Shown in pieces: positions 1-52,991 of a stretch of 52,991 nucleotides of DNA. Within the stretch, counting starts at the first letter, position 1. Each line of letters begins with the position of its first letter. The DNA lies in contig NZ_JAEKFT010000031.1 of the NCBI RefSeq assembly GCF_018524365.1, forward strand, positions 1 to 52,991. Reading direction: 5' to 3'. The notes beneath the pieces were generated by a model. The model was not told the DNA's origin. It saw only the letters and a program-made list of their open reading frames with translations, and ran no database searches. Position numbers and translations under genes: made by a program. The DNA is from Denitromonas iodatirespirans. Lineage in GTDB: Bacteria; Pseudomonadota; Gammaproteobacteria; Burkholderiales; Rhodocyclaceae.

Positions 1-124
1 GCGGCTCGATCAGCGCTTCGAGCGCCGCCCACGGTGTCACCGCTTCGATCTGGGCAAGGAACCGGTCGCGGCGCGTCATCTTCTTCTTGGCCGCGTACTC
101 AAGGTCGGAGAAGCTCGATTGCAT
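1..124 (-). CDS. IS5-family transposase, N-terminal fragment (runs off the window)
   Basis: On the minus strand an ATG at 124 opens a frame that continues to the window edge. Its start reads MQSSFSDLEYAAKKKMTRRD and it goes on with a segment ending PWAALEALIEP. This resembles the conserved N-terminus of IS5-family DDE transposases, which typically begin with a 'FADAEY..K.K.TRRE.FL..ME..VPW..L..LIEP' pattern. A GTG four codons upstream is an alternative start. About 41 residues are visible and the catalytic DDE residues would lie outside the window. The outer end of the element should lie between 125 and about 204, but I could not identify its terminal inverted repeat with confidence. The neighbouring TSUP remnant suggests the element inserted into that gene. 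The family call is from motif resemblance only. Confidence 0.7.
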   Translation of the reverse strand, partial: MQSSFSDLEYAAKKKMTRRDRFLAQIEAVTPWAALEALIEP

Positions 125-204
125 CGGGATCGTCACCGTCGTGAAGGAACTATGCGTATTGTCTCAAACAGAGCCGCCCGTGGGGCGATATGCAAACGAA
201 ATAA

Positions 205-645
205 TCAGCGTTTCCCTATGTCCTGATATTGCTGGCCGGCTATTTCGCGCTGTCGCCGCGCATGGCCGACCACGACACCCCGCCCCGCCTGTCGCCACGG
301 CTGTTCGACCCCGTGGTCGGCGGCGGACTGGGGCTGTACGGCGGGGTGTTCGGGCCGGGCATGGGCTCGTTTTCCGCCGCGGCCTTCGCCGGCCTGCGCG
401 GCTTCAACATGCGCAAGGCGACCGCATGCACCAAGCCCCTGGTGTTGGTGGCCAATGTCACCTCGATGCTGATCTTCGTCGCCGGCGGCCATGTGCTGTG
501 GGCCTTGGCGCTCGCCATGGCGGTGGCCCAGTTCGCCGGTGCCCGCCTGGGCTCCAATCTGGTCATCGCCCGCGGCGCGGCACTGGTGCGGCCCGTGATC
601 ATCGCGGCCACCGTGGCCATCGCGGTGCGGCTGCTGTTGCGCTGA
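205..645 (+). pseudogene. TauE/SafE (TSUP) exporter, 5'-truncated C-terminal remnant
   Basis: The reading frame is open from just after a TAA at 202-204 to the TGA at 643-645. It encodes SAFPYVLILLAGYFALSPR, a glycine-rich loop with GLYGGVFGPGMGSF, and a final segment with GARLGSNLVIARGAALVRP. These are the features of the second half of TSUP permeases (TauE/SafE family), which are usually about 250 residues. Only about 146 residues remain and there is no plausible start or ribosome site, because the 5' half is replaced by the IS5-like sequence. A TTG at 229 could in principle start a 138-residue product, but half a permease is unlikely to work. It differs from the intact TSUP gene at 26095-26874. 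Confidence 0.7.
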
Positions 646-983
646 GGCGCAGGCGTCGCGATTCACCGAGGCGTTGAAGCCGGCGGTTTGTCGAGCGCGC
701 CATGCTGTCGCGCCGATCCGGGCCGAATACTTTCCAATTCTCTGATATACACCGTTCGGCGTATTGAGCCCGCCTCTTTCATTGGCAAATTCGTCAATGA
801 ATCAATTGCTTGAAGAAATTTCCAGACGCGCTGAGGCGTATGTTTCGCCCCCGGCGTGGCCGTGGACTGTCCGCTTCGAGAACACATTGAGATCTTGCCC
901 GGAAGATCGAAGCTATGCCATTGAATTGTCAGCGGTTTTTACGGAATGCTGCGGCCTCGGATCGGTGCGGGGCCAGCGTCGGA

Positions 984-1003
984 GTGTTCCACGAATGAAA
1001 CAC
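984..1003. promoter_or_regulatory. Candidate activator-binding palindrome upstream of the sigma-54 promoter
   Basis: GTGTTCCACGAATGAAACAC is an imperfect inverted repeat: GTGTTCC against GTGTTTC on the other strand, 6 of 7 matching. It is centred about 95 bases upstream of the -24 element at 1088. Enhancer-binding proteins of sigma-54 commonly bind at such distances. The VpsR-like activator at 9052-10398 is the obvious candidate ligand, but that pairing is inference. Confidence 0.35.
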
Positions 1004-1086
1004 CTTGGCAGGGGGACGATGGCTTTGTGGGCGGCTGCTGAACAATAGTCATTTAAAAACAATTGCTTGAGATCTTTTCCCGCAAA

Positions 1087-1102
1087 TGGCCCGGATTATG
1101 CG
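1087..1102 (+). promoter_or_regulatory. Sigma-54 (-24/-12) promoter of the glycine-rich protein operon
   Basis: TGGCCCGGATTATGCG matches the sigma-54 consensus TGGCACG-N4-TTGCW at nearly every defined position, with the obligatory GG (1088-1089) and GC (1100-1101) exactly 10 bases apart. Transcription should start near 1113. A ribosome site (AAAGGGAGA, 1146-1154) and the ATG at 1161 follow. A sigma-54 activator with an intact GAFTGA motif is encoded in the same locus, which supports the call. Confidence 0.75.
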
Positions 1103-1160
1103 TGAGTGCATTCCGGAGGCCGGCCATCGCCGGTGCCATTCATGGAAAGGGAGACACGTG

Positions 1161-3350
1161 ATGAGACTGACGCTGATATCAGCTGCTCTGGCACTCGCGT
1201 TCGGGATGTCCGGCGTAGCGCAGGCCAACCCGGTGGTCAATGGCGACCACGCCGGTCGAGGTGCCGGGGACGACACCGTCGAGCAGACCGCGACCGCCAC
1301 GTCCACGCAAGGCAACGGGCCAAACGCCAACGAATACTCCAGTGTGAAGGTCGGTTCAGGCAACAAGACCAAGACCGACGTCGACAACGACAAGAGTTCT
1401 GGCGATGCGCGCGACAACCATGGCGTAGCCACCGCCACCGACTACGGCAACGCCGCGGCCAACAACGGCGGCATGGCGACCAGCAACTTCGACAACGCGT
1501 TCAATACCAACAAAGCGATCGCGGTGAGCAAGCTCGAAGGCCTGGTGACCAACAACCGCATCCACCACCTCGGCAACTACGTGACCAACAGCGGCAACGC
1601 CAACGGCGCGGACGGCGGCTCGGCCGGTGACGGCGGAGCGGGGGCCGGCGGGGCCGGCTATGGCGGCAATGGGGCCGGCGGCTCGGGCGGCAACGGCGGC
1701 TCGGCGGGCAATGGCGGTTCGGGCGGCAGCGGCGGCTCGGGCGGCAGCGCCAACAACGGCAGCGCCTCGGCCGGTGATGTGCAAAACGGCAGCGCCACCA
1801 ACGGCAGTGCCTCAGCCGGCAACGGCGGTGACGGCGGCAACGCGCGTGACGCGATCGGTGCCAACGGTGGCAACAGCGGCATGGCGAATGCCACCGGCGG
1901 CAATGGCGGCACCGGCAACGGCGGTGACGGCTACGGCGGAAAAGGGGCCGGCGGCGACGGCGGCAAGGGTGCCGGGGGTGACGGCGGCCTGGCCCAGGGC
2001 GGTGCCGGCGGGGCTGGCGGCTCGGGCAGCGGCGGCGACTCCGGCTATGCCTATGGCGGCAGCGGTGGCAGCACCGGCAGCGCCAGCGGTGGCTCCGGTG
2101 GCAGCGGCGGTTCGGGTGGCAACGGCGGCAGCACCGGCAATGCCTCAGCCGGCAGTGGTGGCGATGGCGGCTACGGCGGCGATGGTGGCACCGGCACCGG
2201 CTTTGGCGGCAAGGGCTACGCCGACACCAACGCCGACGGCGGCACCTCAAGCGCCGCATCCTCTGGCGACGGCGGCAGCTCACACAACGATGGCGGCGCC
2301 GGTGGCGGCTCAATGGCCAGCGCGGGCGACACCACGGGCGGCGCCTCCGGCATGGGCGGCACCACCGGCAACCAGGGCAACGGCGGCGCCGGCAGCGAAG
2401 GCGGCACCGGTGGCAATGGCGCCGGCCCCAATGCCGGCAACAGCACCGGCGCTGGCGGCATGAGCGGTGATGCGACCGCATCGAGCGGTGCGGGCGCCGG
2501 CGGCAGCGGCACCGGCACGGGCGGCAACGGCAGTTCGGGCCCGGCCACCGCAACCGGTGGCTCGGCCGATACGGCCACCGCGATGGCCAACGGCGGCGCA
2601 GGCGCGGGTACCGGCGGCAACGGGGCGGCCGGCGCAGCCGGTGCGGACGGCGCAGCGGCGACCAACACCGCGGCAGCCGGCGCAGCCGGTGCAGTCGGTG
2701 CGGCCGGCGCAACCGCCAGCAACACCGGCGGTGCAGGCGCGACGGGCACCAGTGGTGACGGCGGCGCCGGCGCGGCAGCGGTCGGCGCAGGCGGCGGCAT
2801 CGCCTCCAGCGCGGGCGCCACGGGCACCGGCGGCGATGGTGCCGTGGGCAACGGCGGCGAAGGCAACGGTGCGGTCGGCAACGGCGGCATGGGCGGCATG
2901 GCCACCAACGCCAGTGGTGCCGGCGGTGCCGGTGGCATGGCCCAGAACACCGGCGGCAACGGCGGTGAAGGCGGCATGGCCAGCAATGGCAGCGCCACCA
3001 ACGGCAGCGCCGATTCGCAAGCCACCAACGGCAGCGCGACCGGCGGCCAGGGCGCGATGGCTGCGGCCGGCGCGCAAGGCGGCGACGGCGGCGACGGCGG
3101 CGTCGGCCAGGGCGGCACGGGCGGCATGGGCAACGGCGGTGTCGGCAACGGCGCAGCTGGCGGCACCGGCGGCGCGGGCGGTGCCGGCGGCACGCTGATG
3201 GTCGATGGCGGCGTGTTCGACATGTCCAACGCCATCAGCGGCAGCTTCACCAACGGGGCCGGGATCATGGTGTCGAGCCAGAACTCCGGCATGTCCTCAC
3301 TGGTTCAACAGAGCGTCAATGTTCAGGCCAACCTGAACGTCGGCCGCTGA
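1161..3350 (+). CDS. Exported glycine-rich GGX-repeat protein A (putative fibre or matrix subunit)
   Basis: The 729-residue product starts at the ATG at 1161; an in-frame ATG at 1086 lies inside the sigma-54 promoter and is rejected. Residues 1-22 form a signal peptide ending AQA. Residues 23 to about 150 are an Asn/Asp/Thr-rich domain with KAIAVSKLEGLVTNNRIHHL. Residues about 150-677 are almost entirely GG-X triplets (X = N, S, D, A, T, Y), with no cysteine seen and very few hydrophobics. Residues 678-729 are a distinct C-terminal cap containing SSQNSGMSSLVQQSVNVQ. Both ends are shared with the next gene, so these are tandem paralogues. The flanking C39 peptidase and FapF-like barrel suggest export to the cell surface as a functional-amyloid or polyglycine-helix fibre subunit. 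The repeat resembles mycobacterial PE-PGRS proteins only in composition. Function is inferred. Confidence 0.8.
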   Translation: MRLTLISAALALAFGMSGVAQANPVVNGDHAGRGAGDDTVEQTATATSTQGNGPNANEYSSVKVGSGNKTKTDVDNDKSSGDARDNHGVATATDYGNAAANNGGMATSNFDNAFNTNKAIAVSKLEGLVTNNRIHHLGNYVTNSGNANGADGGSAGDGGAGAGGAGYGGNGAGGSGGNGGSAGNGGSGGSGGSGGSANNGSASAGDVQNGSATNGSASAGNGGDGGNARDAIGANGGNSGMANATGGNGGTGNGGDGYGGKGAGGDGGKGAGGDGGLAQGGAGGAGGSGSGGDSGYAYGGSGGSTGSASGGSGGSGGSGGNGGSTGNASAGSGGDGGYGGDGGTGTGFGGKGYADTNADGGTSSAASSGDGGSSHNDGGAGGGSMASAGDTTGGASGMGGTTGNQGNGGAGSEGGTGGNGAGPNAGNSTGAGGMSGDATASSGAGAGGSGTGTGGNGSSGPATATGGSADTATAMANGGAGAGTGGNGAAGAAGADGAAATNTAAAGAAGAVGAAGATASNTGGAGATGTSGDGGAGAAAVGAGGGIASSAGATGTGGDGAVGNGGEGNGAVGNGGMGGMATNASGAGGAGGMAQNTGGNGGEGGMASNGSATNGSADSQATNGSATGGQGAMAAAGAQGGDGGDGGVGQGGTGGMGNGGVGNGAAGGTGGAGGAGGTLMVDGGVFDMSNAISGSFTNGAGIMVSSQNSGMSSLVQQSVNVQANLNVGR

Positions 3351-3371
3351 TCGCAGACAGGAGACAGCATC

Positions 3372-5564
3372 ATGAAACTCACCATCATGTCATCAGCCCT
3401 GGCGCTCGCGTTCGGCCTGTCGGCCCCGGTGTATGCCAACCCGGTGGTCAACGGCGAAAACGCGGGGCGCGGTGCCGGCAACGACACCGTGACCCAGAGC
3501 GCCACGGCCGACAACACGCAGGGCGACGGGCCCAATGCCAACGAGTTCTCCAGCGTCAAGGTGGACTCGTACAACAGGACCACCAGCGACGCCTACAACG
3601 ACAAGAGCACCGGCAACGACCGTGACAACCAGGGCACCGCAACCGCCCAGGACTACGGCAACGCGGCCGCCAACAACAACGGTGTGGCGACCAGCAACTT
3701 CTCCAACGCCTTCAATGTGAGCAAGGCGATTGCGATCAGCAAGTTGCACGGCACCGTCACCGACAACCGCATCCATGACATCGGCAACTACGCCTCCAAC
3801 GCAGGCAATGCCAACGGCGCGGCCGGCGGCAACGGCGGCAACGGCGGCGCCGGCTATGGCGGCAACGGCACCGGCGGCGACGGTTCGGGCGGCTACGGCG
3901 GCAGCGGTGGCGACGGCGGCAACGGCGGCAATGGGGGCAACGGCGGCTACGGCGGCAATGCCAGCAATGGCTCAGCCACGGCCGGCAACGCCACCAACGG
4001 CAGCGCCACCAATGGCGGCGCCAGCGCCGGCAACGGCGGCGACGGCGGTGCAGCCCGCGGTGCCCAGGGTGCCAACGGCGGCAACTCCGGCGATGCCACG
4101 GCCTATGGCGGCAACGGCGGCACCGGCAACGGTGGTGCGGGCACCGGCGGCGGCGGCTACGGCGGCGACGGTGGCTGGGCCTGGGGTGGCGACGGCGGCA
4201 CCGCCAACGGCGGCTACGGCGGCGCAGGCGGTGGCGGTGACGGCGGCAACTCCGGCGGCGCGACCGGCGGCAACGGCGGTTACACCGGCAGTGCGTCCGG
4301 CGGTGACGGCGGCAATGGCGGCTCAGGCGGCAACGGCGGCTCGACCGGCTATGCCACCGGCGGCGACGGCGGCAACGGCGGCGACGGCGGCTATGGCGGC
4401 GACGGCACCGGCAAAGGCGGCTGGTCCGGCTCGGGCACGCAGGCCTATGGCGGCAGTGCCACCGGCACCGATTCGGCCAGTGGCGGCGCCAGCCACAACG
4501 ATGGCGGCGCCGGCGGCGCAAGCGCAGCCAGTGCCGGCATGAGCACTGGCGGCACCTCCGGCGACGGCGGGCTGACCGGCAACCAGGGCAACGGTGGCAT
4601 GGCCAGCGGCGACGGTGCCACTGGCGGTGACGGTGGCGGTGGCAACACCGGCAACACCACCGGCGCCGGTGGCGCGGCCGGCGGATCGTCAGCGACCAGC
4701 ACGGCCAATGCCGGCGGCAATGCCGACGGTGCGGGTGGCGCAGGCACCAGCGGCGGCTCGGCCGCCAATGGCGGCTCCGCCAGCGGTGCCATGGCCAGTG
4801 CCACGGGCGGTACCGGCACTGGAACCGGTGCTGATGGTGGCGCCGGGGCCAATGCCGGCGCTGGGGCTGCGGCGACCAATACCGCCGGTGCAGGGGCTGC
4901 CGGGGCGCAAGGCGCCGCGGGGGCGGCCGGCACCAACATGGCGGGCAACGGCGCGGGCGGCACCAGCGGCATGGCCGGTGCGGGTGCGGCAGCGGCCGGC
5001 GGTGTCGGCGGCGATGCGGCCAGCGCAGGCGCCATGGCGCAAGGTGGTGCCGGTGCCGTGGGCAACGGTGGTGTCGGCAACGGCGCCGAGGGCAACGGGG
5101 GCGACGGCGGCATGGCCGACAACACCTCCGGTGACGGCGGTGCCGGCGGCATGGCATCGAACACCGGCGGCGCGGGCGGCAACGGTGGCGCAGCCACCAA
5201 CGGCAGCGCCACCAATGGCGGCGCCAGCTCGACCGCGAGCAACGGCAGTGCGACGGCCGGCAGCGGTGCGACCGGTGCGGTCGGTGCGACCGGCGGCCAG
5301 GGTGGCCAGGGCGGCACGGGCGAAGGTGGCCAGGGCGGCAATGGCGTGGCCGGCGTCGGCAACGGCGCGGTCGGTGGCGACGGTGGTGCCGGCGGTGCCG
5401 GCGGCATGGTCAGCGTGAGTGCCGGCACCTTCGACATGTCGAACGCCATCAGCAACAGCTTCACCAACGGGGCGGGGGTCGTGGTTTCGAGCCAGAACTC
5501 CGGCATGTCCTCACTGGTGCAGCAAAGTGTGAACGTGCAGGCCAATCTCAACGTAGGCCGATAA
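3372..5564 (+). CDS. Exported glycine-rich GGX-repeat protein B (paralogue of protein A)
   Basis: The 730-residue product starts 21 bases after protein A with a ribosome site CAGGAGAC. It has a signal peptide (residues 1-22, ending VYA), then the same mature start NPVVNG and an N-terminal domain close to that of protein A (KAIAISKLHGTVTDNRIHDI). A central GG-X triplet region follows, richer in Tyr and Trp (GGYGG, GGWAWGG) than in A. The C-terminal cap at residues 679-730 is nearly identical to that of A and ends VNVQANLNVGR. The order of repeats differs, so the copies have diverged in the middle while the ends were kept. This pattern suggests that the ends carry secretion, nucleation or docking signals. 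It is probably co-transcribed with protein A, and the two may be major and minor subunits of one fibre, as FapB and FapC are in Pseudomonas. Confidence 0.8.
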   Translation: MKLTIMSSALALAFGLSAPVYANPVVNGENAGRGAGNDTVTQSATADNTQGDGPNANEFSSVKVDSYNRTTSDAYNDKSTGNDRDNQGTATAQDYGNAAANNNGVATSNFSNAFNVSKAIAISKLHGTVTDNRIHDIGNYASNAGNANGAAGGNGGNGGAGYGGNGTGGDGSGGYGGSGGDGGNGGNGGNGGYGGNASNGSATAGNATNGSATNGGASAGNGGDGGAARGAQGANGGNSGDATAYGGNGGTGNGGAGTGGGGYGGDGGWAWGGDGGTANGGYGGAGGGGDGGNSGGATGGNGGYTGSASGGDGGNGGSGGNGGSTGYATGGDGGNGGDGGYGGDGTGKGGWSGSGTQAYGGSATGTDSASGGASHNDGGAGGASAASAGMSTGGTSGDGGLTGNQGNGGMASGDGATGGDGGGGNTGNTTGAGGAAGGSSATSTANAGGNADGAGGAGTSGGSAANGGSASGAMASATGGTGTGTGADGGAGANAGAGAAATNTAGAGAAGAQGAAGAAGTNMAGNGAGGTSGMAGAGAAAAGGVGGDAASAGAMAQGGAGAVGNGGVGNGAEGNGGDGGMADNTSGDGGAGGMASNTGGAGGNGGAATNGSATNGGASSTASNGSATAGSGATGAVGATGGQGGQGGTGEGGQGGNGVAGVGNGAVGGDGGAGGAGGMVSVSAGTFDMSNAISNSFTNGAGVVVSSQNSGMSSLVQQSVNVQANLNVGR

Positions 5565-5631
5565 CCGGGGCAGCCGGCCAGGGGCGGTATTGCTCCCCTG
5601 GCCGGCCTGCGTACGGAGAGGAGTGACGGCC

Positions 5632-6021
5632 ATGACTCGATCAATTCACGCCATGCCCCGCCTGCTGGCGGTGGTGTTGCCGGCCTTGCTGGCGATGTCG
5701 CCGGTGCAGGCCGAACCGGACGAGCCGGACGGCTTCCTGAGCCCGGCGCCGGTGATGGCGTTGCCACCGATGATGACGCTGGGCGCGGGGCCGGTCTCCG
5801 ATGCCGCGCTGGACGGGCGCCGCGGTGGCGCCGAGACGCTCAATGACATGGATCTGGAGGGCGTGGTTGCAGGCAACCATGCCTCGAATCTGGTGACGGG
5901 GCAGAACATCGTCACCGACGGGTCGCTGACCGGCAACGCCGGTTTCGCGACGGTGGTGCAGAACTCGGGCAACAACGTGCTGATCCAGAACGCCACCATC
6001 GTCAATATCCAGCTGGAGTGA
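5632..6021 (+). CDS. Small exported protein with a double-glycine processing site (Fap-like accessory)
   Basis: The 129-residue product starts at the ATG at 5632 behind GGAGAGGAG; an upstream in-frame ATG at 5590 would give an atypical leader. Residues 1-27 look like a signal peptide (ending VQA). Residues 55-66 read VSDAALDGRRGG and match the register of the bacteriocin leader consensus LSxxELxxIxGG. Cleavage after Gly66 would release a 63-residue C-terminal peptide containing VVQNSGNNVLIQNATIVNIQ. That peptide resembles the QNSG cap of the two glycine-rich proteins. The stop codon overlaps the start of the C39 peptidase gene by 4 bases, so the two are translationally coupled. I infer that it is a substrate of that peptidase and a nucleator, plug or minor subunit of the fibre. 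I do not recognise a named family. Confidence 0.75.
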   Translation: MTRSIHAMPRLLAVVLPALLAMSPVQAEPDEPDGFLSPAPVMALPPMMTLGAGPVSDAALDGRRGGAETLNDMDLEGVVAGNHASNLVTGQNIVTDGSLTGNAGFATVVQNSGNNVLIQNATIVNIQLE

Positions 6022-6710
6022 GCGCCATGCGACGCCATGCCATGCCGGGGATTTTTCTGGTGCTCAGCCTCGCGGCCGGAGGGCCGAGCGCGGGGCAGCT
6101 GAGTTTTCCGATCGATGTTGTCGGCCCCTACACCTTGCAGGTGACCAGCCTCAAGGAGGCGCGCCATCTGTCGACCCTGCGCCAGCAATACGACTTCAGC
6201 TGCGGCTCGGCGGCGCTGGCCACCTTGCTCACCCATCATTACGGGACGCGGGTCAGCGAGCAGGACGTGTTCGTGGCGATGTTCCGCAACGGCGACCAGG
6301 CCAAGATCCGGGCCGAGGGCTTTTCGCTGCTCGACATGAAGCGCTACCTGGCCTCGCGGGGCTACCAGGCCGATGGCTTCGAGGCGCCGCTGGAGGCGCT
6401 CTCCGCGGTCGGCATCCCGGCCATCACGCTGGTCAACGAGAACGGCTACAACCATTTCGTGGTGGTCAAGGGCGTGCGGGACGGCCGTGTGCTGCTGGGC
6501 GATCCGGCCTTCGGCACGCGGGCCATGCCGCGCGAACAATTCGAGCGCATCGCGCAGGAGAAGATCCTGTTCGTGATTCGCTCCCATCAAGACATTGCAC
6601 GTTTCAATCGGGCGGAGGACTGGCGGGTGGCGCCGCGTGCGCCGATCGAAATGGGCCTGCGCGCACCGCTCGACATGGTGCGCTTCGTGCGCGCCGCGAG
6701 CGATTTCTGA
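6018..6710 (+). CDS. fapD: FapD-like C39-family cysteine peptidase, exported
   Basis: The 230-residue product starts with GTG at 6018, overlapping the previous stop (GTGA); an ATG three codons later is possible. An N-terminal hydrophobic segment (residues 10-23) indicates export. The peptidase domain begins with TLRQQYDFSCGSAALATLL, where Cys62 is the predicted nucleophile and Gln56/57 the oxyanion residue. His146 (NENGYNHFVVVKG) and Asp162 (LLGDPAFG) complete the triad. FSLLDMKRYL is typical of C39 domains. It is a stand-alone peptidase with no ABC-transporter part, like FapD of the Pseudomonas Fap amyloid system. C39 enzymes cleave after double glycine, and suitable motifs occur in the genes before and after it. 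The symbol is given by similarity of type and context; orthology is not tested. Confidence 0.8.
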   Translation: MSAMRRHAMPGIFLVLSLAAGGPSAGQLSFPIDVVGPYTLQVTSLKEARHLSTLRQQYDFSCGSAALATLLTHHYGTRVSEQDVFVAMFRNGDQAKIRAEGFSLLDMKRYLASRGYQADGFEAPLEALSAVGIPAITLVNENGYNHFVVVKGVRDGRVLLGDPAFGTRAMPREQFERIAQEKILFVIRSHQDIARFNRAEDWRVAPRAPIEMGLRAPLDMVRFVRAASDF

Positions 6711-6780
6711 GCGCCGAGTCGACACATGCATGCTGTCCCGCGCCGTGGCTCGCAGCCATGACCGCGGGGGGAGAGGGAAA

Positions 6781-7638
6781 ATGATGGCCAACTGGGCAGA
6801 CAGGCCGTGGCCGGGGGCGCTGGTGGCGCTCCTGGCCTGCACGGCGGCACCCGCGGCGGCGCAGGACGAGGCGCGGCTGACCGCGTTCTCGGCACCGCCG
6901 CAATGGCGCGTGCTGAGTGCGCAGCGGCTCAGCGAGATACGCGGGGGCTTCGAGATGCCGGACCTGCAGCTGCGCCTGTCCTTCGGGCTCGAGCAGTCGG
7001 TGCTGGTCAATGGCGAGCTGGTGGCGCGCACGGTGCTCAACATCGAGCGCCTGCGCCAGTCGGTGGGGGATCGCGTCAGCGCGGTGCGCAATACCGTGCT
7101 CGATTCGACCGCCGGGCTCAATGCCCAGATCCAGGCCCAGGTCGCCGCGCAGTTGCAGGCGGTGGGCCTGCGCACCACCACCATCAACACCGTGAGCACG
7201 CCCCAGGCGCAGACCGCGGTGGCGAATGCGGCGGCGCAGGCGGTCGCCATGCCTGCGGCGGCGAGCCCTGCCGCACCGGCAAGCCCTCCGGCCGCGGCGG
7301 CGAGTTCGCCCGCGCCGGTGGCGAGCGGCGCATCGGGCGCTGCCGCGGGATCGACGGGCAGCGGCACGGTCGGTTCGGTGCAGGTGGTGACGCCGGCGCT
7401 GGCGGTGCAGGCCACAGCGCCGGTGACGGTGGTGCAAAGCGGGCCGGGCAACGTGGTGAGCGGGGCCAGCGTGGTCGGCAACGATGCGATGAACACCATC
7501 ATCCAGAACACGCTCGACGACCAGCGCATCCAGGTGCTGACCGAGGTAAGCGCGTCGGCCAACAGCCTGCAGGTGCTGCGGGCCATGAACATGGCCGCGA
7601 CCATCCGCGAGGGGGTGATCAACTCGCTGCGCCGGTGA
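6781..7638 (+). CDS. Exported protein with a double-glycine site (putative FapE-like component)
   Basis: The 285-residue product starts at the ATG at 6781 after GGGGGGAGAGGGAAA; upstream in-frame starts lack a signal peptide. Residues 1-27 are a signal peptide ending AAA. Residues 45-56 read LSAQRLSEIRGG, a close match to the C39 leader consensus LSxxELxxIxGG. The mature part begins FEMPDLQLRLSFG and contains LVNGELVARTVLNI. An Ala/Ser/Pro-rich linker spans about residues 153-200. The C-terminus has GNVVSGASVVGN, NTIIQNTL and a final Arg-Arg. It is the last gene of the forward operon and is followed by a strong terminator. Its place in the operon resembles that of FapE in fap operons, but sequence homology to FapE is not established here. 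Confidence 0.65.
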   Translation: MMANWADRPWPGALVALLACTAAPAAAQDEARLTAFSAPPQWRVLSAQRLSEIRGGFEMPDLQLRLSFGLEQSVLVNGELVARTVLNIERLRQSVGDRVSAVRNTVLDSTAGLNAQIQAQVAAQLQAVGLRTTTINTVSTPQAQTAVANAAAQAVAMPAAASPAAPASPPAAAASSPAPVASGASGAAAGSTGSGTVGSVQVVTPALAVQATAPVTVVQSGPGNVVSGASVVGNDAMNTIIQNTLDDQRIQVLTEVSASANSLQVLRAMNMAATIREGVINSLRR

Positions 7639-7670
7639 GCCGGCGCCGGCCTGCGACAGGGCTTCCCCAA

Positions 7671-7701
7671 GCAAACGACCCGCGCCAGGCGGGTCGTTTG
7701 C
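7671..7701. terminator. Bidirectional terminator between the two arms of the Fap-like locus
   Basis: GCAAACGACCCGC (7671-7683) pairs perfectly with GCGGGTCGTTTGC (7689-7701) around a 5-base loop. It lies between the convergent ends of the 6781-7638 gene and the barrel gene 7729-9015, so it can serve both. The stem is AT-rich at its base rather than followed by a long T-run. Confidence 0.8.
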
Positions 7702-7728
7702 GTTGACGGCCTGAGGCCGGCCGGTGGT

Positions 7729-9015
7729 TCAGAGGGTGAAGGGCATGCGCAGGGTGAGCGTCAGGTCGGGGGTGTCGCGGGTCACGCCGACGCCGAGCGA
7801 GACGTTCACGGCGCGGTCGGGCGCCAGCCGGTAGGCGTAGCCGAACATCAGGGTGCCGAGCTGCACCCGCACGCCGAGCGGGTCGTCGCGGCCATTGATG
7901 CGGGTCACGCCGACCGAGGCGTGGTCGTAGCCGACGCTGAACGAGGAGCGGTCGTTGAGCGCCAGCCCCATGCCGAAGTTGAAGCCGAAGACGCCGCCGG
8001 GCTGGACCTTGTCGAGGTTGGTGACGGTGATGTTGCCCTGCCCGTCGTCCTGGCGCAGCTTGAGGTTGGAGCGCTCGAAACTGTACTGGTAGTTGAGGCC
8101 GCCGAAGAACACCACCGGGTCGGACGGGAAGAGGAAGGTCAGGCCCGGTTGTATCGAGTAGAAGCCCGAGCCGGTGGGCAGGTCGCGCAAGAGGCCGAGG
8201 CCCTGGAAGCCGGGCACGATGAGCGTGGTGGTGTCGAACTGGTCGGAGCCGGTGCGGGTCTTGAAGCGCAGCGAGGCGACATAGATCGGCTCGTTCGCCA
8301 CCGTCGGGTTCAGCTGGTAGCGGGCGGTGAATTCGACGTCGCCGATGTCGCTGCCGGTGGTATTGAAGACCTGGTCGTTGCTGCTCGGGGTGGCGATCGG
8401 GCGGCTGATCGAGTCGTCGGACCGATATACCCAGGGGATCTTGGCTTCGACCTCCAGGCGGTTGGTCAGCCCGGTGCGGGCGGTGAGTGCTGCGGTCCAG
8501 GTATTGCGTTTGACCTCGCGCACGTCGATCAGGCCGATGGTCAGCGCCGGGATCACGGTGTAGCCGACCAGCGCCACCCGGTTGGTCGAAGCGTAGGAGT
8601 ATTGCAGCGAGGGCTCGAGGATGAGCGTGCCGGGCTGGGTGAGGATGCCGGGTTGGTCGAAGATCTGGGCCACCGGCGGAGAATCCGCCGGCGTCTTTTC
8701 CGGCGGGCGCTGGCCCACCGGTTGCGGCGGGTTGGCGGCGGCCGGCTCGCCCGGGCCGGCGGCGCGCAGCGTGCGCAGGCGCTCCAGGCCGACCTCGCGG
8801 CGCAGGTCGTCGAGCCGGGATTGTTCCTGCTCCATCTGGCTGCGCAGGTCGTCCAGCCGTCGGGTCTGCTCGATCAGCATCTGGCGGAGCTGGTCCATCG
8901 TCGGCGCCTGGGCCGGGGTGTCCTGTGCGGCCGCAGTGCCTGCGACGGTACAGCTTAGCAGCGCCGCCATGGCCGGCGGGCAGGCCCGCCGGATGCGCGA
9001 TTGCGTGTTCTTCAT
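7729..9015 (-). CDS. FapF-like outer-membrane beta-barrel with coiled-coil N-terminus
   Basis: The 428-residue product starts at the ATG at 9015 behind GGAGGC. A signal peptide covers residues 1 to about 30 (ending TAAA). Residues 38-84 form a heptad-like coiled coil (LRQMLIEQTRRLDDLRSQ, then EQSRLDDLRREV). A Pro-rich linker spans about 87-116. From GILTQPGTLILEPSLQYSYA (residue 123) onward there are alternating amphipathic strands typical of an outer-membrane barrel, ending TLRMPFTL. The same layout of coiled coil, flexible linker and C-terminal barrel is known for FapF, the trimeric pore that secretes Fap amyloid subunits. I infer that it is the secretion pore for the glycine-rich proteins on the other side of the terminator. 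Alternative: a general Phenol_MetA_deg-type barrel without a secretion role. Confidence 0.7.
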   Translation of the reverse strand: MKNTQSRIRRACPPAMAALLSCTVAGTAAAQDTPAQAPTMDQLRQMLIEQTRRLDDLRSQMEQEQSRLDDLRREVGLERLRTLRAAGPGEPAAANPPQPVGQRPPEKTPADSPPVAQIFDQPGILTQPGTLILEPSLQYSYASTNRVALVGYTVIPALTIGLIDVREVKRNTWTAALTARTGLTNRLEVEAKIPWVYRSDDSISRPIATPSSNDQVFNTTGSDIGDVEFTARYQLNPTVANEPIYVASLRFKTRTGSDQFDTTTLIVPGFQGLGLLRDLPTGSGFYSIQPGLTFLFPSDPVVFFGGLNYQYSFERSNLKLRQDDGQGNITVTNLDKVQPGGVFGFNFGMGLALNDRSSFSVGYDHASVGVTRINGRDDPLGVRVQLGTLMFGYAYRLAPDRAVNVSLGVGVTRDTPDLTLTLRMPFTL

Positions 9016-9051
9016 GATGCCTCCCTCTCCTGTGTGTGCTTCTCCTGCCGG

Positions 9052-10398
<1,347 letters not shown>

Positions 10399-10484
10399 AC
10401 TGTCGTCTCCCGTTTTCGGGATGGCATTGGATGCGCCGACAGTTCTTGTTGTTGGTGGCGCGTGCTGCGTTGCCGACCCGCGGA

Positions 10485-11279
10485 TCAATGTCGCGCGGTG
10501 TCGGACACTGGGGTCAGGGTGCGGGCCAGGATCAGCGGCGGTGTCTCGAGGGCGTGAACCGGTCGGGGCAATTGCGCGATCCTGGCCTTGGGGAGATTCA
10601 TTTCCACATCGACCCGCCGGTTCAGCCGGCGTCCGGCGGCCGTGGCGTTGCTTGCCACGAAGCAGTCGACGCACTGGTGGGTCGAAATCTTGTCGCGCGA
10701 TACGCCGGCGGCGACGAAGGCCGAGGCCACCGTTTGCGCGCGGGCCTCGGCCAGTGCCCGGTTGGAACTGGGTTTGCCGAGGGCGTCGGTGCGTCCGCGG
10801 ACGACCACCTGACGCGCCTCATGGGCGATCGGGAGCAATTCGTTCACCGCCTGGCGGCCCTTCGGCCCGAGTCCGGAGCGGCTGCTGGCGAAAGGCACCA
10901 TACGGCTGATCGAGGCGAGTTCATGGTCCAGCCGCAAGGCGGAGGGCGCCGCTGCCGGGGGCGGTGCGGCCACCACGGCCGCCGGTGTTCCGGTCGGCAC
11001 ACTGTGCGCCTGCGGCGGCGGGGCGCCGAGGGCGACGGCGGCCGGGATGTCGAGGCCGCCTGAGGGGGCCTGTGCCAGCACGATGCGTGGAGCATGCCGG
11101 GTGGCAAGCACCGCGCGCGTCGGCAATCGATACGTTGTGCCCGTCTGCGGATCGAAAAATTCCCCCGCCAGCGGGGGTGGTGGCTGCAGGTCGGCGCGCG
11201 GCTGTGCCGCGGTCAACGAGCAGCCGGCCAAGGCGATGGCGGACAGCCATGCCACCAGGTTTCCGGCGCCTTGCCCCAT
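10485..11279 (-). CDS. OmpA-family lipoprotein (peptidoglycan-binding domain)
   Basis: The 264-residue product begins with a lipoprotein signal: hydrophobic [10 protein letters not shown] with the lipid-attachment Cys at residue 20. A Pro/Ala-rich middle (about 90-115) leads to a C-terminal OmpA-like domain (about 120-230) with [30 protein letters not shown] and [17 protein letters not shown], the usual peptidoglycan-contact region. A CVDC motif lies at [11 protein letters not shown] noticed no other CxxC in this locus. It is the first gene of the minus-strand group, 86 bases before the activator. It probably anchors the secretion apparatus to peptidoglycan; OmpA-domain partners are common in envelope export systems, but none is part of the standard fapA-F set. 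Confidence 0.8.
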
Positions 11280-11452
11280 ATCGTCCCCTCGTGCGCGTCA
11301 ACGCCGAAGCGCTGACCGCTTGCGTGTCGCTTTGGGGGCTGCGTATGTGGCCGTGGGCCGTTTCGTTGCGGGGCGGCACCCGGAATGGCCTGGGTGCAAG
11401 GCGAGTGCTCTTGGTGGCACGTGTTCTTTGGTACGGCTGCCCTCGCAGCGTG

Positions 11453-11477
11453 TCAGACGTTTCCCCCTCCCGTCTGA
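11453..11477. repeat. Inverted repeat TCAGACG-N11-CGTCTGA
   Basis: Perfect 7-base arms, TCAGACG at 11453-11459 and CGTCTGA at 11471-11477, are separated by a C-rich 11-base spacer. The centre-to-centre distance of 18 bases fits a dimeric regulator rather than a terminator, and there is no T-run. It lies about 180 bases upstream of the OmpA lipoprotein gene. Confidence 0.4.
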
Positions 11478-11482
11478 TGACA

Positions 11483-11498
11483 AGCATCAACTGCGCCG
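11483..11498 (-). promoter_or_regulatory. Weak sigma-54-like site upstream of the minus-strand operon
   Basis: On the minus strand CGGCGCAGTTGATGCT has GG and GC at the correct 10-base spacing and shares the ATGC -12 block with the promoter at 1087, but it departs from consensus at four positions. If used, transcription would start near 11470, giving a leader of about 190 bases. A chance match cannot be excluded. Confidence 0.25.
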
Positions 11499-11696
11499 GA
11501 GTGCACAAGCCGTTGATATTTAAACTGGTTTGTTAAGATCTGTTTCGCCAGGACAGCTATGAGACCCCGGAGTGTAAGGAATGCCGACATGGGTATTGAG
11601 GCGCCCGGCGGGGGATAAATGGCCGCCGCGCACGACCGGGTGGCCGCGGCGGCCTTGCGTCTTGGGGGCTCCGCCCGGGATTGCTATGCTCCGTCT

Positions 11697-12434
11697 ATGG
11701 CCACCATCTTCATCAGCTACCGTCGGGACGACACACCGGGCTTTGCGGGGCGCCTGGAAGATGATCTGTCCGAGCGCTTCGGCGATGCGCAGGTGTTTCG
11801 CGATCGCGAAATCCCCGCCGGTAGCGACTTTGCCCGTCACCTGGAAGACCAGCTGCGCGACGCGGCGGTGGTGCTGGTGGTGATCGGCCGGCACTGGCTC
11901 GATGTGCGCGATGCGGAGGGGCGCTTGCGCCTCGATTCACCCACCGACTGGGTGCGTCGCGAGGTGGAGGCGGCCTTGGCCGGGACGACGCCGATCGTGC
12001 CGGTGCTGGTCGGCGGTGCCGCCATGCCCTGGCCGGACCAGCTGCCCGACAGTCTGGCGCCGCTGGCCGGGCGGCAGGCCATCAGTCTGTCGGATCAGCA
12101 CTGGGGGGACGATATCGAGACCTTGTCGGTGCAACTGTGCCGGCTGTCGCCCGAGCTGGCCGAGCATTTCCAGGCGCGGCATGTGGACCACCGGCCGGAC
12201 CTGCTCAAGGTCTTGCGCGAGCGTCTGGACGAGGCGGGCCGGGCGGCTGGTGGGGCTGGCGGTGGCGGCGGGTTTGGCCGCTGGGTGGCCGGTCGCCTGG
12301 GCAAGTTGTTCGGTGCCGTGGTGACGCTGGCGGTGCTCTACATCCTGGTGCGCGCCCTCGGCGGCAGCCAGCTCAACCGCATGCTGGACCGGGTGATCGC
12401 CACCACGGTCGAGCAGGTCAGGGCCGTGTTCTAG
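11697..12434 (+). CDS. Membrane-anchored TIR-domain protein
   Basis: The 245-residue product starts at the ATG at 11697; an in-frame ATG 26 codons upstream adds only low-complexity sequence. Residues 1 to about 135 are a bacterial TIR domain: MATIFISYRRDD (box 1), FRDREIPAGSDFARHLE, LLVVIG-like strand VVLVVIGRHWL, and WVRREVEAAL, whose Glu89 occupies the position of the catalytic glutamate in NAD-cleaving TIR domains. A Gly-rich linker (GAGGGGGFG) is followed by one membrane segment near residues 200-222 (LFGAVVTLAVLYILVRAL) and a short tail. No partner gene of a known TIR defence system is adjacent. It may be a stand-alone NAD-hydrolase effector or a scaffold. Its stop codon shares a CTAG with the convergent gene. 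Confidence 0.75.
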   Translation: MATIFISYRRDDTPGFAGRLEDDLSERFGDAQVFRDREIPAGSDFARHLEDQLRDAAVVLVVIGRHWLDVRDAEGRLRLDSPTDWVRREVEAALAGTTPIVPVLVGGAAMPWPDQLPDSLAPLAGRQAISLSDQHWGDDIETLSVQLCRLSPELAEHFQARHVDHRPDLLKVLRERLDEAGRAAGGAGGGGGFGRWVAGRLGKLFGAVVTLAVLYILVRALGGSQLNRMLDRVIATTVEQVRAVF

Positions 12435-13288
12435 AAATGCCAGCGTGCGTGCAGCGTCGGCGCATTGGTGTCGACGCCCGCTAGCCCCTGGTTGCCGAAC
12501 TTGTTGCGCCACAGCTCATAGCCCAGACCCAGGAAGAGACGGTTCGGCGCACTCCCCGCCGCGGCGCCGACGTCGGCCATCAGCGCGGTGCGCATCAGGG
12601 TTTCTTCGCCGACCGGCCGGCCGGTGTAGTCCTCGCCGCTGCGAAAGGCGTGGGCGATGAAGCCTTCGAAGCGGACCGGCACCCGGGCCAGCGAGAAGGG
12701 CACGCGCCAGGCGGCGTGCAGCATCGGGTAGGCGTCGAAACCGATGTATTCCTCATTGCCGGGCGCCTTGCACGGCGGCAGGCCGCAGTGATTCCATTCC
12801 TTGGCAATGAGCAGCGAGACATCGAAGAAGCCCGGCGCCGCGACGTTGAAGCGCAGTGTGGGCCCCGCCAGCAGCACGCGCTTGCGCGGGGCGAAGGCGT
12901 TGTCCTTGCTGTTCCAGTCGAAGCCGGCGGTGAGGGCGATGTCGCGGATCGGGCCGGCGGCCAGCGCGGTGTCGAACACCTTGCCCAGCGACAGCAGATG
13001 GCGATAGACGATGTAGAACTCGGTGGCGCCGTGACGGCTGTCGCGCGCCGGGTCGATGTCGTCCGAGCGCAGCATCTTGATGCTGACCAGATTCATGCCG
13101 TGGCTGTAGCCGCTGGCATGCACGAATTCGAGGATGTCCTTGCGTACCGGTGCGCGGTTGGCCGGCTCGGTAAAGCGGTTGCCGGCGGTGTAGGTGAGCG
13201 AGTTGTCCTGCCAGTCGATGGCGTTGGCGGGCGAGGTGACCAAGGCGCCGGCGAGCAGCGTGATGGCCGGGAGCAGGGGGCGCAGCAT
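12431..13288 (-). CDS. Tsx/OmpK-like outer-membrane channel protein
   Basis: The 285-residue product starts at the ATG at 13288, giving a signal peptide that ends SPANA. The mature part starts IDWQDNSLTYTAGNRFTEP and includes DILEFVHASGYSHGMNLVSI, which resemble the start of Tsx-type nucleoside channels (Channel_Tsx family). The remainder is a series of amphipathic strands, and the protein ends in Phe (LHARWHF), as expected for assembly by the Bam complex. A Cys pair occurs in NHCGLPPCKAPG. The gene is convergent with the TIR gene and their stops overlap in CTAG. The substrate is unknown; relatives are often simply called outer envelope protein. Confidence 0.65.
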   Translation of the reverse strand: MLRPLLPAITLLAGALVTSPANAIDWQDNSLTYTAGNRFTEPANRAPVRKDILEFVHASGYSHGMNLVSIKMLRSDDIDPARDSRHGATEFYIVYRHLLSLGKVFDTALAAGPIRDIALTAGFDWNSKDNAFAPRKRVLLAGPTLRFNVAAPGFFDVSLLIAKEWNHCGLPPCKAPGNEEYIGFDAYPMLHAAWRVPFSLARVPVRFEGFIAHAFRSGEDYTGRPVGEETLMRTALMADVGAAAGSAPNRLFLGLGYELWRNKFGNQGLAGVDTNAPTLHARWHF

Positions 13289-13359
13289 GCGGTTCTCCGA
13301 GATTTTCCGCCCCGGAGTATGGCGGCCGGCGTTGCGCAGGGCTTTGATCTGGGTCGGGT

Positions 13360-13758
13360 TCAGCCCTGTTTGCCGCAGCGCCGTTCGAGGTCCGCCACCA
13401 CCACCGACAGCGCCTGGGTGGAGATCACCACCTCGACCAGCGACAGCACCAGCGAGATCGCCAGGGTGACGATCGACAGGCCGAAGAGCCAGTGACCGAG
13501 CGAGGCATGGGCCAGGAAGATGGCCAGCATGGCCAGCGCGCACAGCAGGAAGCTGACTACCGCAAAGGTCTGCATGAAGCGGATCAGGCTGATGCGCAGC
13601 TTGAGGCCGGGAACCTGCGCGCGGACCAGCGGGATGTCCTCGGGCGCGCTGCCGGCGAGCTGGCGGATGAGCTGCGCCAGCGTCAGGAAGCGGTTGGTAT
13701 AGGCCAGCAGCAGCAGGGAGATGGCCGGGAACAGCAGGGCGGGCGTGGTGATGTTCAT
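13360..13758 (-). CDS. DUF2721 family membrane protein
   Basis: The 132-residue product starts at MNITTPALLFPAISLLLLAY (ATG at 13758). It has three predicted membrane segments (about residues 5-25, 62-85 and 92-115) around a cytoplasmic loop with APEDIPLVRAQVPGLKLRIS, and ends in a charged helix. The layout agrees with the DUF2721 family. Function is unknown. It lies 71 bases from the Tsx-like gene on the same strand and is preceded by low-complexity GGTGATGA-type repeats. Confidence 0.65.
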   Translation of the reverse strand: MNITTPALLFPAISLLLLAYTNRFLTLAQLIRQLAGSAPEDIPLVRAQVPGLKLRISLIRFMQTFAVVSFLLCALAMLAIFLAHASLGHWLFGLSIVTLAISLVLSLVEVVISTQALSVVVADLERRCGKQG

Positions 13759-13770
13759 GGTCGGGGGATG

Positions 13771-13860
13771 AGGTGGTGCGGTGATGAGGTGGTGAGGTGA
13801 TGAGGTGATGAGGTGGCGGGTGCGGATTCCAATCACCAATCACCCATAACCCATCACCAA
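13771..13860. repeat. Low-complexity GGTGATGA / ATCACC repeat block
   Basis: Positions 13771-13815 are short imperfect tandem units of GATGAGGTG type. Positions 13828-13859 read in the complementary sense (CAATCACCAATCACCCATAA and CCATCACC). The 16-mer ATCACCAATCACCCAT at 13832-13847 recurs exactly at 22024-22039 between cysN and cysD. It is non-coding and probably a slippage-derived or dispersed intergenic repeat. Confidence 0.6.
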
Positions 13861-13861
13861 G

Positions 13862-14305
13862 CTACACCTTGTGGGTCGAGAGCAGGATGCTGGTTTCGGT
13901 GGCGGCGATGCCGTCGATGGCGCGGATGCGGCCGAGGGCGCGGTCGAAGGCTTCGAGTGTATCGGCGCGCAGTTCGGCGACGAAATCCCAGCGGCCGTTG
14001 GTCGAGTGTAGGGTCTGGACGGCCGGCTCGCCGCGCAAGGCCTTGAGCACCGCCGCCGTGGTGTTGCCCTCGACGGCGATGCCCATCCAGGCGCGGATGC
14101 GGTGCCCCTCGGCGGCCGGCTTGAGCCGCAGCGTGTAGCCGGCGATGACGCCGCTCGCTTCGAGCTTGCGCAACCGGTTGAGCACCGTGCCGCGCGCCAC
14201 CCGCAACCGGCGGGCGAGGGTGGCCACCGGCAGGCGGGCATCGTCGCGCAGCAAGGCGATGAGTTCGCGGTCGGTATCGTCGATGTCGTGCACAACGTCA
14301 GTCAT
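13862..14305 (-). CDS. Lrp/AsnC-family transcriptional regulator
   Basis: The 147-residue product uses the ATG at 14305 (a GTG three codons upstream is possible). The N-terminal helix-turn-helix covers about residues 9-60 (IDDTDRELIALLRDDARLPV, LARRLRVARGTVLNRLRKLE). The C-terminal RAM effector domain includes ETSILLSTHKV. It is divergent from the arginine/ornithine genes. Lrp-family proteins often control neighbouring amino-acid catabolic genes in response to the substrate, so arginine or ornithine is the likely effector. The 123-base spacer to the next gene would hold the operator. Confidence 0.85.
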   Translation of the reverse strand: MTDVVHDIDDTDRELIALLRDDARLPVATLARRLRVARGTVLNRLRKLEASGVIAGYTLRLKPAAEGHRIRAWMGIAVEGNTTAAVLKALRGEPAVQTLHSTNGRWDFVAELRADTLEAFDRALGRIRAIDGIAATETSILLSTHKV

Positions 14306-14428
14306 GGCTGACACTTTGCCATGTTTTGTGGCTTAAGTGATCAGTTCTCGGCCTTTCTGTTGATGCGCCGGCTGACCATACTGAGAACATCCCTGGTCGG
14401 TCCAGGCGCTTTCCATGATGAGGCCACC

Positions 14429-15319
14429 ATGAACGAATCCGCTCACATCCTGCTCGTCGCACCAATGCATTACGAGGTGCGCTACACCATCAACCCGTGG
14501 ATGCAGCCCGAACGCTGGCTGCAGGACGCGGCGGGCCTGCATGGGCAGGCGCGGCGCAGCTTCGACGCGCTGGCCGCGGCCCTGCGCGCAGCCGGCTGCC
14601 GCCTGACGGTGATCGAGGGCGCGCCCGGCCTGCCCGACATGGTGTTCCCCGCCAATGCCGGCGTGGTGCTTGACGGGCGGCTGTTGCTCGCCCGCTTCCG
14701 CCATGCCGAGCGCCGGGGTGAAGAGGTGCCGTTTGCCCGGGCTTTTGAGCAACTGCGCGAGGCGGGCATCCTGCACGAAGTGGCGACGCTGCCCGACGGC
14801 GTGTTCCAGGAAGGCGCCGGCGATTGCCTGTGGGACGCCACCCGCGGCCATTTCTGGGCCGGCTGGGGGCCGCGCTCGTCGCGCTCGGCGGTCGATGCGG
14901 TGGCGGACTACTTCGGCCAGACCGTGGTGCCGCTGGAGCTGGTCACCGAGCGCTCCTACCACCTCGACGTGTGCTTCTGCCCGCTCGCCGGCGGCGAAAT
15001 CCTCTACTACCCGCCGGCCCTGTCGGCCGCCTCGCTCGACAGCCTGCGCCAGCGCGTGCCGGCCGAGTGGCGCATCGAGGCCACCGAGGACGATCTGGCG
15101 CATTTCAGCGTCAATGCGGTGAGCGTGGGCCGCGAGGTGGTGATGAGCCGCACCACCGACCGCCTGCGCGGCGTGCTCACCGAGCGCGGCTACCGGGTGC
15201 GCGAGGTCGATCTGTCGCCCTTCATGCTGTCCGGCGGCGGCGCCTTCTGCATGACCCTGCGCCTCGATCGTCGGAGCACGGCCGTCCAGCCGCCGGTGTC
15301 GGCCGAAGCGGTCGTTTGA
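14429..15319 (+). CDS. Amidinohydrolase-fold enzyme (dimethylarginine dimethylaminohydrolase / ArgZ-like)
   Basis: The 296-residue product starts at the ATG at 14429. Motifs of the arginine-modifying pentein fold are present: an Asp-containing DMVFPANAG segment (70-78), the catalytic His in SYHLDVCFC (His178) and the nucleophile Cys274 in GGGAFCMTLRL. APMHYEVRYTINPWM at the N-terminus resembles cyanobacterial arginine dihydrolase (ArgZ), which converts arginine to ornithine. DDAH enzymes instead convert methylarginines to citrulline. Seven bases of spacer plus a strong ribosome site link it to ornithine cyclodeaminase, which favours an arginine-to-ornithine-to-proline route, though the sequence alone does not settle the substrate. 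Confidence 0.75.
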   Translation: MNESAHILLVAPMHYEVRYTINPWMQPERWLQDAAGLHGQARRSFDALAAALRAAGCRLTVIEGAPGLPDMVFPANAGVVLDGRLLLARFRHAERRGEEVPFARAFEQLREAGILHEVATLPDGVFQEGAGDCLWDATRGHFWAGWGPRSSRSAVDAVADYFGQTVVPLELVTERSYHLDVCFCPLAGGEILYYPPALSAASLDSLRQRVPAEWRIEATEDDLAHFSVNAVSVGREVVMSRTTDRLRGVLTERGYRVREVDLSPFMLSGGGAFCMTLRLDRRSTAVQPPVSAEAVV

Positions 15320-15332
15320 GGAGGATGTGATC

Positions 15333-16376
15333 ATGACCCGATTCATCGATGTCCCCGATCTGCAGCGCTGGCTGCGTCGCCGCGGCGTGGCGCCGGTGCT
15401 GGTCGACATGGCCGAGGCCATCCGCGAAGACTTCCTGCGCTGGGAGGCGTTCGAGAAGTCGCCGCGCGTGGCCAGCCACTCGCCGGTGGGCGTGATCGAA
15501 CTGATGCCAGCCTGCGACGGCGTGCTGTATGGCTTCAAGTATGTGAACGGCCACCCCAAGAACGCCCGCGAGGGCAAGCTGACGGTGATGGCCTTCGGCC
15601 TGCTGGCCGAGGTGGATACCGGCTATCCGCTCCTGCTCTCGGAGATGACGCTGACCACCGCCTTGCGCACCGCCGCCACCTCGGCGCTGGCCGCACAGGC
15701 CATGGCCCGGCCCGGTTCGCGCTGCATGGCGCTGATCGGCAACGGCGCGCAGAGCGAATTCCAGTCGCTGGCCTTTCACGCCATGCTCGGCATCGAGCGC
15801 ATTCAGGCCTATGACGTGGATCCGTCCGCCACGGCCCGCCTGCAACGCAATCTGGCCGAGGTGCCGGGGCTGCGCATCGAGGCGGCAGCGGGCGTGAAGG
15901 AAGCGCTGGCCGGCGCCGACATCATCACCACGGTGACTGCCGACAAGTGCCAGGCGACCATTCTGACGGACGACATGGTCCGGCCCGGCGTGCATCTGAA
16001 TGCGATCGGCGGCGACTGCCCCGGCAAGACCGAGCTCGATCCGGCCATCCTGCGCCGGGCGCAGGTGGTGGTCGAGTTCGAGCCGCAGACCCGCGCCGAG
16101 GGCGAGATCCAGCAAATGCCGGCCGATTTTTCGGTCACCGAGTTGTGGCAGGTGCTCGCCGGGCAAGTGCCGGGGCGCGCCAGTGATGAGGCCGTGACGG
16201 TCTTCGATTCGGTCGGCTTCGCGCTGGAGGACTTCGCCGCCCTGCGCTATCTGCATCGACGCGCGGCACCGGCAGGCGTGGGCCGCGATCTGGCGCTGGT
16301 GCCCTCGCTCGACGACCCGCGCGACCTGTATTCGCTGGTGGCGCCGGCTAGCGTACCGCTGGCCCAACTCGCCTGA
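15333..16376 (+). CDS. Ornithine cyclodeaminase
   Basis: The 347-residue product starts at the ATG at 15333 behind GAGGAGG; GTG at 15327 is an alternative. It converts ornithine to proline and ammonia with bound NAD. Seen are the substrate region YGFKYVNGHPKN, the nucleotide-binding loop ALIGNGAQSEF and HLNAIGGDCPGKTELD, typical of the ornithine cyclodeaminase/mu-crystallin family, and full length. It is co-transcribed with the amidinohydrolase-fold enzyme upstream, so the pair would turn arginine into proline. Related enzymes reduce or deaminate other amino acids, but length and motifs fit ornithine cyclodeaminase well. Confidence 0.85.
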   Translation: MTRFIDVPDLQRWLRRRGVAPVLVDMAEAIREDFLRWEAFEKSPRVASHSPVGVIELMPACDGVLYGFKYVNGHPKNAREGKLTVMAFGLLAEVDTGYPLLLSEMTLTTALRTAATSALAAQAMARPGSRCMALIGNGAQSEFQSLAFHAMLGIERIQAYDVDPSATARLQRNLAEVPGLRIEAAAGVKEALAGADIITTVTADKCQATILTDDMVRPGVHLNAIGGDCPGKTELDPAILRRAQVVVEFEPQTRAEGEIQQMPADFSVTELWQVLAGQVPGRASDEAVTVFDSVGFALEDFAALRYLHRRAAPAGVGRDLALVPSLDDPRDLYSLVAPASVPLAQLA

Positions 16377-16386
16377 CATGCCAAGG

Positions 16387-16421
16387 CGAACGCCCCGCCG
16401 GCGTACCGGGCGGGGCGTTCG
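16387..16421. terminator. Bidirectional terminator between ornithine cyclodeaminase and phasin genes
   Basis: CGAACGCCCCGCC (16387-16399) pairs perfectly with GGCGGGGCGTTCG (16409-16421). It lies between convergent genes and has no long T-run. Confidence 0.75.
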
Positions 16422-16432
16422 CTCCTGCGCCT

Positions 16433-16978
16433 TCAGGCTACTTTCTTGGCGGCCTTGGCGGTCGCCTTGACGGCGGCGTCGGCGGCCTTGTTGATGTTGG
16501 CTTCGCTCAGCTCCACCACCGTGCGAGTGGTCTTGGCGGCATCCTCGATGGCCGAATGCGTGGCCGACACGGCGCTCTTCAGCGCGCTGGCAATCACCTC
16601 ACCACCGACCGGCGTATTGGCCGACAGGTGCTCGATGGCCTTGTCCAGATCCTTGTTGATGGCCGCGTATTTCGGCGCCAGCAGGGCATTGATCGATTCG
16701 CCCATTTCCGAGGCCACGCCGTAGCAGGCGCGCAGATAGCCCACCGCCCGGGTCAGGGCCGGCTCGATGCTGCCGGCGCCCAGGGCCAGCACGGTCTTCG
16801 GCTCACGGGCGGTGCTCAGGCCGGACAACAGGGCGACATGGTCCTTGAGGGCGGCGCGGAACAGATCCAGGCTCAGGACGTTGAGCCGTGCCGTGGCATC
16901 GAAGCCGATGCCGACCAGCCCGCTCAAAGTGTCCAGCGCGTCGCCGTGGGAAACGATCAGGGTGTCTTTGGTCATCAT
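16433..16978 (-). CDS. Phasin family protein (polyhydroxyalkanoate granule-associated)
   Basis: The 181-residue product starts at the ATG at 16978 behind CAGGAGATTCACC. It is almost wholly alpha-helical, with LVGIGFDATARLNVLSLDLF near the N-terminus and an Ala/Lys-rich C-terminal tail (AADAAVKATAKAAKKVA), which are phasin features. Phasins coat polyhydroxyalkanoate granules and control their size and number. No PHA synthase gene is in the window. The upstream region has inverted TTGCGATGCACAA-type sites that could bind the PHA-responsive repressor PhaR. Confidence 0.8.
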   Translation of the reverse strand: MMTKDTLIVSHGDALDTLSGLVGIGFDATARLNVLSLDLFRAALKDHVALLSGLSTAREPKTVLALGAGSIEPALTRAVGYLRACYGVASEMGESINALLAPKYAAINKDLDKAIEHLSANTPVGGEVIASALKSAVSATHSAIEDAAKTTRTVVELSEANINKAADAAVKATAKAAKKVA

Positions 16979-17035
16979 GGTGAATCTCCTGGCAGGTAAA
17001 TTCGACAAGGCAACGCTTTGGCTTTCCTTGAAATG

Positions 17036-17100
17036 TTGCGATGCACAATTAAATAATAGCTGCCGACAAAGAGAAGTAAACAAAAATTTGTGCAACGCAA
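17036..17100. promoter_or_regulatory. Inverted TGCA-containing sites upstream of the phasin gene (candidate PhaR operator)
   Basis: TTGCGATGCACAA (17036-17048) and TTGTGCAACGCAA (17088-17100) are inverted copies with one mismatch, in an AT-rich stretch 58-122 bases upstream of the phasin start. A related GGGCAACG follows at 17111. PhaR is known to bind TGC/GCA-rich sequences before phasin genes and to release them when PHA is present. The assignment is inference from position and composition. Confidence 0.45.
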
Positions 17101-17256
17101 TATTTTTTTGGGCAACGACACCCGTCGATAAGGCGCCGAGGTCTTGTGTCTCGCCCACTTCGTAAGCAAGGGTAAAGCGCCGATGCCGCGCTTGTTCCGC
17201 CCCCGGCCGGGCTGATAGCCTGATCCACGTTGCATTTTTCTCGACATGGACACCTC

Positions 17257-19371
17257 ATGAAACCTGTATTGCGCATCGCTGCCGGCCTCACCGTGCTGGT
17301 CCTGGTGGTGCTGGCCGCCTTGGCCGCCTACCTGAGCCTCTTCTTCGATGCGAACGACTACCGCGAGCGCCTCAGCGCGCTCGTCGCCGAGCGGACGGGG
17401 CGGCAACTGACGCTGTCCGGCGAGTTGAAGCTGTCGGTGTTTCCATGGCTGGGCTTCGAGCTCGGTGCGGCCGAACTGGGCAATGCCAAGGGCTTCTCCG
17501 ATCGCCCGTTTGCGGCGCTCACCGCGGCCGAGGCGCGGGTCAAACTGCTGCCCCTGTTGCGCCAGGAGGTGGCGATCGACCGGGTCGTGCTCAAGGGCCT
17601 GCAACTGAGCCTGGAGCGCCGCGCCGACGGGACGACCAACTGGGCGGACCTGACCGGCGCACCCAAGGACGAAAGGCCGGACCGCGCAGGCCCCGGCGAG
17701 GGGGCCGGCCAGGCACCGGCGGGGCTCGTCGTCGGGGGCGTGGACATCCAGGATGCGGTGGTCCGTTGGGACGACGCGGTCAACGACACGCGCCATGCCT
17801 TGAGCGACGTGGACCTGACGATCGGCGCGGTGGTCCCTGGCCAGCCCTTCGATATCGATCTGGGCGCCAGTTTCTCCACCAACGCGCCGGCCATGCAAGG
17901 CCGCTTCAGCATGCGCGGCAGCGCCACGGTCGACATGGCCGAAAAGCGGTACAGCCTGCTCGGCCTGCGCGGCGCGCTCAAGGCCAACGGCGAGGGTGTC
18001 CCCGGTGGCGCGGTCGACGCGGCGCTGATGGCCGATGTGGCGGCCGATCTGGCCCAGGGCACGCTGTCGATCAAGGGCCTGTCGCTGAAGGCCTATGAAC
18101 TGTCGCTGACTGGCGCCCTCGAAGGCACCGGGCTGCCGGAGGCGATGGTGCTCAAGGGGCCGGTGGCGCTGGACGGTTTCAACCCGCGGGAAGTGCTGGC
18201 GCGGCTCAAGATCGAGGCCCCGCGCACGGCCAACCCCGAGCGCCTCAAGCGCGCCGCCCTCAAGGGGATGCTGACGCTCACCCCGACGCGCATCGCCCTC
18301 GACGATCTGGCCGCCTCGCTCGATGACAGCAAGCTGACCGGTCGTGTCGAGGTGGCCGATCTGTCCCGCCGGGCGCTGCGTTTCGAGTTGTCGCTGGATG
18401 CGCTCGACGCCGACAGCTATCTACCCCCGGCGGCGGCCAACGGGGCGGCACCCGCGCCCAGCGCGGCCGGCGCATCCAAAGCGCCGTCGGCCGCCGCCCC
18501 CGGCCCGGCCGAGGGGCTGCGCGAACTCGATGCGGTCGGCCGCTTCCAGGTCGGCACGCTCAAGCTCAACGGCCTGCAGCTCAGTGCCATCGATGTGGGC
18601 CTCAAGGCCGCCGGCGGACGCCTTGATGTCACCACCAAGGGCGCCCTGTATGGCGGCGGGCTCGACAGCCGGGTCCGCGTCGACGCGCGTCCGAAAACAC
18701 CCCAGCTCGACATGTCCGGCGGGGTGCGCGACGTGCAGATCGGCCCGCTGCTGCGCGACCTGACCGCAAAGCCGGAGCGCCTGAGCGGCCGCGCACAGCT
18801 CGCCTTCGATCTCACCGGGGCCGGCCTCGATGCACCCTCGCTGAAGCGGACGCTGAGCGGGACGACCACGCTGACGGTGCTCGACGGCGCGCTCAAGGGC
18901 GTCAACATTGCCCAGTTGCTGCGCGAAGCCCAGGCCCGGCTCACCGGCAAGGCCGCCGACAGCGCCAGCGGCCCCAGCCAGACCGACTTCTCCGACCTGA
19001 AGGCCACGCTCAGGCATGGTGGCGGCCTGGTGCGCAACGACGACCTGCTCATGCGCTCGCCGCTGCTGCGGGTGGGCGGCGCCGGGGCGGCCGATCTGGT
19101 GCGCGAGACCATCGACTACCGCATCGATGCCGCCGTGGTCGGCACCCTCACCGGCCAGGGCGGCAAGTCGCTCGACAAGCTGCATGGCGTCACGGTGCCG
19201 GTGCTGGTCAGCGGCAGCTTCGCCGAACCCAAATATGCGCTGGATGTTGAAGCCTTGCTGGCCCAGGCGGCCAAGGGGGCGGTCAAGGAACAGGTCGAGA
19301 CGGTGCGCGAGAAGGCCAAGGATCGGCTCAAGGAGGAGCTGAAAAAGGGGCTGGGCGGCTTGCTCCGCTGA
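17257..19371 (+). CDS. AsmA family protein
   Basis: The 704-residue product starts at the ATG at 17257. An N-terminal membrane anchor (VLRIAAGLTVLVLVVLAALA) is followed by the AsmA signature FDANDYRERLSALVAERTGR. The large periplasmic part contains the C-terminal AsmA_2 region (LDGALKGVNIAQLLREAQAR). A low-complexity Ala/Pro linker lies at about residues 390-420. AsmA-like proteins are elongated bridge-like proteins connected with outer-membrane assembly and phospholipid transport. It is divergent from the phasin gene and appears to be transcribed alone. Confidence 0.85.
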   Translation: MKPVLRIAAGLTVLVLVVLAALAAYLSLFFDANDYRERLSALVAERTGRQLTLSGELKLSVFPWLGFELGAAELGNAKGFSDRPFAALTAAEARVKLLPLLRQEVAIDRVVLKGLQLSLERRADGTTNWADLTGAPKDERPDRAGPGEGAGQAPAGLVVGGVDIQDAVVRWDDAVNDTRHALSDVDLTIGAVVPGQPFDIDLGASFSTNAPAMQGRFSMRGSATVDMAEKRYSLLGLRGALKANGEGVPGGAVDAALMADVAADLAQGTLSIKGLSLKAYELSLTGALEGTGLPEAMVLKGPVALDGFNPREVLARLKIEAPRTANPERLKRAALKGMLTLTPTRIALDDLAASLDDSKLTGRVEVADLSRRALRFELSLDALDADSYLPPAAANGAAPAPSAAGASKAPSAAAPGPAEGLRELDAVGRFQVGTLKLNGLQLSAIDVGLKAAGGRLDVTTKGALYGGGLDSRVRVDARPKTPQLDMSGGVRDVQIGPLLRDLTAKPERLSGRAQLAFDLTGAGLDAPSLKRTLSGTTTLTVLDGALKGVNIAQLLREAQARLTGKAADSASGPSQTDFSDLKATLRHGGGLVRNDDLLMRSPLLRVGGAGAADLVRETIDYRIDAAVVGTLTGQGGKSLDKLHGVTVPVLVSGSFAEPKYALDVEALLAQAAKGAVKEQVETVREKAKDRLKEELKKGLGGLLR

Positions 19372-19501
19372 GCACAGGGGGCCGGGTTTGAGGATTTTTG
19401 TGACGAATGCGGCGCGCCGCCGATCCGGTGCGCCAATCCGGGCGGGATCGTGGTAGCGTGGCGACGGCAGGTTGAAAATCCATGACAAGGAGGTTGGAAC
19501 G

Positions 19502-19813
19502 ATGAGCGACTATTTGGCAGACGTGCAGAAATTCGCACCCAAGGCGGATGCCGCGGTTGTCGACAGTATCGTCAAGTACTGCGGCATCGCCCTGCGCAAC
19601 AAGGATTCATCCCTGGTGTCGGCCTCCGACAAGGCCGAGCTGGATCGCGTGCGCGACGGCTTTGCCAAGAAAAAGCTGGAACTCGACGCGGCGGCGGCCG
19701 AAGCGGGCATCGCCAAGGTGTGCGACACGATGAAGGGCGTGAACCAGAAGAGCCGTGTGACCTTCTACTACCTGCTGGCCGAAGCCACCGGTACGCTGGG
19801 CAAGCTGGCCTGA
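19502..19813 (+). CDS. DUF2853 family protein
   Basis: The 103-residue product starts at the ATG at 19502 behind a strong AAGGAGGTTGG site. The sequence MSDYLADVQKFAPKADAAVV, with VDSIVKYCGIAL and VTFYYLLAEATG, matches the small all-helical DUF2853 family of unknown function. It is probably cytoplasmic. A single-gene unit followed by a 52-base palindromic terminator. The strong ribosome site suggests high expression. Confidence 0.75.
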   Translation: MSDYLADVQKFAPKADAAVVDSIVKYCGIALRNKDSSLVSASDKAELDRVRDGFAKKKLELDAAAAEAGIAKVCDTMKGVNQKSRVTFYYLLAEATGTLGKLA

Positions 19814-19822
19814 TCGGCCCGG

Positions 19823-19874
19823 CCCCACCCCATGAAAAACGCACCCCGCGGGGTGCGTTTTTCATGGGGTGGGG
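19823..19874. terminator. 52-base perfect palindrome acting as a bidirectional terminator
   Basis: The 26-base half from 19823 to 19848 is the exact reverse complement of 19849-19874 (centre at CCCCG/CGGGG). The core has the terminator pattern: AAAAA, GC-rich stem, TTTTT. It sits between convergent genes and ends three bases before the stop codon of the CBS-domain gene, so both transcripts can use it. The unusually long uninterrupted symmetry could also extrude as a cruciform. Confidence 0.85.
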
Positions 19875-19876
19875 GT

Positions 19877-20311
19877 TCAGAGGATGACCGTGATCTCTTC
19901 GCGCCGCACCAGCTCCTTTTCCAGCTGGATGGCATCGATCGACAGCGCATCCTTGCTGGTGACCATGCCGATGGGGCGGTGGTTGTGATCCACCACCGGC
20001 AGGTGGCGGAAGCCGCCCTCGTACATCATGTGCAGGGCATGACCGAAGGGCTGGTCGGGCCGGGCGCAGACCGGGTTGTGGGTCATCACCTCGGCCACCG
20101 TGGCCGTGTCGGCGTCCACGTCAGCGGCGAGCACCCTGAAGGTGGCGTCGTATTCGGTGAAGATGCCGGTGAGGATGCCGTGTTCGGCAATCAGCGCGGC
20201 GCTGAGCCGGGCCTTGGCCATCCGGTGCACCACCTCGCGCACCGAGGTGTCGGGGGATACCACCAGCACATGGCCGGACTGGATGACGGAACGGATCGGA
20301 TGTGTGGGCAT
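19877..20311 (-). CDS. Tandem CBS-domain protein
   Basis: The 144-residue product starts at the ATG at 20311 behind CAGGAGACG. It consists of two CBS motifs: about residues 8-62 (VLVVSPDTSVREVVHRMAKA) and about 73-130 (FRHLPVVDHNHRPIGMVTSK). Stand-alone CBS pairs bind adenosine nucleotides and act as energy sensors or regulators of partner enzymes. No partner can be deduced from the context. It is apparently monocistronic. Confidence 0.85.
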   Translation of the reverse strand: MPTHPIRSVIQSGHVLVVSPDTSVREVVHRMAKARLSAALIAEHGILTGIFTEYDATFRVLAADVDADTATVAEVMTHNPVCARPDQPFGHALHMMYEGGFRHLPVVDHNHRPIGMVTSKDALSIDAIQLEKELVRREEITVIL

Positions 20312-20667
20312 GAGCGTCTCCTGTCGATCGTGGGTGACGATACGTCGAGCGGAAGGCCACGGGAGCCTGTTCCCGAGGTCTTCGCTACCGCCTGTGAATG
20401 ACTTGGGGCAGGGATAACGCAAGCGCCTTTCGTGCCAGGCGGTTGCCGCACAGGCATGCTGCGGCGCGCCATTGCCGCGGCGCCCCGCGCAACGGTTTTC
20501 TGCGATCCGAAGGGGCGCATGATTGGATGCGGCGCAATAGTCCGCCGACAGCCCCGGCGATGCGCCAAGGCGGTGCGCAGCGCCCGGTTTGCACCGGCAG
20601 AGGGCGTGATCCGGGCGCAAAAAAGCCATGCCGCGGCATGGCTTTTTTTGTGGTGCCCGGCAGTGGG
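20312..20667. other. Intergenic region between the CBS-domain gene and cysN
   Basis: About 355 bases. Short frames on both strands show no ribosome site or recognisable product, so I call no gene. The right end holds the cysN-side terminator at 20619-20648. The rest presumably carries the promoter of the CBS-domain gene, but I see no clear -35/-10 pair. Confidence 0.5.
20619..20648 (-). terminator. Terminator of the sulfate assimilation operon
   Basis: The 30-base sequence is a perfect palindrome: AAAAAAGCCATGCCG followed by its reverse complement ending TTTTTT. It gives a GC-rich stem with a T-run in either direction, 20 bases beyond the cysN stop codon. Confidence 0.85.
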
Positions 20668-21948
20668 TCAGACGATCATCCCTGCGCCGACCGTGTTGTT
20701 GGTCGACTCGTCGATGACGATGAAGGCGCCGGTCGCGCGATTGCTGCGGTAGGCATCGGCGAAGATCGGCTGGGCCAGCTTGAGGCTCAGGCGGGCGATG
20801 TCGTTCATCGCCAGCGTGCTCACCGGTTCGTGTTCCATGGTGTTGATGTCGAGGCGGTAGTCGATCTTGGCGATCTTGGCCTTGACCTCGCGCGAGGTGT
20901 GGCGCACGAGGTAGGTGCGTGCCGGCGACATCGGGGTTTCGGACAGCCAGCAGACATTGGCGTCGATCTGCTTGACGGCCTCGGGCGCTTCGGCGCTTTT
21001 GACGATCATGTCGCCGCGCGAGGTGTCGATCTCGTCTTCGAGCAGCAGGGTGACGGATTGCTCGTGGATGGCGCGCTCGATTTTCTGACCGCCGATCTCG
21101 ATGGCCTTGACCCGGCTGGTGAGGCCGCTGGGCAGCACGGTGACGGCGTCGCCGACCGCGATCTCGCCGGACTCGACCCGGCCCATGAAGCCGCGGTAGT
21201 CGTGCAGCTCGGGGTTGGCCGAGTCCTGCGGGCGGCACACGAACTGCACCGGGAAGCGGAAGCTTTCGGGGCGCTCGGTGTGGGCGGCCGGGGCGGCTTC
21301 GAGGATCTGCAGCAGGGTTGGGCCTTCGTACCAGGGCATGCGCTCGCCGCGCTCGACCACCATGTCGCCGGCCAGGGCCGACAGCGGGATGAAGCGCACG
21401 TCCTTGAGGCCGATCTTGTGGGCGAACTTGGTGTATTCGGCCTTGATGTGCTCGAAGGTGGCCTGGTCGTAGTCGACCAGGTCCATCTTGTTGATCGCCA
21501 CCAGCAGGTGCGGGATGCCGAGCAGGTGAGCGATGGTCGAGTGGCGGCGGGTCTGGTTGAGCATGCCCTTGCGCGCGTCGATCAGGATGATGGCCAGGTT
21601 GGCGGTGGACGCCGCGGTGACCATGTTGCGGGTGTACTGCTCGTGGCCCGGCGCGTCGGCGATGATGTATTTGCGCGTGCCGGTCGAGAAGTAGCGGTAG
21701 GCCACGTCGATGGTGATGCCTTGCTCGCGCTCGGCTTGCAGGCCGTCGGTGAGCAGCGACAGGTCGACGGCGGTCATGCCGCGCTTGGCCGAGGTCTTTT
21801 CCATGGCGTTGAGCGTGTCGGCGAGGATGGTCTTGCTGTCGAACAGCAGACGGCCGATCAGGGTGCTCTTGCCGTCGTCGACGCTGCCGCAGGTCAGAAA
21901 GCGCAGCAGGCCGTTGTCGATGCCGGGCAGGTGTTCGAGTGCGGACAT
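20668..21948 (-). CDS. cysN: Sulfate adenylyltransferase subunit 1 (GTPase)
   Basis: The 426-residue product starts at MSALEHLPG (ATG at 21948). It is the regulatory GTPase of ATP sulfurylase, which makes adenosine 5'-phosphosulfate (APS) from sulfate and ATP. GTP-binding motifs are visible: GSVDDGKST (P-loop), DAPGHEQY (G3) and NKMDLVDY (G4). The length fits CysN without a fused APS kinase (CysC), consistent with the pathway here reducing APS directly. It is the last gene of the operon, after cysD, with a 100-base spacer containing a dispersed repeat. Confidence 0.95.
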   Translation of the reverse strand: MSALEHLPGIDNGLLRFLTCGSVDDGKSTLIGRLLFDSKTILADTLNAMEKTSAKRGMTAVDLSLLTDGLQAEREQGITIDVAYRYFSTGTRKYIIADAPGHEQYTRNMVTAASTANLAIILIDARKGMLNQTRRHSTIAHLLGIPHLLVAINKMDLVDYDQATFEHIKAEYTKFAHKIGLKDVRFIPLSALAGDMVVERGERMPWYEGPTLLQILEAAPAAHTERPESFRFPVQFVCRPQDSANPELHDYRGFMGRVESGEIAVGDAVTVLPSGLTSRVKAIEIGGQKIERAIHEQSVTLLLEDEIDTSRGDMIVKSAEAPEAVKQIDANVCWLSETPMSPARTYLVRHTSREVKAKIAKIDYRLDINTMEHEPVSTLAMNDIARLSLKLAQPIFADAYRSNRATGAFIVIDESTNNTVGAGMIV

Positions 21949-22015
21949 GGTTTTCTCGTGATTCGTGATGAGTAATTCGGAATTTGAAGGAGGCGACAGC
22001 GTTGGTGACCAGTCC

Positions 22016-22043
22016 AATGACCCATCACCAATCACCCATCACC
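22016..22043. repeat. ATCACC repeat between cysN and cysD
   Basis: The stretch contains ATCACCAATCACCCAT (22024-22039), identical over 16 bases to 13832-13847, in a similar run of CCCATCACC units. It is non-coding and may be a dispersed intergenic repeat or a slippage product. Confidence 0.55.
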
Positions 22044-22048
22044 GCCCC

Positions 22049-22963
22049 TCAGAAATAGCCTTCCTTCTTGCGCTGCTCCATGGACGCTTCGGAGGTCTGA
22101 TCGTCCATGCGCGTGGCGCCGCGTTCGGTGATGGTGGTGGTGGCCGTCTCGGCGAGGATCTTGTCCACGGTGTCGGCGTCCGACTCGACCGGCGCGGTGC
22201 AACTCACGTCGCCGACGGTGCGGAAGCGCACCATCACCTCTTCGATCGTGTCGCCGGGCTTGGCCGGAGTCAGGTCGGTGACCGGCATCAGCAGCTCGCC
22301 CTTGCGCACCACGGGGCGGGTGTGGGCGAAGTAGATCGACGGCAGCTCGAGCTGTTCGCGCTGGATGTACTGCCACACGTCGAGCTCGGTCCAGTTGCTG
22401 ATCGGGAAGGCGCGGATGTTCTCGCCCTTGTGGCTGCGCGCGTTGTAGAGGTTCCACAGCTCGGGGCGCTGGTTCTTCGGGTCCCACTGACCGAACTCGT
22501 CGCGGAAGCTCATGATGCGCTCCTTGGCGCGCGCTTTTTCCTCGTCGCGCCGCGCGCCGCCGATGCAGGCGTCGAAGCCGAATTCCTCGATGGCTTCGAG
22601 CAGGGTCACCGACTGGTGCTTGTTGCGCGATTCGAGCGGATGCTTGAGCACGATGCTGCCGCGCGCCATCGAGTCTTCGAGCGAGCGCACGATCAGGCGT
22701 TCGCCCAGCTCGGCGGCGCGCTTGTCGCGGAAGGCGATGACTTCCGGATAGTTGTGGCCGGTGTCGATGTGCATCAGCGGGAAGGGGAAGCGCCCCGGGC
22801 GGAAAGCCTTTTCGGCGATGCGCAGCATGCATACCGAGTCCTTGCCGCCGGAGAACAGCAACACGGGGCTGCTGCACTGGCCGGCCACCTCGCGCATGAT
22901 GTGGATGGCTTCCGCTTCGAGCCAGTCGAGATGGGTGAGCGTCTGTTGGGTGAGCGTGGTCAT
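22049..22963 (-). CDS. cysD: Sulfate adenylyltransferase subunit 2
   Basis: The 304-residue product starts at the ATG at 22963 (MTTLTQQTLTHLDWLEAEAI). It is the catalytic subunit of ATP sulfurylase and partner of CysN. The PP-loop motif SGGKDS is present (LLFSGGKDSVCMLRIAEKAF), as is the conserved RREEEKARAKERI-like segment GGARRDEEKARAKERIMSF. It ends KKEGYF, the usual C-terminus of CysD. Full length and in the sulfate operon. Confidence 0.95.
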   Translation of the reverse strand: MTTLTQQTLTHLDWLEAEAIHIMREVAGQCSSPVLLFSGGKDSVCMLRIAEKAFRPGRFPFPLMHIDTGHNYPEVIAFRDKRAAELGERLIVRSLEDSMARGSIVLKHPLESRNKHQSVTLLEAIEEFGFDACIGGARRDEEKARAKERIMSFRDEFGQWDPKNQRPELWNLYNARSHKGENIRAFPISNWTELDVWQYIQREQLELPSIYFAHTRPVVRKGELLMPVTDLTPAKPGDTIEEVMVRFRTVGDVSCTAPVESDADTVDKILAETATTTITERGATRMDDQTSEASMEQRKKEGYF

Positions 22964-22971
22964 GATGAGTC

Positions 22972-23094
22972 TCAGCGATGCGTGTTTCGGGCCAGCAGGG
23001 CGCGGATCGCCGCGCGCAGGCCGGCGCGCAGCGCGGCGAGGCGCTGCAGAAGAGAATGGCTCAGCGAGGGCGGCAGATGGTGGACCTTGGGCAT
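22972..23094 (-). CDS. Small ORF (40 residues) between cysH and cysD
   Basis: An ATG at 23094 follows AGGAGGATGACCCC, a strong ribosome site at good spacing. The 40-residue product begins MPKVHHLPPSLSHSLLQRLA and continues with an Arg/Ala/Leu-rich amphipathic helix ending in ARNTHR. It fills most of the 155-base gap between cysH and cysD and ends 8 bases before the cysD start, so it could couple translation. I recognise no family. It may instead be only a leader or spacer with a fortuitous frame. Confidence 0.45.
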   Translation of the reverse strand: MPKVHHLPPSLSHSLLQRLAALRAGLRAAIRALLARNTHR

Positions 23095-23118
23095 GGGGTC
23101 ATCCTCCTGTGAACGGGC

Positions 23119-23886
23119 TCAGGATTTCTTGACATGCAGGCCGCATTCCTTGGCGGTGGGGTCTTCCCACCACCAGCGGCCGGCGCGGATGTCCTCGCCG
23201 ATGGCGACGGCGCGGGTACAGGGCGCGCAGCCGATGCTGGGGTAGAACTGGTCGTGCAGGGCGTTGTAGGGCACCTCGTGCAGGCGGATGTAGGCCCACA
23301 CGTCGGCCTCCGACCAGGCGGCCAGCGGGTTGAGTTTTTCCAGCCCGTTGCCGGCGTCGAACTCGCGGGTCGGCAGGTTGGTGCGCGTTGCCGCCTGGGC
23401 GGCGCGCAGGCCGGTGATCCAGGCCTTTTTACCGGCCAGCGCACGCTGCAGCGGTTCGACCTTGCGGATATGGCAGCAGCGCTTGCGCAGGTCCATCGAG
23501 TCGTAGAAGGCGTTGATGCCCTCGGTGCGCACATAGTGCTCGACCGCCGCGGTGTCCGGGAAGAAGACCTTGAGCTTGGTGTCGTAGCGCGACTCGACCT
23601 CGCCCATCAGGGTGTAGGTCTCGGCCGGTAGGCGGCCGGTGTCGAGCGAGAAGATCTCGATCGGCAGCTTGTGGCGCAGGATCAGGTCGGTCAGCACCAT
23701 GTCTTCGGCGCCGAAGCTGTTGGCGAAGGTCAGCTGGCCTTCGGTGCCGAACTCGGCGACCGCTGCCTTCAGAAAGGCCAGGGCCTCTTCGGCGCGGGCG
23801 GCGACCTCGGCGCGCAGCGCCTCGGTCAGCTCGGGACGGGTGGCCGGGTTCTCGACCGGGCGGCGCAGGGGGGAGACGGCGCTCAT
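23119..23886 (-). CDS. cysH: Adenosine 5'-phosphosulfate (APS) reductase
   Basis: The 255-residue product reduces APS to sulfite using thioredoxin. It has the nucleotide-binding SFGAEDMVL, the RKRCCHIRKVEPL and GCAPCTR cysteine pairs that bind the [4Fe-4S] cluster of APS-type (not PAPS-type) reductases, and the redox-active Cys in KECGLHVKK near the C-terminus. Its start codon overlaps the DUF934 stop by 4 bases (ATGA). The cluster cysteines agree with the lack of an APS kinase gene here. Confidence 0.95.
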   Translation of the reverse strand: MSAVSPLRRPVENPATRPELTEALRAEVAARAEEALAFLKAAVAEFGTEGQLTFANSFGAEDMVLTDLILRHKLPIEIFSLDTGRLPAETYTLMGEVESRYDTKLKVFFPDTAAVEHYVRTEGINAFYDSMDLRKRCCHIRKVEPLQRALAGKKAWITGLRAAQAATRTNLPTREFDAGNGLEKLNPLAAWSEADVWAYIRLHEVPYNALHDQFYPSIGCAPCTRAVAIGEDIRAGRWWWEDPTAKECGLHVKKS

Positions 23887-24407
23887 GGCAATACCCGTTG
23901 ATGGCGACGGAACAGCGGATCGCGGTGCGCGATCGAGGCCTGGTAGGGCTCGGTGAAGTCAGCCAGGCTGGCCAGCGCCGCCGCGAGCTGGGCGTCGGTG
24001 TATTTGCCGGCGGCCGGCGACAGGGCGTCGAAGCCGCAGCGGAAGTAGGCGTTGAACTGGTCGCGCAGCACGTCGCCCACCGCGCGCAGCTCGCCGGTGT
24101 AGCCGTAGCGGCTGCGCAGCAAGGTGGCGATGGAGTAGCCGCGGCCATCGACGAACTTGGGGAAGTTCACCGCCACCAGTGGCAACGCGGCGAGCTGGTC
24201 GGCGAGTGCGGCCGGGTCGTCGGCGCCGTCGAGCAAAGGCGCCACATCGCCGCGCGCCGCCAGTGCGGGTTGCGCCTGCCACACGGCGAGCGGCACGATC
24301 CACTGGCCGGCGGGCACGGCGACGCCGGCCGGATCGGTGTCGGCCTCGAGCGCCATCACCTGCCAGGCGTCGTCGATGATCTGTTGGTTCTTGATGAGCT
24401 TAGCCAT
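23883..24407 (-). CDS. DUF934 family protein of the sulfite reductase operon
   Basis: The 174-residue product starts at MAKLIKNQQIIDDAWQVM, overlapping the end of cysI by 8 bases. It contains FPKFVDGRGYSIATLLRSRY and FRCGFDALSPAAGKY, typical of DUF934, a family found almost only beside sulfite reductase genes in proteobacteria. The role is unknown; it may assist sulfite reductase assembly or electron supply. Translational coupling with its neighbours on both sides suggests stoichiometric production. Confidence 0.85.
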   Translation of the reverse strand: MAKLIKNQQIIDDAWQVMALEADTDPAGVAVPAGQWIVPLAVWQAQPALAARGDVAPLLDGADDPAALADQLAALPLVAVNFPKFVDGRGYSIATLLRSRYGYTGELRAVGDVLRDQFNAYFRCGFDALSPAAGKYTDAQLAAALASLADFTEPYQASIAHRDPLFRRHQRVLP

Positions 24408-26085
24408 TGGCCACCTTCCTTTGTGCCGGCGTCTTGTCGCCGTACACCGCTTGCTTGAACGGCTCGACCCCGATGCGATGAACGGTGTCGATGAACAGCT
24501 CGTCCTCGTGGCGGTGGGCGATGTAGGTTTCGATGAGGGTCTCGATCACGTCGGGCACGTCGGCCGCCGCGAAGGACGGGCCGATCACTTTGCCGAGGCC
24601 GGCGTCGTTGCCCTGACGGCCACCGATGGTGATCTGGTACCACTCCTCGTTGTTCTTATCCACGCCGAGAATGCCGATGTGGCCCACATGGTGGTGACCA
24701 CAGGCGTTCATGCAGCCGGAGATGTTGAGCTCGATCTCGCCGATATCGTGCAGGTAGTCGAGGTCGTCGAAGCGGCGCTGCACCGATTCGGCGATGGGGA
24801 TCGACTTGGCGTTGGCCAGGTTGCAGAAATCGCCGCCCGGGCAGCAGATGATGTCGGTGAGCAGGCCGATGTTCGGCGTGGCCAGTCCGGCGTCGCGCGC
24901 CGCCTGCCACAGTTCGAAGAGATCGGACTGGCGCACGTCGGCGAGCACCACGTTCTGCTCATGGGTGACGCGCACTTCGCCGAAGCTGAAGCGGTCGGCG
25001 AAGTCGGCCACGGTGTCGAGCTGCACGTCGGTGATGTCACCCGGGGCGATGCCGGTTTTTTTGAGCGACAGCACCACGCTGGCATAGCCCGGCCGCTTGT
25101 GGGCGCGCACATTGCGCTTGGCCCAGGCGGCAAAGGGCTTGTTCTCGGCCAGGGCGGCGCTGTAGCCGGCGTCGGTGGCGGGCAGGTCGGCATAGGCCGG
25201 ATCGACGAAACAGGTGGCGATGCGGTCCACCTCAGCCTGGGTCAGCGTCGCCGGCCCGTCCTTGAGGTGTGCCCACTCGCTCTCGACCTGCTCGCGGAAG
25301 GCCTCGACGCCCAGCGCCTTGACCAGGATCTTGATCCGCGCCTTGTACATGTTGTCGCGACGGCCGAAGCGGTTGTAGACACGCAGGATGGCCTCGCAAT
25401 AGGTGAGCAGGTGCGGCCAGGCCACGAAGGGGCTGATCTCCTGGCCGATGATCGGCGTGCGGCCCAGGCCACCGCCGGCAAACACGCGAAAGCCCAGCTC
25501 GCCGGCATCGTTCTTGACCAGTTCCAGCCCGATGTCGTGGGCGCGGATCACGGCGCGGTCGTCTTTCGCGCCGTTGACCGCGATCTTGAACTTGCGCGGC
25601 AGGAAGGCGAACTCGGGGTGGAAGGTGCTCCACTGGCGCAGGATCTCGCACCACGGGCGCGGGTCGATGGCCTCGTCGGCAGCGACGCCGGCGAAGGGGT
25701 CGGAGGTGACGTTGCGAATGCAGTTGCCGGAGGTCTGGATGGCATGCATCTGCACCGTGGCCAGCTCGCCCAGAATGGTCGGGATGGTCTCCAGTTTCGG
25801 CCAGTTGAACTGCATGTTCTGGCGCGTGCTGAAGTGGCCGTAGCCCTTGTCGTAGGTGCGGGCGATGTGCGCCAGCTTGCGCACCTGATCGGAGCGCAGG
25901 TTGCCATAGGGCACGGCGATGCGCAGCATCGGCGCATGCTTCTGGATGTAGACGCCGTTTTGCAGGCGCAGCGGACGGTACTCGTCTTCGCTCAGTTCGC
26001 CGGCGAGATAGCGCTCGGTCTGGTTGGCGAACTGGATAACCCGTTCATCCACCAGCTTCTGGTCGTAAGCGTCGTAGCGATACAT
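24400..26085 (-). CDS. cysI: Nitrite/sulfite reductase hemoprotein (assimilatory sulfite reductase)
   Basis: The 561-residue product starts at the ATG at 26085 (MYRYDAYDQKLVDERVIQFA). It reduces sulfite to sulfide at a coupled siroheme and [4Fe-4S] centre. The cluster cysteines are in CCPGGDFC and SGCMNACGHHHVG; siroheme-binding residues are in HFSTRQNMQFNW and SGNCIRNVT. No CysJ-type flavoprotein gene is nearby, so electrons may come from ferredoxin or another reductase. It lies 9 bases after the TSUP gene and overlaps DUF934. Confidence 0.9.
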   Translation of the reverse strand: MYRYDAYDQKLVDERVIQFANQTERYLAGELSEDEYRPLRLQNGVYIQKHAPMLRIAVPYGNLRSDQVRKLAHIARTYDKGYGHFSTRQNMQFNWPKLETIPTILGELATVQMHAIQTSGNCIRNVTSDPFAGVAADEAIDPRPWCEILRQWSTFHPEFAFLPRKFKIAVNGAKDDRAVIRAHDIGLELVKNDAGELGFRVFAGGGLGRTPIIGQEISPFVAWPHLLTYCEAILRVYNRFGRRDNMYKARIKILVKALGVEAFREQVESEWAHLKDGPATLTQAEVDRIATCFVDPAYADLPATDAGYSAALAENKPFAAWAKRNVRAHKRPGYASVVLSLKKTGIAPGDITDVQLDTVADFADRFSFGEVRVTHEQNVVLADVRQSDLFELWQAARDAGLATPNIGLLTDIICCPGGDFCNLANAKSIPIAESVQRRFDDLDYLHDIGEIELNISGCMNACGHHHVGHIGILGVDKNNEEWYQITIGGRQGNDAGLGKVIGPSFAAADVPDVIETLIETYIAHRHEDELFIDTVHRIGVEPFKQAVYGDKTPAQRKVANG

Positions 26086-26094
26086 ATTTCTCTC

Positions 26095-26874
26095 TCAGTG
26101 AGTAATCATTTTCGCGCCCACCAGCACCAGGGTGCTGGCCAGGATCGGACGCAGAACGCGGTCGGGGACCCGCGCCGACACATGGCTGCCCAGCCAGATA
26201 CCCGGCAGGGAGCCGACAAGCAGGCTGCCCAGCAGGGCCCAGTCCACCGTGCCCAGGGCCCAGTGCCCCATGCCGGCCACCGCGGTGAGCGGCACCGCGT
26301 GAGCGATGTCGGAACCGACGATGCGCAGGGCGGGCAGCGCAGGATACAGAAAGAACAGGGCGGTGACCCCAAGCGCCCCGGCGCCGACGGAGGAAATCGA
26401 CACCAGCACGCCCAGCACCGCACCGGTCAGGATGGTCAGGTTGCGGGTGCGCACCGGCTTCGGTGTCGTGCCCATCACGCGCGTCGAGAAGGCCTGGATG
26501 CGGGTGCGGAACACGATGGCGATGGCGGTCAGCACCAGGGCCACGCCTAGCGCGAAGGTGATGACATGGGTGGCGCCGTCCATGCCGCCCGGCGCGTAGC
26601 GATGCACCGCCCACAAGGTGACGAGCGCGGCCGGAATGCTGCCACTGGCCAGGCGGCGGGTGATCTGCCAGTCGACCGAGCCTTTCAGGCTGTGCGCCAG
26701 CGTGCCGCCGGCCTTGGTGATGGCGGCGTAGAGCAGGTCGGTCCCGACCGCCACCGAGGGGTGGATGCCGAACATCAAGACCAGCAGCGGCGTCATCAGC
26801 GACCCGCCGCCGACGCCAGTCAGGCCGACGACGGCACCGACGACAAACCCGGCAATCGTGTACGCGAAGTCCAT
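26095..26874 (-). CDS. TauE/SafE (TSUP) family sulfur-compound permease
   Basis: The 259-residue product starts at MDFAYTIAGFVVGAVVGLTG (ATG at 26874). It has about eight membrane segments and two repeated glycine motifs (GLTGVGGGSLMTPLL and SSVGAGALGVTALFFLYP), the hallmark of the TSUP fold. As the first gene of the sulfate reduction operon, next to sulfite reductase, it probably moves sulfite or sulfate across the inner membrane. Direction is not evident from the sequence. It is intact, unlike the TSUP remnant at 205-645. Confidence 0.85.
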   Translation of the reverse strand: MDFAYTIAGFVVGAVVGLTGVGGGSLMTPLLVLMFGIHPSVAVGTDLLYAAITKAGGTLAHSLKGSVDWQITRRLASGSIPAALVTLWAVHRYAPGGMDGATHVITFALGVALVLTAIAIVFRTRIQAFSTRVMGTTPKPVRTRNLTILTGAVLGVLVSISSVGAGALGVTALFFLYPALPALRIVGSDIAHAVPLTAVAGMGHWALGTVDWALLGSLLVGSLPGIWLGSHVSARVPDRVLRPILASTLVLVGAKMITH

Positions 26875-27004
26875 GTCATTCCACCTGTGGATGTTGCATT
26901 GCATCGTAATGGGGGCGAATAGATCACAACAGGGGGGATGAGTTAATCTTTAATAATCAAAAGTTATTTGGACTGCGCCGACCGGCGGATCCGGGAGAGT
27001 GAGG
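26875..27004. promoter_or_regulatory. Divergent control region of cysB and the sulfate operon
   Basis: The 130-base spacer has an AT-rich core (TTTAATAATCAAAAGTTATT near 26950) in otherwise GC-rich DNA. CysB activates sulfate genes and represses its own, binding AT-rich sites just upstream of the -35 region, so this core is a candidate CysB site. No strict consensus can be checked by eye. Confidence 0.4.
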
Positions 27005-27946
27005 ATGAACTTCCAGCAACTGCGCTATATCGTCGAGGTCGATCGCAACGGGCTGAACGTGTCCGACGCGGCCGAAGCCCTGTTCACCTCCCAGCCCGGC
27101 GTGTCCAAGCAGATCCGCGCGCTGGAGGAGGAACTGGGGGTGGCCGTCTTCGTGCGCCACGGCAAGCGCATCGTCGACGTCACCGAGCCGGGCCGCGAGG
27201 TGCTGGCCATTGCCCGCCGGGTGCTGGCCGATGTCGACAATCTGCATCGTGTCGGCGAGGAGTTCCGCAACGAGGGCCAGGGGCGCCTGTCGATCGCCAC
27301 CACCCATACCCAGGCGCGCTACAAGCTGCCCAAGGTGATCGCCGAATTCACCCGGCGCTATCCCAAGGTGCGCCTGGAGCTGCACCAGGGCAGCCCGCGC
27401 CAGGTGTGCGACATGGTGCTGTCGGGCGAGGCCGACCTGGTCATCGCCACCGAGGCCATCGCCGAATACGACGACCTGGTGATGCTGCCCTGCTACCAGT
27501 GGAACCGCTGCGTGGTGGCACCGGTGGATCACCCCATCCTCAAGGCCAAGCCGCTCACGCTCGAAGAGATCGCCCGCTGGCCGATCATCACCTACGACTC
27601 GGCCTTCACCGGCCGTGGCCAGATGAACAAGGCCTTTCTGGGGCGCGGCCTCAAACCCAGCGTGGTGCTCACCGCCATCGACTCGGATGTGATTAAGACC
27701 TATGTGCGCATGGGCTTGGGTATCGGCATCGTCGCCGCGATGGCCTTCGACCCGTCGATGGACAAGGGATTGGGGATGAGCGATGCGGCCCATCTATTCG
27801 AATCGAGCACCACGCGCATCGGCATCCGCCGCAATGTCTGGCTGCGTGGCTACATCTATGCCTTCGTGGAGCTGTTCGCGCCGGCGCTGAACCGGTCCGT
27901 GGTGGACGCTGCACGGGCCGGTGGCGGCACCGATCCCGGCCTGTAA
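27005..27946 (+). CDS. cysB: LysR-family regulator of sulfur assimilation
   Basis: The 313-residue product starts at MNFQQLRYIVEVDRNGLNVS (ATG at 27005). The winged helix-turn-helix includes AAEALFTSQPGVSKQIRALE, characteristic of CysB/Cbl. The effector domain has IATTHTQARYKLPKVIAEF and LHQGSPRQV, typical of CysB, which senses O-acetylserine or N-acetylserine as inducer and sulfide or thiosulfate as anti-inducer. It is divergent from the sulfate operon that it presumably controls. Confidence 0.9.
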   Translation: MNFQQLRYIVEVDRNGLNVSDAAEALFTSQPGVSKQIRALEEELGVAVFVRHGKRIVDVTEPGREVLAIARRVLADVDNLHRVGEEFRNEGQGRLSIATTHTQARYKLPKVIAEFTRRYPKVRLELHQGSPRQVCDMVLSGEADLVIATEAIAEYDDLVMLPCYQWNRCVVAPVDHPILKAKPLTLEEIARWPIITYDSAFTGRGQMNKAFLGRGLKPSVVLTAIDSDVIKTYVRMGLGIGIVAAMAFDPSMDKGLGMSDAAHLFESSTTRIGIRRNVWLRGYIYAFVELFAPALNRSVVDAARAGGGTDPGL

Positions 27947-28031
27947 TGAGAGTCGCATTATTTTACTGCGAGCGGAAAATGATGTCTGATTTGTTGTTTT
28001 AATTCAATGGTTTGCGCTGTTCTTGTGGCCG

Positions 28032-28047
28032 TGGCTCGATTTGTGCT
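28032..28047 (+). promoter_or_regulatory. Sigma-54 promoter of a PEP-CTERM gene
   Basis: TGGCTCGATTTGTGCT fits TGGCACG-N4-TTGCW with two mismatches; the essential GG (28033-28034) and GC (28045-28046) are spaced correctly. Transcription would begin near 28058, only about 20 bases before the start codon. Confidence 0.6.
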
Positions 28048-28077
28048 TTGAACTAGTCAGCAATTTGCGAGGGAGCG

Positions 28078-29241
28078 ATGGCCATGAGAACCGGGATACT
28101 AGCAAGCGCGCTGACGGGCGCCCTGTGGATGACGCAAGCCGCGGTGGCTGCGCCGGTGGGGACCTACGATGCGGTCATCGACAAGACCTCGGCCGCCTGT
28201 CTCACGATTGGCGACGCCATCAGCTGTTCGGCGCCGCTGCTGAACTATCTCGACGGCCTGGCGCCCACGACCACCGTGGCCAATGGCGGCTACGTGTTGC
28301 CCACGCCGCAGGGCGCGCTGGACTCATACATCGTTGTCGGTGCCGGTGGCGGCGCCCAGGACAACAGCGATATCAATCCGGCCCCGCCCTCGGAAGTCGA
28401 GAACGGCTTCAAGACCAACGATGTCACCAACGACGACTTCATGGCCACCGGCAAGTCCGACGGCACCACCGTCACCGCCGGCAACATGAACGATCCGGAC
28501 AACAACGGCTTGGTCGCGGGCGACAACGTGGGCACCTGGGACGTGGGCGTGAACTGGCTGCTCGATGCGCTGACCATCAACGGCCAGCGGCGCGAGTTGA
28601 TGATCGGCTTCGACTACAACCAGCCACAGAACACCACCACCTCGCTCGACTACTGGGCCCTGATCACGGTGCGCGACCTGGATGGTCTGAACACCGACAT
28701 GAATTTCGAGATCCGCTCGCCGACCGGGCAATCGAACATCATGTTCACGACGCCCAAGACCTTCGCCAGCCAGCCCGCCTCCACCGACTTTGCGACGGTC
28801 AACGGTGTGACCTGCCTGGATGACGACAATATTCTGCCGATCCTGCCGATCTCGGGCGGGCAGTGTCCGGCCGGCTATGAGACGGCCATCAACAATGCCC
28901 AGTCGACCAGCAGTACCGAGATCTTCGCCTTCATCCCGGAGCTGAACGAGAACCTGCTCGCCTTCTCCGCAGCCGGCTACGACGTGATCTCCGCGCGCAT
29001 CCTGTTCGGTTGCTTCGGCGGCACGCCGGGGGGCAACTTCCAGCCGGGCATCGGCTACCTGTCCGACGAGGCCAACGGTGGCATGACCACCAACTGCGAA
29101 GGCGGGGGCTTTGGCGATGTGTATCTACTGGCCGGTCAGGTCATGGATGTGACGCAGATGCCGGAGCCGGGGATGCTGATGCTGCTCGGGTTCGGTCTGT
29201 GGGCCGCTGGCTGGAGCCGCCGTCGGGCCGTACGCTGCTGA
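28078..29241 (+). CDS. PEP-CTERM sorting-domain protein (exported, surface or matrix)
   Basis: The 387-residue product starts at the ATG at 28078 (28084 is equally possible) after GGGAGCG. Residues 1 to about 24 form a signal peptide (ending VAA). The mature domain is Asn/Asp/Thr-rich with several cysteines (AACLTIGDAISC, GVTCLDDD, GGQCPAGY, LFGCFGG). The C-terminus has MPEPGMLMLLGFGLWAAGW followed by SRRRAVRC: the PEP motif, a membrane helix and an Arg cluster recognised and cleaved by exosortase. No exosortase gene is in the window. A sigma-54 promoter lies just upstream. The central domain is not recognised. Confidence 0.85.
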   Translation: MAMRTGILASALTGALWMTQAAVAAPVGTYDAVIDKTSAACLTIGDAISCSAPLLNYLDGLAPTTTVANGGYVLPTPQGALDSYIVVGAGGGAQDNSDINPAPPSEVENGFKTNDVTNDDFMATGKSDGTTVTAGNMNDPDNNGLVAGDNVGTWDVGVNWLLDALTINGQRRELMIGFDYNQPQNTTTSLDYWALITVRDLDGLNTDMNFEIRSPTGQSNIMFTTPKTFASQPASTDFATVNGVTCLDDDNILPILPISGGQCPAGYETAINNAQSTSSTEIFAFIPELNENLLAFSAAGYDVISARILFGCFGGTPGGNFQPGIGYLSDEANGGMTTNCEGGGFGDVYLLAGQVMDVTQMPEPGMLMLLGFGLWAAGWSRRRAVRC

Positions 29242-29261
29242 ACGGTTGTGGCGATATCCCG

Positions 29262-29285
29262 AACAGGGGCCTGGCGGCCCCTGTT
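29262..29285. terminator. Terminator between the PEP-CTERM and asparaginase genes
   Basis: AACAGGGGCC (29262-29271) pairs with GGCCCCTGTT (29276-29285) around a 4-base loop. It lies between convergent genes. Confidence 0.75.
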
Positions 29286-29290
29286 TGCAT

Positions 29291-30250
29291 TCAGGGGGTC
29301 AGGCAGGCGATGCCGGTGGCCTGTTCGAGCATCAGGGCGATCCGCGCCTTGACCGGGTTCAGGCGGCCGCTGCCGGGAAGGGCGGCGTCGGCATCGGCGG
29401 CGGGGCTGACGGCGCCGGCCGGCGTGCGTGAGGCGCGCAGCACCCGGACGCCGGCCGCCTGCGCCTGCCGGGCGGCGTCGACCCAGGCGGCGGGCAGGCT
29501 GCCATTGCCCGGCAGGGCCAGGACGACGCCGGCGCAGTGCCGGTCGGCGGCGCCGGCGAGCAGATCCGGATCGCTGCCGGCGGCGACATGCAGGATGTCG
29601 ACCCGCGGCAGATCGTCCAGCGCGGCGAGGGCATCGGCCGGCACCCGGCCGGCGGTGTCGTCGACGGGGGTGGCGACGAAACGCACCGGCAGGGCATGGC
29701 CGAGCGGGCCGACGTCTGGCGCGGTGATGGCGTCGAGGGCGCCGGTGTGCCTCTTGACCACCGTGGCACCGGCAAAGATGGTGTCGTTCATGACCACCAG
29801 CACGCCTTTGCCGTGCGCCGCCGGATCGGCCGCCACGGCCACCGCCTGGTAGAGATTCATCGGCCCGTCCGCCGACAGGGCGGTGGCCGGTCGCATGGCG
29901 GCGGTCAGCACCACCGGCTTGCCGGGTGGCAGGCACAGGTGCAGGAAGAAGGCGGTTTCCTCCAGCGTGTCGGTGCCGTGGGTGATGACCACGCCATCGC
30001 AGTCGGCGCGCGCCAGATGCTGCCGCACGGTGCGCAGCAGCGTCAGCCAGCGGGCCGGCGTCATGTCCTTGCTGTCGATGGCGAAGACGGCCTCGCAACT
30101 GAGCATGGCGAGGGTGTCGAGCCCCGGCACCGCGGCGATCAGCGCGGCCGGGTCGAGCGCGCCTGCGGTGTAGCCGGTGGTGTCGGCGGCGCTGGCGGCC
30201 CGGCCGGCGATGGTGCCGCCGGTGCTGAGCAGGGTCAGTCGGGGCGCCAT
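29291..30250 (-). CDS. L-asparaginase family protein
   Basis: The 319-residue product starts at the ATG at 30250 (MAPRLTLLSTGGTIAGRAAS). The two catalytic Thr regions are present: TGGTIAG near the N-terminus and ITHGTDTLEETAFF; the DGPMNLYQAV region follows. It hydrolyses asparagine to aspartate and ammonia, possibly glutamine too. There is no signal peptide, so it should be cytoplasmic, although the sequence resembles type II enzymes. It lies 5 bases after a glutamate/aspartate-type solute-binding protein gene, which suggests coordinated uptake and degradation of amides or acidic amino acids. Confidence 0.85.
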   Translation of the reverse strand: MAPRLTLLSTGGTIAGRAASAADTTGYTAGALDPAALIAAVPGLDTLAMLSCEAVFAIDSKDMTPARWLTLLRTVRQHLARADCDGVVITHGTDTLEETAFFLHLCLPPGKPVVLTAAMRPATALSADGPMNLYQAVAVAADPAAHGKGVLVVMNDTIFAGATVVKRHTGALDAITAPDVGPLGHALPVRFVATPVDDTAGRVPADALAALDDLPRVDILHVAAGSDPDLLAGAADRHCAGVVLALPGNGSLPAAWVDAARQAQAAGVRVLRASRTPAGAVSPAADADAALPGSGRLNPVKARIALMLEQATGIACLTP

Positions 30251-30255
30251 GGCGG

Positions 30256-31152
30256 TCACTGGAAGGGCTTGTCGTTGGGCTCTTGGAACAGCGCACGCAT
30301 GCTGTCGGAGAGCGGGAAGTTGAGGTTCAGCTGCTTGGGGGGGATCGGCTGCATGAACCAGCGCCGGTAGATGCGCTCGGCCTCGCCGGAGGTCATCAGC
30401 CGGGTGAGGGTGTCGTCGACCAGTTGCTTCATCGCCGGATCGTCCTTGCGCATCATGCAGCCGTAGGCTTCGAAGGAGCGCGGCGTGCCGGTGACGATCC
30501 AGTCGTCCGGCTGCGATGCCTTGGCCCGTTCGCCGTAGAGCAGGGCGTCGTCGAGCATGAAGGCGTCGGCCCGGCCGGTGGCCAGGGTGAGAAAGCTCTC
30601 GCCATGGTCGCGCGCGGTGATCAGGGTCAGGTCGATCCGGCGATCTTCCTTCATCTGCCGCAGCAGGCGTTCGGAGGTGGTGGCGGCGGTGGTGATGACG
30701 CGCTTGCCGCCCAGGTCGTTGAAATCGGCAATCCCCGAATCGCGTCGGGTGAGCAGGCGGGTGCCGATGATGAAAATGGTGTTGGAGAAGCTCACCAGCC
30801 GGGCGCGGGTGGTGTTGTGGGTGGTCGAGCCGCATTCGAAATCGATCTCGCCCTTGGTGATCAGCCGGAAACGGTTGCCCGAGGTGATCGGCACCAGCTC
30901 CACCGGCAGGTCGGACTGGCCCAGGCGCTGGCGGATGGCCTCGACGATCTTCATCGCCAGATCGTGCGAGTAACCGACCACCTGGCCGTTCTCGTCGAGA
31001 TAGGAAAAGGGGACCGAGGAGAGCCGGTGGCCGAGGCGGATGGCGCCGTGTTCGCGGATCGCCGTGAGGGTGCTGCTGGCCTCGGGTGCGGCAGATACGC
31101 CCGAGGCGAGGGCGACGAGGATGGCGAGGAGGATCAGGCCTTGTCGGATCAC
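30256..31152 (-). CDS. Amino-acid ABC transporter substrate-binding protein (GltI-like)
   Basis: The 298-residue product starts with the GTG at 31152, giving the signal peptide MIRQGLILLAILVALASGVS. The periplasmic binding fold includes HGAIRLGHRLSSVPFSYLDE, DLAMKIVEAIRQRL, GEIDFECGSTTHN and DFNDLGGKRVITT, all typical of glutamate/aspartate-binding proteins. No permease or ATPase genes are adjacent, so it must work with a transporter encoded elsewhere or have another periplasmic role. It is co-transcribed with the asparaginase gene. Confidence 0.8.
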   Translation of the reverse strand: MIRQGLILLAILVALASGVSAAPEASSTLTAIREHGAIRLGHRLSSVPFSYLDENGQVVGYSHDLAMKIVEAIRQRLGQSDLPVELVPITSGNRFRLITKGEIDFECGSTTHNTTRARLVSFSNTIFIIGTRLLTRRDSGIADFNDLGGKRVITTAATTSERLLRQMKEDRRIDLTLITARDHGESFLTLATGRADAFMLDDALLYGERAKASQPDDWIVTGTPRSFEAYGCMMRKDDPAMKQLVDDTLTRLMTSGEAERIYRRWFMQPIPPKQLNLNFPLSDSMRALFQEPNDKPFQ

Positions 31153-31243
31153 GGAGCGCTCTTGCTGGCGGGCAAAGACGGTATTGTGCCTTGAGTCGCT
31201 CGCGCTGACGACCGCGTCAGTGGGCTGTTGGGGCGCGCAAATG

Positions 31244-32989
31244 TCATGAATGGTTGCGCAGCGGATGGGTGCGGTTGTCGCGGGCGCGGTCGAGCAGCAT
31301 GCGCGCCGCCTCGTCCGGCACGCCGAGCTGGGCCAGTGCACCGGCGGCCAGCTGCAGGCTGGATTCGAGGGTTTCGGGGATCACCACATTGGCGCCCGCC
31401 TTGCGCAACGCCAGTGCATGCTTTTCGTCGCGCGCGCGCGCCAGCACATGGATGTCGGGCGCGATCTTGCGCAGGCCGTGCACGGCATGGATGGCCGGGG
31501 CGGTCTGGTCCATGGTCAGGATCACGGCGCCGGCGCGGTCCAGGTGCAGCCGGCGCAGCATCTCCGGATTGCTGGCATCGCCGAACACCACCGGCAGGCC
31601 GCGCGCCCGGTAGCGGGCCACCAGTGCCGGGTCGCTCTCGATGGCGCAGTAGGCCACGCCCAGGTCGGTCAGCAGCTCGCCCACCAGCTGGCCGACCCGG
31701 CCGTAGCCGGCCAAGATGACATGGTTGTGCAAGGTGTCGACATCGCTCACCTGGGTGGCATCGGCCCGCTGGCCGCTGCGCCGGTCGATGGCGTTGCCGA
31801 CGGCCTGGCCGATGCGGGCGATCAGCGGCGTGGCCAGCATGCTCAGCCCGACCACCAGCAGCATGAACTGCGCCACGTCGCGCGGCAGCAGCTCGTAGCT
31901 CAGGGCCATGCCGATGACGATGAAGGCGAACTCCCCGCCCGCGCCGAGCAGCAGCCCGCCCTCGACCGCGCGGCCGGTCGACAGGCCGAAGCCGCGGAAC
32001 AGCACGGCGATGACCGCGCCCTTGATCAGCACCAGGCCGATCACCGACAGCGGCAGCCACAGCGGCCGGCTGATCAGCTCCGCCAGGTCGATGCCCATGC
32101 CCACTGACATGAAGAACAAGCCCATCAGCAAGCCCTTGAACGGCTCGATGGTGACTTCGACCGCGTGGCGGAATTCGGTCTCGGCAATGATCAGCCCGGC
32201 CAGCAGCGCACCCATCGCCATCGACAGCCCGGCCGCCCAGGTCAGCGCCGCCACGCCGAGCGAGACCAGCAGCGTCAGCGCCATGAAGGTGTCGGACTGC
32301 TGGTTGGCCGCCAGATGGTGGAACACCGGCTGCACCAGGCGTCGGCCGACCAGATAGATGGCGCCGATGGTGACTACGCCTTTCATGGCGGCCTGCCCCA
32401 TCTGCAGCGCAAAGCTGCCGTCGCCATGCTGGCCGAGCAGGCCGACCAGCACCAGCAGCGGCACCACCGCCAGATCCTGGAACAGCAGCACCGAGAAGCT
32501 CGCCTGGCCGAGCGGCGTGCCGAGGTCGCGGCGCAGGGTGAGCAGCTGCATCACCACCGCGGTGGAAGAGAAAGCCAGCACCAGGCCAAGGATCACCGAG
32601 GCTTCGGCCGGGTTGCCGAAGGCATGGGCCAGCCCGCCGATGATCACCGCCGACAGGCCCACCTGCAGCGCGCCCACGCCAAACACCCAGCGCCGCAGCG
32701 CCCACAGGCGATCCACCGACATTTCCAGGCCGATCATGAACATCAGGAAGATGACGCCCAGTTCGGCAAACACCGACACGTCTTCGACACGGGCGAAGGT
32801 CAGGTGCGAGAGCCAGGGCCATTGCTCGACCAGCCGGCCCAGGCCGTAGGGGCCGACCAGCGTGCCCATCGCCAGAAACCCCAGCACCGGGTTGATGCTG
32901 CGCCGCTGAAGCAGCGGGATCAGCACGCCCGACAGGCACAAAAAAAGAATCAGCTCGCGCAGATGCGGCAAGCCTTCGTGGGCAGACAT
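31244..32989 (-). CDS. CPA2-family monovalent cation:proton antiporter (KefB/C-like)
   Basis: The 581-residue product starts at the ATG at 32989. It has about 12-13 membrane segments, including LGVIFLMFMIGLEMSVDRLW and FSSTAVVMQLL, typical of Kef-type antiporters. A cytoplasmic TrkA-N/RCK domain follows (HVILAGYGRVGQLVGELLTD, then FGDASNPEML). Kef systems release potassium in exchange for protons, often gated by glutathione adducts or nucleotides bound to the RCK domain. No KefF/G-type ancillary gene is adjacent. It is divergent from prsT. Confidence 0.85.
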   Translation of the reverse strand: MSAHEGLPHLRELILFLCLSGVLIPLLQRRSINPVLGFLAMGTLVGPYGLGRLVEQWPWLSHLTFARVEDVSVFAELGVIFLMFMIGLEMSVDRLWALRRWVFGVGALQVGLSAVIIGGLAHAFGNPAEASVILGLVLAFSSTAVVMQLLTLRRDLGTPLGQASFSVLLFQDLAVVPLLVLVGLLGQHGDGSFALQMGQAAMKGVVTIGAIYLVGRRLVQPVFHHLAANQQSDTFMALTLLVSLGVAALTWAAGLSMAMGALLAGLIIAETEFRHAVEVTIEPFKGLLMGLFFMSVGMGIDLAELISRPLWLPLSVIGLVLIKGAVIAVLFRGFGLSTGRAVEGGLLLGAGGEFAFIVIGMALSYELLPRDVAQFMLLVVGLSMLATPLIARIGQAVGNAIDRRSGQRADATQVSDVDTLHNHVILAGYGRVGQLVGELLTDLGVAYCAIESDPALVARYRARGLPVVFGDASNPEMLRRLHLDRAGAVILTMDQTAPAIHAVHGLRKIAPDIHVLARARDEKHALALRKAGANVVIPETLESSLQLAAGALAQLGVPDEAARMLLDRARDNRTHPLRNHS

Positions 32990-33182
32990 GAGTGGACGGG
33001 CTCCTCGACGCTCTGCCGGCAGTCTACCGGAAATCCCCGCCCCGACTGGGCCTCGGCGATGCCGTCCGGCGCGCTCCCGCAATGGATCTGTCCCGCTGCC
33101 AAAAGATGTCACAGTGTTCCCGCGAGCCGCCCCTCTATACTCGCGCAATGACACATTCTTCCGACCACACTCTGGGGGCCGT

Positions 33183-35990
33183 ATGACAAACGCCTCTTGC
33201 GCGGTGCGCCTGCGTCGCGCGTTCGCCATCCTGGCCTTCGCCGTTTCCCTGCCTGCGCTGGCCGACGCCGGCAAGGCAGCCGCCTTCTACGAAGACGGTC
33301 TGTCGCGCTTCGAGAAGGGCGACATGGCCGGTGCCGTCATCCAGCTCAAGAACGCGCTGCAGCAGAACCCCAAGATGCTGTCCGCCCATCTGCTGCTCGG
33401 CCGGGCCCTGCTCGAGCAGACCGAGTTGCCGGCGGCCGAGGCGGCCTTCAACGAAGCACTCAAACTGGGCGTCAGTCCGACGGAAGTCGCCGTGCCGCGC
33501 GGGCAGCTGCTGATGGCGCTGGGGCGCACCAAAGACCTGCTGCGCGACATCCAACCCGACGGGCTGAGTGGTGCCGCCCGCATCGAAGTGCTGACGCTGC
33601 GCGCCTCGGCGCTGGCCGACGAAGGCGATGGCAAAGCGGCCAGCCGTGCCTTCGAGGCGGCCATCGCGGCCGATCCGTCTGCGCTGCGCCCCTACTTGTC
33701 TTGGGTGCCCTTCCTGCTCCAGCGCGGAGAAATGACCGCCGCGCGCGATGCGGTTGCACGAGCGGTCGCGCTGGCGCCGAAGGACGCCCGGGCGTGGAAC
33801 CTCAGCGCTTCGTTGCGTCATGTCCAGGGCGACCTGGACGGCGCCCTGGCCGACTACAGCCGCGCGCTGCAGCTGGAACCGGCGCATATCGACGCCCGGG
33901 TAGGACGCGCGTCCTTGTTGGTGGACGTCAAGCGGGACGCCGAAGCCGCCAAGGACCTCGACTATCTGGCCGAGCATGCCCGCTCGGAACCCCGCTCGGC
34001 CTATCTGCGGGCGGTGCTGGCCGGGCGGCGCGGCGATGCCGACACGGTGCAGAAATCGCTCAGCGAAGTGGCGCGTATCGTCGATACGCTGCCGCCCGAA
34101 TACGTCAATGCCCGCGAACAGTTGTTGATGTTGGGCGCGCTGTCGCATCACGGCCTGGGGGCCCGCGAGAAAGCCAAGGGCCTGCTCGACGGCCTGATCT
34201 CGCGCTACCCGAGAAATCTGGGCGCGCGCAAGTTGCTCGCCAGTATTTACATCGACGAGGGCGACAGCGCACGGACGCTGACCACCGTCGAGCCGGTGCT
34301 GAGGGTGCGCCCGGACGACCCCCAGGCACTGTTGCTGATGGGGCGGGCGCATCTGGTGAGCAAGCGCTACTCGCGCGCGACCCACTACCTCGAACGGGCG
34401 GCCGAGGCCATGCAGGGCGATGCCCAGGTGCAGGCCGCGCTGGGCTACAGCCTGCTTGGCGGCGGCCAGGCCGACGCCGGCATCGCCAGCCTCGAAAAGG
34501 CGTTCGCCACCAATCCGCGCGACGGCGCGGTGGGCATGGTGCTGACCTCGCTGTACATGCGCCGGGGCGAGGCCGACAAGGCCATGGCCGTGGCCGAGGC
34601 GCTGGTCAAGCAGCGCCCGGACGATTTGTCGGCGCTCAATCTGCTCGGTGCGATCCGTGCCGCCAATGGCGATGTCGCCGGCGCCCGTGCTGCCTACGAA
34701 CAGGTCTTGCAGCGCGATCCGGCCTTCGTGCCGGCCTCGCTCAATCTGGCGCGGGTGGATGCGGAAGAAGGCAAGCCCGACATGGCGCGTCGGCGTCTGA
34801 TGGCCGTGGTCGACATCCGCAAGGACGACGAGCGGGTGATGTACGAACTCGGCTTGCTGGCGCGACGCCAGGGTGACCTGGCCAGCGCCATCGACTGGCT
34901 GCGCAAGGCCGCCGCCAAACAGCCGGACGACCCCCGGGCGGCGCTGGCGCTGGTCGAGTTGCTGTCCGCCACGCGCCAGCCGGCCGTGGCGCTGACGGCC
35001 GCCAAGGAAGTCGGGCTGCGCCACCCCGGCAATTTGCGGGTGCAGGCGGTGCTCGGCCAGGCCTACTTGGCCGCCGGCGACGCCACGGCTGCCCGCCAGA
35101 CCTTTCGGGATATGACGCGTTTGGCCGAGTTTGACCCCGACGCACAGATCCGCATCGGTCAGCTGCAACTGGAGGCGGGCTATCCCGACGATGCCGCCTA
35201 CAACATCCAGAAAGCACTGACCGCCGTGAAGGACTACCCGCCGGCGCTGTCGCTGGCGGTCGATGTGGCGCTGGCCCGCGCCGATCTCGCGGCCGCGCGA
35301 GCGGCGTTGTCCGACTTGCGCAAGGTCGAGCCGGAGGGCAGCGCCGTGGCCACCCACGAGGCGGCGATCGCCTTGGCGAGCGGCGATGTGACTCGCGCCG
35401 TCGAGGCCTCGCGGCGCGTCTATCAGCGTTGGCCGGGCTCGCAAAGCGCGCTCGCGCTGGCGCGGGCGCAATTCGTCGGCAAGGATCCGGGCGGCGCGAT
35501 CGAGGTCTTGCAAAATGAGCTCAAGCGGGCGCCCAGCGGCGACGTGCGCCGTGCCCTGGCGGAGTTGCTCATGCAGCGGGGCAGCTGGCGCGAGGCGCGC
35601 CGCCACTACGAAGTCCTGCTGGCCGGCAACGGCGCCAACATCGACTTGCTCAACAACTATGCGCTGGTGCTGCTGGCACTCAAGGATCCGGCGGCCATCA
35701 CCCAGGCAGAAAAGGCCCGCGCGCTGGCACCGCAGGATCCGCTGGTGACCGACACCCTTGGCTGGATCAAGCTGCAGACCGGCGATACCGAGGGCGCGCT
35801 CGGCCTGTTGCGCGACGCGCGATTGCGCGCACCGCAGAATCCAGAGATCCGCTACCACCTCGCCGAAGCCCTGCACCGGAGCGGGCGCACGGCCGAAGCC
35901 AAACAGGAGCTGGACGCCGCGCTGGACGGAAATGTCGCGTTCGCCGGCGCCGACGCGGCGCGGCAGTTGCGCGGCAAGATCGGCCGCTGA
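33183..35990 (+). CDS. prsT: PEP-CTERM system TPR-repeat protein PrsT
   Basis: The 935-residue product starts at the ATG at 33183. Residues 1 to about 27 form a signal peptide ending ALADA; I see no lipobox cysteine. The rest is a long series of tetratricopeptide repeats, for example AAAFYEDGLSRFEKGDMAGA and LLNNYALVLLALKDPAAITQ. Length and start fit the PrsT family that accompanies exosortase/PEP-CTERM systems and exopolysaccharide loci. In Zoogloea-like floc formers prsT lies near sigma-54-controlled PEP-CTERM genes, as here. It probably acts in the periplasm in assembly or export of the extracellular polysaccharide or its proteins. Confidence 0.85.
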   Translation: MTNASCAVRLRRAFAILAFAVSLPALADAGKAAAFYEDGLSRFEKGDMAGAVIQLKNALQQNPKMLSAHLLLGRALLEQTELPAAEAAFNEALKLGVSPTEVAVPRGQLLMALGRTKDLLRDIQPDGLSGAARIEVLTLRASALADEGDGKAASRAFEAAIAADPSALRPYLSWVPFLLQRGEMTAARDAVARAVALAPKDARAWNLSASLRHVQGDLDGALADYSRALQLEPAHIDARVGRASLLVDVKRDAEAAKDLDYLAEHARSEPRSAYLRAVLAGRRGDADTVQKSLSEVARIVDTLPPEYVNAREQLLMLGALSHHGLGAREKAKGLLDGLISRYPRNLGARKLLASIYIDEGDSARTLTTVEPVLRVRPDDPQALLLMGRAHLVSKRYSRATHYLERAAEAMQGDAQVQAALGYSLLGGGQADAGIASLEKAFATNPRDGAVGMVLTSLYMRRGEADKAMAVAEALVKQRPDDLSALNLLGAIRAANGDVAGARAAYEQVLQRDPAFVPASLNLARVDAEEGKPDMARRRLMAVVDIRKDDERVMYELGLLARRQGDLASAIDWLRKAAAKQPDDPRAALALVELLSATRQPAVALTAAKEVGLRHPGNLRVQAVLGQAYLAAGDATAARQTFRDMTRLAEFDPDAQIRIGQLQLEAGYPDDAAYNIQKALTAVKDYPPALSLAVDVALARADLAAARAALSDLRKVEPEGSAVATHEAAIALASGDVTRAVEASRRVYQRWPGSQSALALARAQFVGKDPGGAIEVLQNELKRAPSGDVRRALAELLMQRGSWREARRHYEVLLAGNGANIDLLNNYALVLLALKDPAAITQAEKARALAPQDPLVTDTLGWIKLQTGDTEGALGLLRDARLRAPQNPEIRYHLAEALHRSGRTAEAKQELDAALDGNVAFAGADAARQLRGKIGR

Positions 35991-36073
35991 GGCACTGTCG
36001 GGAAATCTGACGCTTTTTTTTGAATCGTCGCTGGCTGATTTTCAAGCGGTTGATTAATAATGGATATTTAAAG

Positions 36074-36089
36074 TGGCATGTGGATTGCT
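36074..36089 (+). promoter_or_regulatory. Sigma-54 promoter of the second PEP-CTERM gene
   Basis: TGGCATGTGGATTGCT differs from TGGCACG-N4-TTGCW at one defined position, with GG (36075-36076) and GC (36087-36088) correctly spaced. It is the best sigma-54 site in the window. Transcription should start near 36100, about 30 bases before the ATG. RpoN and the PrsK/PrsR system are known to control PEP-CTERM genes in Zoogloea. Confidence 0.85.
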
Positions 36090-36128
36090 TTGAAAGCTTC
36101 GACCACAGTATCCAGCAGGGAGAATGAG

Positions 36129-36920
36129 ATGAAGAAAACGATCTGGAGGCAGGCGCTGATCGCCGCAGGGCTGATGATCGCCATGCCGGCGATGGCTGCA
36201 ACGGCATGGACTTTTGCCGGGGGCAGCAACAGCAGCAACACCTACGGGAACGTGCGCACCTATTCGAGCGACGGCGTACAGGTGCAGGCCACGGCCTGGG
36301 CCAACACCGGCGGCTCGTCCAACACCTTGCTGGAAAACGCCTATCTCGGCTCCTATACCGGCGGCCTTGGCGTTGGCAACCGCGACGCCGACAACGGGCA
36401 AGACCCGGGAGAAGGCACCAATCCGGAACACGCCATCGACAACGACGATCGTTACGACTCGGTGCTCCTGTCCTTCAGCCAGGCCGTGAATCTGACCGCG
36501 GTCCAGAACGGCTGGTACAGCAACGACTCCGATCTGTCCGTGCTGGCCTATATCGGCGCCGGCACCCCGACCCTGGCCGGCACCACCTACGCCGACATGG
36601 TGTCGGGCGGCTGGGTGAACATCGCCAGCCTGTCGAACCCGGGCACTGGTCTGGCCTCGACCGGCTCGTCGGTGTATTCCTCCTACTGGCTGGTGGGCGC
36701 CTTCAACCCGACCTTCGACAGCGGCAACGCAAACTGGGCGATGGGCAAGGACTACGCCAAGCTCTATGCCGTGAAGGGCTCGATCTGCACCGCATCGGGT
36801 GGCGCCAATGGGGGTGTATGTGGTGGTACGCCGGGCACCGGTGTGCCGGAACCTGGTTCCTTGGCGCTGGCAGGTCTGGGCCTGCTCGGTGTCATCGGAC
36901 TGCGTCGCCGTCGTAAGTAA
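36129..36920 (+). CDS. PEP-CTERM sorting-domain protein downstream of prsT
   Basis: The 263-residue product starts at MKKTIWRQALIAAGLMIAMP (ATG at 36129, after CAGGGAGAATGAG). The signal peptide ends near residue 24. The mature part, rich in Ser, Asn and Gly, has TAWTFAGGSNSSNTYGN and an exosortase-dependent surface protein appearance (LLSFSQAVNLTAVQNGWYS). The C-terminus shows VPEPGSLALAGLGLLGVIGL followed by RRRRK, a textbook PEP-CTERM signal. Its position next to prsT and its sigma-54 promoter match the floc-forming PEP-CTERM gene type known from Zoogloea. It is probably anchored to or released with the exopolysaccharide. Confidence 0.9.
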   Translation: MKKTIWRQALIAAGLMIAMPAMAATAWTFAGGSNSSNTYGNVRTYSSDGVQVQATAWANTGGSSNTLLENAYLGSYTGGLGVGNRDADNGQDPGEGTNPEHAIDNDDRYDSVLLSFSQAVNLTAVQNGWYSNDSDLSVLAYIGAGTPTLAGTTYADMVSGGWVNIASLSNPGTGLASTGSSVYSSYWLVGAFNPTFDSGNANWAMGKDYAKLYAVKGSICTASGGANGGVCGGTPGTGVPEPGSLALAGLGLLGVIGLRRRRK

Positions 36921-36946
36921 TCTGGCGATTCAACTCCGTCCTTTGA

Positions 36947-36970
36947 ACGGCGCCCTCGGGCGCCGTCTTT
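36947..36970 (+). terminator. Terminator of the PEP-CTERM gene
   Basis: ACGGCGCCC (36947-36955) pairs with GGGCGCCGT (36958-36966), followed by CTTTG. About 225 further bases up to the ABC exporter gene contain nothing I can identify. Confidence 0.8.
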
Positions 36971-37195
36971 GTTTCATGGGCCAGGAAAATCGGCCTCAAT
37001 GATCCGTCTTGCACGCCGTGCGCGCACGGTGGGGCTTTCGTGAGCGCATTGCCTGGCTTGGCAGGGATGGCGCGGCAATGGCTCTGGTGCGGAGCGGAAG
37101 GGCGATGCGACAGCGCAGGCGGGCTTTGCCCGTGCCGGCCGCCTCGCGTGCTGCGAGGGTCGGCGGGGCGGCGCGAGGTCCGCGGGGCCGGCTCC

Positions 37196-39010
37196 CTACG
37201 CGCGCGGGCCGGACTCGTCCGCTTCCTGCTGCTGCAGGCGCCACATCTGCGCGTAGGCGCCGTTGGCTGCCAGCAGACTGTGATGGCGACCGCGCTCGAC
37301 GATGTGGCCCTGGTCGAGCACCAGGATTTCGTCGGCATGGGCGATGGTCGACAGGCGGTGGGCGATGATCAGCGCGGTGCGGCCGCGGGCGGCCAGATCG
37401 ATCTGCGCCTGGATGGCCTTTTCGGTGCGTGAGTCGAGCACCGAGGTGGCCTCGTCGAAGATCAGGATCGCCGGGTCCTTGAGCAGCGCACGGGCGATGG
37501 CCACACGTTGTTTCTCGCCGCCGGAGAGTTTGAGGCCGCGCTCGCCGACCCGGGCCTCGTAGCCGTCGGGCAGGCGGCCGATGAAGTCGGTGAGCTGGGC
37601 GGCCGCGGCGGCATGGTCGATCAGGCCGTCTGCCGCCTCGGGGCGACCATACTGGATGTTGTAGCGCAAGGTGTCGTTGAACAGCACGGTGTCCTGCGGC
37701 ACGATGCCGATCGCCTGACGCAGGCTGTCTTGCTGCAAGTCGCGGATGTCGATGCCATTGACCGTGATGCGTCCGCCGGTTACGTCGTAGAAGCGGAACA
37801 GCAAGCGGGCGATGGTCGATTTGCCCGAGCCGGAGTGGCCGACCACGGCCACCGTCTTGCCGGCCGGGATCTCGAAGTCCACATCGAAGAGGATCGGGCG
37901 CGCCGGATCGTAGGCGAAGCTGACATGCTCGAAGCGCACCGTGGCGTTGTCGGCCGAGAGGCTGCCGGCATCGGGCTTGTCGGCGATCTCGCGCGGCTGG
38001 CCGAGCAGGCCGAACATGCGCTCGATGTCGGTCAGCGCCTGGCGGATCTCGCGGTAGATCACGCCGAGGAAGTTGAGCGGGATGTAAAGCTGCAGCATAT
38101 AGGCGTTGACCAGCACGATGTCGCCGATCGTCATGCTGCCCTCGACGACGCGGACGGAGGCCAGCCACAACATGGTGGTGACGGCAACGGCGATGATCGC
38201 CGCCTGGCCGATGTTCAGCCCCGACAGCGACAGCTGGTTCTTGATCTGCGCGTCGGCCCATTGATGCAGCTGCTCGTCGTAGCGGCGCGCTTCGAATTCC
38301 TCGTTGTTGAAATACTTGACCGTCTCGAAGTTGAGCAGGCTGTCGATGGCGCGGGCATTGGCGGCCGAATCGAGCTCGTTCGCCTTGCGTCGCAGGGCGG
38401 TGCGCCAGTTGGTGATCTTGACCGTGAAGACGATGTACAGCGTGAGCGCGATGGCGGTGATGATCGAGAAGATCGCATCGTAGTTCACATAGAGGATGCC
38501 GATCACCAGCCCGACCTCGACCAGCGTCGGCAGGATGCTGTAAAGCGTGTAGCTGATCAGCGAGCCGATCGAGCGGGTGCCGCGCTCGATGTCGCGGGTC
38601 AGCCCGCCGGTCTGGCGCTCCAGGTGAAAGCGCAGCGACAGCGCATGCAGGTGGCGAAACACCTGCAGCGAGATGTTGCGCACCGCCTGCTGCGTCACGC
38701 GGGCGAAGATCAGCTCGCGCAGCTCGGTGAGCATCGAGGTCATGAAGCGCAGCACGCCGTAGGCCACCACCAGCGCGGCGGGCACCACGATCAAGGCCTG
38801 CTGCGGGGTGATCGTCATGGCATCGACCATGTGCTTGAAGACGATCGGCACGCCCACGTTGGCCACCTTGGCGCCGAGCAGACAGGCCAGCGCGAAGAAC
38901 ACCCGGCCCTTGTAGCTCCACAGGTAGGGGATCAGCGTCTTGATGGTCTTCAGGTCGTGACGCTCGCCGGTGGCCGGCGCCGGCAGGGCGCCCTGCGAAT
39001 GTCGTCGCAT
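37196..39010 (-). CDS. Atm1/HMT1-type ABC exporter (fused membrane and ATPase domains)
   Basis: The 604-residue product starts at the ATG at 39010. The N-terminal six-helix exporter domain (about residues 25-320) has YFNNEEFEARRYDEQL, typical of the Atm1 group. The ATPase domain has Walker A GHSGSGKST, signature LSGGEKQ, Walker B ILIFDEATSVLD and the H-loop IAHRLST. Atm1-type exporters move glutathione-linked sulfur or metal compounds out of the cytoplasm. It is the last gene of a two-gene unit, 5 bases after the LysE-family gene. Confidence 0.9.
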   Translation of the reverse strand: MRRHSQGALPAPATGERHDLKTIKTLIPYLWSYKGRVFFALACLLGAKVANVGVPIVFKHMVDAMTITPQQALIVVPAALVVAYGVLRFMTSMLTELRELIFARVTQQAVRNISLQVFRHLHALSLRFHLERQTGGLTRDIERGTRSIGSLISYTLYSILPTLVEVGLVIGILYVNYDAIFSIITAIALTLYIVFTVKITNWRTALRRKANELDSAANARAIDSLLNFETVKYFNNEEFEARRYDEQLHQWADAQIKNQLSLSGLNIGQAAIIAVAVTTMLWLASVRVVEGSMTIGDIVLVNAYMLQLYIPLNFLGVIYREIRQALTDIERMFGLLGQPREIADKPDAGSLSADNATVRFEHVSFAYDPARPILFDVDFEIPAGKTVAVVGHSGSGKSTIARLLFRFYDVTGGRITVNGIDIRDLQQDSLRQAIGIVPQDTVLFNDTLRYNIQYGRPEAADGLIDHAAAAAQLTDFIGRLPDGYEARVGERGLKLSGGEKQRVAIARALLKDPAILIFDEATSVLDSRTEKAIQAQIDLAARGRTALIIAHRLSTIAHADEILVLDQGHIVERGRHHSLLAANGAYAQMWRLQQQEADESGPRA

Positions 39011-39015
39011 GCGGC

Positions 39016-39651
39016 TCAGCCTTGGGTGTCGTCGAGCACCAGGCGCAGCGCCAGGCCGATGAAAATGACGCCGGCCACGCGGTCGAGCCAGGGGGCCACG
39101 CCGGGGCGGCGCTGCAGCAGCCGACCGATGCTGCCGGCCAGATAGGCCACGGTGCCGAAGACCACCACCGTCTGCATCATGAACACCAGGCCGAGCACCA
39201 GCATCTGCAGCGTGGAGCTGCCGGCCTCGGCATGCACGAATTGCGGCATGAAGGCGAGGAAGAACAGACCGACTTTCGGGTTGATGGCGTTGGCGATGAA
39301 GCCGCGGCCGACATCCTTGCGCCACGGGCGGGGTGCTGCGGTCTGGGCGTCGACGGCCAGTTGGCCGCTGCTGCGGATCGCCTGCAGGCCGAGCCAGGCC
39401 AGGTAGGCGGCGCCCGCCAGCTTGAGCGCGGTGAAGGCCGCCGGCGAGGCGGCCAGTGCGGCGCTGACCCCGAGCGTGGCCCACAGCACATGGGTGAAAC
39501 AGCCCAGCGCACAGCCCACGGCAATGCCGAAGCCGGCCATGCGGCCGCGGGCCAGGCTCTGGCCGAGCACCATCAGGTTGTCGGGGCCGGGGGCGAAGGT
39601 GATGATCAGGGCGATGCCAAGGAAGGCGAGGAGGGTATCGGGGCTGGGCAT
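39016..39651 (-). CDS. LysE/RhtB-family amino-acid exporter
   Basis: The 211-residue product has six membrane segments and the family signature near the N-terminus, IITFAPGPDNLMVLGQSLAR. The loop GFIANAINPKVGLFFLAFMP is also typical. It exports amino acids or homoserine-lactone-like compounds; the substrate is not evident. It is probably co-transcribed with the ABC exporter gene that starts 5 bases downstream. Confidence 0.85.
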   Translation of the reverse strand: MPSPDTLLAFLGIALIITFAPGPDNLMVLGQSLARGRMAGFGIAVGCALGCFTHVLWATLGVSAALAASPAAFTALKLAGAAYLAWLGLQAIRSSGQLAVDAQTAAPRPWRKDVGRGFIANAINPKVGLFFLAFMPQFVHAEAGSSTLQMLVLGLVFMMQTVVVFGTVAYLAGSIGRLLQRRPGVAPWLDRVAGVIFIGLALRLVLDDTQG

Positions 39652-39755
39652 GGCGCGAAGCTCGTGGTGGCCGAAGATCGGCCAGTGTACCGGGCTGCCG
39701 GGCCGGCGTCATGCATGCTACCGTGCCATCGGGCGTGGCGACGGGAGCGGACCGG

Positions 39756-40385
39756 ATGGCGCATCGGAGCGAAACTTTCGAATGGACCCTGGTGGCCGGC
39801 GTCTTGCTGGCGCTGGCGGCCTCAGGCATCGCGCCGCATGACCGGCTGACCTGGTGGATGGAGGTCTTGCCGGTGCTGATCGCCTTGCCGGTGCTGCTGG
39901 CGACCCACCGCCGTTTCCCGCTCAGCCGCCTGGTGCTGGCATTGATCGCGCTGCATGCGCTGGTGCTGATCCTCGGCGCCACCTACACCTATGCGCGGGT
40001 GCCGCTGGGCTTCTGGTTGCAGGAGGCCTTCGATCTGGCGCGCAACCCCTATGATCGCATCGGCCATTTCGTGCAGGGTTTCGTGCCGGCCATGATCGCG
40101 CGCGAACTGTTGATCCGGCTGCAGGTGTTGCGCCGGCCGCGCTGGCTGTTCTTTCTGGTGTGCTGCATCTGCCTGGCGATTTCGGCCGCCTACGAGCTGA
40201 TCGAATGGCTGGCGGCGGTCGTCATGGGCGGGCAGGCCGAGGATTTTCTCGGCACCCAGGGCGATGTGTGGGACACCCAGTCGGACATGGCCTTGGCCTT
40301 GCTCGGCGCCGCGCTCGCGCAGTTGCTGCTGGGCCGCTGGCACGACCGCAGGTTGGCCGCTCAGGCCGCTGCCGAGGGGCGCTGA
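39756..40385 (+). CDS. YjdF-like (DUF2238) inner-membrane protein
   Basis: The 209-residue product starts at the ATG at 39756 after CGGGAGCGG. It has about six membrane segments. GATYTYARVPLGFWLQEAFD, NPYDRIGHFVQGFVPAMIAR and YELIEWLAAVV are characteristic of DUF2238 proteins such as E. coli YjdF. Function is unknown. Its end overlaps the convergent sensor kinase gene by 25 bases. Confidence 0.8.
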   Translation: MAHRSETFEWTLVAGVLLALAASGIAPHDRLTWWMEVLPVLIALPVLLATHRRFPLSRLVLALIALHALVLILGATYTYARVPLGFWLQEAFDLARNPYDRIGHFVQGFVPAMIARELLIRLQVLRRPRWLFFLVCCICLAISAAYELIEWLAAVVMGGQAEDFLGTQGDVWDTQSDMALALLGAALAQLLLGRWHDRRLAAQAAAEGR

Positions 40386-41668
40386 CGCAGCGGCAGGCGC
40401 ATCTCCATGAGCAGACCGCCGCCGTCGCGCAGCCGGGCGTGGATCTGGCCGCCGTGGGCGGCCAGTGCGCGCCGGGCGATGGCCAGCCCGAGGCCGAAGC
40501 CGGGCGCCTCGTTGCCGCCATGACTGCGATGGAAGGGCTCGAAGATGCTTTCCAGCTCGTCGGCCGGCACGCCCGGGCCGCGGTCGGCGACGGTGACGAG
40601 CAGCTGCCCGGCCGACGGTGTCACGCAGACCTCGACCTGGGTACCCGGCGCCGTGTATTTGACCGCATTGCGGATCACGTTCTCGAAGGCGCGGTGGATC
40701 AGTTCGGCCTGGCCCCAACTCCACCATTCGCCCGTGCCGCTGAAGTCCAGCCCCCGGCCGCCGGCCTCGGCCTCGAAACGTGCATCGTCGGCGATGGCCG
40801 CGATCAGCTCGACCAGTTCGAGCTGCTCGTCCCGACCGCCCGCGCCGGCCTCGAGGCGCGACAGCGTCAGCAACTCGCCGACCAGGGTATCCAGCCGCGC
40901 CGATTCGCGCTCGATGCGCTCTAGCATCACCTCCTGGTTGCCGCCGCCCTGGCGCCCAAGGCCGATGGCGGCCTGCATGCGGGCCAGCGGCGAGCGCAGC
41001 TCGTGGGAGACATCGTGCAGCAGCCGCCGCTGGGCCGTGATCTGCGCCTGCAAGCGGGCCGCCATGCGATCGAAGTCGTGACCCAGGTCGGCGATTTCGT
41101 CTCGCCGGCCACCCATCAGTGGGGCCACGCGGGTGTCGAGCTGGCCACCGGCAGCGGCATCGAAGGCGCGTTTCAAGTGGCGGATCGGCTTGGCCACATA
41201 GCCGGCAAGCAGGGCGCTGAACGCCACGCTGGCGAGCAGGATGGTGGATACCGGCAGCCAGGGCGACGGCGCTGGCCGCCGGCCGGAGAAGCCATGCGGG
41301 GGGAGGCGCAGGGGCGCGAAGATCTCGAACACCTCGCCATCGACGGTCTGGATCTGCCGGACGTTGTCCGGGCGCGAGGGCGGCAGCGGGCGATCGAGCA
41401 ACTCGCGGCCCTGCCGGTCGACCACCAGCACCTCGGTGCCGCGATGCGCGCGTCGCATCAGGAATTGGCGGGCGGCCGGCGCGCCGCCGTGCTGCAGTAC
41501 CGACTCGACCGTGTCGAGCGACAAATTGGCCCGGAAGGTGGCCACCTCGCGGCGCGCCTCGTCGTCGTCGGCCCCGCGGTAGAGCCACACGGCCGTGCCG
41601 ACCGCGACCACCGACAGCATCAGGGTCAGCCACAGGGCGAGGAAGGATTTCCAGAACAGGCGGCCCAT
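40361..41668 (-). CDS. CpxA-like sensor histidine kinase
   Basis: The 435-residue product starts at the ATG at 41668. Two membrane segments (about residues 8-30 and 140-162) flank a periplasmic sensor region. HAMP follows (YVAKPIRHLKRAFDAAAGGQ). The H-box is HDVSHELRSPLARMQ; the ATPase motifs are FENVIRNAVKY (N), DRGPGVP (G1) and GFGLGLAI (G2). It lies 5 bases after its response regulator. With the divergent Spy/CpxP gene and the GTAAA sites between, it is probably an envelope-stress sensor of the Cpx type. Confidence 0.9.
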   Translation of the reverse strand: MGRLFWKSFLALWLTLMLSVVAVGTAVWLYRGADDDEARREVATFRANLSLDTVESVLQHGGAPAARQFLMRRAHRGTEVLVVDRQGRELLDRPLPPSRPDNVRQIQTVDGEVFEIFAPLRLPPHGFSGRRPAPSPWLPVSTILLASVAFSALLAGYVAKPIRHLKRAFDAAAGGQLDTRVAPLMGGRRDEIADLGHDFDRMAARLQAQITAQRRLLHDVSHELRSPLARMQAAIGLGRQGGGNQEVMLERIERESARLDTLVGELLTLSRLEAGAGGRDEQLELVELIAAIADDARFEAEAGGRGLDFSGTGEWWSWGQAELIHRAFENVIRNAVKYTAPGTQVEVCVTPSAGQLLVTVADRGPGVPADELESIFEPFHRSHGGNEAPGFGLGLAIARRALAAHGGQIHARLRDGGGLLMEMRLPLRQRPSAAA

Positions 41669-41673
41669 CCGGC

Positions 41674-42363
41674 TCACTCCCGCACGAACTGGTAGCCCTG
41701 ACCGCGCACGGTCTGGATCCACGAGCGACCGTCGTCGCGCGGCGCCAGCTTGTGGCGCAGGCTGCTGACATGCACGTCCACGCTGCGGTCGAAGCGTGCC
41801 AGCGGGCGCCCCAACGCCTTTTCCGACAAGGTGGCCTTGCTCACCACCTGGCCGGCATGGCTGACCAGCACTTCGAGCAGCGAAAATTCGGTGCTGGTCA
41901 GCGCCAGCGGGGTGTCGGCCCAGCGCGCTTCGCGTCGCGCCGGCCACAGGTGCAAGGGGCCGACGACCAGCGCGTCGCCATTCGCCGCCGCGCCGTCGGT
42001 GGTATCGGTGCGGCGCAAAATGGCGCGCAGGCGGGCCACCAGCTCGCGCGGGCTGCAAGGTTTGGGCACATAGTCGTCGGCGCCGAGCTCCAGGCCGACG
42101 ATGCGGTCCACGTCGTCGCCGCGCGCGGTCAGCATCAGCACCGGCAGGCGGCTTTCCTGGCGGATCCGGCGCAGCGCCTCGACGCCGTTGAGGCGCGGCA
42201 TCATTACATCCAGTACGGCAATGGCGTAGCGGCCGCTGAGCGCTTCGGCCACACCGGTCTCGCCGTCCGCCACGGGAGTGGCCTCGAAGCCCTCCTGGGC
42301 CAGGTACTCCTTGAGCATGGCGGACAATTCCTGGTCGTCATCGACCAGCAGCACGCGCGTCAT
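41674..42363 (-). CDS. CpxR-like OmpR-family response regulator
   Basis: The 229-residue product starts at the ATG at 42363 (MTRVLLVDDDQELSAMLKEY). The receiver domain has the phospho-Asp in AVLDVMMPRLNG and the switch Lys in DYVPKPCSPRELVAR. The winged-helix output domain ends WIQTVRGQGYQFVRE. It precedes the sensor kinase in the same operon. The adjoining GTAAA-N5-GTAAA sites are what CpxR binds in E. coli, so it probably regulates both itself and the divergent chaperone gene. Confidence 0.9.
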   Translation of the reverse strand: MTRVLLVDDDQELSAMLKEYLAQEGFEATPVADGETGVAEALSGRYAIAVLDVMMPRLNGVEALRRIRQESRLPVLMLTARGDDVDRIVGLELGADDYVPKPCSPRELVARLRAILRRTDTTDGAAANGDALVVGPLHLWPARREARWADTPLALTSTEFSLLEVLVSHAGQVVSKATLSEKALGRPLARFDRSVDVHVSSLRHKLAPRDDGRSWIQTVRGQGYQFVRE

Positions 42364-42428
42364 GTCGACTCCACGATTTCTTCGAACACGCGGCAATGAT
42401 ACGGCGCAGGCGGCGCCCGGCGACGGCC

Positions 42429-42474
42429 TTTACGCCGCTTTACGCGTCTTTACCCGTCCCTAACCGTGCTTTAC
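42429..42474. promoter_or_regulatory. Array of CpxR-type half-sites (TTTAC at 10-base spacing)
   Basis: TTTAC occurs at 42429, 42439, 42449 and 42470, with a degenerate CTAAC at 42460. On the minus strand this reads GTAAA-N5-GTAAA-N5-GTAAA, the E. coli CpxR consensus repeated. The array lies between the divergent response regulator (start 42363) and the Spy/CpxP-like gene (start 42556), and can control both. Confidence 0.7.
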
Positions 42475-42555
42475 CGGCGCAGGCCGGACACTGCAGCTGT
42501 CGGTCGAGGGCAGGGTGCCCGGGCCGGAGAGACGATACCCATCAAGGAGATGATC

Positions 42556-43068
42556 ATGACTGTACGCAAATCGACCCTGTTTGCCTTTCTGCTCGCCAGC
42601 AGCGTGGCGCTGGCCGTTCCCCTCGCCGCACAGGCGGGCCCCGGCATGGGTGGCTGCCGCGGCGACATGCACGGCGGCGCCGGCATGGGCTACGACAAGG
42701 GCGGCATGCGCATGTTGCGCGGGCTGGACCTGACCGAGGCCCAGCGCGACCAGATCTTCGAACTCAAGCATGCCCAGATGCCGAAGATGCGCGATCAGGT
42801 GAAGGTGATGCGCGAGCTGCGTGGGCAACTGCGCGATGCCGCCATGTCGGACGCCTACGATGCGGCCAAGGTCAAGGCGCTGACCGAGCAGCAGGCCGCC
42901 GCCATGGCCGCCATGACGCAGCTGCGCCTGGCCAACCAGCACGCGGTCTACCAGGTGCTGACCGCCGAGCAGCGCGAGCAGCTCAAGAGCCGTCGGGCCG
43001 CCCGTGCCGAGCGCCGTGGCGACATGCGCCAGGGCATGATGCGCGGCGACCGATCGGCCGATACCTGA
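42556..43068 (+). CDS. Spy/CpxP-family periplasmic chaperone
   Basis: The 170-residue product starts at the ATG at 42556 behind AAGGAG. Residues 1 to about 27 are a signal peptide (ending AAQA). The mature protein is Met- and Gly-rich at the start (GPGMGGCRGDMHGGAGMGYD), then helical with two LTxxQ motifs, LTEAQRDQIFELKHAQ and LTAEQREQLKSRR, the signature of the Spy/CpxP family. The Met/His-rich ends suggest metal binding. Spy-type proteins prevent aggregation of periplasmic proteins under envelope stress. It is divergent from the CpxRA-like genes. Confidence 0.85.
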   Translation: MTVRKSTLFAFLLASSVALAVPLAAQAGPGMGGCRGDMHGGAGMGYDKGGMRMLRGLDLTEAQRDQIFELKHAQMPKMRDQVKVMRELRGQLRDAAMSDAYDAAKVKALTEQQAAAMAAMTQLRLANQHAVYQVLTAEQREQLKSRRAARAERRGDMRQGMMRGDRSADT

Positions 43069-43091
43069 TTTACTCTCATCGGGTAATTGCG

Positions 43092-43115
43092 GGGGCGCGC
43101 AAGCGCCCCTTTTTT
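43092..43115 (+). terminator. Intrinsic terminator of the Spy/CpxP-like gene
   Basis: GGGGCGC (43092-43098), loop GCAA, GCGCCCC (43103-43109), then TTTTTT. A classic rho-independent terminator 24 bases after the stop codon. Confidence 0.9.
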
Positions 43116-43224
43116 GCGTCTACACTGGCGTCGAACGTGGCGCTGCGCGGAAATTGCTGCGTTGCATCAGTTGCTTAGAGGGCGTCTGCAGTTGATCTTT
43201 TTCAGGCAGGCGCCTAGAAAACAG

Positions 43225-43269
43225 TTGACATCGTTTTAGCAGAACGTATGATTCAAACGAACGTTTGAA
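43225..43269 (+). promoter_or_regulatory. Sigma-70 promoter with overlapping PsrA operator
   Basis: TTGACA (43225-43230) and TATGAT (43247-43252) are near-ideal -35 and -10 boxes with a 16-base spacer. Immediately downstream the palindrome TTCAAACGAACGTTTGAA (43252-43269) has perfect 8-base arms and contains CAAAC-N4-GTTTG, the known PsrA site. The operator covers the predicted transcription start, so PsrA bound here would block its own operon. Confidence 0.8.
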
Positions 43270-43338
43270 CAGGACTGCGTCCGCGCTATAGCGATGATCT
43301 GCCCCAATACACAACTAGAACGAAGGAGCGTGATCCCC

Positions 43339-44031
43339 ATGAGCGAGGCAACGGCAAAGCAGGGGCCCGACACCCGGGCGCGCATTCTGGATGCGGCGGA
43401 AGCGCTGTTCATGACCCACGGTTTCGAAGCGACTTCGATGCGCATGATCACCGGGCAGGCGGGCGTCAATCTGGCCGCGGTGAACTATCACTTCGGCAGC
43501 AAGGACGCGCTGATCCAGGAAGTGTTCCGGCGCCGGCTGACCGAGCTGAACCGCGACCGCCTGGCCGCGCTGGAAGCGGAAGAGGCGGTGGCCGGCGGCG
43601 CGCCGCTCAAACCGAGCAAGATCGTGGCGGCCTTCTTTGGCGTGTCGCTCAAGATGGCGGCCGATACCGAGCACGGCGGCGCCACCTTCATGCGCTTGCT
43701 CGGGCGCACCTACACCGAGCCGAACGAATTCGTGCGCCAGTTTCTGGCCGAAGAGTATGCCGAAGTGGTGCAGCGCTTCATGGATGCGCTGTACCGGGCG
43801 CTGCCCGATGTGCCGCGCGAGGAAATCCTGTGGCGCTTCCATTTCATGATGGGCGCCATGTCCTACGCGATTGCCGGCACCGATGCGCTCAAGCTGTTTG
43901 CCGGCGATTTCGACGACGAGGACCCGGCGCGCCTGATGCCGCGCCTGATGTCCTTCCTGCTCGGCGGCCTGCGGGCACCCTTGCCGGAAGAAGTGGTCGA
44001 TCAAAACACACAGCGCCGCGATGCGGCGTGA
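43339..44031 (+). CDS. psrA: TetR-family fatty-acid regulator PsrA
   Basis: The 230-residue product starts at the ATG at 43339 behind GAAGGAGCG; an upstream in-frame ATG at 43294 lacks a ribosome site. The TetR helix-turn-helix spans about residues 12-58 (ARILDAAEALFMTHGFEATS, LAAVNYHFGSKDALI). The C-terminal ligand domain includes HFMMGAMSYAIAGTDALKLF, seen in PsrA-type proteins. PsrA releases DNA when bound to long-chain fatty acids or acyl-CoA, derepressing beta-oxidation genes. The perfect PsrA-type palindrome upstream and the following fadE support the name. Confidence 0.8.
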   Translation: MSEATAKQGPDTRARILDAAEALFMTHGFEATSMRMITGQAGVNLAAVNYHFGSKDALIQEVFRRRLTELNRDRLAALEAEEAVAGGAPLKPSKIVAAFFGVSLKMAADTEHGGATFMRLLGRTYTEPNEFVRQFLAEEYAEVVQRFMDALYRALPDVPREEILWRFHFMMGAMSYAIAGTDALKLFAGDFDDEDPARLMPRLMSFLLGGLRAPLPEEVVDQNTQRRDAA

Positions 44032-44091
44032 CGAAAGCATGGGCGTGAGCGCGCAGCAGAACGCGACACGCCGAACGAGGAGACGTTGCAC

Positions 44092-46578
44092 ATGATCTGG
44101 TTTTTTCTGTCCCTCCCTCCCTTGGCAGGTGCGCTCGCCTACGGGCGAGCGCCATTTTTTGCCTGGTTTGTGGCGGGTCTGGTCTGGCTGACGGGTTTGG
44201 CCTGGGTCGGCGCCTGGCCGGTCGGTGCCGCGTTGCTCACCCTGGTGCTCTATGTGGCGCTCATGGGCGTGTTTCTCATGCCCTCGCTGCGCAAGTGGTG
44301 GATCAGCGGGCCGATCCTGAGCGCCTTCCGCAAGGCGTTGCCGTCGATGTCGCAGACCGAAAAGGATGCGCTCGAAGCCGGCACCGTGTGGTGGGAGGGC
44401 GAGCTCTTCGCCGGTGCGCCCGACTGGCGCAAGCTGCTGGCCTATCCGTGGCCCAAGCTTTCCGACGAGGAGCAGCAGTTTCTCGATGTGCAGACCGCCG
44501 AGTTGTGCCGCCTCACCGACGAGTGGGAAAGCGCCCAGAAGCAGGATCTGCCGCAGGTGGTGTGGGACTACATCAAGACCGAGGGCTTCCTCGGCATGAT
44601 CATTCCCAAGGAATACGGCGGCAAGGGTTTCTCGGCCTATGCCCATTCGCAGGTGGTGACCAAGCTCTCCACCCGTTCGTCGGCCGCCGCGGTGACGGTG
44701 ATGGTGCCCAACTCGCTCGGCCCCGCCGAGTTGCTGCTGCACTACGGCACGCCTGAGCAGAAAAATCACTACCTGCCGCGCCTGGCCAAGGGGCAGGACA
44801 TCCCCGCCTTTGCGCTGACCAGTCCGTGGGCCGGCTCCGACGCGGCCTCGATCCCCGATGCCGGCGTGGTGTGCAAAGGCATGTGGGAGGGCGAAGAGGT
44901 GCTCGGCGTGCGCGTGTCCTTCGACAAGCGCTACATCACGCTGGCGCCGGTGTGCACCGTGTTTGGCCTGGCCTTTCGCATGTTCGACCCGGACCACCTG
45001 CTGGGCGACACCGAAGACATCGGCATCACCTGCGCGCTGGTGCCGTGGAACCACCCCGGCGTGGACATCGGCCGCCGCCACTTCCCGCTCAACGCGGTGT
45101 GGATGAACGGCCCGATCCGCGGGCAGGACGTGTTCATGCCGCTCGACTTTATCATCGGCGGCCCGAAGATGGCCGGCCAGGGCTGGCGCATGCTGATGGA
45201 GTGCCTCGCCGCGGGCCGCTCGATCTCGCTGCCGGGCTCCAACACCGGCATGCAGAAGCTCACCGCGCGCGCCGTCGGCGCCTATTCCCGAGTGCGCTAC
45301 CAGTTCAAGACCGCCATCGGCCGTTTCGAGGGCGTGGAAGAAGCGCTGACGCGCATCGGCGCCAACACCTATCTGTCGGACGCGGCGCGGGTCATGACCG
45401 CCAGCGCGATCGACCTCGGCGAGAAGCCGTCGGTGGTGTCGGCGATCGTCAAATACCATGTCACCGAGCGTGCGCGCCAGACCGTGAACGACGGCATGGA
45501 CGTGATCGGCGGCAAGGGCATCTGCCTCGGCCCGCAGAACTTCCTCGGCCGTGCCTACCAGCAGATCCCGGTCGGCATCACCGTCGAGGGCGCGAACATC
45601 CTCACGCGCAGCCTGATCCTCTTCGGTCAGGGCGCGATCCGCTGCCATCCGTATGTGCTCGACGAGATGCATGCGGCGCAGGCCAACGACCTGGAGACCT
45701 TCGACAAGGCCTTCTGGGGCCACATCGGCTACACCGTGAGCAACATCGCGCGGGCGCTGGTGATGGGCCTGACCGGCTCGCACTTCGTCAAGGTGCCGGA
45801 CAACGTCGCGCCCGAAACCAAGCGCTATTACCAGCAGCTGACGCGCTATTCGGCCGCTTTCGCCTTCCTGTCCGACATCTCGATGGGCACCATGGGCGGC
45901 GCGCTCAAGCGCAAGGAGAAACTGTCGGCACGCCTGGGTGACATCCTCTCGCTGATGTACTTGGTCTCTGCCACGCTCAAGCGCTACGAGGCCGAAGGCC
46001 GCAAGGCCGAGGACGCGCCGCTGATGCACTGGGCGGTGTGGGACGCCATGTTCAAGGCGCAGAACGCCTTCGAGGGCGTGATCGCCAACTTCCCCAACAA
46101 GCTCTTCGCCGCCTTCCTGCGCCATGTGGTGGTGTTCCCGCTCGGCCGGCCCTATGTGGTGCCGTCCGACAAGCTCGGCCACGAGGTCGCCAAACTGCTG
46201 ATCGAGCCCTCCGCCACGCGCGACCGGCTGGTGGCCGACTCCTACGTGGGCACCGATCTGGACGACCCGGTCGCCGCGCTGGAAGCCGCCTTGCTGGCGA
46301 CCGTCGAGGCCGAGCCGATCGAGCACAAGGTGCGTCGCGCGATCAAGGCCGGGCAATTCACGCCGGGCGTGCTGATCGGTGGCGGGGTCGATGCGCTCTA
46401 CACCAAGGCGCTCGAGGCACGGGTCATCACCGATGTGGAATACGCCGCCATCCGCCGTCGCGGCGAGCTGCGCGACAAGGTGATCCGGGTCGACGACTTC
46501 GAATACGACTTCGGCCTGCGCGCCGCGCTCGAAGACGTCACCCCCGAAGACCAGAACGCACGGCGCAAGGTCGCGTGA
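44092..46578 (+). CDS. fadE: Acyl-CoA dehydrogenase, FadE type
   Basis: The 828-residue product starts at the ATG at 44092 behind GAGGAGACG. Two membrane segments (about residues 1-60) are followed by the acyl-CoA dehydrogenase core: EGFLGMIIPKEYGGKGFSAY, FALTSPWAGSDAASIPD, and the C-terminal domain containing NDGMDVIGGKGICLGPQNFL. Length and layout match E. coli FadE (814 residues), which carries out the first, FAD-dependent step of fatty-acid beta-oxidation at the inner membrane. It lies 60 bases after psrA in the same direction and is probably under PsrA control. Confidence 0.9.
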   Translation: MIWFFLSLPPLAGALAYGRAPFFAWFVAGLVWLTGLAWVGAWPVGAALLTLVLYVALMGVFLMPSLRKWWISGPILSAFRKALPSMSQTEKDALEAGTVWWEGELFAGAPDWRKLLAYPWPKLSDEEQQFLDVQTAELCRLTDEWESAQKQDLPQVVWDYIKTEGFLGMIIPKEYGGKGFSAYAHSQVVTKLSTRSSAAAVTVMVPNSLGPAELLLHYGTPEQKNHYLPRLAKGQDIPAFALTSPWAGSDAASIPDAGVVCKGMWEGEEVLGVRVSFDKRYITLAPVCTVFGLAFRMFDPDHLLGDTEDIGITCALVPWNHPGVDIGRRHFPLNAVWMNGPIRGQDVFMPLDFIIGGPKMAGQGWRMLMECLAAGRSISLPGSNTGMQKLTARAVGAYSRVRYQFKTAIGRFEGVEEALTRIGANTYLSDAARVMTASAIDLGEKPSVVSAIVKYHVTERARQTVNDGMDVIGGKGICLGPQNFLGRAYQQIPVGITVEGANILTRSLILFGQGAIRCHPYVLDEMHAAQANDLETFDKAFWGHIGYTVSNIARALVMGLTGSHFVKVPDNVAPETKRYYQQLTRYSAAFAFLSDISMGTMGGALKRKEKLSARLGDILSLMYLVSATLKRYEAEGRKAEDAPLMHWAVWDAMFKAQNAFEGVIANFPNKLFAAFLRHVVVFPLGRPYVVPSDKLGHEVAKLLIEPSATRDRLVADSYVGTDLDDPVAALEAALLATVEAEPIEHKVRRAIKAGQFTPGVLIGGGVDALYTKALEARVITDVEYAAIRRRGELRDKVIRVDDFEYDFGLRAALEDVTPEDQNARRKVA

Positions 46579-46589
46579 GGGGCTCCGCC

Positions 46590-47870
46590 ATGAATCAGCC
46601 GGTGTACCTCATCGACGGTGCGCGCACGCCCTTCCTCAAGTCGCGCAACACGCCGGGGCCGTTCGCCGCCGCCGACCTGGCCACCGCGTCCGGCACGGCC
46701 CTGCTGTCGCGCCAGCGCTTTGCGCCCGACCAGCTCGACGAGGTGATCCTCGGCTGCGCCAGCCCCTCGCCCGACGAAGTGAACATCGGCCGCGTGGTCG
46801 CCCTGCGCATGGGCTGCGGCCTCAAGGTGCCGGGCTGGACGGTGATGCGCAACTGCGCCAGCGGCATGCAGGCGCTCGACTCGGCCCTCATCAACATCCA
46901 GGCCGGCCGCTCCGAACTGGTGCTGGCGGGCGGCACCGATGCGCTGTCGCATGCGCCGCTGCTGCTCTCCGAGGCCATGGTGCGCTGGCTGTCCGGCTGG
47001 TACGCGACCAAGACCGTTGGTCAGAAGGTGGCGGCGCTGCGCCGGTTCAAGCTCGGCTACCTGGCGCCGGTGATCGGCATCATGAAAGGCCTGACCGACC
47101 CGATCGTCGGCCAGCTGATGGGGCAGACCGCCGAGAACCTGGCCTGGAAGTTCGGCATCTCCCGCGAAGAGATGGACGAATTCGCCGCGCGCAGCCACCA
47201 GCGCGTGATCGCCGCCCAGGCGGCCGGCCACTTCGACGAGATCGTTCCGCTGATCGATCGCAACGGCAAGGTCTATGCGCAGGACGACGGCATGCGCGCC
47301 GACTCCACCGCCGCCAACCTGGCCAAGCTGCGCCCCTTCTTCGACAAGCGCTACGGCAAGGTCACGGCCGGCAACAGCTCGCAGATCACCGACGGCGCGG
47401 CGTGGTTGATCCTCGCCTCCGAAGCGGCCGTCGAAAAACACGGCCTGGAACCCGTCGGCAAGATCGTCGACAGCCAGTGGGCGGCTCTCGCCCCCGACCA
47501 GATGGGCCTTGGCCCGGTGCATGCCGCCACGCCGATCCTGCAGCGCCACGGCCTCGGGCTGAATGACCTGGACGCCTGGGAAATCAATGAAGCCTTCGCC
47601 GCCCAGGTGATCGCCTGCCTGCGCGCCTGGAACGACGACGATTACTGCCGCAATGAGCTCGGTCTCGACGCCGCCCTGGGCGCGCTCGACGAGACCCGTC
47701 TGAATGTCGATGGCGGAGCCGTCGCGCAAGGCCATCCGGTCGGCGCCAGCGGCGCGCGCATCGTCTTGCACCTCCTTAACGTGCTTCGCCGCAGCGGCGG
47801 CAAGCGCGGCATCGCCAGCATCTGCATCGGTGGCGGGCAGGGCGGTGCCATGTTGGTTGAAGCCCTGTGA
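46590..47870 (+). CDS. Acetyl-CoA C-acyltransferase (thiolase, FadA/FadI type)
   Basis: The 426-residue product starts at the ATG at 46590, 11 bases after fadE. The thiolase signatures are present: the acyl-accepting Cys in VMRNCASGMQALDSA, the EINEAFAAQ loop, NVDGGAVAQGHPVGASGAR with the catalytic His, and the proton-donating Cys in CIGGGQGGAM. It releases acetyl-CoA in the last step of beta-oxidation. Length is close to FadI (436 residues), the partner of FadJ, which matches the FadJ-like enzyme two genes downstream. Confidence 0.9.
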   Translation: MNQPVYLIDGARTPFLKSRNTPGPFAAADLATASGTALLSRQRFAPDQLDEVILGCASPSPDEVNIGRVVALRMGCGLKVPGWTVMRNCASGMQALDSALINIQAGRSELVLAGGTDALSHAPLLLSEAMVRWLSGWYATKTVGQKVAALRRFKLGYLAPVIGIMKGLTDPIVGQLMGQTAENLAWKFGISREEMDEFAARSHQRVIAAQAAGHFDEIVPLIDRNGKVYAQDDGMRADSTAANLAKLRPFFDKRYGKVTAGNSSQITDGAAWLILASEAAVEKHGLEPVGKIVDSQWAALAPDQMGLGPVHAATPILQRHGLGLNDLDAWEINEAFAAQVIACLRAWNDDDYCRNELGLDAALGALDETRLNVDGGAVAQGHPVGASGARIVLHLLNVLRRSGGKRGIASICIGGGQGGAMLVEAL

Positions 47871-48003
47871 GGGCGACTGGTTACGGTCGGGCGCGGGGGG
47901 CGGCAATGCCCCCCTGCATATTGCCAAGCTCCGCGTCCGCCGTAGCCTTCGGGCGAGTTCCGCGCATTGGGCGCTCGCGTTTTTCGACAACCAAGGTGTG
48001 CGC

Positions 48004-48945
48004 ATGAAGATCGGATTGGTGGTCGACGCCGCCTGCGATCTGCCGGGCGAGTTCCTGCGCGACAAGGGCATCCATGTGCTGCCCATTGGTCTGCGCGTGG
48101 GCGAGCGCCAGTTGGTCGACACGCGCGACCCGGCGGCCACCACCGCCTTCTACCGCGAGCGCCAGGACAAGCGCGCCGAGCTGCATGCCGAGTCAGTGCC
48201 TCTGTCGGCCGCCGAGATCGAAGCGCTGTTTCTCGACCAGTGGGTGACCGCCTACGACCACCTGGTGTGCCTGACCATCACCAGCGGTCGCAGCCCGATC
48301 TTCGCCCATGCCACCCAGGCGGCGCTGACGGCCGGGCGCAGCGCCCGCGAGCGGCGCCGGGCGGCCGGGTTGAGCCTCGGCTGGGGCGCCACGGTGATCA
48401 ATACCCGCACCCTGTTTGCCGGGCAGGGCGTGCTGGCCTACGAAGCGGCGCGGCTGCGCGAAGCCGGCACCCCGCTGGAGACGATGCACCCGCGCCTCGC
48501 CCATGTGGCCGACGGTCTGCATGCCTTCATGGTGGCCGACGACCTCTACTACATCATGCGGCGCGCCGCCAAGAAGGGCGACCACAGTGTGAACTGGGCG
48601 GCCTATGCAGTCGGCTCGATGCTCAACGTCAAGCCGGTGCTGTATGCCCATCGCGACGACACCGGGCCGGTGGACAAGGTGCGCGGCGTCGAGAACGGCG
48701 GCAAGTCGCTCTTCGCCCGCGCGGCGCGCCAGATCCGCCGGGGGCTGGACGTGCCCTGCGTGTGCGTGAGCTACGGCGGCCCGGTGGATCGGGTGCCGGC
48801 GATGCCGGGGTTCGACGAACTGAAAACGGCGGCCGACAAGGCCGGGGTCGAGTTGCTGGTCTCGCACATGAGCCAGACTGCGGCCATCAACGTGGGCGCC
48901 GGTGCCCTGTGCGTGGCCTTCGCCGCCCATGGACATGAAGTGTGA
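48004..48945 (+). CDS. DegV family fatty-acid-binding protein
   Basis: The 313-residue product starts at the ATG at 48004 (MKIGLVVDAACDLPGEFLRD). The DegV features VVDAACDLP, TITSGRSPIF and DLYYIMRRAAKKGDHSVNWA are visible. DegV/FakB proteins hold a fatty acid during phosphorylation by FakA in Firmicutes. In proteobacteria the role is unclear, and no FakA gene is here. Its place within a beta-oxidation cluster suggests fatty-acid handling. A GC hairpin without a T-run (GGGGGGC and GCCCCCC near 47896-47915) lies just upstream. Confidence 0.8.
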   Translation: MKIGLVVDAACDLPGEFLRDKGIHVLPIGLRVGERQLVDTRDPAATTAFYRERQDKRAELHAESVPLSAAEIEALFLDQWVTAYDHLVCLTITSGRSPIFAHATQAALTAGRSARERRRAAGLSLGWGATVINTRTLFAGQGVLAYEAARLREAGTPLETMHPRLAHVADGLHAFMVADDLYYIMRRAAKKGDHSVNWAAYAVGSMLNVKPVLYAHRDDTGPVDKVRGVENGGKSLFARAARQIRRGLDVPCVCVSYGGPVDRVPAMPGFDELKTAADKAGVELLVSHMSQTAAINVGAGALCVAFAAHGHEV

Positions 48946-48988
48946 TGCGCCCCGCTTCCAGCGGGCGCGAACGACGCGAGCAAATGGA

Positions 48989-50968
48989 ATGACCTACAAA
49001 CACTGGCGCCTGCGCCGCGAAGACGAAGGGCTGGCCTGGCTGGATTTCGATGCCGCCGGCAGCAGCACCAACACGCTCTCCGCCGAGGCGCTGGACGAGC
49101 TCTCGCGCGTTTTGTCCGCGCTCGCCAGCCAGCCGCCCAAGGCCCTGGTGATCGCCTCGGCCAAGCCGGCCGGCTTCATCGCCGGCGCCAATATCGAAGA
49201 GTTCACGCAGATCGACTCCGCCGAAGCGGCGCGCGCGCTGGTCAAACGCGGCTGGGAGGTGATGAACCAACTCGCCGCCGTCCGCTTTCCGACCCTGGCG
49301 CTGATCCGTGGCCACTGCATGGGCGGCGGCCTGGAGCTGGCGCTGGCCTGCCGCTATCGCATCGGCGTGGACGAGCCCGGTACCCGGCTGGCGCTGCCCG
49401 AAGTGATGCTCGGCATCGTACCCGGCTGGGGCGGCATGCTGCGCCTGCCCGAGTTGATCGGCCCGGCCGCCGCGCTCGATCTTATGCTCACCGGCAAAGG
49501 CCTGGACGCCAAGCGGGCGCACCGGCTCGGGCTGGTCGACGCCTGCGTGGCGCCGCGGGTGATGGACAACGCCGCCCGCGTGCTGGCGCTGTCCGGCCAG
49601 CCGGCGCGGCAACTGCCTTTCATGCAGCGGCTGATGAATGGTCCGCTCAAGACCTTCGTTGCCGGCAAGGCGCGCAAGCAGGTGGCCGCCAAGGCGCGGC
49701 CGGAGCACTACCCGGCGCCCTACGCCATCATCGACATCTGGGCCAACTACGGCGGCAACGCGCTGGCCGTGCCGGCCAGCAGCCCGTCGTCGCTGGAGGC
49801 CATCTTCCGCTCGCCGACGGCCAAGAACCTGGTGCGCGTGTTCTTTCTGCAGGAGCGGCTCAAGGGTTTCGGCAAGGACAGCGACTTCGCGCCCAAGCGG
49901 GTGCATGTGGTCGGCGCCGGCGTGATGGGCGGCGACATCGCCGCCTGGTGCGCGCTGCGCGGCCTGACGGTGACGCTGCAGGACCAGTCCGCCGAGCGCA
50001 TCGCCCCGGCCATCGCCCGTGCCGCCAAGCTCTATGACAAGAAATTCCGCAGCGACAAGAAGCAGGCGCGCTTCGCCCTCGACCGGCTGATCCCCGATCC
50101 GCAAGGCCATGGCGTGGCCCATGCCGACCTGATCATCGAGGCGATCTACGAAAACCTCGAGGCCAAGCGCACGCTGTTCGCCGATATCGAGCGCCGCGCC
50201 AAGCCCGAGGCGGTGCTCGCCACCAATACCTCCAGCCTGCGGCTCGAAGACATCGCCACCGCGCTGGCCGCGCCCGAGCGCCTGGTCGGCATCCACTTCT
50301 TCAACCCGGTGGCGATGCTGCCGCTGGTCGAAGTGGTGACCGGCGAGCAATCCGACCCCGAGGCCGTCAAGTGTGCCGCGACCTTCGTGCGCAAGATCGA
50401 CAAGCTGCCGCTGCCGGTCAAGAGTGCGCCCGGCTTCCTGGTCAATGCCGTGCTCGGCCCCTACATGCTCGAAGCGCTGCGCTGTGTGGATGAAGGCATC
50501 GCGCCCGAGACCATCGACGCCGCACTGGTCGCGTATGGCATGCCGATCGGCCCGGTCGAGCTGGTCGACACCGTCGGTCTCGACATCGCCGTGGCCGCCG
50601 GCAAAGCACTCACCGGCAGCGAGGCCAGCGCCGCGCCGCGCGGCTTGATGCAGCGGGTCGAGGCCGGCAAACTGGGCAAGAAGACGGGCGAGGGCTTCTA
50701 CGTGTGGGCCGACGGCAAGGCACAGAAAGCCACACTGGGTACCATTCCCGACGGTTTGGCGGCGCGTATCATCGAACCGCTACTGCAAGCGGCCAAGCGT
50801 TGCGTGCAGGCTGGCGTGGTCGCCGACGGCGATCTGGCCGACGCCGGCGTGATCTTCGGCACCGGCTTTGCGCCCTTCTCCGGCGGACCGATCCAGACCT
50901 TGCGCGAACGCGGCGATCTGCCGGCCGCCGACGAATCCGTCGCGCCCATGGTCCCCGAGGGCGCCTGA
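48989..50968 (+). CDS. Enoyl-CoA hydratase / 3-hydroxyacyl-CoA dehydrogenase (FadJ/FadB-like)
   Basis: The 659-residue product starts at the ATG at 48989. The N-terminal crotonase domain (about 1-200) has AGANIEEFTQIDSAEAARAL and GHCMGGGLELALACRYRIG, with ALPEVMLGIVPGWGGMLRLP containing the catalytic Glu. The NAD-binding dehydrogenase domain starts VHVVGAGVMGGDIAAWCALRG and contains GIHFFNPVAMLPLVEVV. It performs the hydration and second oxidation steps of beta-oxidation. It is somewhat shorter than E. coli FadJ (714), mostly between domains and at the C-terminus. Context with thiolase and fadE is consistent. Confidence 0.9.
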   Translation: MTYKHWRLRREDEGLAWLDFDAAGSSTNTLSAEALDELSRVLSALASQPPKALVIASAKPAGFIAGANIEEFTQIDSAEAARALVKRGWEVMNQLAAVRFPTLALIRGHCMGGGLELALACRYRIGVDEPGTRLALPEVMLGIVPGWGGMLRLPELIGPAAALDLMLTGKGLDAKRAHRLGLVDACVAPRVMDNAARVLALSGQPARQLPFMQRLMNGPLKTFVAGKARKQVAAKARPEHYPAPYAIIDIWANYGGNALAVPASSPSSLEAIFRSPTAKNLVRVFFLQERLKGFGKDSDFAPKRVHVVGAGVMGGDIAAWCALRGLTVTLQDQSAERIAPAIARAAKLYDKKFRSDKKQARFALDRLIPDPQGHGVAHADLIIEAIYENLEAKRTLFADIERRAKPEAVLATNTSSLRLEDIATALAAPERLVGIHFFNPVAMLPLVEVVTGEQSDPEAVKCAATFVRKIDKLPLPVKSAPGFLVNAVLGPYMLEALRCVDEGIAPETIDAALVAYGMPIGPVELVDTVGLDIAVAAGKALTGSEASAAPRGLMQRVEAGKLGKKTGEGFYVWADGKAQKATLGTIPDGLAARIIEPLLQAAKRCVQAGVVADGDLADAGVIFGTGFAPFSGGPIQTLRERGDLPAADESVAPMVPEGA

Positions 50969-50989
50969 GGCTCCCAGGAGAACCCGGAC

Positions 50990-51394
50990 ATGACCCAAGA
51001 CACCCAAATCTGCGACCTGCCCGACGACCGCGATCTCGCCCTGCGCGTGATGCCCATGCCGGCCGACACCAACCCCACCGGCGACGTGTTCGGTGGCTGG
51101 ATCGCGGCCCAGGTAGACATCGCCGGCGCCATCCCGGCGCGGCGGCGCGCCTGCGGGCGGGTGGCGACCATCAGCATCAACTCGTTCCTGTTCAAGCAAC
51201 CGGTGTCGGTCGGCGATCTGCTCAGCTTCTACGCCACCATCGTCAAGGAGGGGCGCACCTCGATCACCATCGCCGTCGAGGTCTATGCCGAGCGGCATCC
51301 GGAAAACCCGGTGGTGGTCAAGGTGACCGAAGCGACGCTGACCTACGTGTCCGTCGATGAACAGGGCAAGAAGCGGCCATTGCCGCCGAAGTAA
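50990..51394 (+). CDS. Acyl-CoA thioesterase, YciA-like hotdog fold
   Basis: The 134-residue product starts at the ATG at 50990 behind CCAGGAGAAC. DTNPTGDVFGGWIAAQVDIA contains the hotdog-family active-site Asp region, and FKQPVSVGDLLSFYATIVKE is typical of YciA/acyl-CoA hydrolase proteins. It hydrolyses acyl-CoA to free acid and CoA and may relieve CoA trapping during beta-oxidation. It lies 21 bases after the FadJ-like gene. Confidence 0.85.
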   Translation: MTQDTQICDLPDDRDLALRVMPMPADTNPTGDVFGGWIAAQVDIAGAIPARRRACGRVATISINSFLFKQPVSVGDLLSFYATIVKEGRTSITIAVEVYAERHPENPVVVKVTEATLTYVSVDEQGKKRPLPPK

Positions 51395-51411
51395 GCGGAA
51401 TTCGACAGGAC

Positions 51412-51434
51412 GACCACCCAAGGTGGTCAGCTTT
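51412..51434 (+). terminator. Terminator after the thioesterase gene
   Basis: GACCACC (51412-51418), loop CAA, GGTGGTC (51422-51428), then AGCTTTTA. A second hairpin, CCCGGTC with GACCGGG, follows near 51447-51465 and may reinforce termination or lie in the fadL leader. Confidence 0.7.
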
Positions 51435-51508
51435 TAGTGATTGCCCGGTCTGTCGGACCGGGGGGGAAGACCCGCAAGGGCATTATTTAGCGCAGTGAGG
51501 AGACATCT

Positions 51509-52822
51509 ATGAAAATGAAACACATGGCACGCCTGGTTCCCCTGGCCCTGCTGGCCCTCGGCAGCGGCCACGCCGCCGCAGCGGGCTTCCAGTTGCTCGA
51601 ACAGAATGCCAGCGGTCTGGGCAATGCCTACGCGGGTTCTGCCGCGGTGGCCGACAACGCGAGCACGATCTTCTTCAACCCGGCGGGCATGACGCAGTTG
51701 CAGGCGCGGGAAGTGTCGGCGGGTTTGAACCTGGTCAAGCCGTCGTTCAAGTTCAAGGATGAGGGCAGCCGCTTCCTGACCACGCCGCTGTCGATTCCCG
51801 CGTCGGGCTCGGATGCGGGCGACGCCGGTGACATCGCCGCGATCCCCAATGCCTATATGTCCTGGGCGCTGACCGATCGCTTGTGGGCCGGCGTGGGCAT
51901 CAGCGCACCGTTCGGGTTGGTGACCGAGTATGACGAGGATTGGGTCGGCCGAGCACAGGCGATCCTGTTCGACATCAAGACCATCAACATCAACCCCTCG
52001 CTGGCCTTCAAGGTCAATGACATGGTGTCGATCGGTGTCGGTCTGAACTGGCAGCGCTTGGAGGCGGAGTACGAGCGTTTTGCAACCGTCCTACCCAACG
52101 GTGTGGCACCGATCCCGGGTTTGTCGGCGACCAAGGCCATTCTCGAGGCGGATTCCGACGCGTGGGGCTGGAACATCGGCGCACTGTTCACCCTGTCGCC
52201 GGCCACCAAGGTTGGTGTGTCCTACCGCTCGAAGATCAAGCACGAGCTGGATGGCACGCTGAAGGTGGAGGGACCGGCCGCTGGTTTGGCGGCCACTGTC
52301 ACCACCTCCGACGCGTCGGCCGACGTCGAGTTGCCCGACACCTTCATTCTCAGCGTTTCGCAGCAACTGAGCGATCAGTGGGAGATGCTGGGTGACGTTT
52401 CTTGGACCGGTTGGAGCAGCATCCAGGAGGTCAACATCGTCCGGACCTCGGGTGGCGCCTCCGGCACCACGGCGCAGACCCTCGAAACCAAGTTCCGCGA
52501 TACCTGGCGCATTGCGCTGGGCGCCAACTACAAGCTGAACGATGCATGGAAGCTGAAGTTCGGCGTGGCCTATGACCAGACGCCGGTGCGCAACCAGAGA
52601 GAGCGGCTGGTGTCGCTGCCGGATGCCAACCGGACCTGGTTCTCGTTCGGCACCCAGTGGAAAGCCACCAAGGCATCGACCCTGGACCTTGGCGTGTCCT
52701 ATCTCTTTGTGCCGGAAACCAAGATCAACAATGACCAGCAGGCAGCCGGTCGGGGCCTGGTGCGCGGCACCTACGACTCCAGTGTCTGGATCCTCGGCGC
52801 CCAGTACTCCATGGCGTTCTGA
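51509..52822 (+). CDS. fadL: FadL/OmpP1 family long-chain fatty-acid outer-membrane transporter
   Basis: The 437-residue product starts at the ATG at 51509 after GTGAGGAGAC. A signal peptide (residues 1 to about 24) ends AAAA and the mature protein begins GFQLLEQNASGLGNAYAGSA. That N-terminal plug and the conserved NPAGMTQL motif are diagnostic of FadL/OmpP1. It ends WILGAQYSMAF with the terminal Phe of outer-membrane barrels. It takes up long-chain fatty acids or other hydrophobic compounds, fitting the beta-oxidation cluster upstream. It has its own leader and terminator. Confidence 0.9.
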   Translation: MKMKHMARLVPLALLALGSGHAAAAGFQLLEQNASGLGNAYAGSAAVADNASTIFFNPAGMTQLQAREVSAGLNLVKPSFKFKDEGSRFLTTPLSIPASGSDAGDAGDIAAIPNAYMSWALTDRLWAGVGISAPFGLVTEYDEDWVGRAQAILFDIKTININPSLAFKVNDMVSIGVGLNWQRLEAEYERFATVLPNGVAPIPGLSATKAILEADSDAWGWNIGALFTLSPATKVGVSYRSKIKHELDGTLKVEGPAAGLAATVTTSDASADVELPDTFILSVSQQLSDQWEMLGDVSWTGWSSIQEVNIVRTSGGASGTTAQTLETKFRDTWRIALGANYKLNDAWKLKFGVAYDQTPVRNQRERLVSLPDANRTWFSFGTQWKATKASTLDLGVSYLFVPETKINNDQQAAGRGLVRGTYDSSVWILGAQYSMAF

Positions 52823-52836
52823 TCCGCTTCGGATCG

Positions 52837-52868
52837 ACGGCGCGGCGAGAGTCGCGCCGTTTTTCTTT
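52837..52868 (+). terminator. Intrinsic terminator of fadL
   Basis: ACGGCGCG (52837-52844), loop GCGAGAGT, CGCGCCGT (52853-52860), then TTTTCTTT. The group II intron-like sequence begins right after its T-run. Confidence 0.85.
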
Positions 52869-52991
52869 GTGCGCCCAGCATGGGCGCACTCCTGCGGGTG
52901 CAAGTCCCGCCGTAAGTTGATCACAGCGAACGAAGTGAAGCGCAACTGCGCGAGGGCGACCGAGCGTGGGAAGGAAGCGTGGAGCATAAAC
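52869..52991 (+). mobile_element. Group II intron, 5' end (runs off the window)
   Basis: From 52869 the sequence reads GTGCGCCCAGCATGGGCGCA, then GGGTGCAAGTCCCGCC, and later GGGAAGGAAGCGTGGAGC. These are the GUGYG 5' boundary and the conserved domain I segments of bacterial group II introns. Only about 120 bases are present, so the maturase/reverse-transcriptase ORF and domains V-VI would lie beyond the window. The insertion point directly behind a transcription terminator is the target type used by class C introns; the class is not determined from this fragment. Confidence 0.75.

What the first reader, a model, noticed from the sequence alone, without database searches (positions are those of the whole stretch)
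1087..11279. A Fap-like fibre locus built on PGRS-like GGX-repeat proteins
Seen: two exported glycine-triplet proteins with shared end domains, a small exported protein, a stand-alone C39 peptidase, another exported protein, a coiled-coil beta-barrel, a sigma-54 activator and an OmpA lipoprotein, all within 10 kb. Known: the Pseudomonas Fap amyloid system also combines a C39 peptidase (FapD), a coiled-coil/barrel pore (FapF) and repetitive subunits. Inferred: this is a Fap-type secretion and assembly system in which the usual amyloid subunits are replaced by polyglycine-rich proteins, with its own regulator and peptidoglycan anchor. I am not aware of a described system with this combination.
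Basis: partly seen in the sequence, partly recalled or inferred. Interest (0 to 1): 0.92.

Follow-up and report, generated by a model that had tools for sequence, protein, structure and literature searches.

The report
Fap-like secretion of glycine-rich proteins
This bacterium carries a relative of the machine that Pseudomonas uses to export amyloid fibres, but here the likely exported proteins are long, silk-like glycine-rich ones, and the gene set suggests where the machine's unexplained protein-cutting enzyme may cut.

Summary
The C39 protein and the barrel are remote relatives of FapD and FapF. P5 shares the N-terminal part of FapE. The two glycine-triplet proteins are not detectably FapB/FapC relatives. 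They belong to a subunit family with conserved ends and a variable low-complexity middle. In 88 loci (the window, 7 found by barrel, 80 by C39) a subunit gene lies just upstream of P3 in 85. In 61 related genomes the subunit C-terminus occurs in 7, the same 7 that have P3, and all 7 have the barrel. A sigma-54-type site precedes the first subunit gene in 48 of 67 loci, 5.9 expected. New here: P3 and P5 carry a double-glycine-leader-like box, L-x3-RGG (77 of 89 and 89 of 90; 0 of 86 subunits; 23 of 927 background frames), making them candidate FapD-type substrates, an open question for Fap. The OmpA 'anchor' is not a core part (3 of 88); the regulator is shared with canonical fap. Secretion, cleavage and fibres are inferred; the glycine region could not be modelled.

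The parts
1087..1102 (+). sigma-54-type -24/-12 promoter-like site, 74 nt before the GGX1 start codon
   Evidence: 46 of the 48 loci with a site have it 73-132 nt before the presumed start
1161..3350 (+). GGX1: exported glycine-triplet subunit (729 aa), Sec signal by eye, conserved ends
   Evidence: no Pfam/NCBIfam family at E<1
3153..3347 (+). conserved C-terminal domain of GGX1
   Evidence: alignment A7, genome search
3372..5564 (+). GGX2: second glycine-triplet subunit (730 aa)
   Evidence: no Pfam/NCBIfam family at E<1; AlphaFold2 uninformative, mean pLDDT 36.6
5367..5561 (+). conserved C-terminal domain of GGX2 (..AGxxVSSQNSGMSSLVQQSVNVQANL)
5632..6021 (+). P3: small exported protein, double-glycine-like box plus C-terminus related to the subunit C-terminus; possible minor or starter subunit
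   Evidence: start codon inferred
5821..5829 (+). RGG of P3 (residues 64-66), candidate C39 recognition/cleavage site
6018..6710 (+). stand-alone exported C39 peptidase, FapD-like
   Evidence: Cys62, His146, Asp162, Gln56 invariant in 8 sequences
6781..7638 (+). P5: FapE-like exported protein
   Evidence: start codon inferred
6940..6948 (+). RGG of P5 in VLSAQRLSEIRGG-F, double-glycine-leader-like
7729..9015 (-). FapF-like outer-membrane barrel with periplasmic coiled coil (helix 40-85)
9052..10434 (-). sigma-54 activator with VpsR domain, AAA+ and Fis-type HTH (true start near 10,400, uncertain)
10485..11279 (-). OmpA-family lipoprotein; neighbour in this genus only, not a core part

Best explanation
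It is a second branch of the Fap-type export system. A VpsR-domain sigma-54 activator switches on a sigma-54 promoter before the subunit genes (site shown, activation inferred). GGX1, GGX2, P3, the FapE-like P5 and the C39 peptidase enter the periplasm by Sec (signal peptides seen by eye). The periplasmic C39 peptidase cuts P3 and P5 after their L-x3-R-G-G box, and in some species also the linker between the coiled coil and barrel of the FapF-like pore (box shown, cutting inferred). The FapF-like pore then passes the unfolded glycine-triplet subunits, which lack the box, to the surface (inferred from co-occurrence and the pore's family). There, shared Gln/Asn-rich C-termini, with P3 as minor or starter subunit, assemble them into an extracellular fibre or mat (inferred). 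The low-complexity middle is exchangeable: Gly-rich (whole-frame Gly at least 0.15) in 84 of the 85 loci with a subunit gene, Asn-rich in several deeper branches.
For: NCBIfam FapD E 8e-38 and FapF E 5.5e-44 over residues 15-426 of 428. The barrel model (pLDDT 79.8) has FapF crystal structures as its best 18 PDB matches, best E 1.4e-20, TM 0.80 on the target and 0.56 on the query. P5 against FapE N-terminus: hhalign E 5.9e-6, probability 85, 57 columns. Module counts in 88 loci: P3 86, P5 87, barrel 84, activator 54; subunit gene 85. In 61 relatives P3 and the subunit C-terminus occur in the same 7 genomes, all with the barrel. Sigma-54 sites in 48 of 67 loci vs 5.9 expected. Box L-x3-RGG: P5 89 of 90, P3 77 of 89, subunits 0 of 86, C39 0 of 91, background 23 of 927; the -12 position, not fixed by the search pattern, is I, L, V, M, F or A in 89 of 89 P5. 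FapE of canonical-type loci has a related box (..[LM]xx[ILM]RG[RK][FY]) in 11 of 14 loci.
Against: Both machine proteins fall under the FapD/FapF equivalog cut-offs. The window's own P5 matches no FapE model at E<1; the FapE likeness is N-terminal only and includes the signal peptide. The box is degenerate in the window's own barrel (LRAAG), full L-x3-RGG is in only 16 of 87 barrels, and the looser L-x3-RG (57 of 87 barrels) is common anyway (25 of 91 C39 proteins, 156 of 927 background frames). P3 lacks the hydrophobic -4 residue of classical double-glycine leaders more often than not (37 of 88 hydrophobic). FapE of canonical-type loci has RGR/RGK, not GG. One genome of 369 (G703, a fragmented assembly) has small proteins with the subunit C-terminus on contigs where I saw no module. 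The barrel is not in one transcription unit with the subunits in the window, nor in 37 of 84 loci (opposite strand). There are no secretion or fibre data.
Confidence: 0.77

Rival explanations
1. It is an ordinary Fap amyloid system whose FapC has diverged: the exported fibre is still cross-beta amyloid, built by the Asn/Gln-rich ends, with the GGX stretch only a long linker. (Not exclusive of the export steps above.)
For: Deeper relatives have Asn-rich subunits with similar ends (L182, L183, L186, L187; L047); canonical FapC also varies mainly in linker length (PMC3792158, Results part 1); C-termini are Q/N-rich.
Against: No FapB/FapC match by NCBIfam for the window's subunits or by hhalign (prob 0.5; only 7 repeat units); 43-44% Gly with triplet periodicity in the middle; C39 proteins of canonical-type loci form their own group, 100/99.
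Confidence: 0.3
2. The RGG box is not a cleavage site but a docking or targeting signal for the FapF-like pore, or for the C39 protein acting as chaperone.
For: FapE of canonical-type loci has RGR/RGK at that place; the box is also in the pore linker of some loci; C39-like domains without catalytic activity are known (PMC5557850, passages).
Against: The presumed C39 catalytic residues are invariant in 8 sequences; the FapD active-site Cys is needed for FapC secretion and FapE lacks N-terminal peptides by mass spectrometry (PMC5557850, passages).
Confidence: 0.25
3. The glycine-triplet proteins are exported by an unrelated route and are only neighbours of a Fap-like system.
For: No experiment links them; the barrel is on the opposite strand in the window and in 37 of 84 loci.
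Against: A subunit gene lies just upstream of P3 in 85 of 88 loci chosen by C39 or barrel; the subunit C-terminus was found in none of the 54 relatives without P3.
Confidence: 0.04
4. The barrel is an uptake channel of the COG4313 type, not an exporter.
For: COG4313 channel 4rl8 is the next best fold match, E 5.6e-11; the PTG motif is shared (PMC6173800 section 8).
Against: FapF matches far better (E 1.4e-20) and a long N-terminal helix fits the coiled coil; C39, FapE-like and subunit genes accompany it.
Confidence: 0.03

Closest known systems
Fap functional amyloid system (fapABCDEF) of Pseudomonas and others
   Same: C39 peptidase, coiled-coil barrel of FapF fold, FapE-like N-terminus with a related box, sigma-54 activator and site nearby
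   Different: no FapA and no FapB/FapC match; two large glycine-triplet subunits and P3 instead; barrel on the other strand in the window; C39 outside the canonical-type FapD group
Fil 'putative pilus' system of Acinetobacter (FilB, FilC)
   Same: C39 and barrel match FilB (E 9e-36) and FilC (E 2.5e-18) profiles
   Different: below cut-offs (475, 630 bits); no other Fil protein matched
PE_PGRS proteins of mycobacteria
   Same: long Gly-Gly-X repeats (likeness recalled)
   Different: no Pfam match, so no PE domain; Sec signal plus FapF-like pore instead
FapD-FapF gene pairs in five further phyla
   Same: colocalised fapD and fapF homologues outside fap operons are noted in PMC6173800 section 6
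   Different: no cargo is described in that section; here a cargo family is defined
COG4313 outer-membrane channels (4rl8)
   Same: barrel fold and PTG motif
   Different: weaker fold match than FapF; associated C39 peptidases not reported (PMC6173800 section 8)

Membership tests
Fap system | FapD: exported C39 peptidase | tested here: met
   Pfam C39 3.3e-20; NCBIfam C39_FapD 8e-38 but 130 bits against a cut-off of 330
Fap system | FapF: coiled coil plus 12-strand-type barrel | tested here: met
   full-length profile match under the cut-off, 151 against 700 bits; FapF is the top fold match; strand number not settled
Fap system | FapE minor subunit | tested here: inconclusive
   N-terminal relation only; relative L135 hits the FapE model at 1.2e-4 over its first 52 positions; window P5 does not at E<1
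Fap system | FapB/FapC with GN-x-G-N-type repeats | tested here: not met
   no FapB/FapC match; hhalign prob 0.5 with only 7 units
Fap system | FapA chaperone | tested here: not met
   no FapA match among the eight window proteins; deletion of fapA is frequent in fap operons (PMC3792158 abstract)
Fap system | C39 groups with canonical FapD | tested here: not met
   15 canonical-type rows are one side of a branch, 100/99; midpoint root, and the tool warned of long branches meeting (this group with L139)
[quoted passage not shown]
   needs microscopy and dye binding
Fil pilus system | FilB/FilC over cut-off with Fil subunits | tested here: not met
   no other Fil model matched
C39 cysteine peptidase | catalytic Cys/His/Asp and oxyanion Gln (roles recalled) | tested here: met
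   invariant in 8 aligned sequences
double-glycine-leader substrates | LSxxELxxIxGG-type leader (consensus recalled) | tested here: inconclusive
   P5: GG with hydrophobic -12 (89 of 89) and -4 (74 of 89), L at -7; P3 has hydrophobic -4 in 37 of 88; cleavage untested
PE_PGRS | PE domain | tested here: not met
   no Pfam match for GGX1 or GGX2 at E<1

The most novel reading that the evidence does not exclude
A widespread sister of Fap exports non-amyloid, silk- or polyglycine-II-like fibres, showing that the FapD/FapE/FapF machine is a general exporter of low-complexity chains, with a conserved RGG box cut by the periplasmic C39 peptidase in up to three partners (P3, FapE-like, pore linker) as its licensing step.
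Probability: 0.3. Interest if true: 0.86.

Novelty: new variant of a known kind. Interest (0 to 1): 0.7.

Why it matters
Fap is studied as an amyloid system. If its machine also exports glycine-triplet chains in Burkholderiales-, Rhodocyclales- and Lysobacteraceae-type genomes (record titles; group names partly recalled), the pore does not require amyloid cargo, and a new class of bacterial silk-like matrix protein is opened. The substrate of FapD was left open in print (PMC5557850, passages); the RGG box gives a direct, cheap test in this system and in canonical FapE.

Tried and rejected
GGX fold: AlphaFold2 with a 16-row alignment gave mean pLDDT 36.6, so neither polyglycine-II nor beta structure can be claimed.

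Homology of the subunit C-terminus to FapB/FapC repeats: no support, but only 7 repeat units were gathered. The P5 and subunit C-termini do not match each other directly (prob 0.7), although each matches P3.

OmpA as peptidoglycan anchor: dropped (3 of 88). Its profile was built from those three loci.

Canonical-type set: the 14 loci I call canonical-type (L016, L127-L131, L141-L148) include 5 whose FapF is over NCBI's cut-off (L127, L128, L141, L142, L143) and 8 below it; L016 came. A FapB/C-like repeat pattern was found in 12 of 14 (not in L143 and L147). A doubtful 147-aa frame of L148 also fits the FapE pattern and was not counted.

In the tree I labelled L133 and L140 'N-rich' although they are Gly-rich (0.23 and 0.27), and L047, which is Asn-rich, stood in the GGX group; the only tree claim used is the canonical-type group. 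L139, a very long branch, fell on the other side of it.

Promoter test: 8 of 75 loci were dropped for incomplete or N-holding upstream sequence. Start codons were assigned by a simple pattern; the consensus is recalled.

Gene calls are mechanical ORFs with first start codons, so frame lengths and Gly fractions include false N-termini; several loci are cut by contig ends, so counts are lower bounds. Profiles were built from the window and members of L010-L015, which match by construction. The background frames are mechanical frames under 15% Gly, not proven genes. The FapA-box background (14 of 650 frames) includes the FapA-position hits themselves. Part of the output was cut.

Literature: full-text searches listed no paper on this combination; the library holds open-licence papers only. 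PMC3792158: abstract, Results part 1 and passages; PMC6173800: abstract, sections 6 and 8; PMC5557850, PMC6173795, PMC9684580: passages only; all others: search listing only. The organism's name was not sought.

Full report
What is there. Eight genes fill 1161-11279. On the plus strand: GGX1, GGX2, a small exported protein (P3), an exported C39 peptidase and a second exported protein (P5). On the minus strand, convergent: a coiled-coil barrel, a sigma-54 activator and an OmpA-family lipoprotein. The GGX middles hold 43% and 44% Gly, 4 and 2 basic and 27 and 25 acidic residues, no Cys, and Gly at a three-residue period (z 7.6 and 6.0).

Relation to Fap. The C39 protein matches NCBI's FapD model (E 8e-38) and the barrel matches the FapF model along its length (E 5.5e-44), both well under the equivalog cut-offs. 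A model of the barrel from 32 sequences (pLDDT 79.8) has the FapF crystal structures as its 18 best PDB matches (best E 1.4e-20, TM 0.80 on the target, 0.56 on the query), then the COG4313 channel (E 5.6e-11). The helix at 40-85 fits the expected periplasmic coiled coil, and the PTG motif described for FapF is near invariant in 32 sequences (PMC6173800 section 8). P5 aligns with the FapE N-terminus (57 columns, E 5.9e-6, probability 85%, signal peptide included). The window's subunits match neither FapB/FapC nor any Pfam or NCBIfam family at E<1. In a C39 tree of 113 rows, 15 rows from 14 canonical-type loci form one side of a branch (100/99; the tool warned of long branches). One genome, G091, holds both a canonical-type fap locus and this module on one contig (L147 and L138).

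The module is widespread. With the window and seven neighbourhoods found by the barrel this gives 88 loci, the 87 others chosen without regard to the subunits. P3 lies near the C39 gene in 86, P5 in 87, the barrel in 84, the activator in 54, the OmpA gene in 3. A subunit gene with the conserved C-terminus (AGIxVxSQNSGxxSLVQQSVNVQANL) is in 75 by pattern (86 frames) and in 10 more by eye. In these 85 it ends within 1500 nt upstream of P3 on the same strand. The three others are a canonical-type locus (L016), a short record beginning at the C39 gene (L038) and a short record without an intact subunit frame (L087). Whole-frame Gly of the 86 frames runs from 0.15 to 0.38 and lengths from 105 to 1105 aa; of the 85 loci only L047 has an Asn-rich frame instead. 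Triplet periodicity exceeds z 3 in 75 of 81 frames measured, 5 of 86 being too short.

Co-occurrence. In 61 relatives the barrel is in 8, P3 in 7 and the subunit C-terminus in 7; the two sevens are the same genomes and all lie in the eight. The eighth, G044, has the canonical-type locus L016. Over a sample of the class, C39 is in 45 of 369 genomes (E <= 1e-20), P3 in 13 (all among the 45), the C-terminus in 9 (8 among the 45). The exception, G703, carries 177-residue proteins on small contigs where I saw no module.

Deeper relatives. Twelve further stretches were fetched; the printed output was cut, so I did not see all of L184. Some have Asn-rich subunits (17-28% Asn) with similar ends (L182, L183, L186, L187), one a Gly-rich one (L181), and two have shorter ones with neither (L188, L189). 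The low-complexity middle thus looks exchangeable inside a fixed scaffold.

The RGG box. P5 proteins carry [VLIAM]-x4-L-x2-[mostly hydrophobic]-R-G-G-[mostly F] after the signal peptide; P3 carries [mostly hydrophobic]-x4-L-x3-R-G-G. L-x3-RGG is found in 89 of 90 P5 (the last has M for L), 77 of 89 P3, 16 of 87 barrels, 0 of 91 C39 proteins, 1 of 59 activators, 23 of 927 other frames, and in 0 of 86 subunits in spite of their Gly content. The -12 residue, not fixed by the pattern, is I, L, V, M, F or A in 89 of 89 P5 and 81 of 88 P3. Some barrels have the box between coil and barrel; the looser L-x3-RG is in 57 of 87 barrels, partly at other places, but also in 25 of 91 C39 proteins and 156 of 927 background frames, so the barrel site is the weakest of the three. 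FapE of canonical-type loci has the related box with RG[RK][FY] in 11 of 14, and a loose version occurs in FapA-position proteins of 8 of 14 (14 of 650 frames of those loci in all, these included). This resembles the double-glycine leader of C39 substrates (consensus recalled). In print the FapD target is unknown, Fap proteins are said to lack canonical C39 sequences, the FapD Cys is needed for secretion, GG/GA motifs in FapE and FapF were pointed out, and FapE lacks N-terminal peptides (PMC5557850, passages). I propose the box as the FapD-type recognition site; cutting is not shown.

Regulation. A site with the invariant GG and GC and at least 9 of 12 consensus bases lies within 300 nt of the first subunit gene in 48 of 67 loci, against 5.9 expected from dinucleotide shuffles; 46 of 48 lie 73-132 nt before the presumed start. 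The two canonical-type loci that I looked at show such a site at 68 nt and 11 of 14 have the homologous activator in the fetched stretch. The activator's N-terminus is a VpsR domain (E 4.3e-13). A c-di-GMP input is only a guess, from recalled VpsR work and from BerB, an RpoN-dependent activator that binds c-di-GMP (PMC9684580, passages).

Shared C-termini. P3's C-terminus matches those of the subunits (hhalign E 1.4e-5, probability 80) and of P5 (E 2.9e-7, probability 93), while P5 and subunits do not match directly. This suggests a common assembly module, as FapB, FapC and FapE share fibres (PMC6173800 section 8).

Verdict. It works like Fap with a different cargo. It is not filed as a Fap member, because the FapB/FapC repeats and the canonical FapD grouping were tested and not met. 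Broader FapD-FapF pairs have been noticed (PMC6173800 section 6), but my searches listed no account of the glycine-triplet cargo, of P3 or of the box. Hence: new variant of a known kind, interest 0.7.

Noticed in passing
window 11619-12434 +: TIR-domain protein (Pfam TIR_2, 1.3e-16) with a C-terminal hydrophobic segment (by eye); a similar frame lies beside the locus in L010 and L011 (by eye).
   Followed up: no
L070, L086, L095 (Massilia): Two modules in tandem, each with activator, glycine-rich frame, P3, C39, P5 and barrel.
   Followed up: no
L178-L180 (genome G703): Paired exported proteins of about 177 residues with 'EGALSP' stretches, one of each pair with the subunit-like C-terminus, at three places where no C39 or barrel was seen.
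   Followed up: partly
L139 6838-8652: A C39 protein and a barrel side by side without recognisable subunits in a genome (G118) that also has a fap locus with FapF over the cut-off.
   Followed up: no
L016 6963-7889: A PAS/GGDEF-like gene (by eye) lies between the FapE-like and FapF-like genes of a GC-poor fap-type locus.
   Followed up: no
window 36078-36920 + and 32988-35990 +: A PEP-CTERM protein (5.6e-7) near a 1000-aa TPR protein; the locus activator's best NCBIfam match is the PEP-CTERM response regulator, below its cut-off.
   Followed up: no
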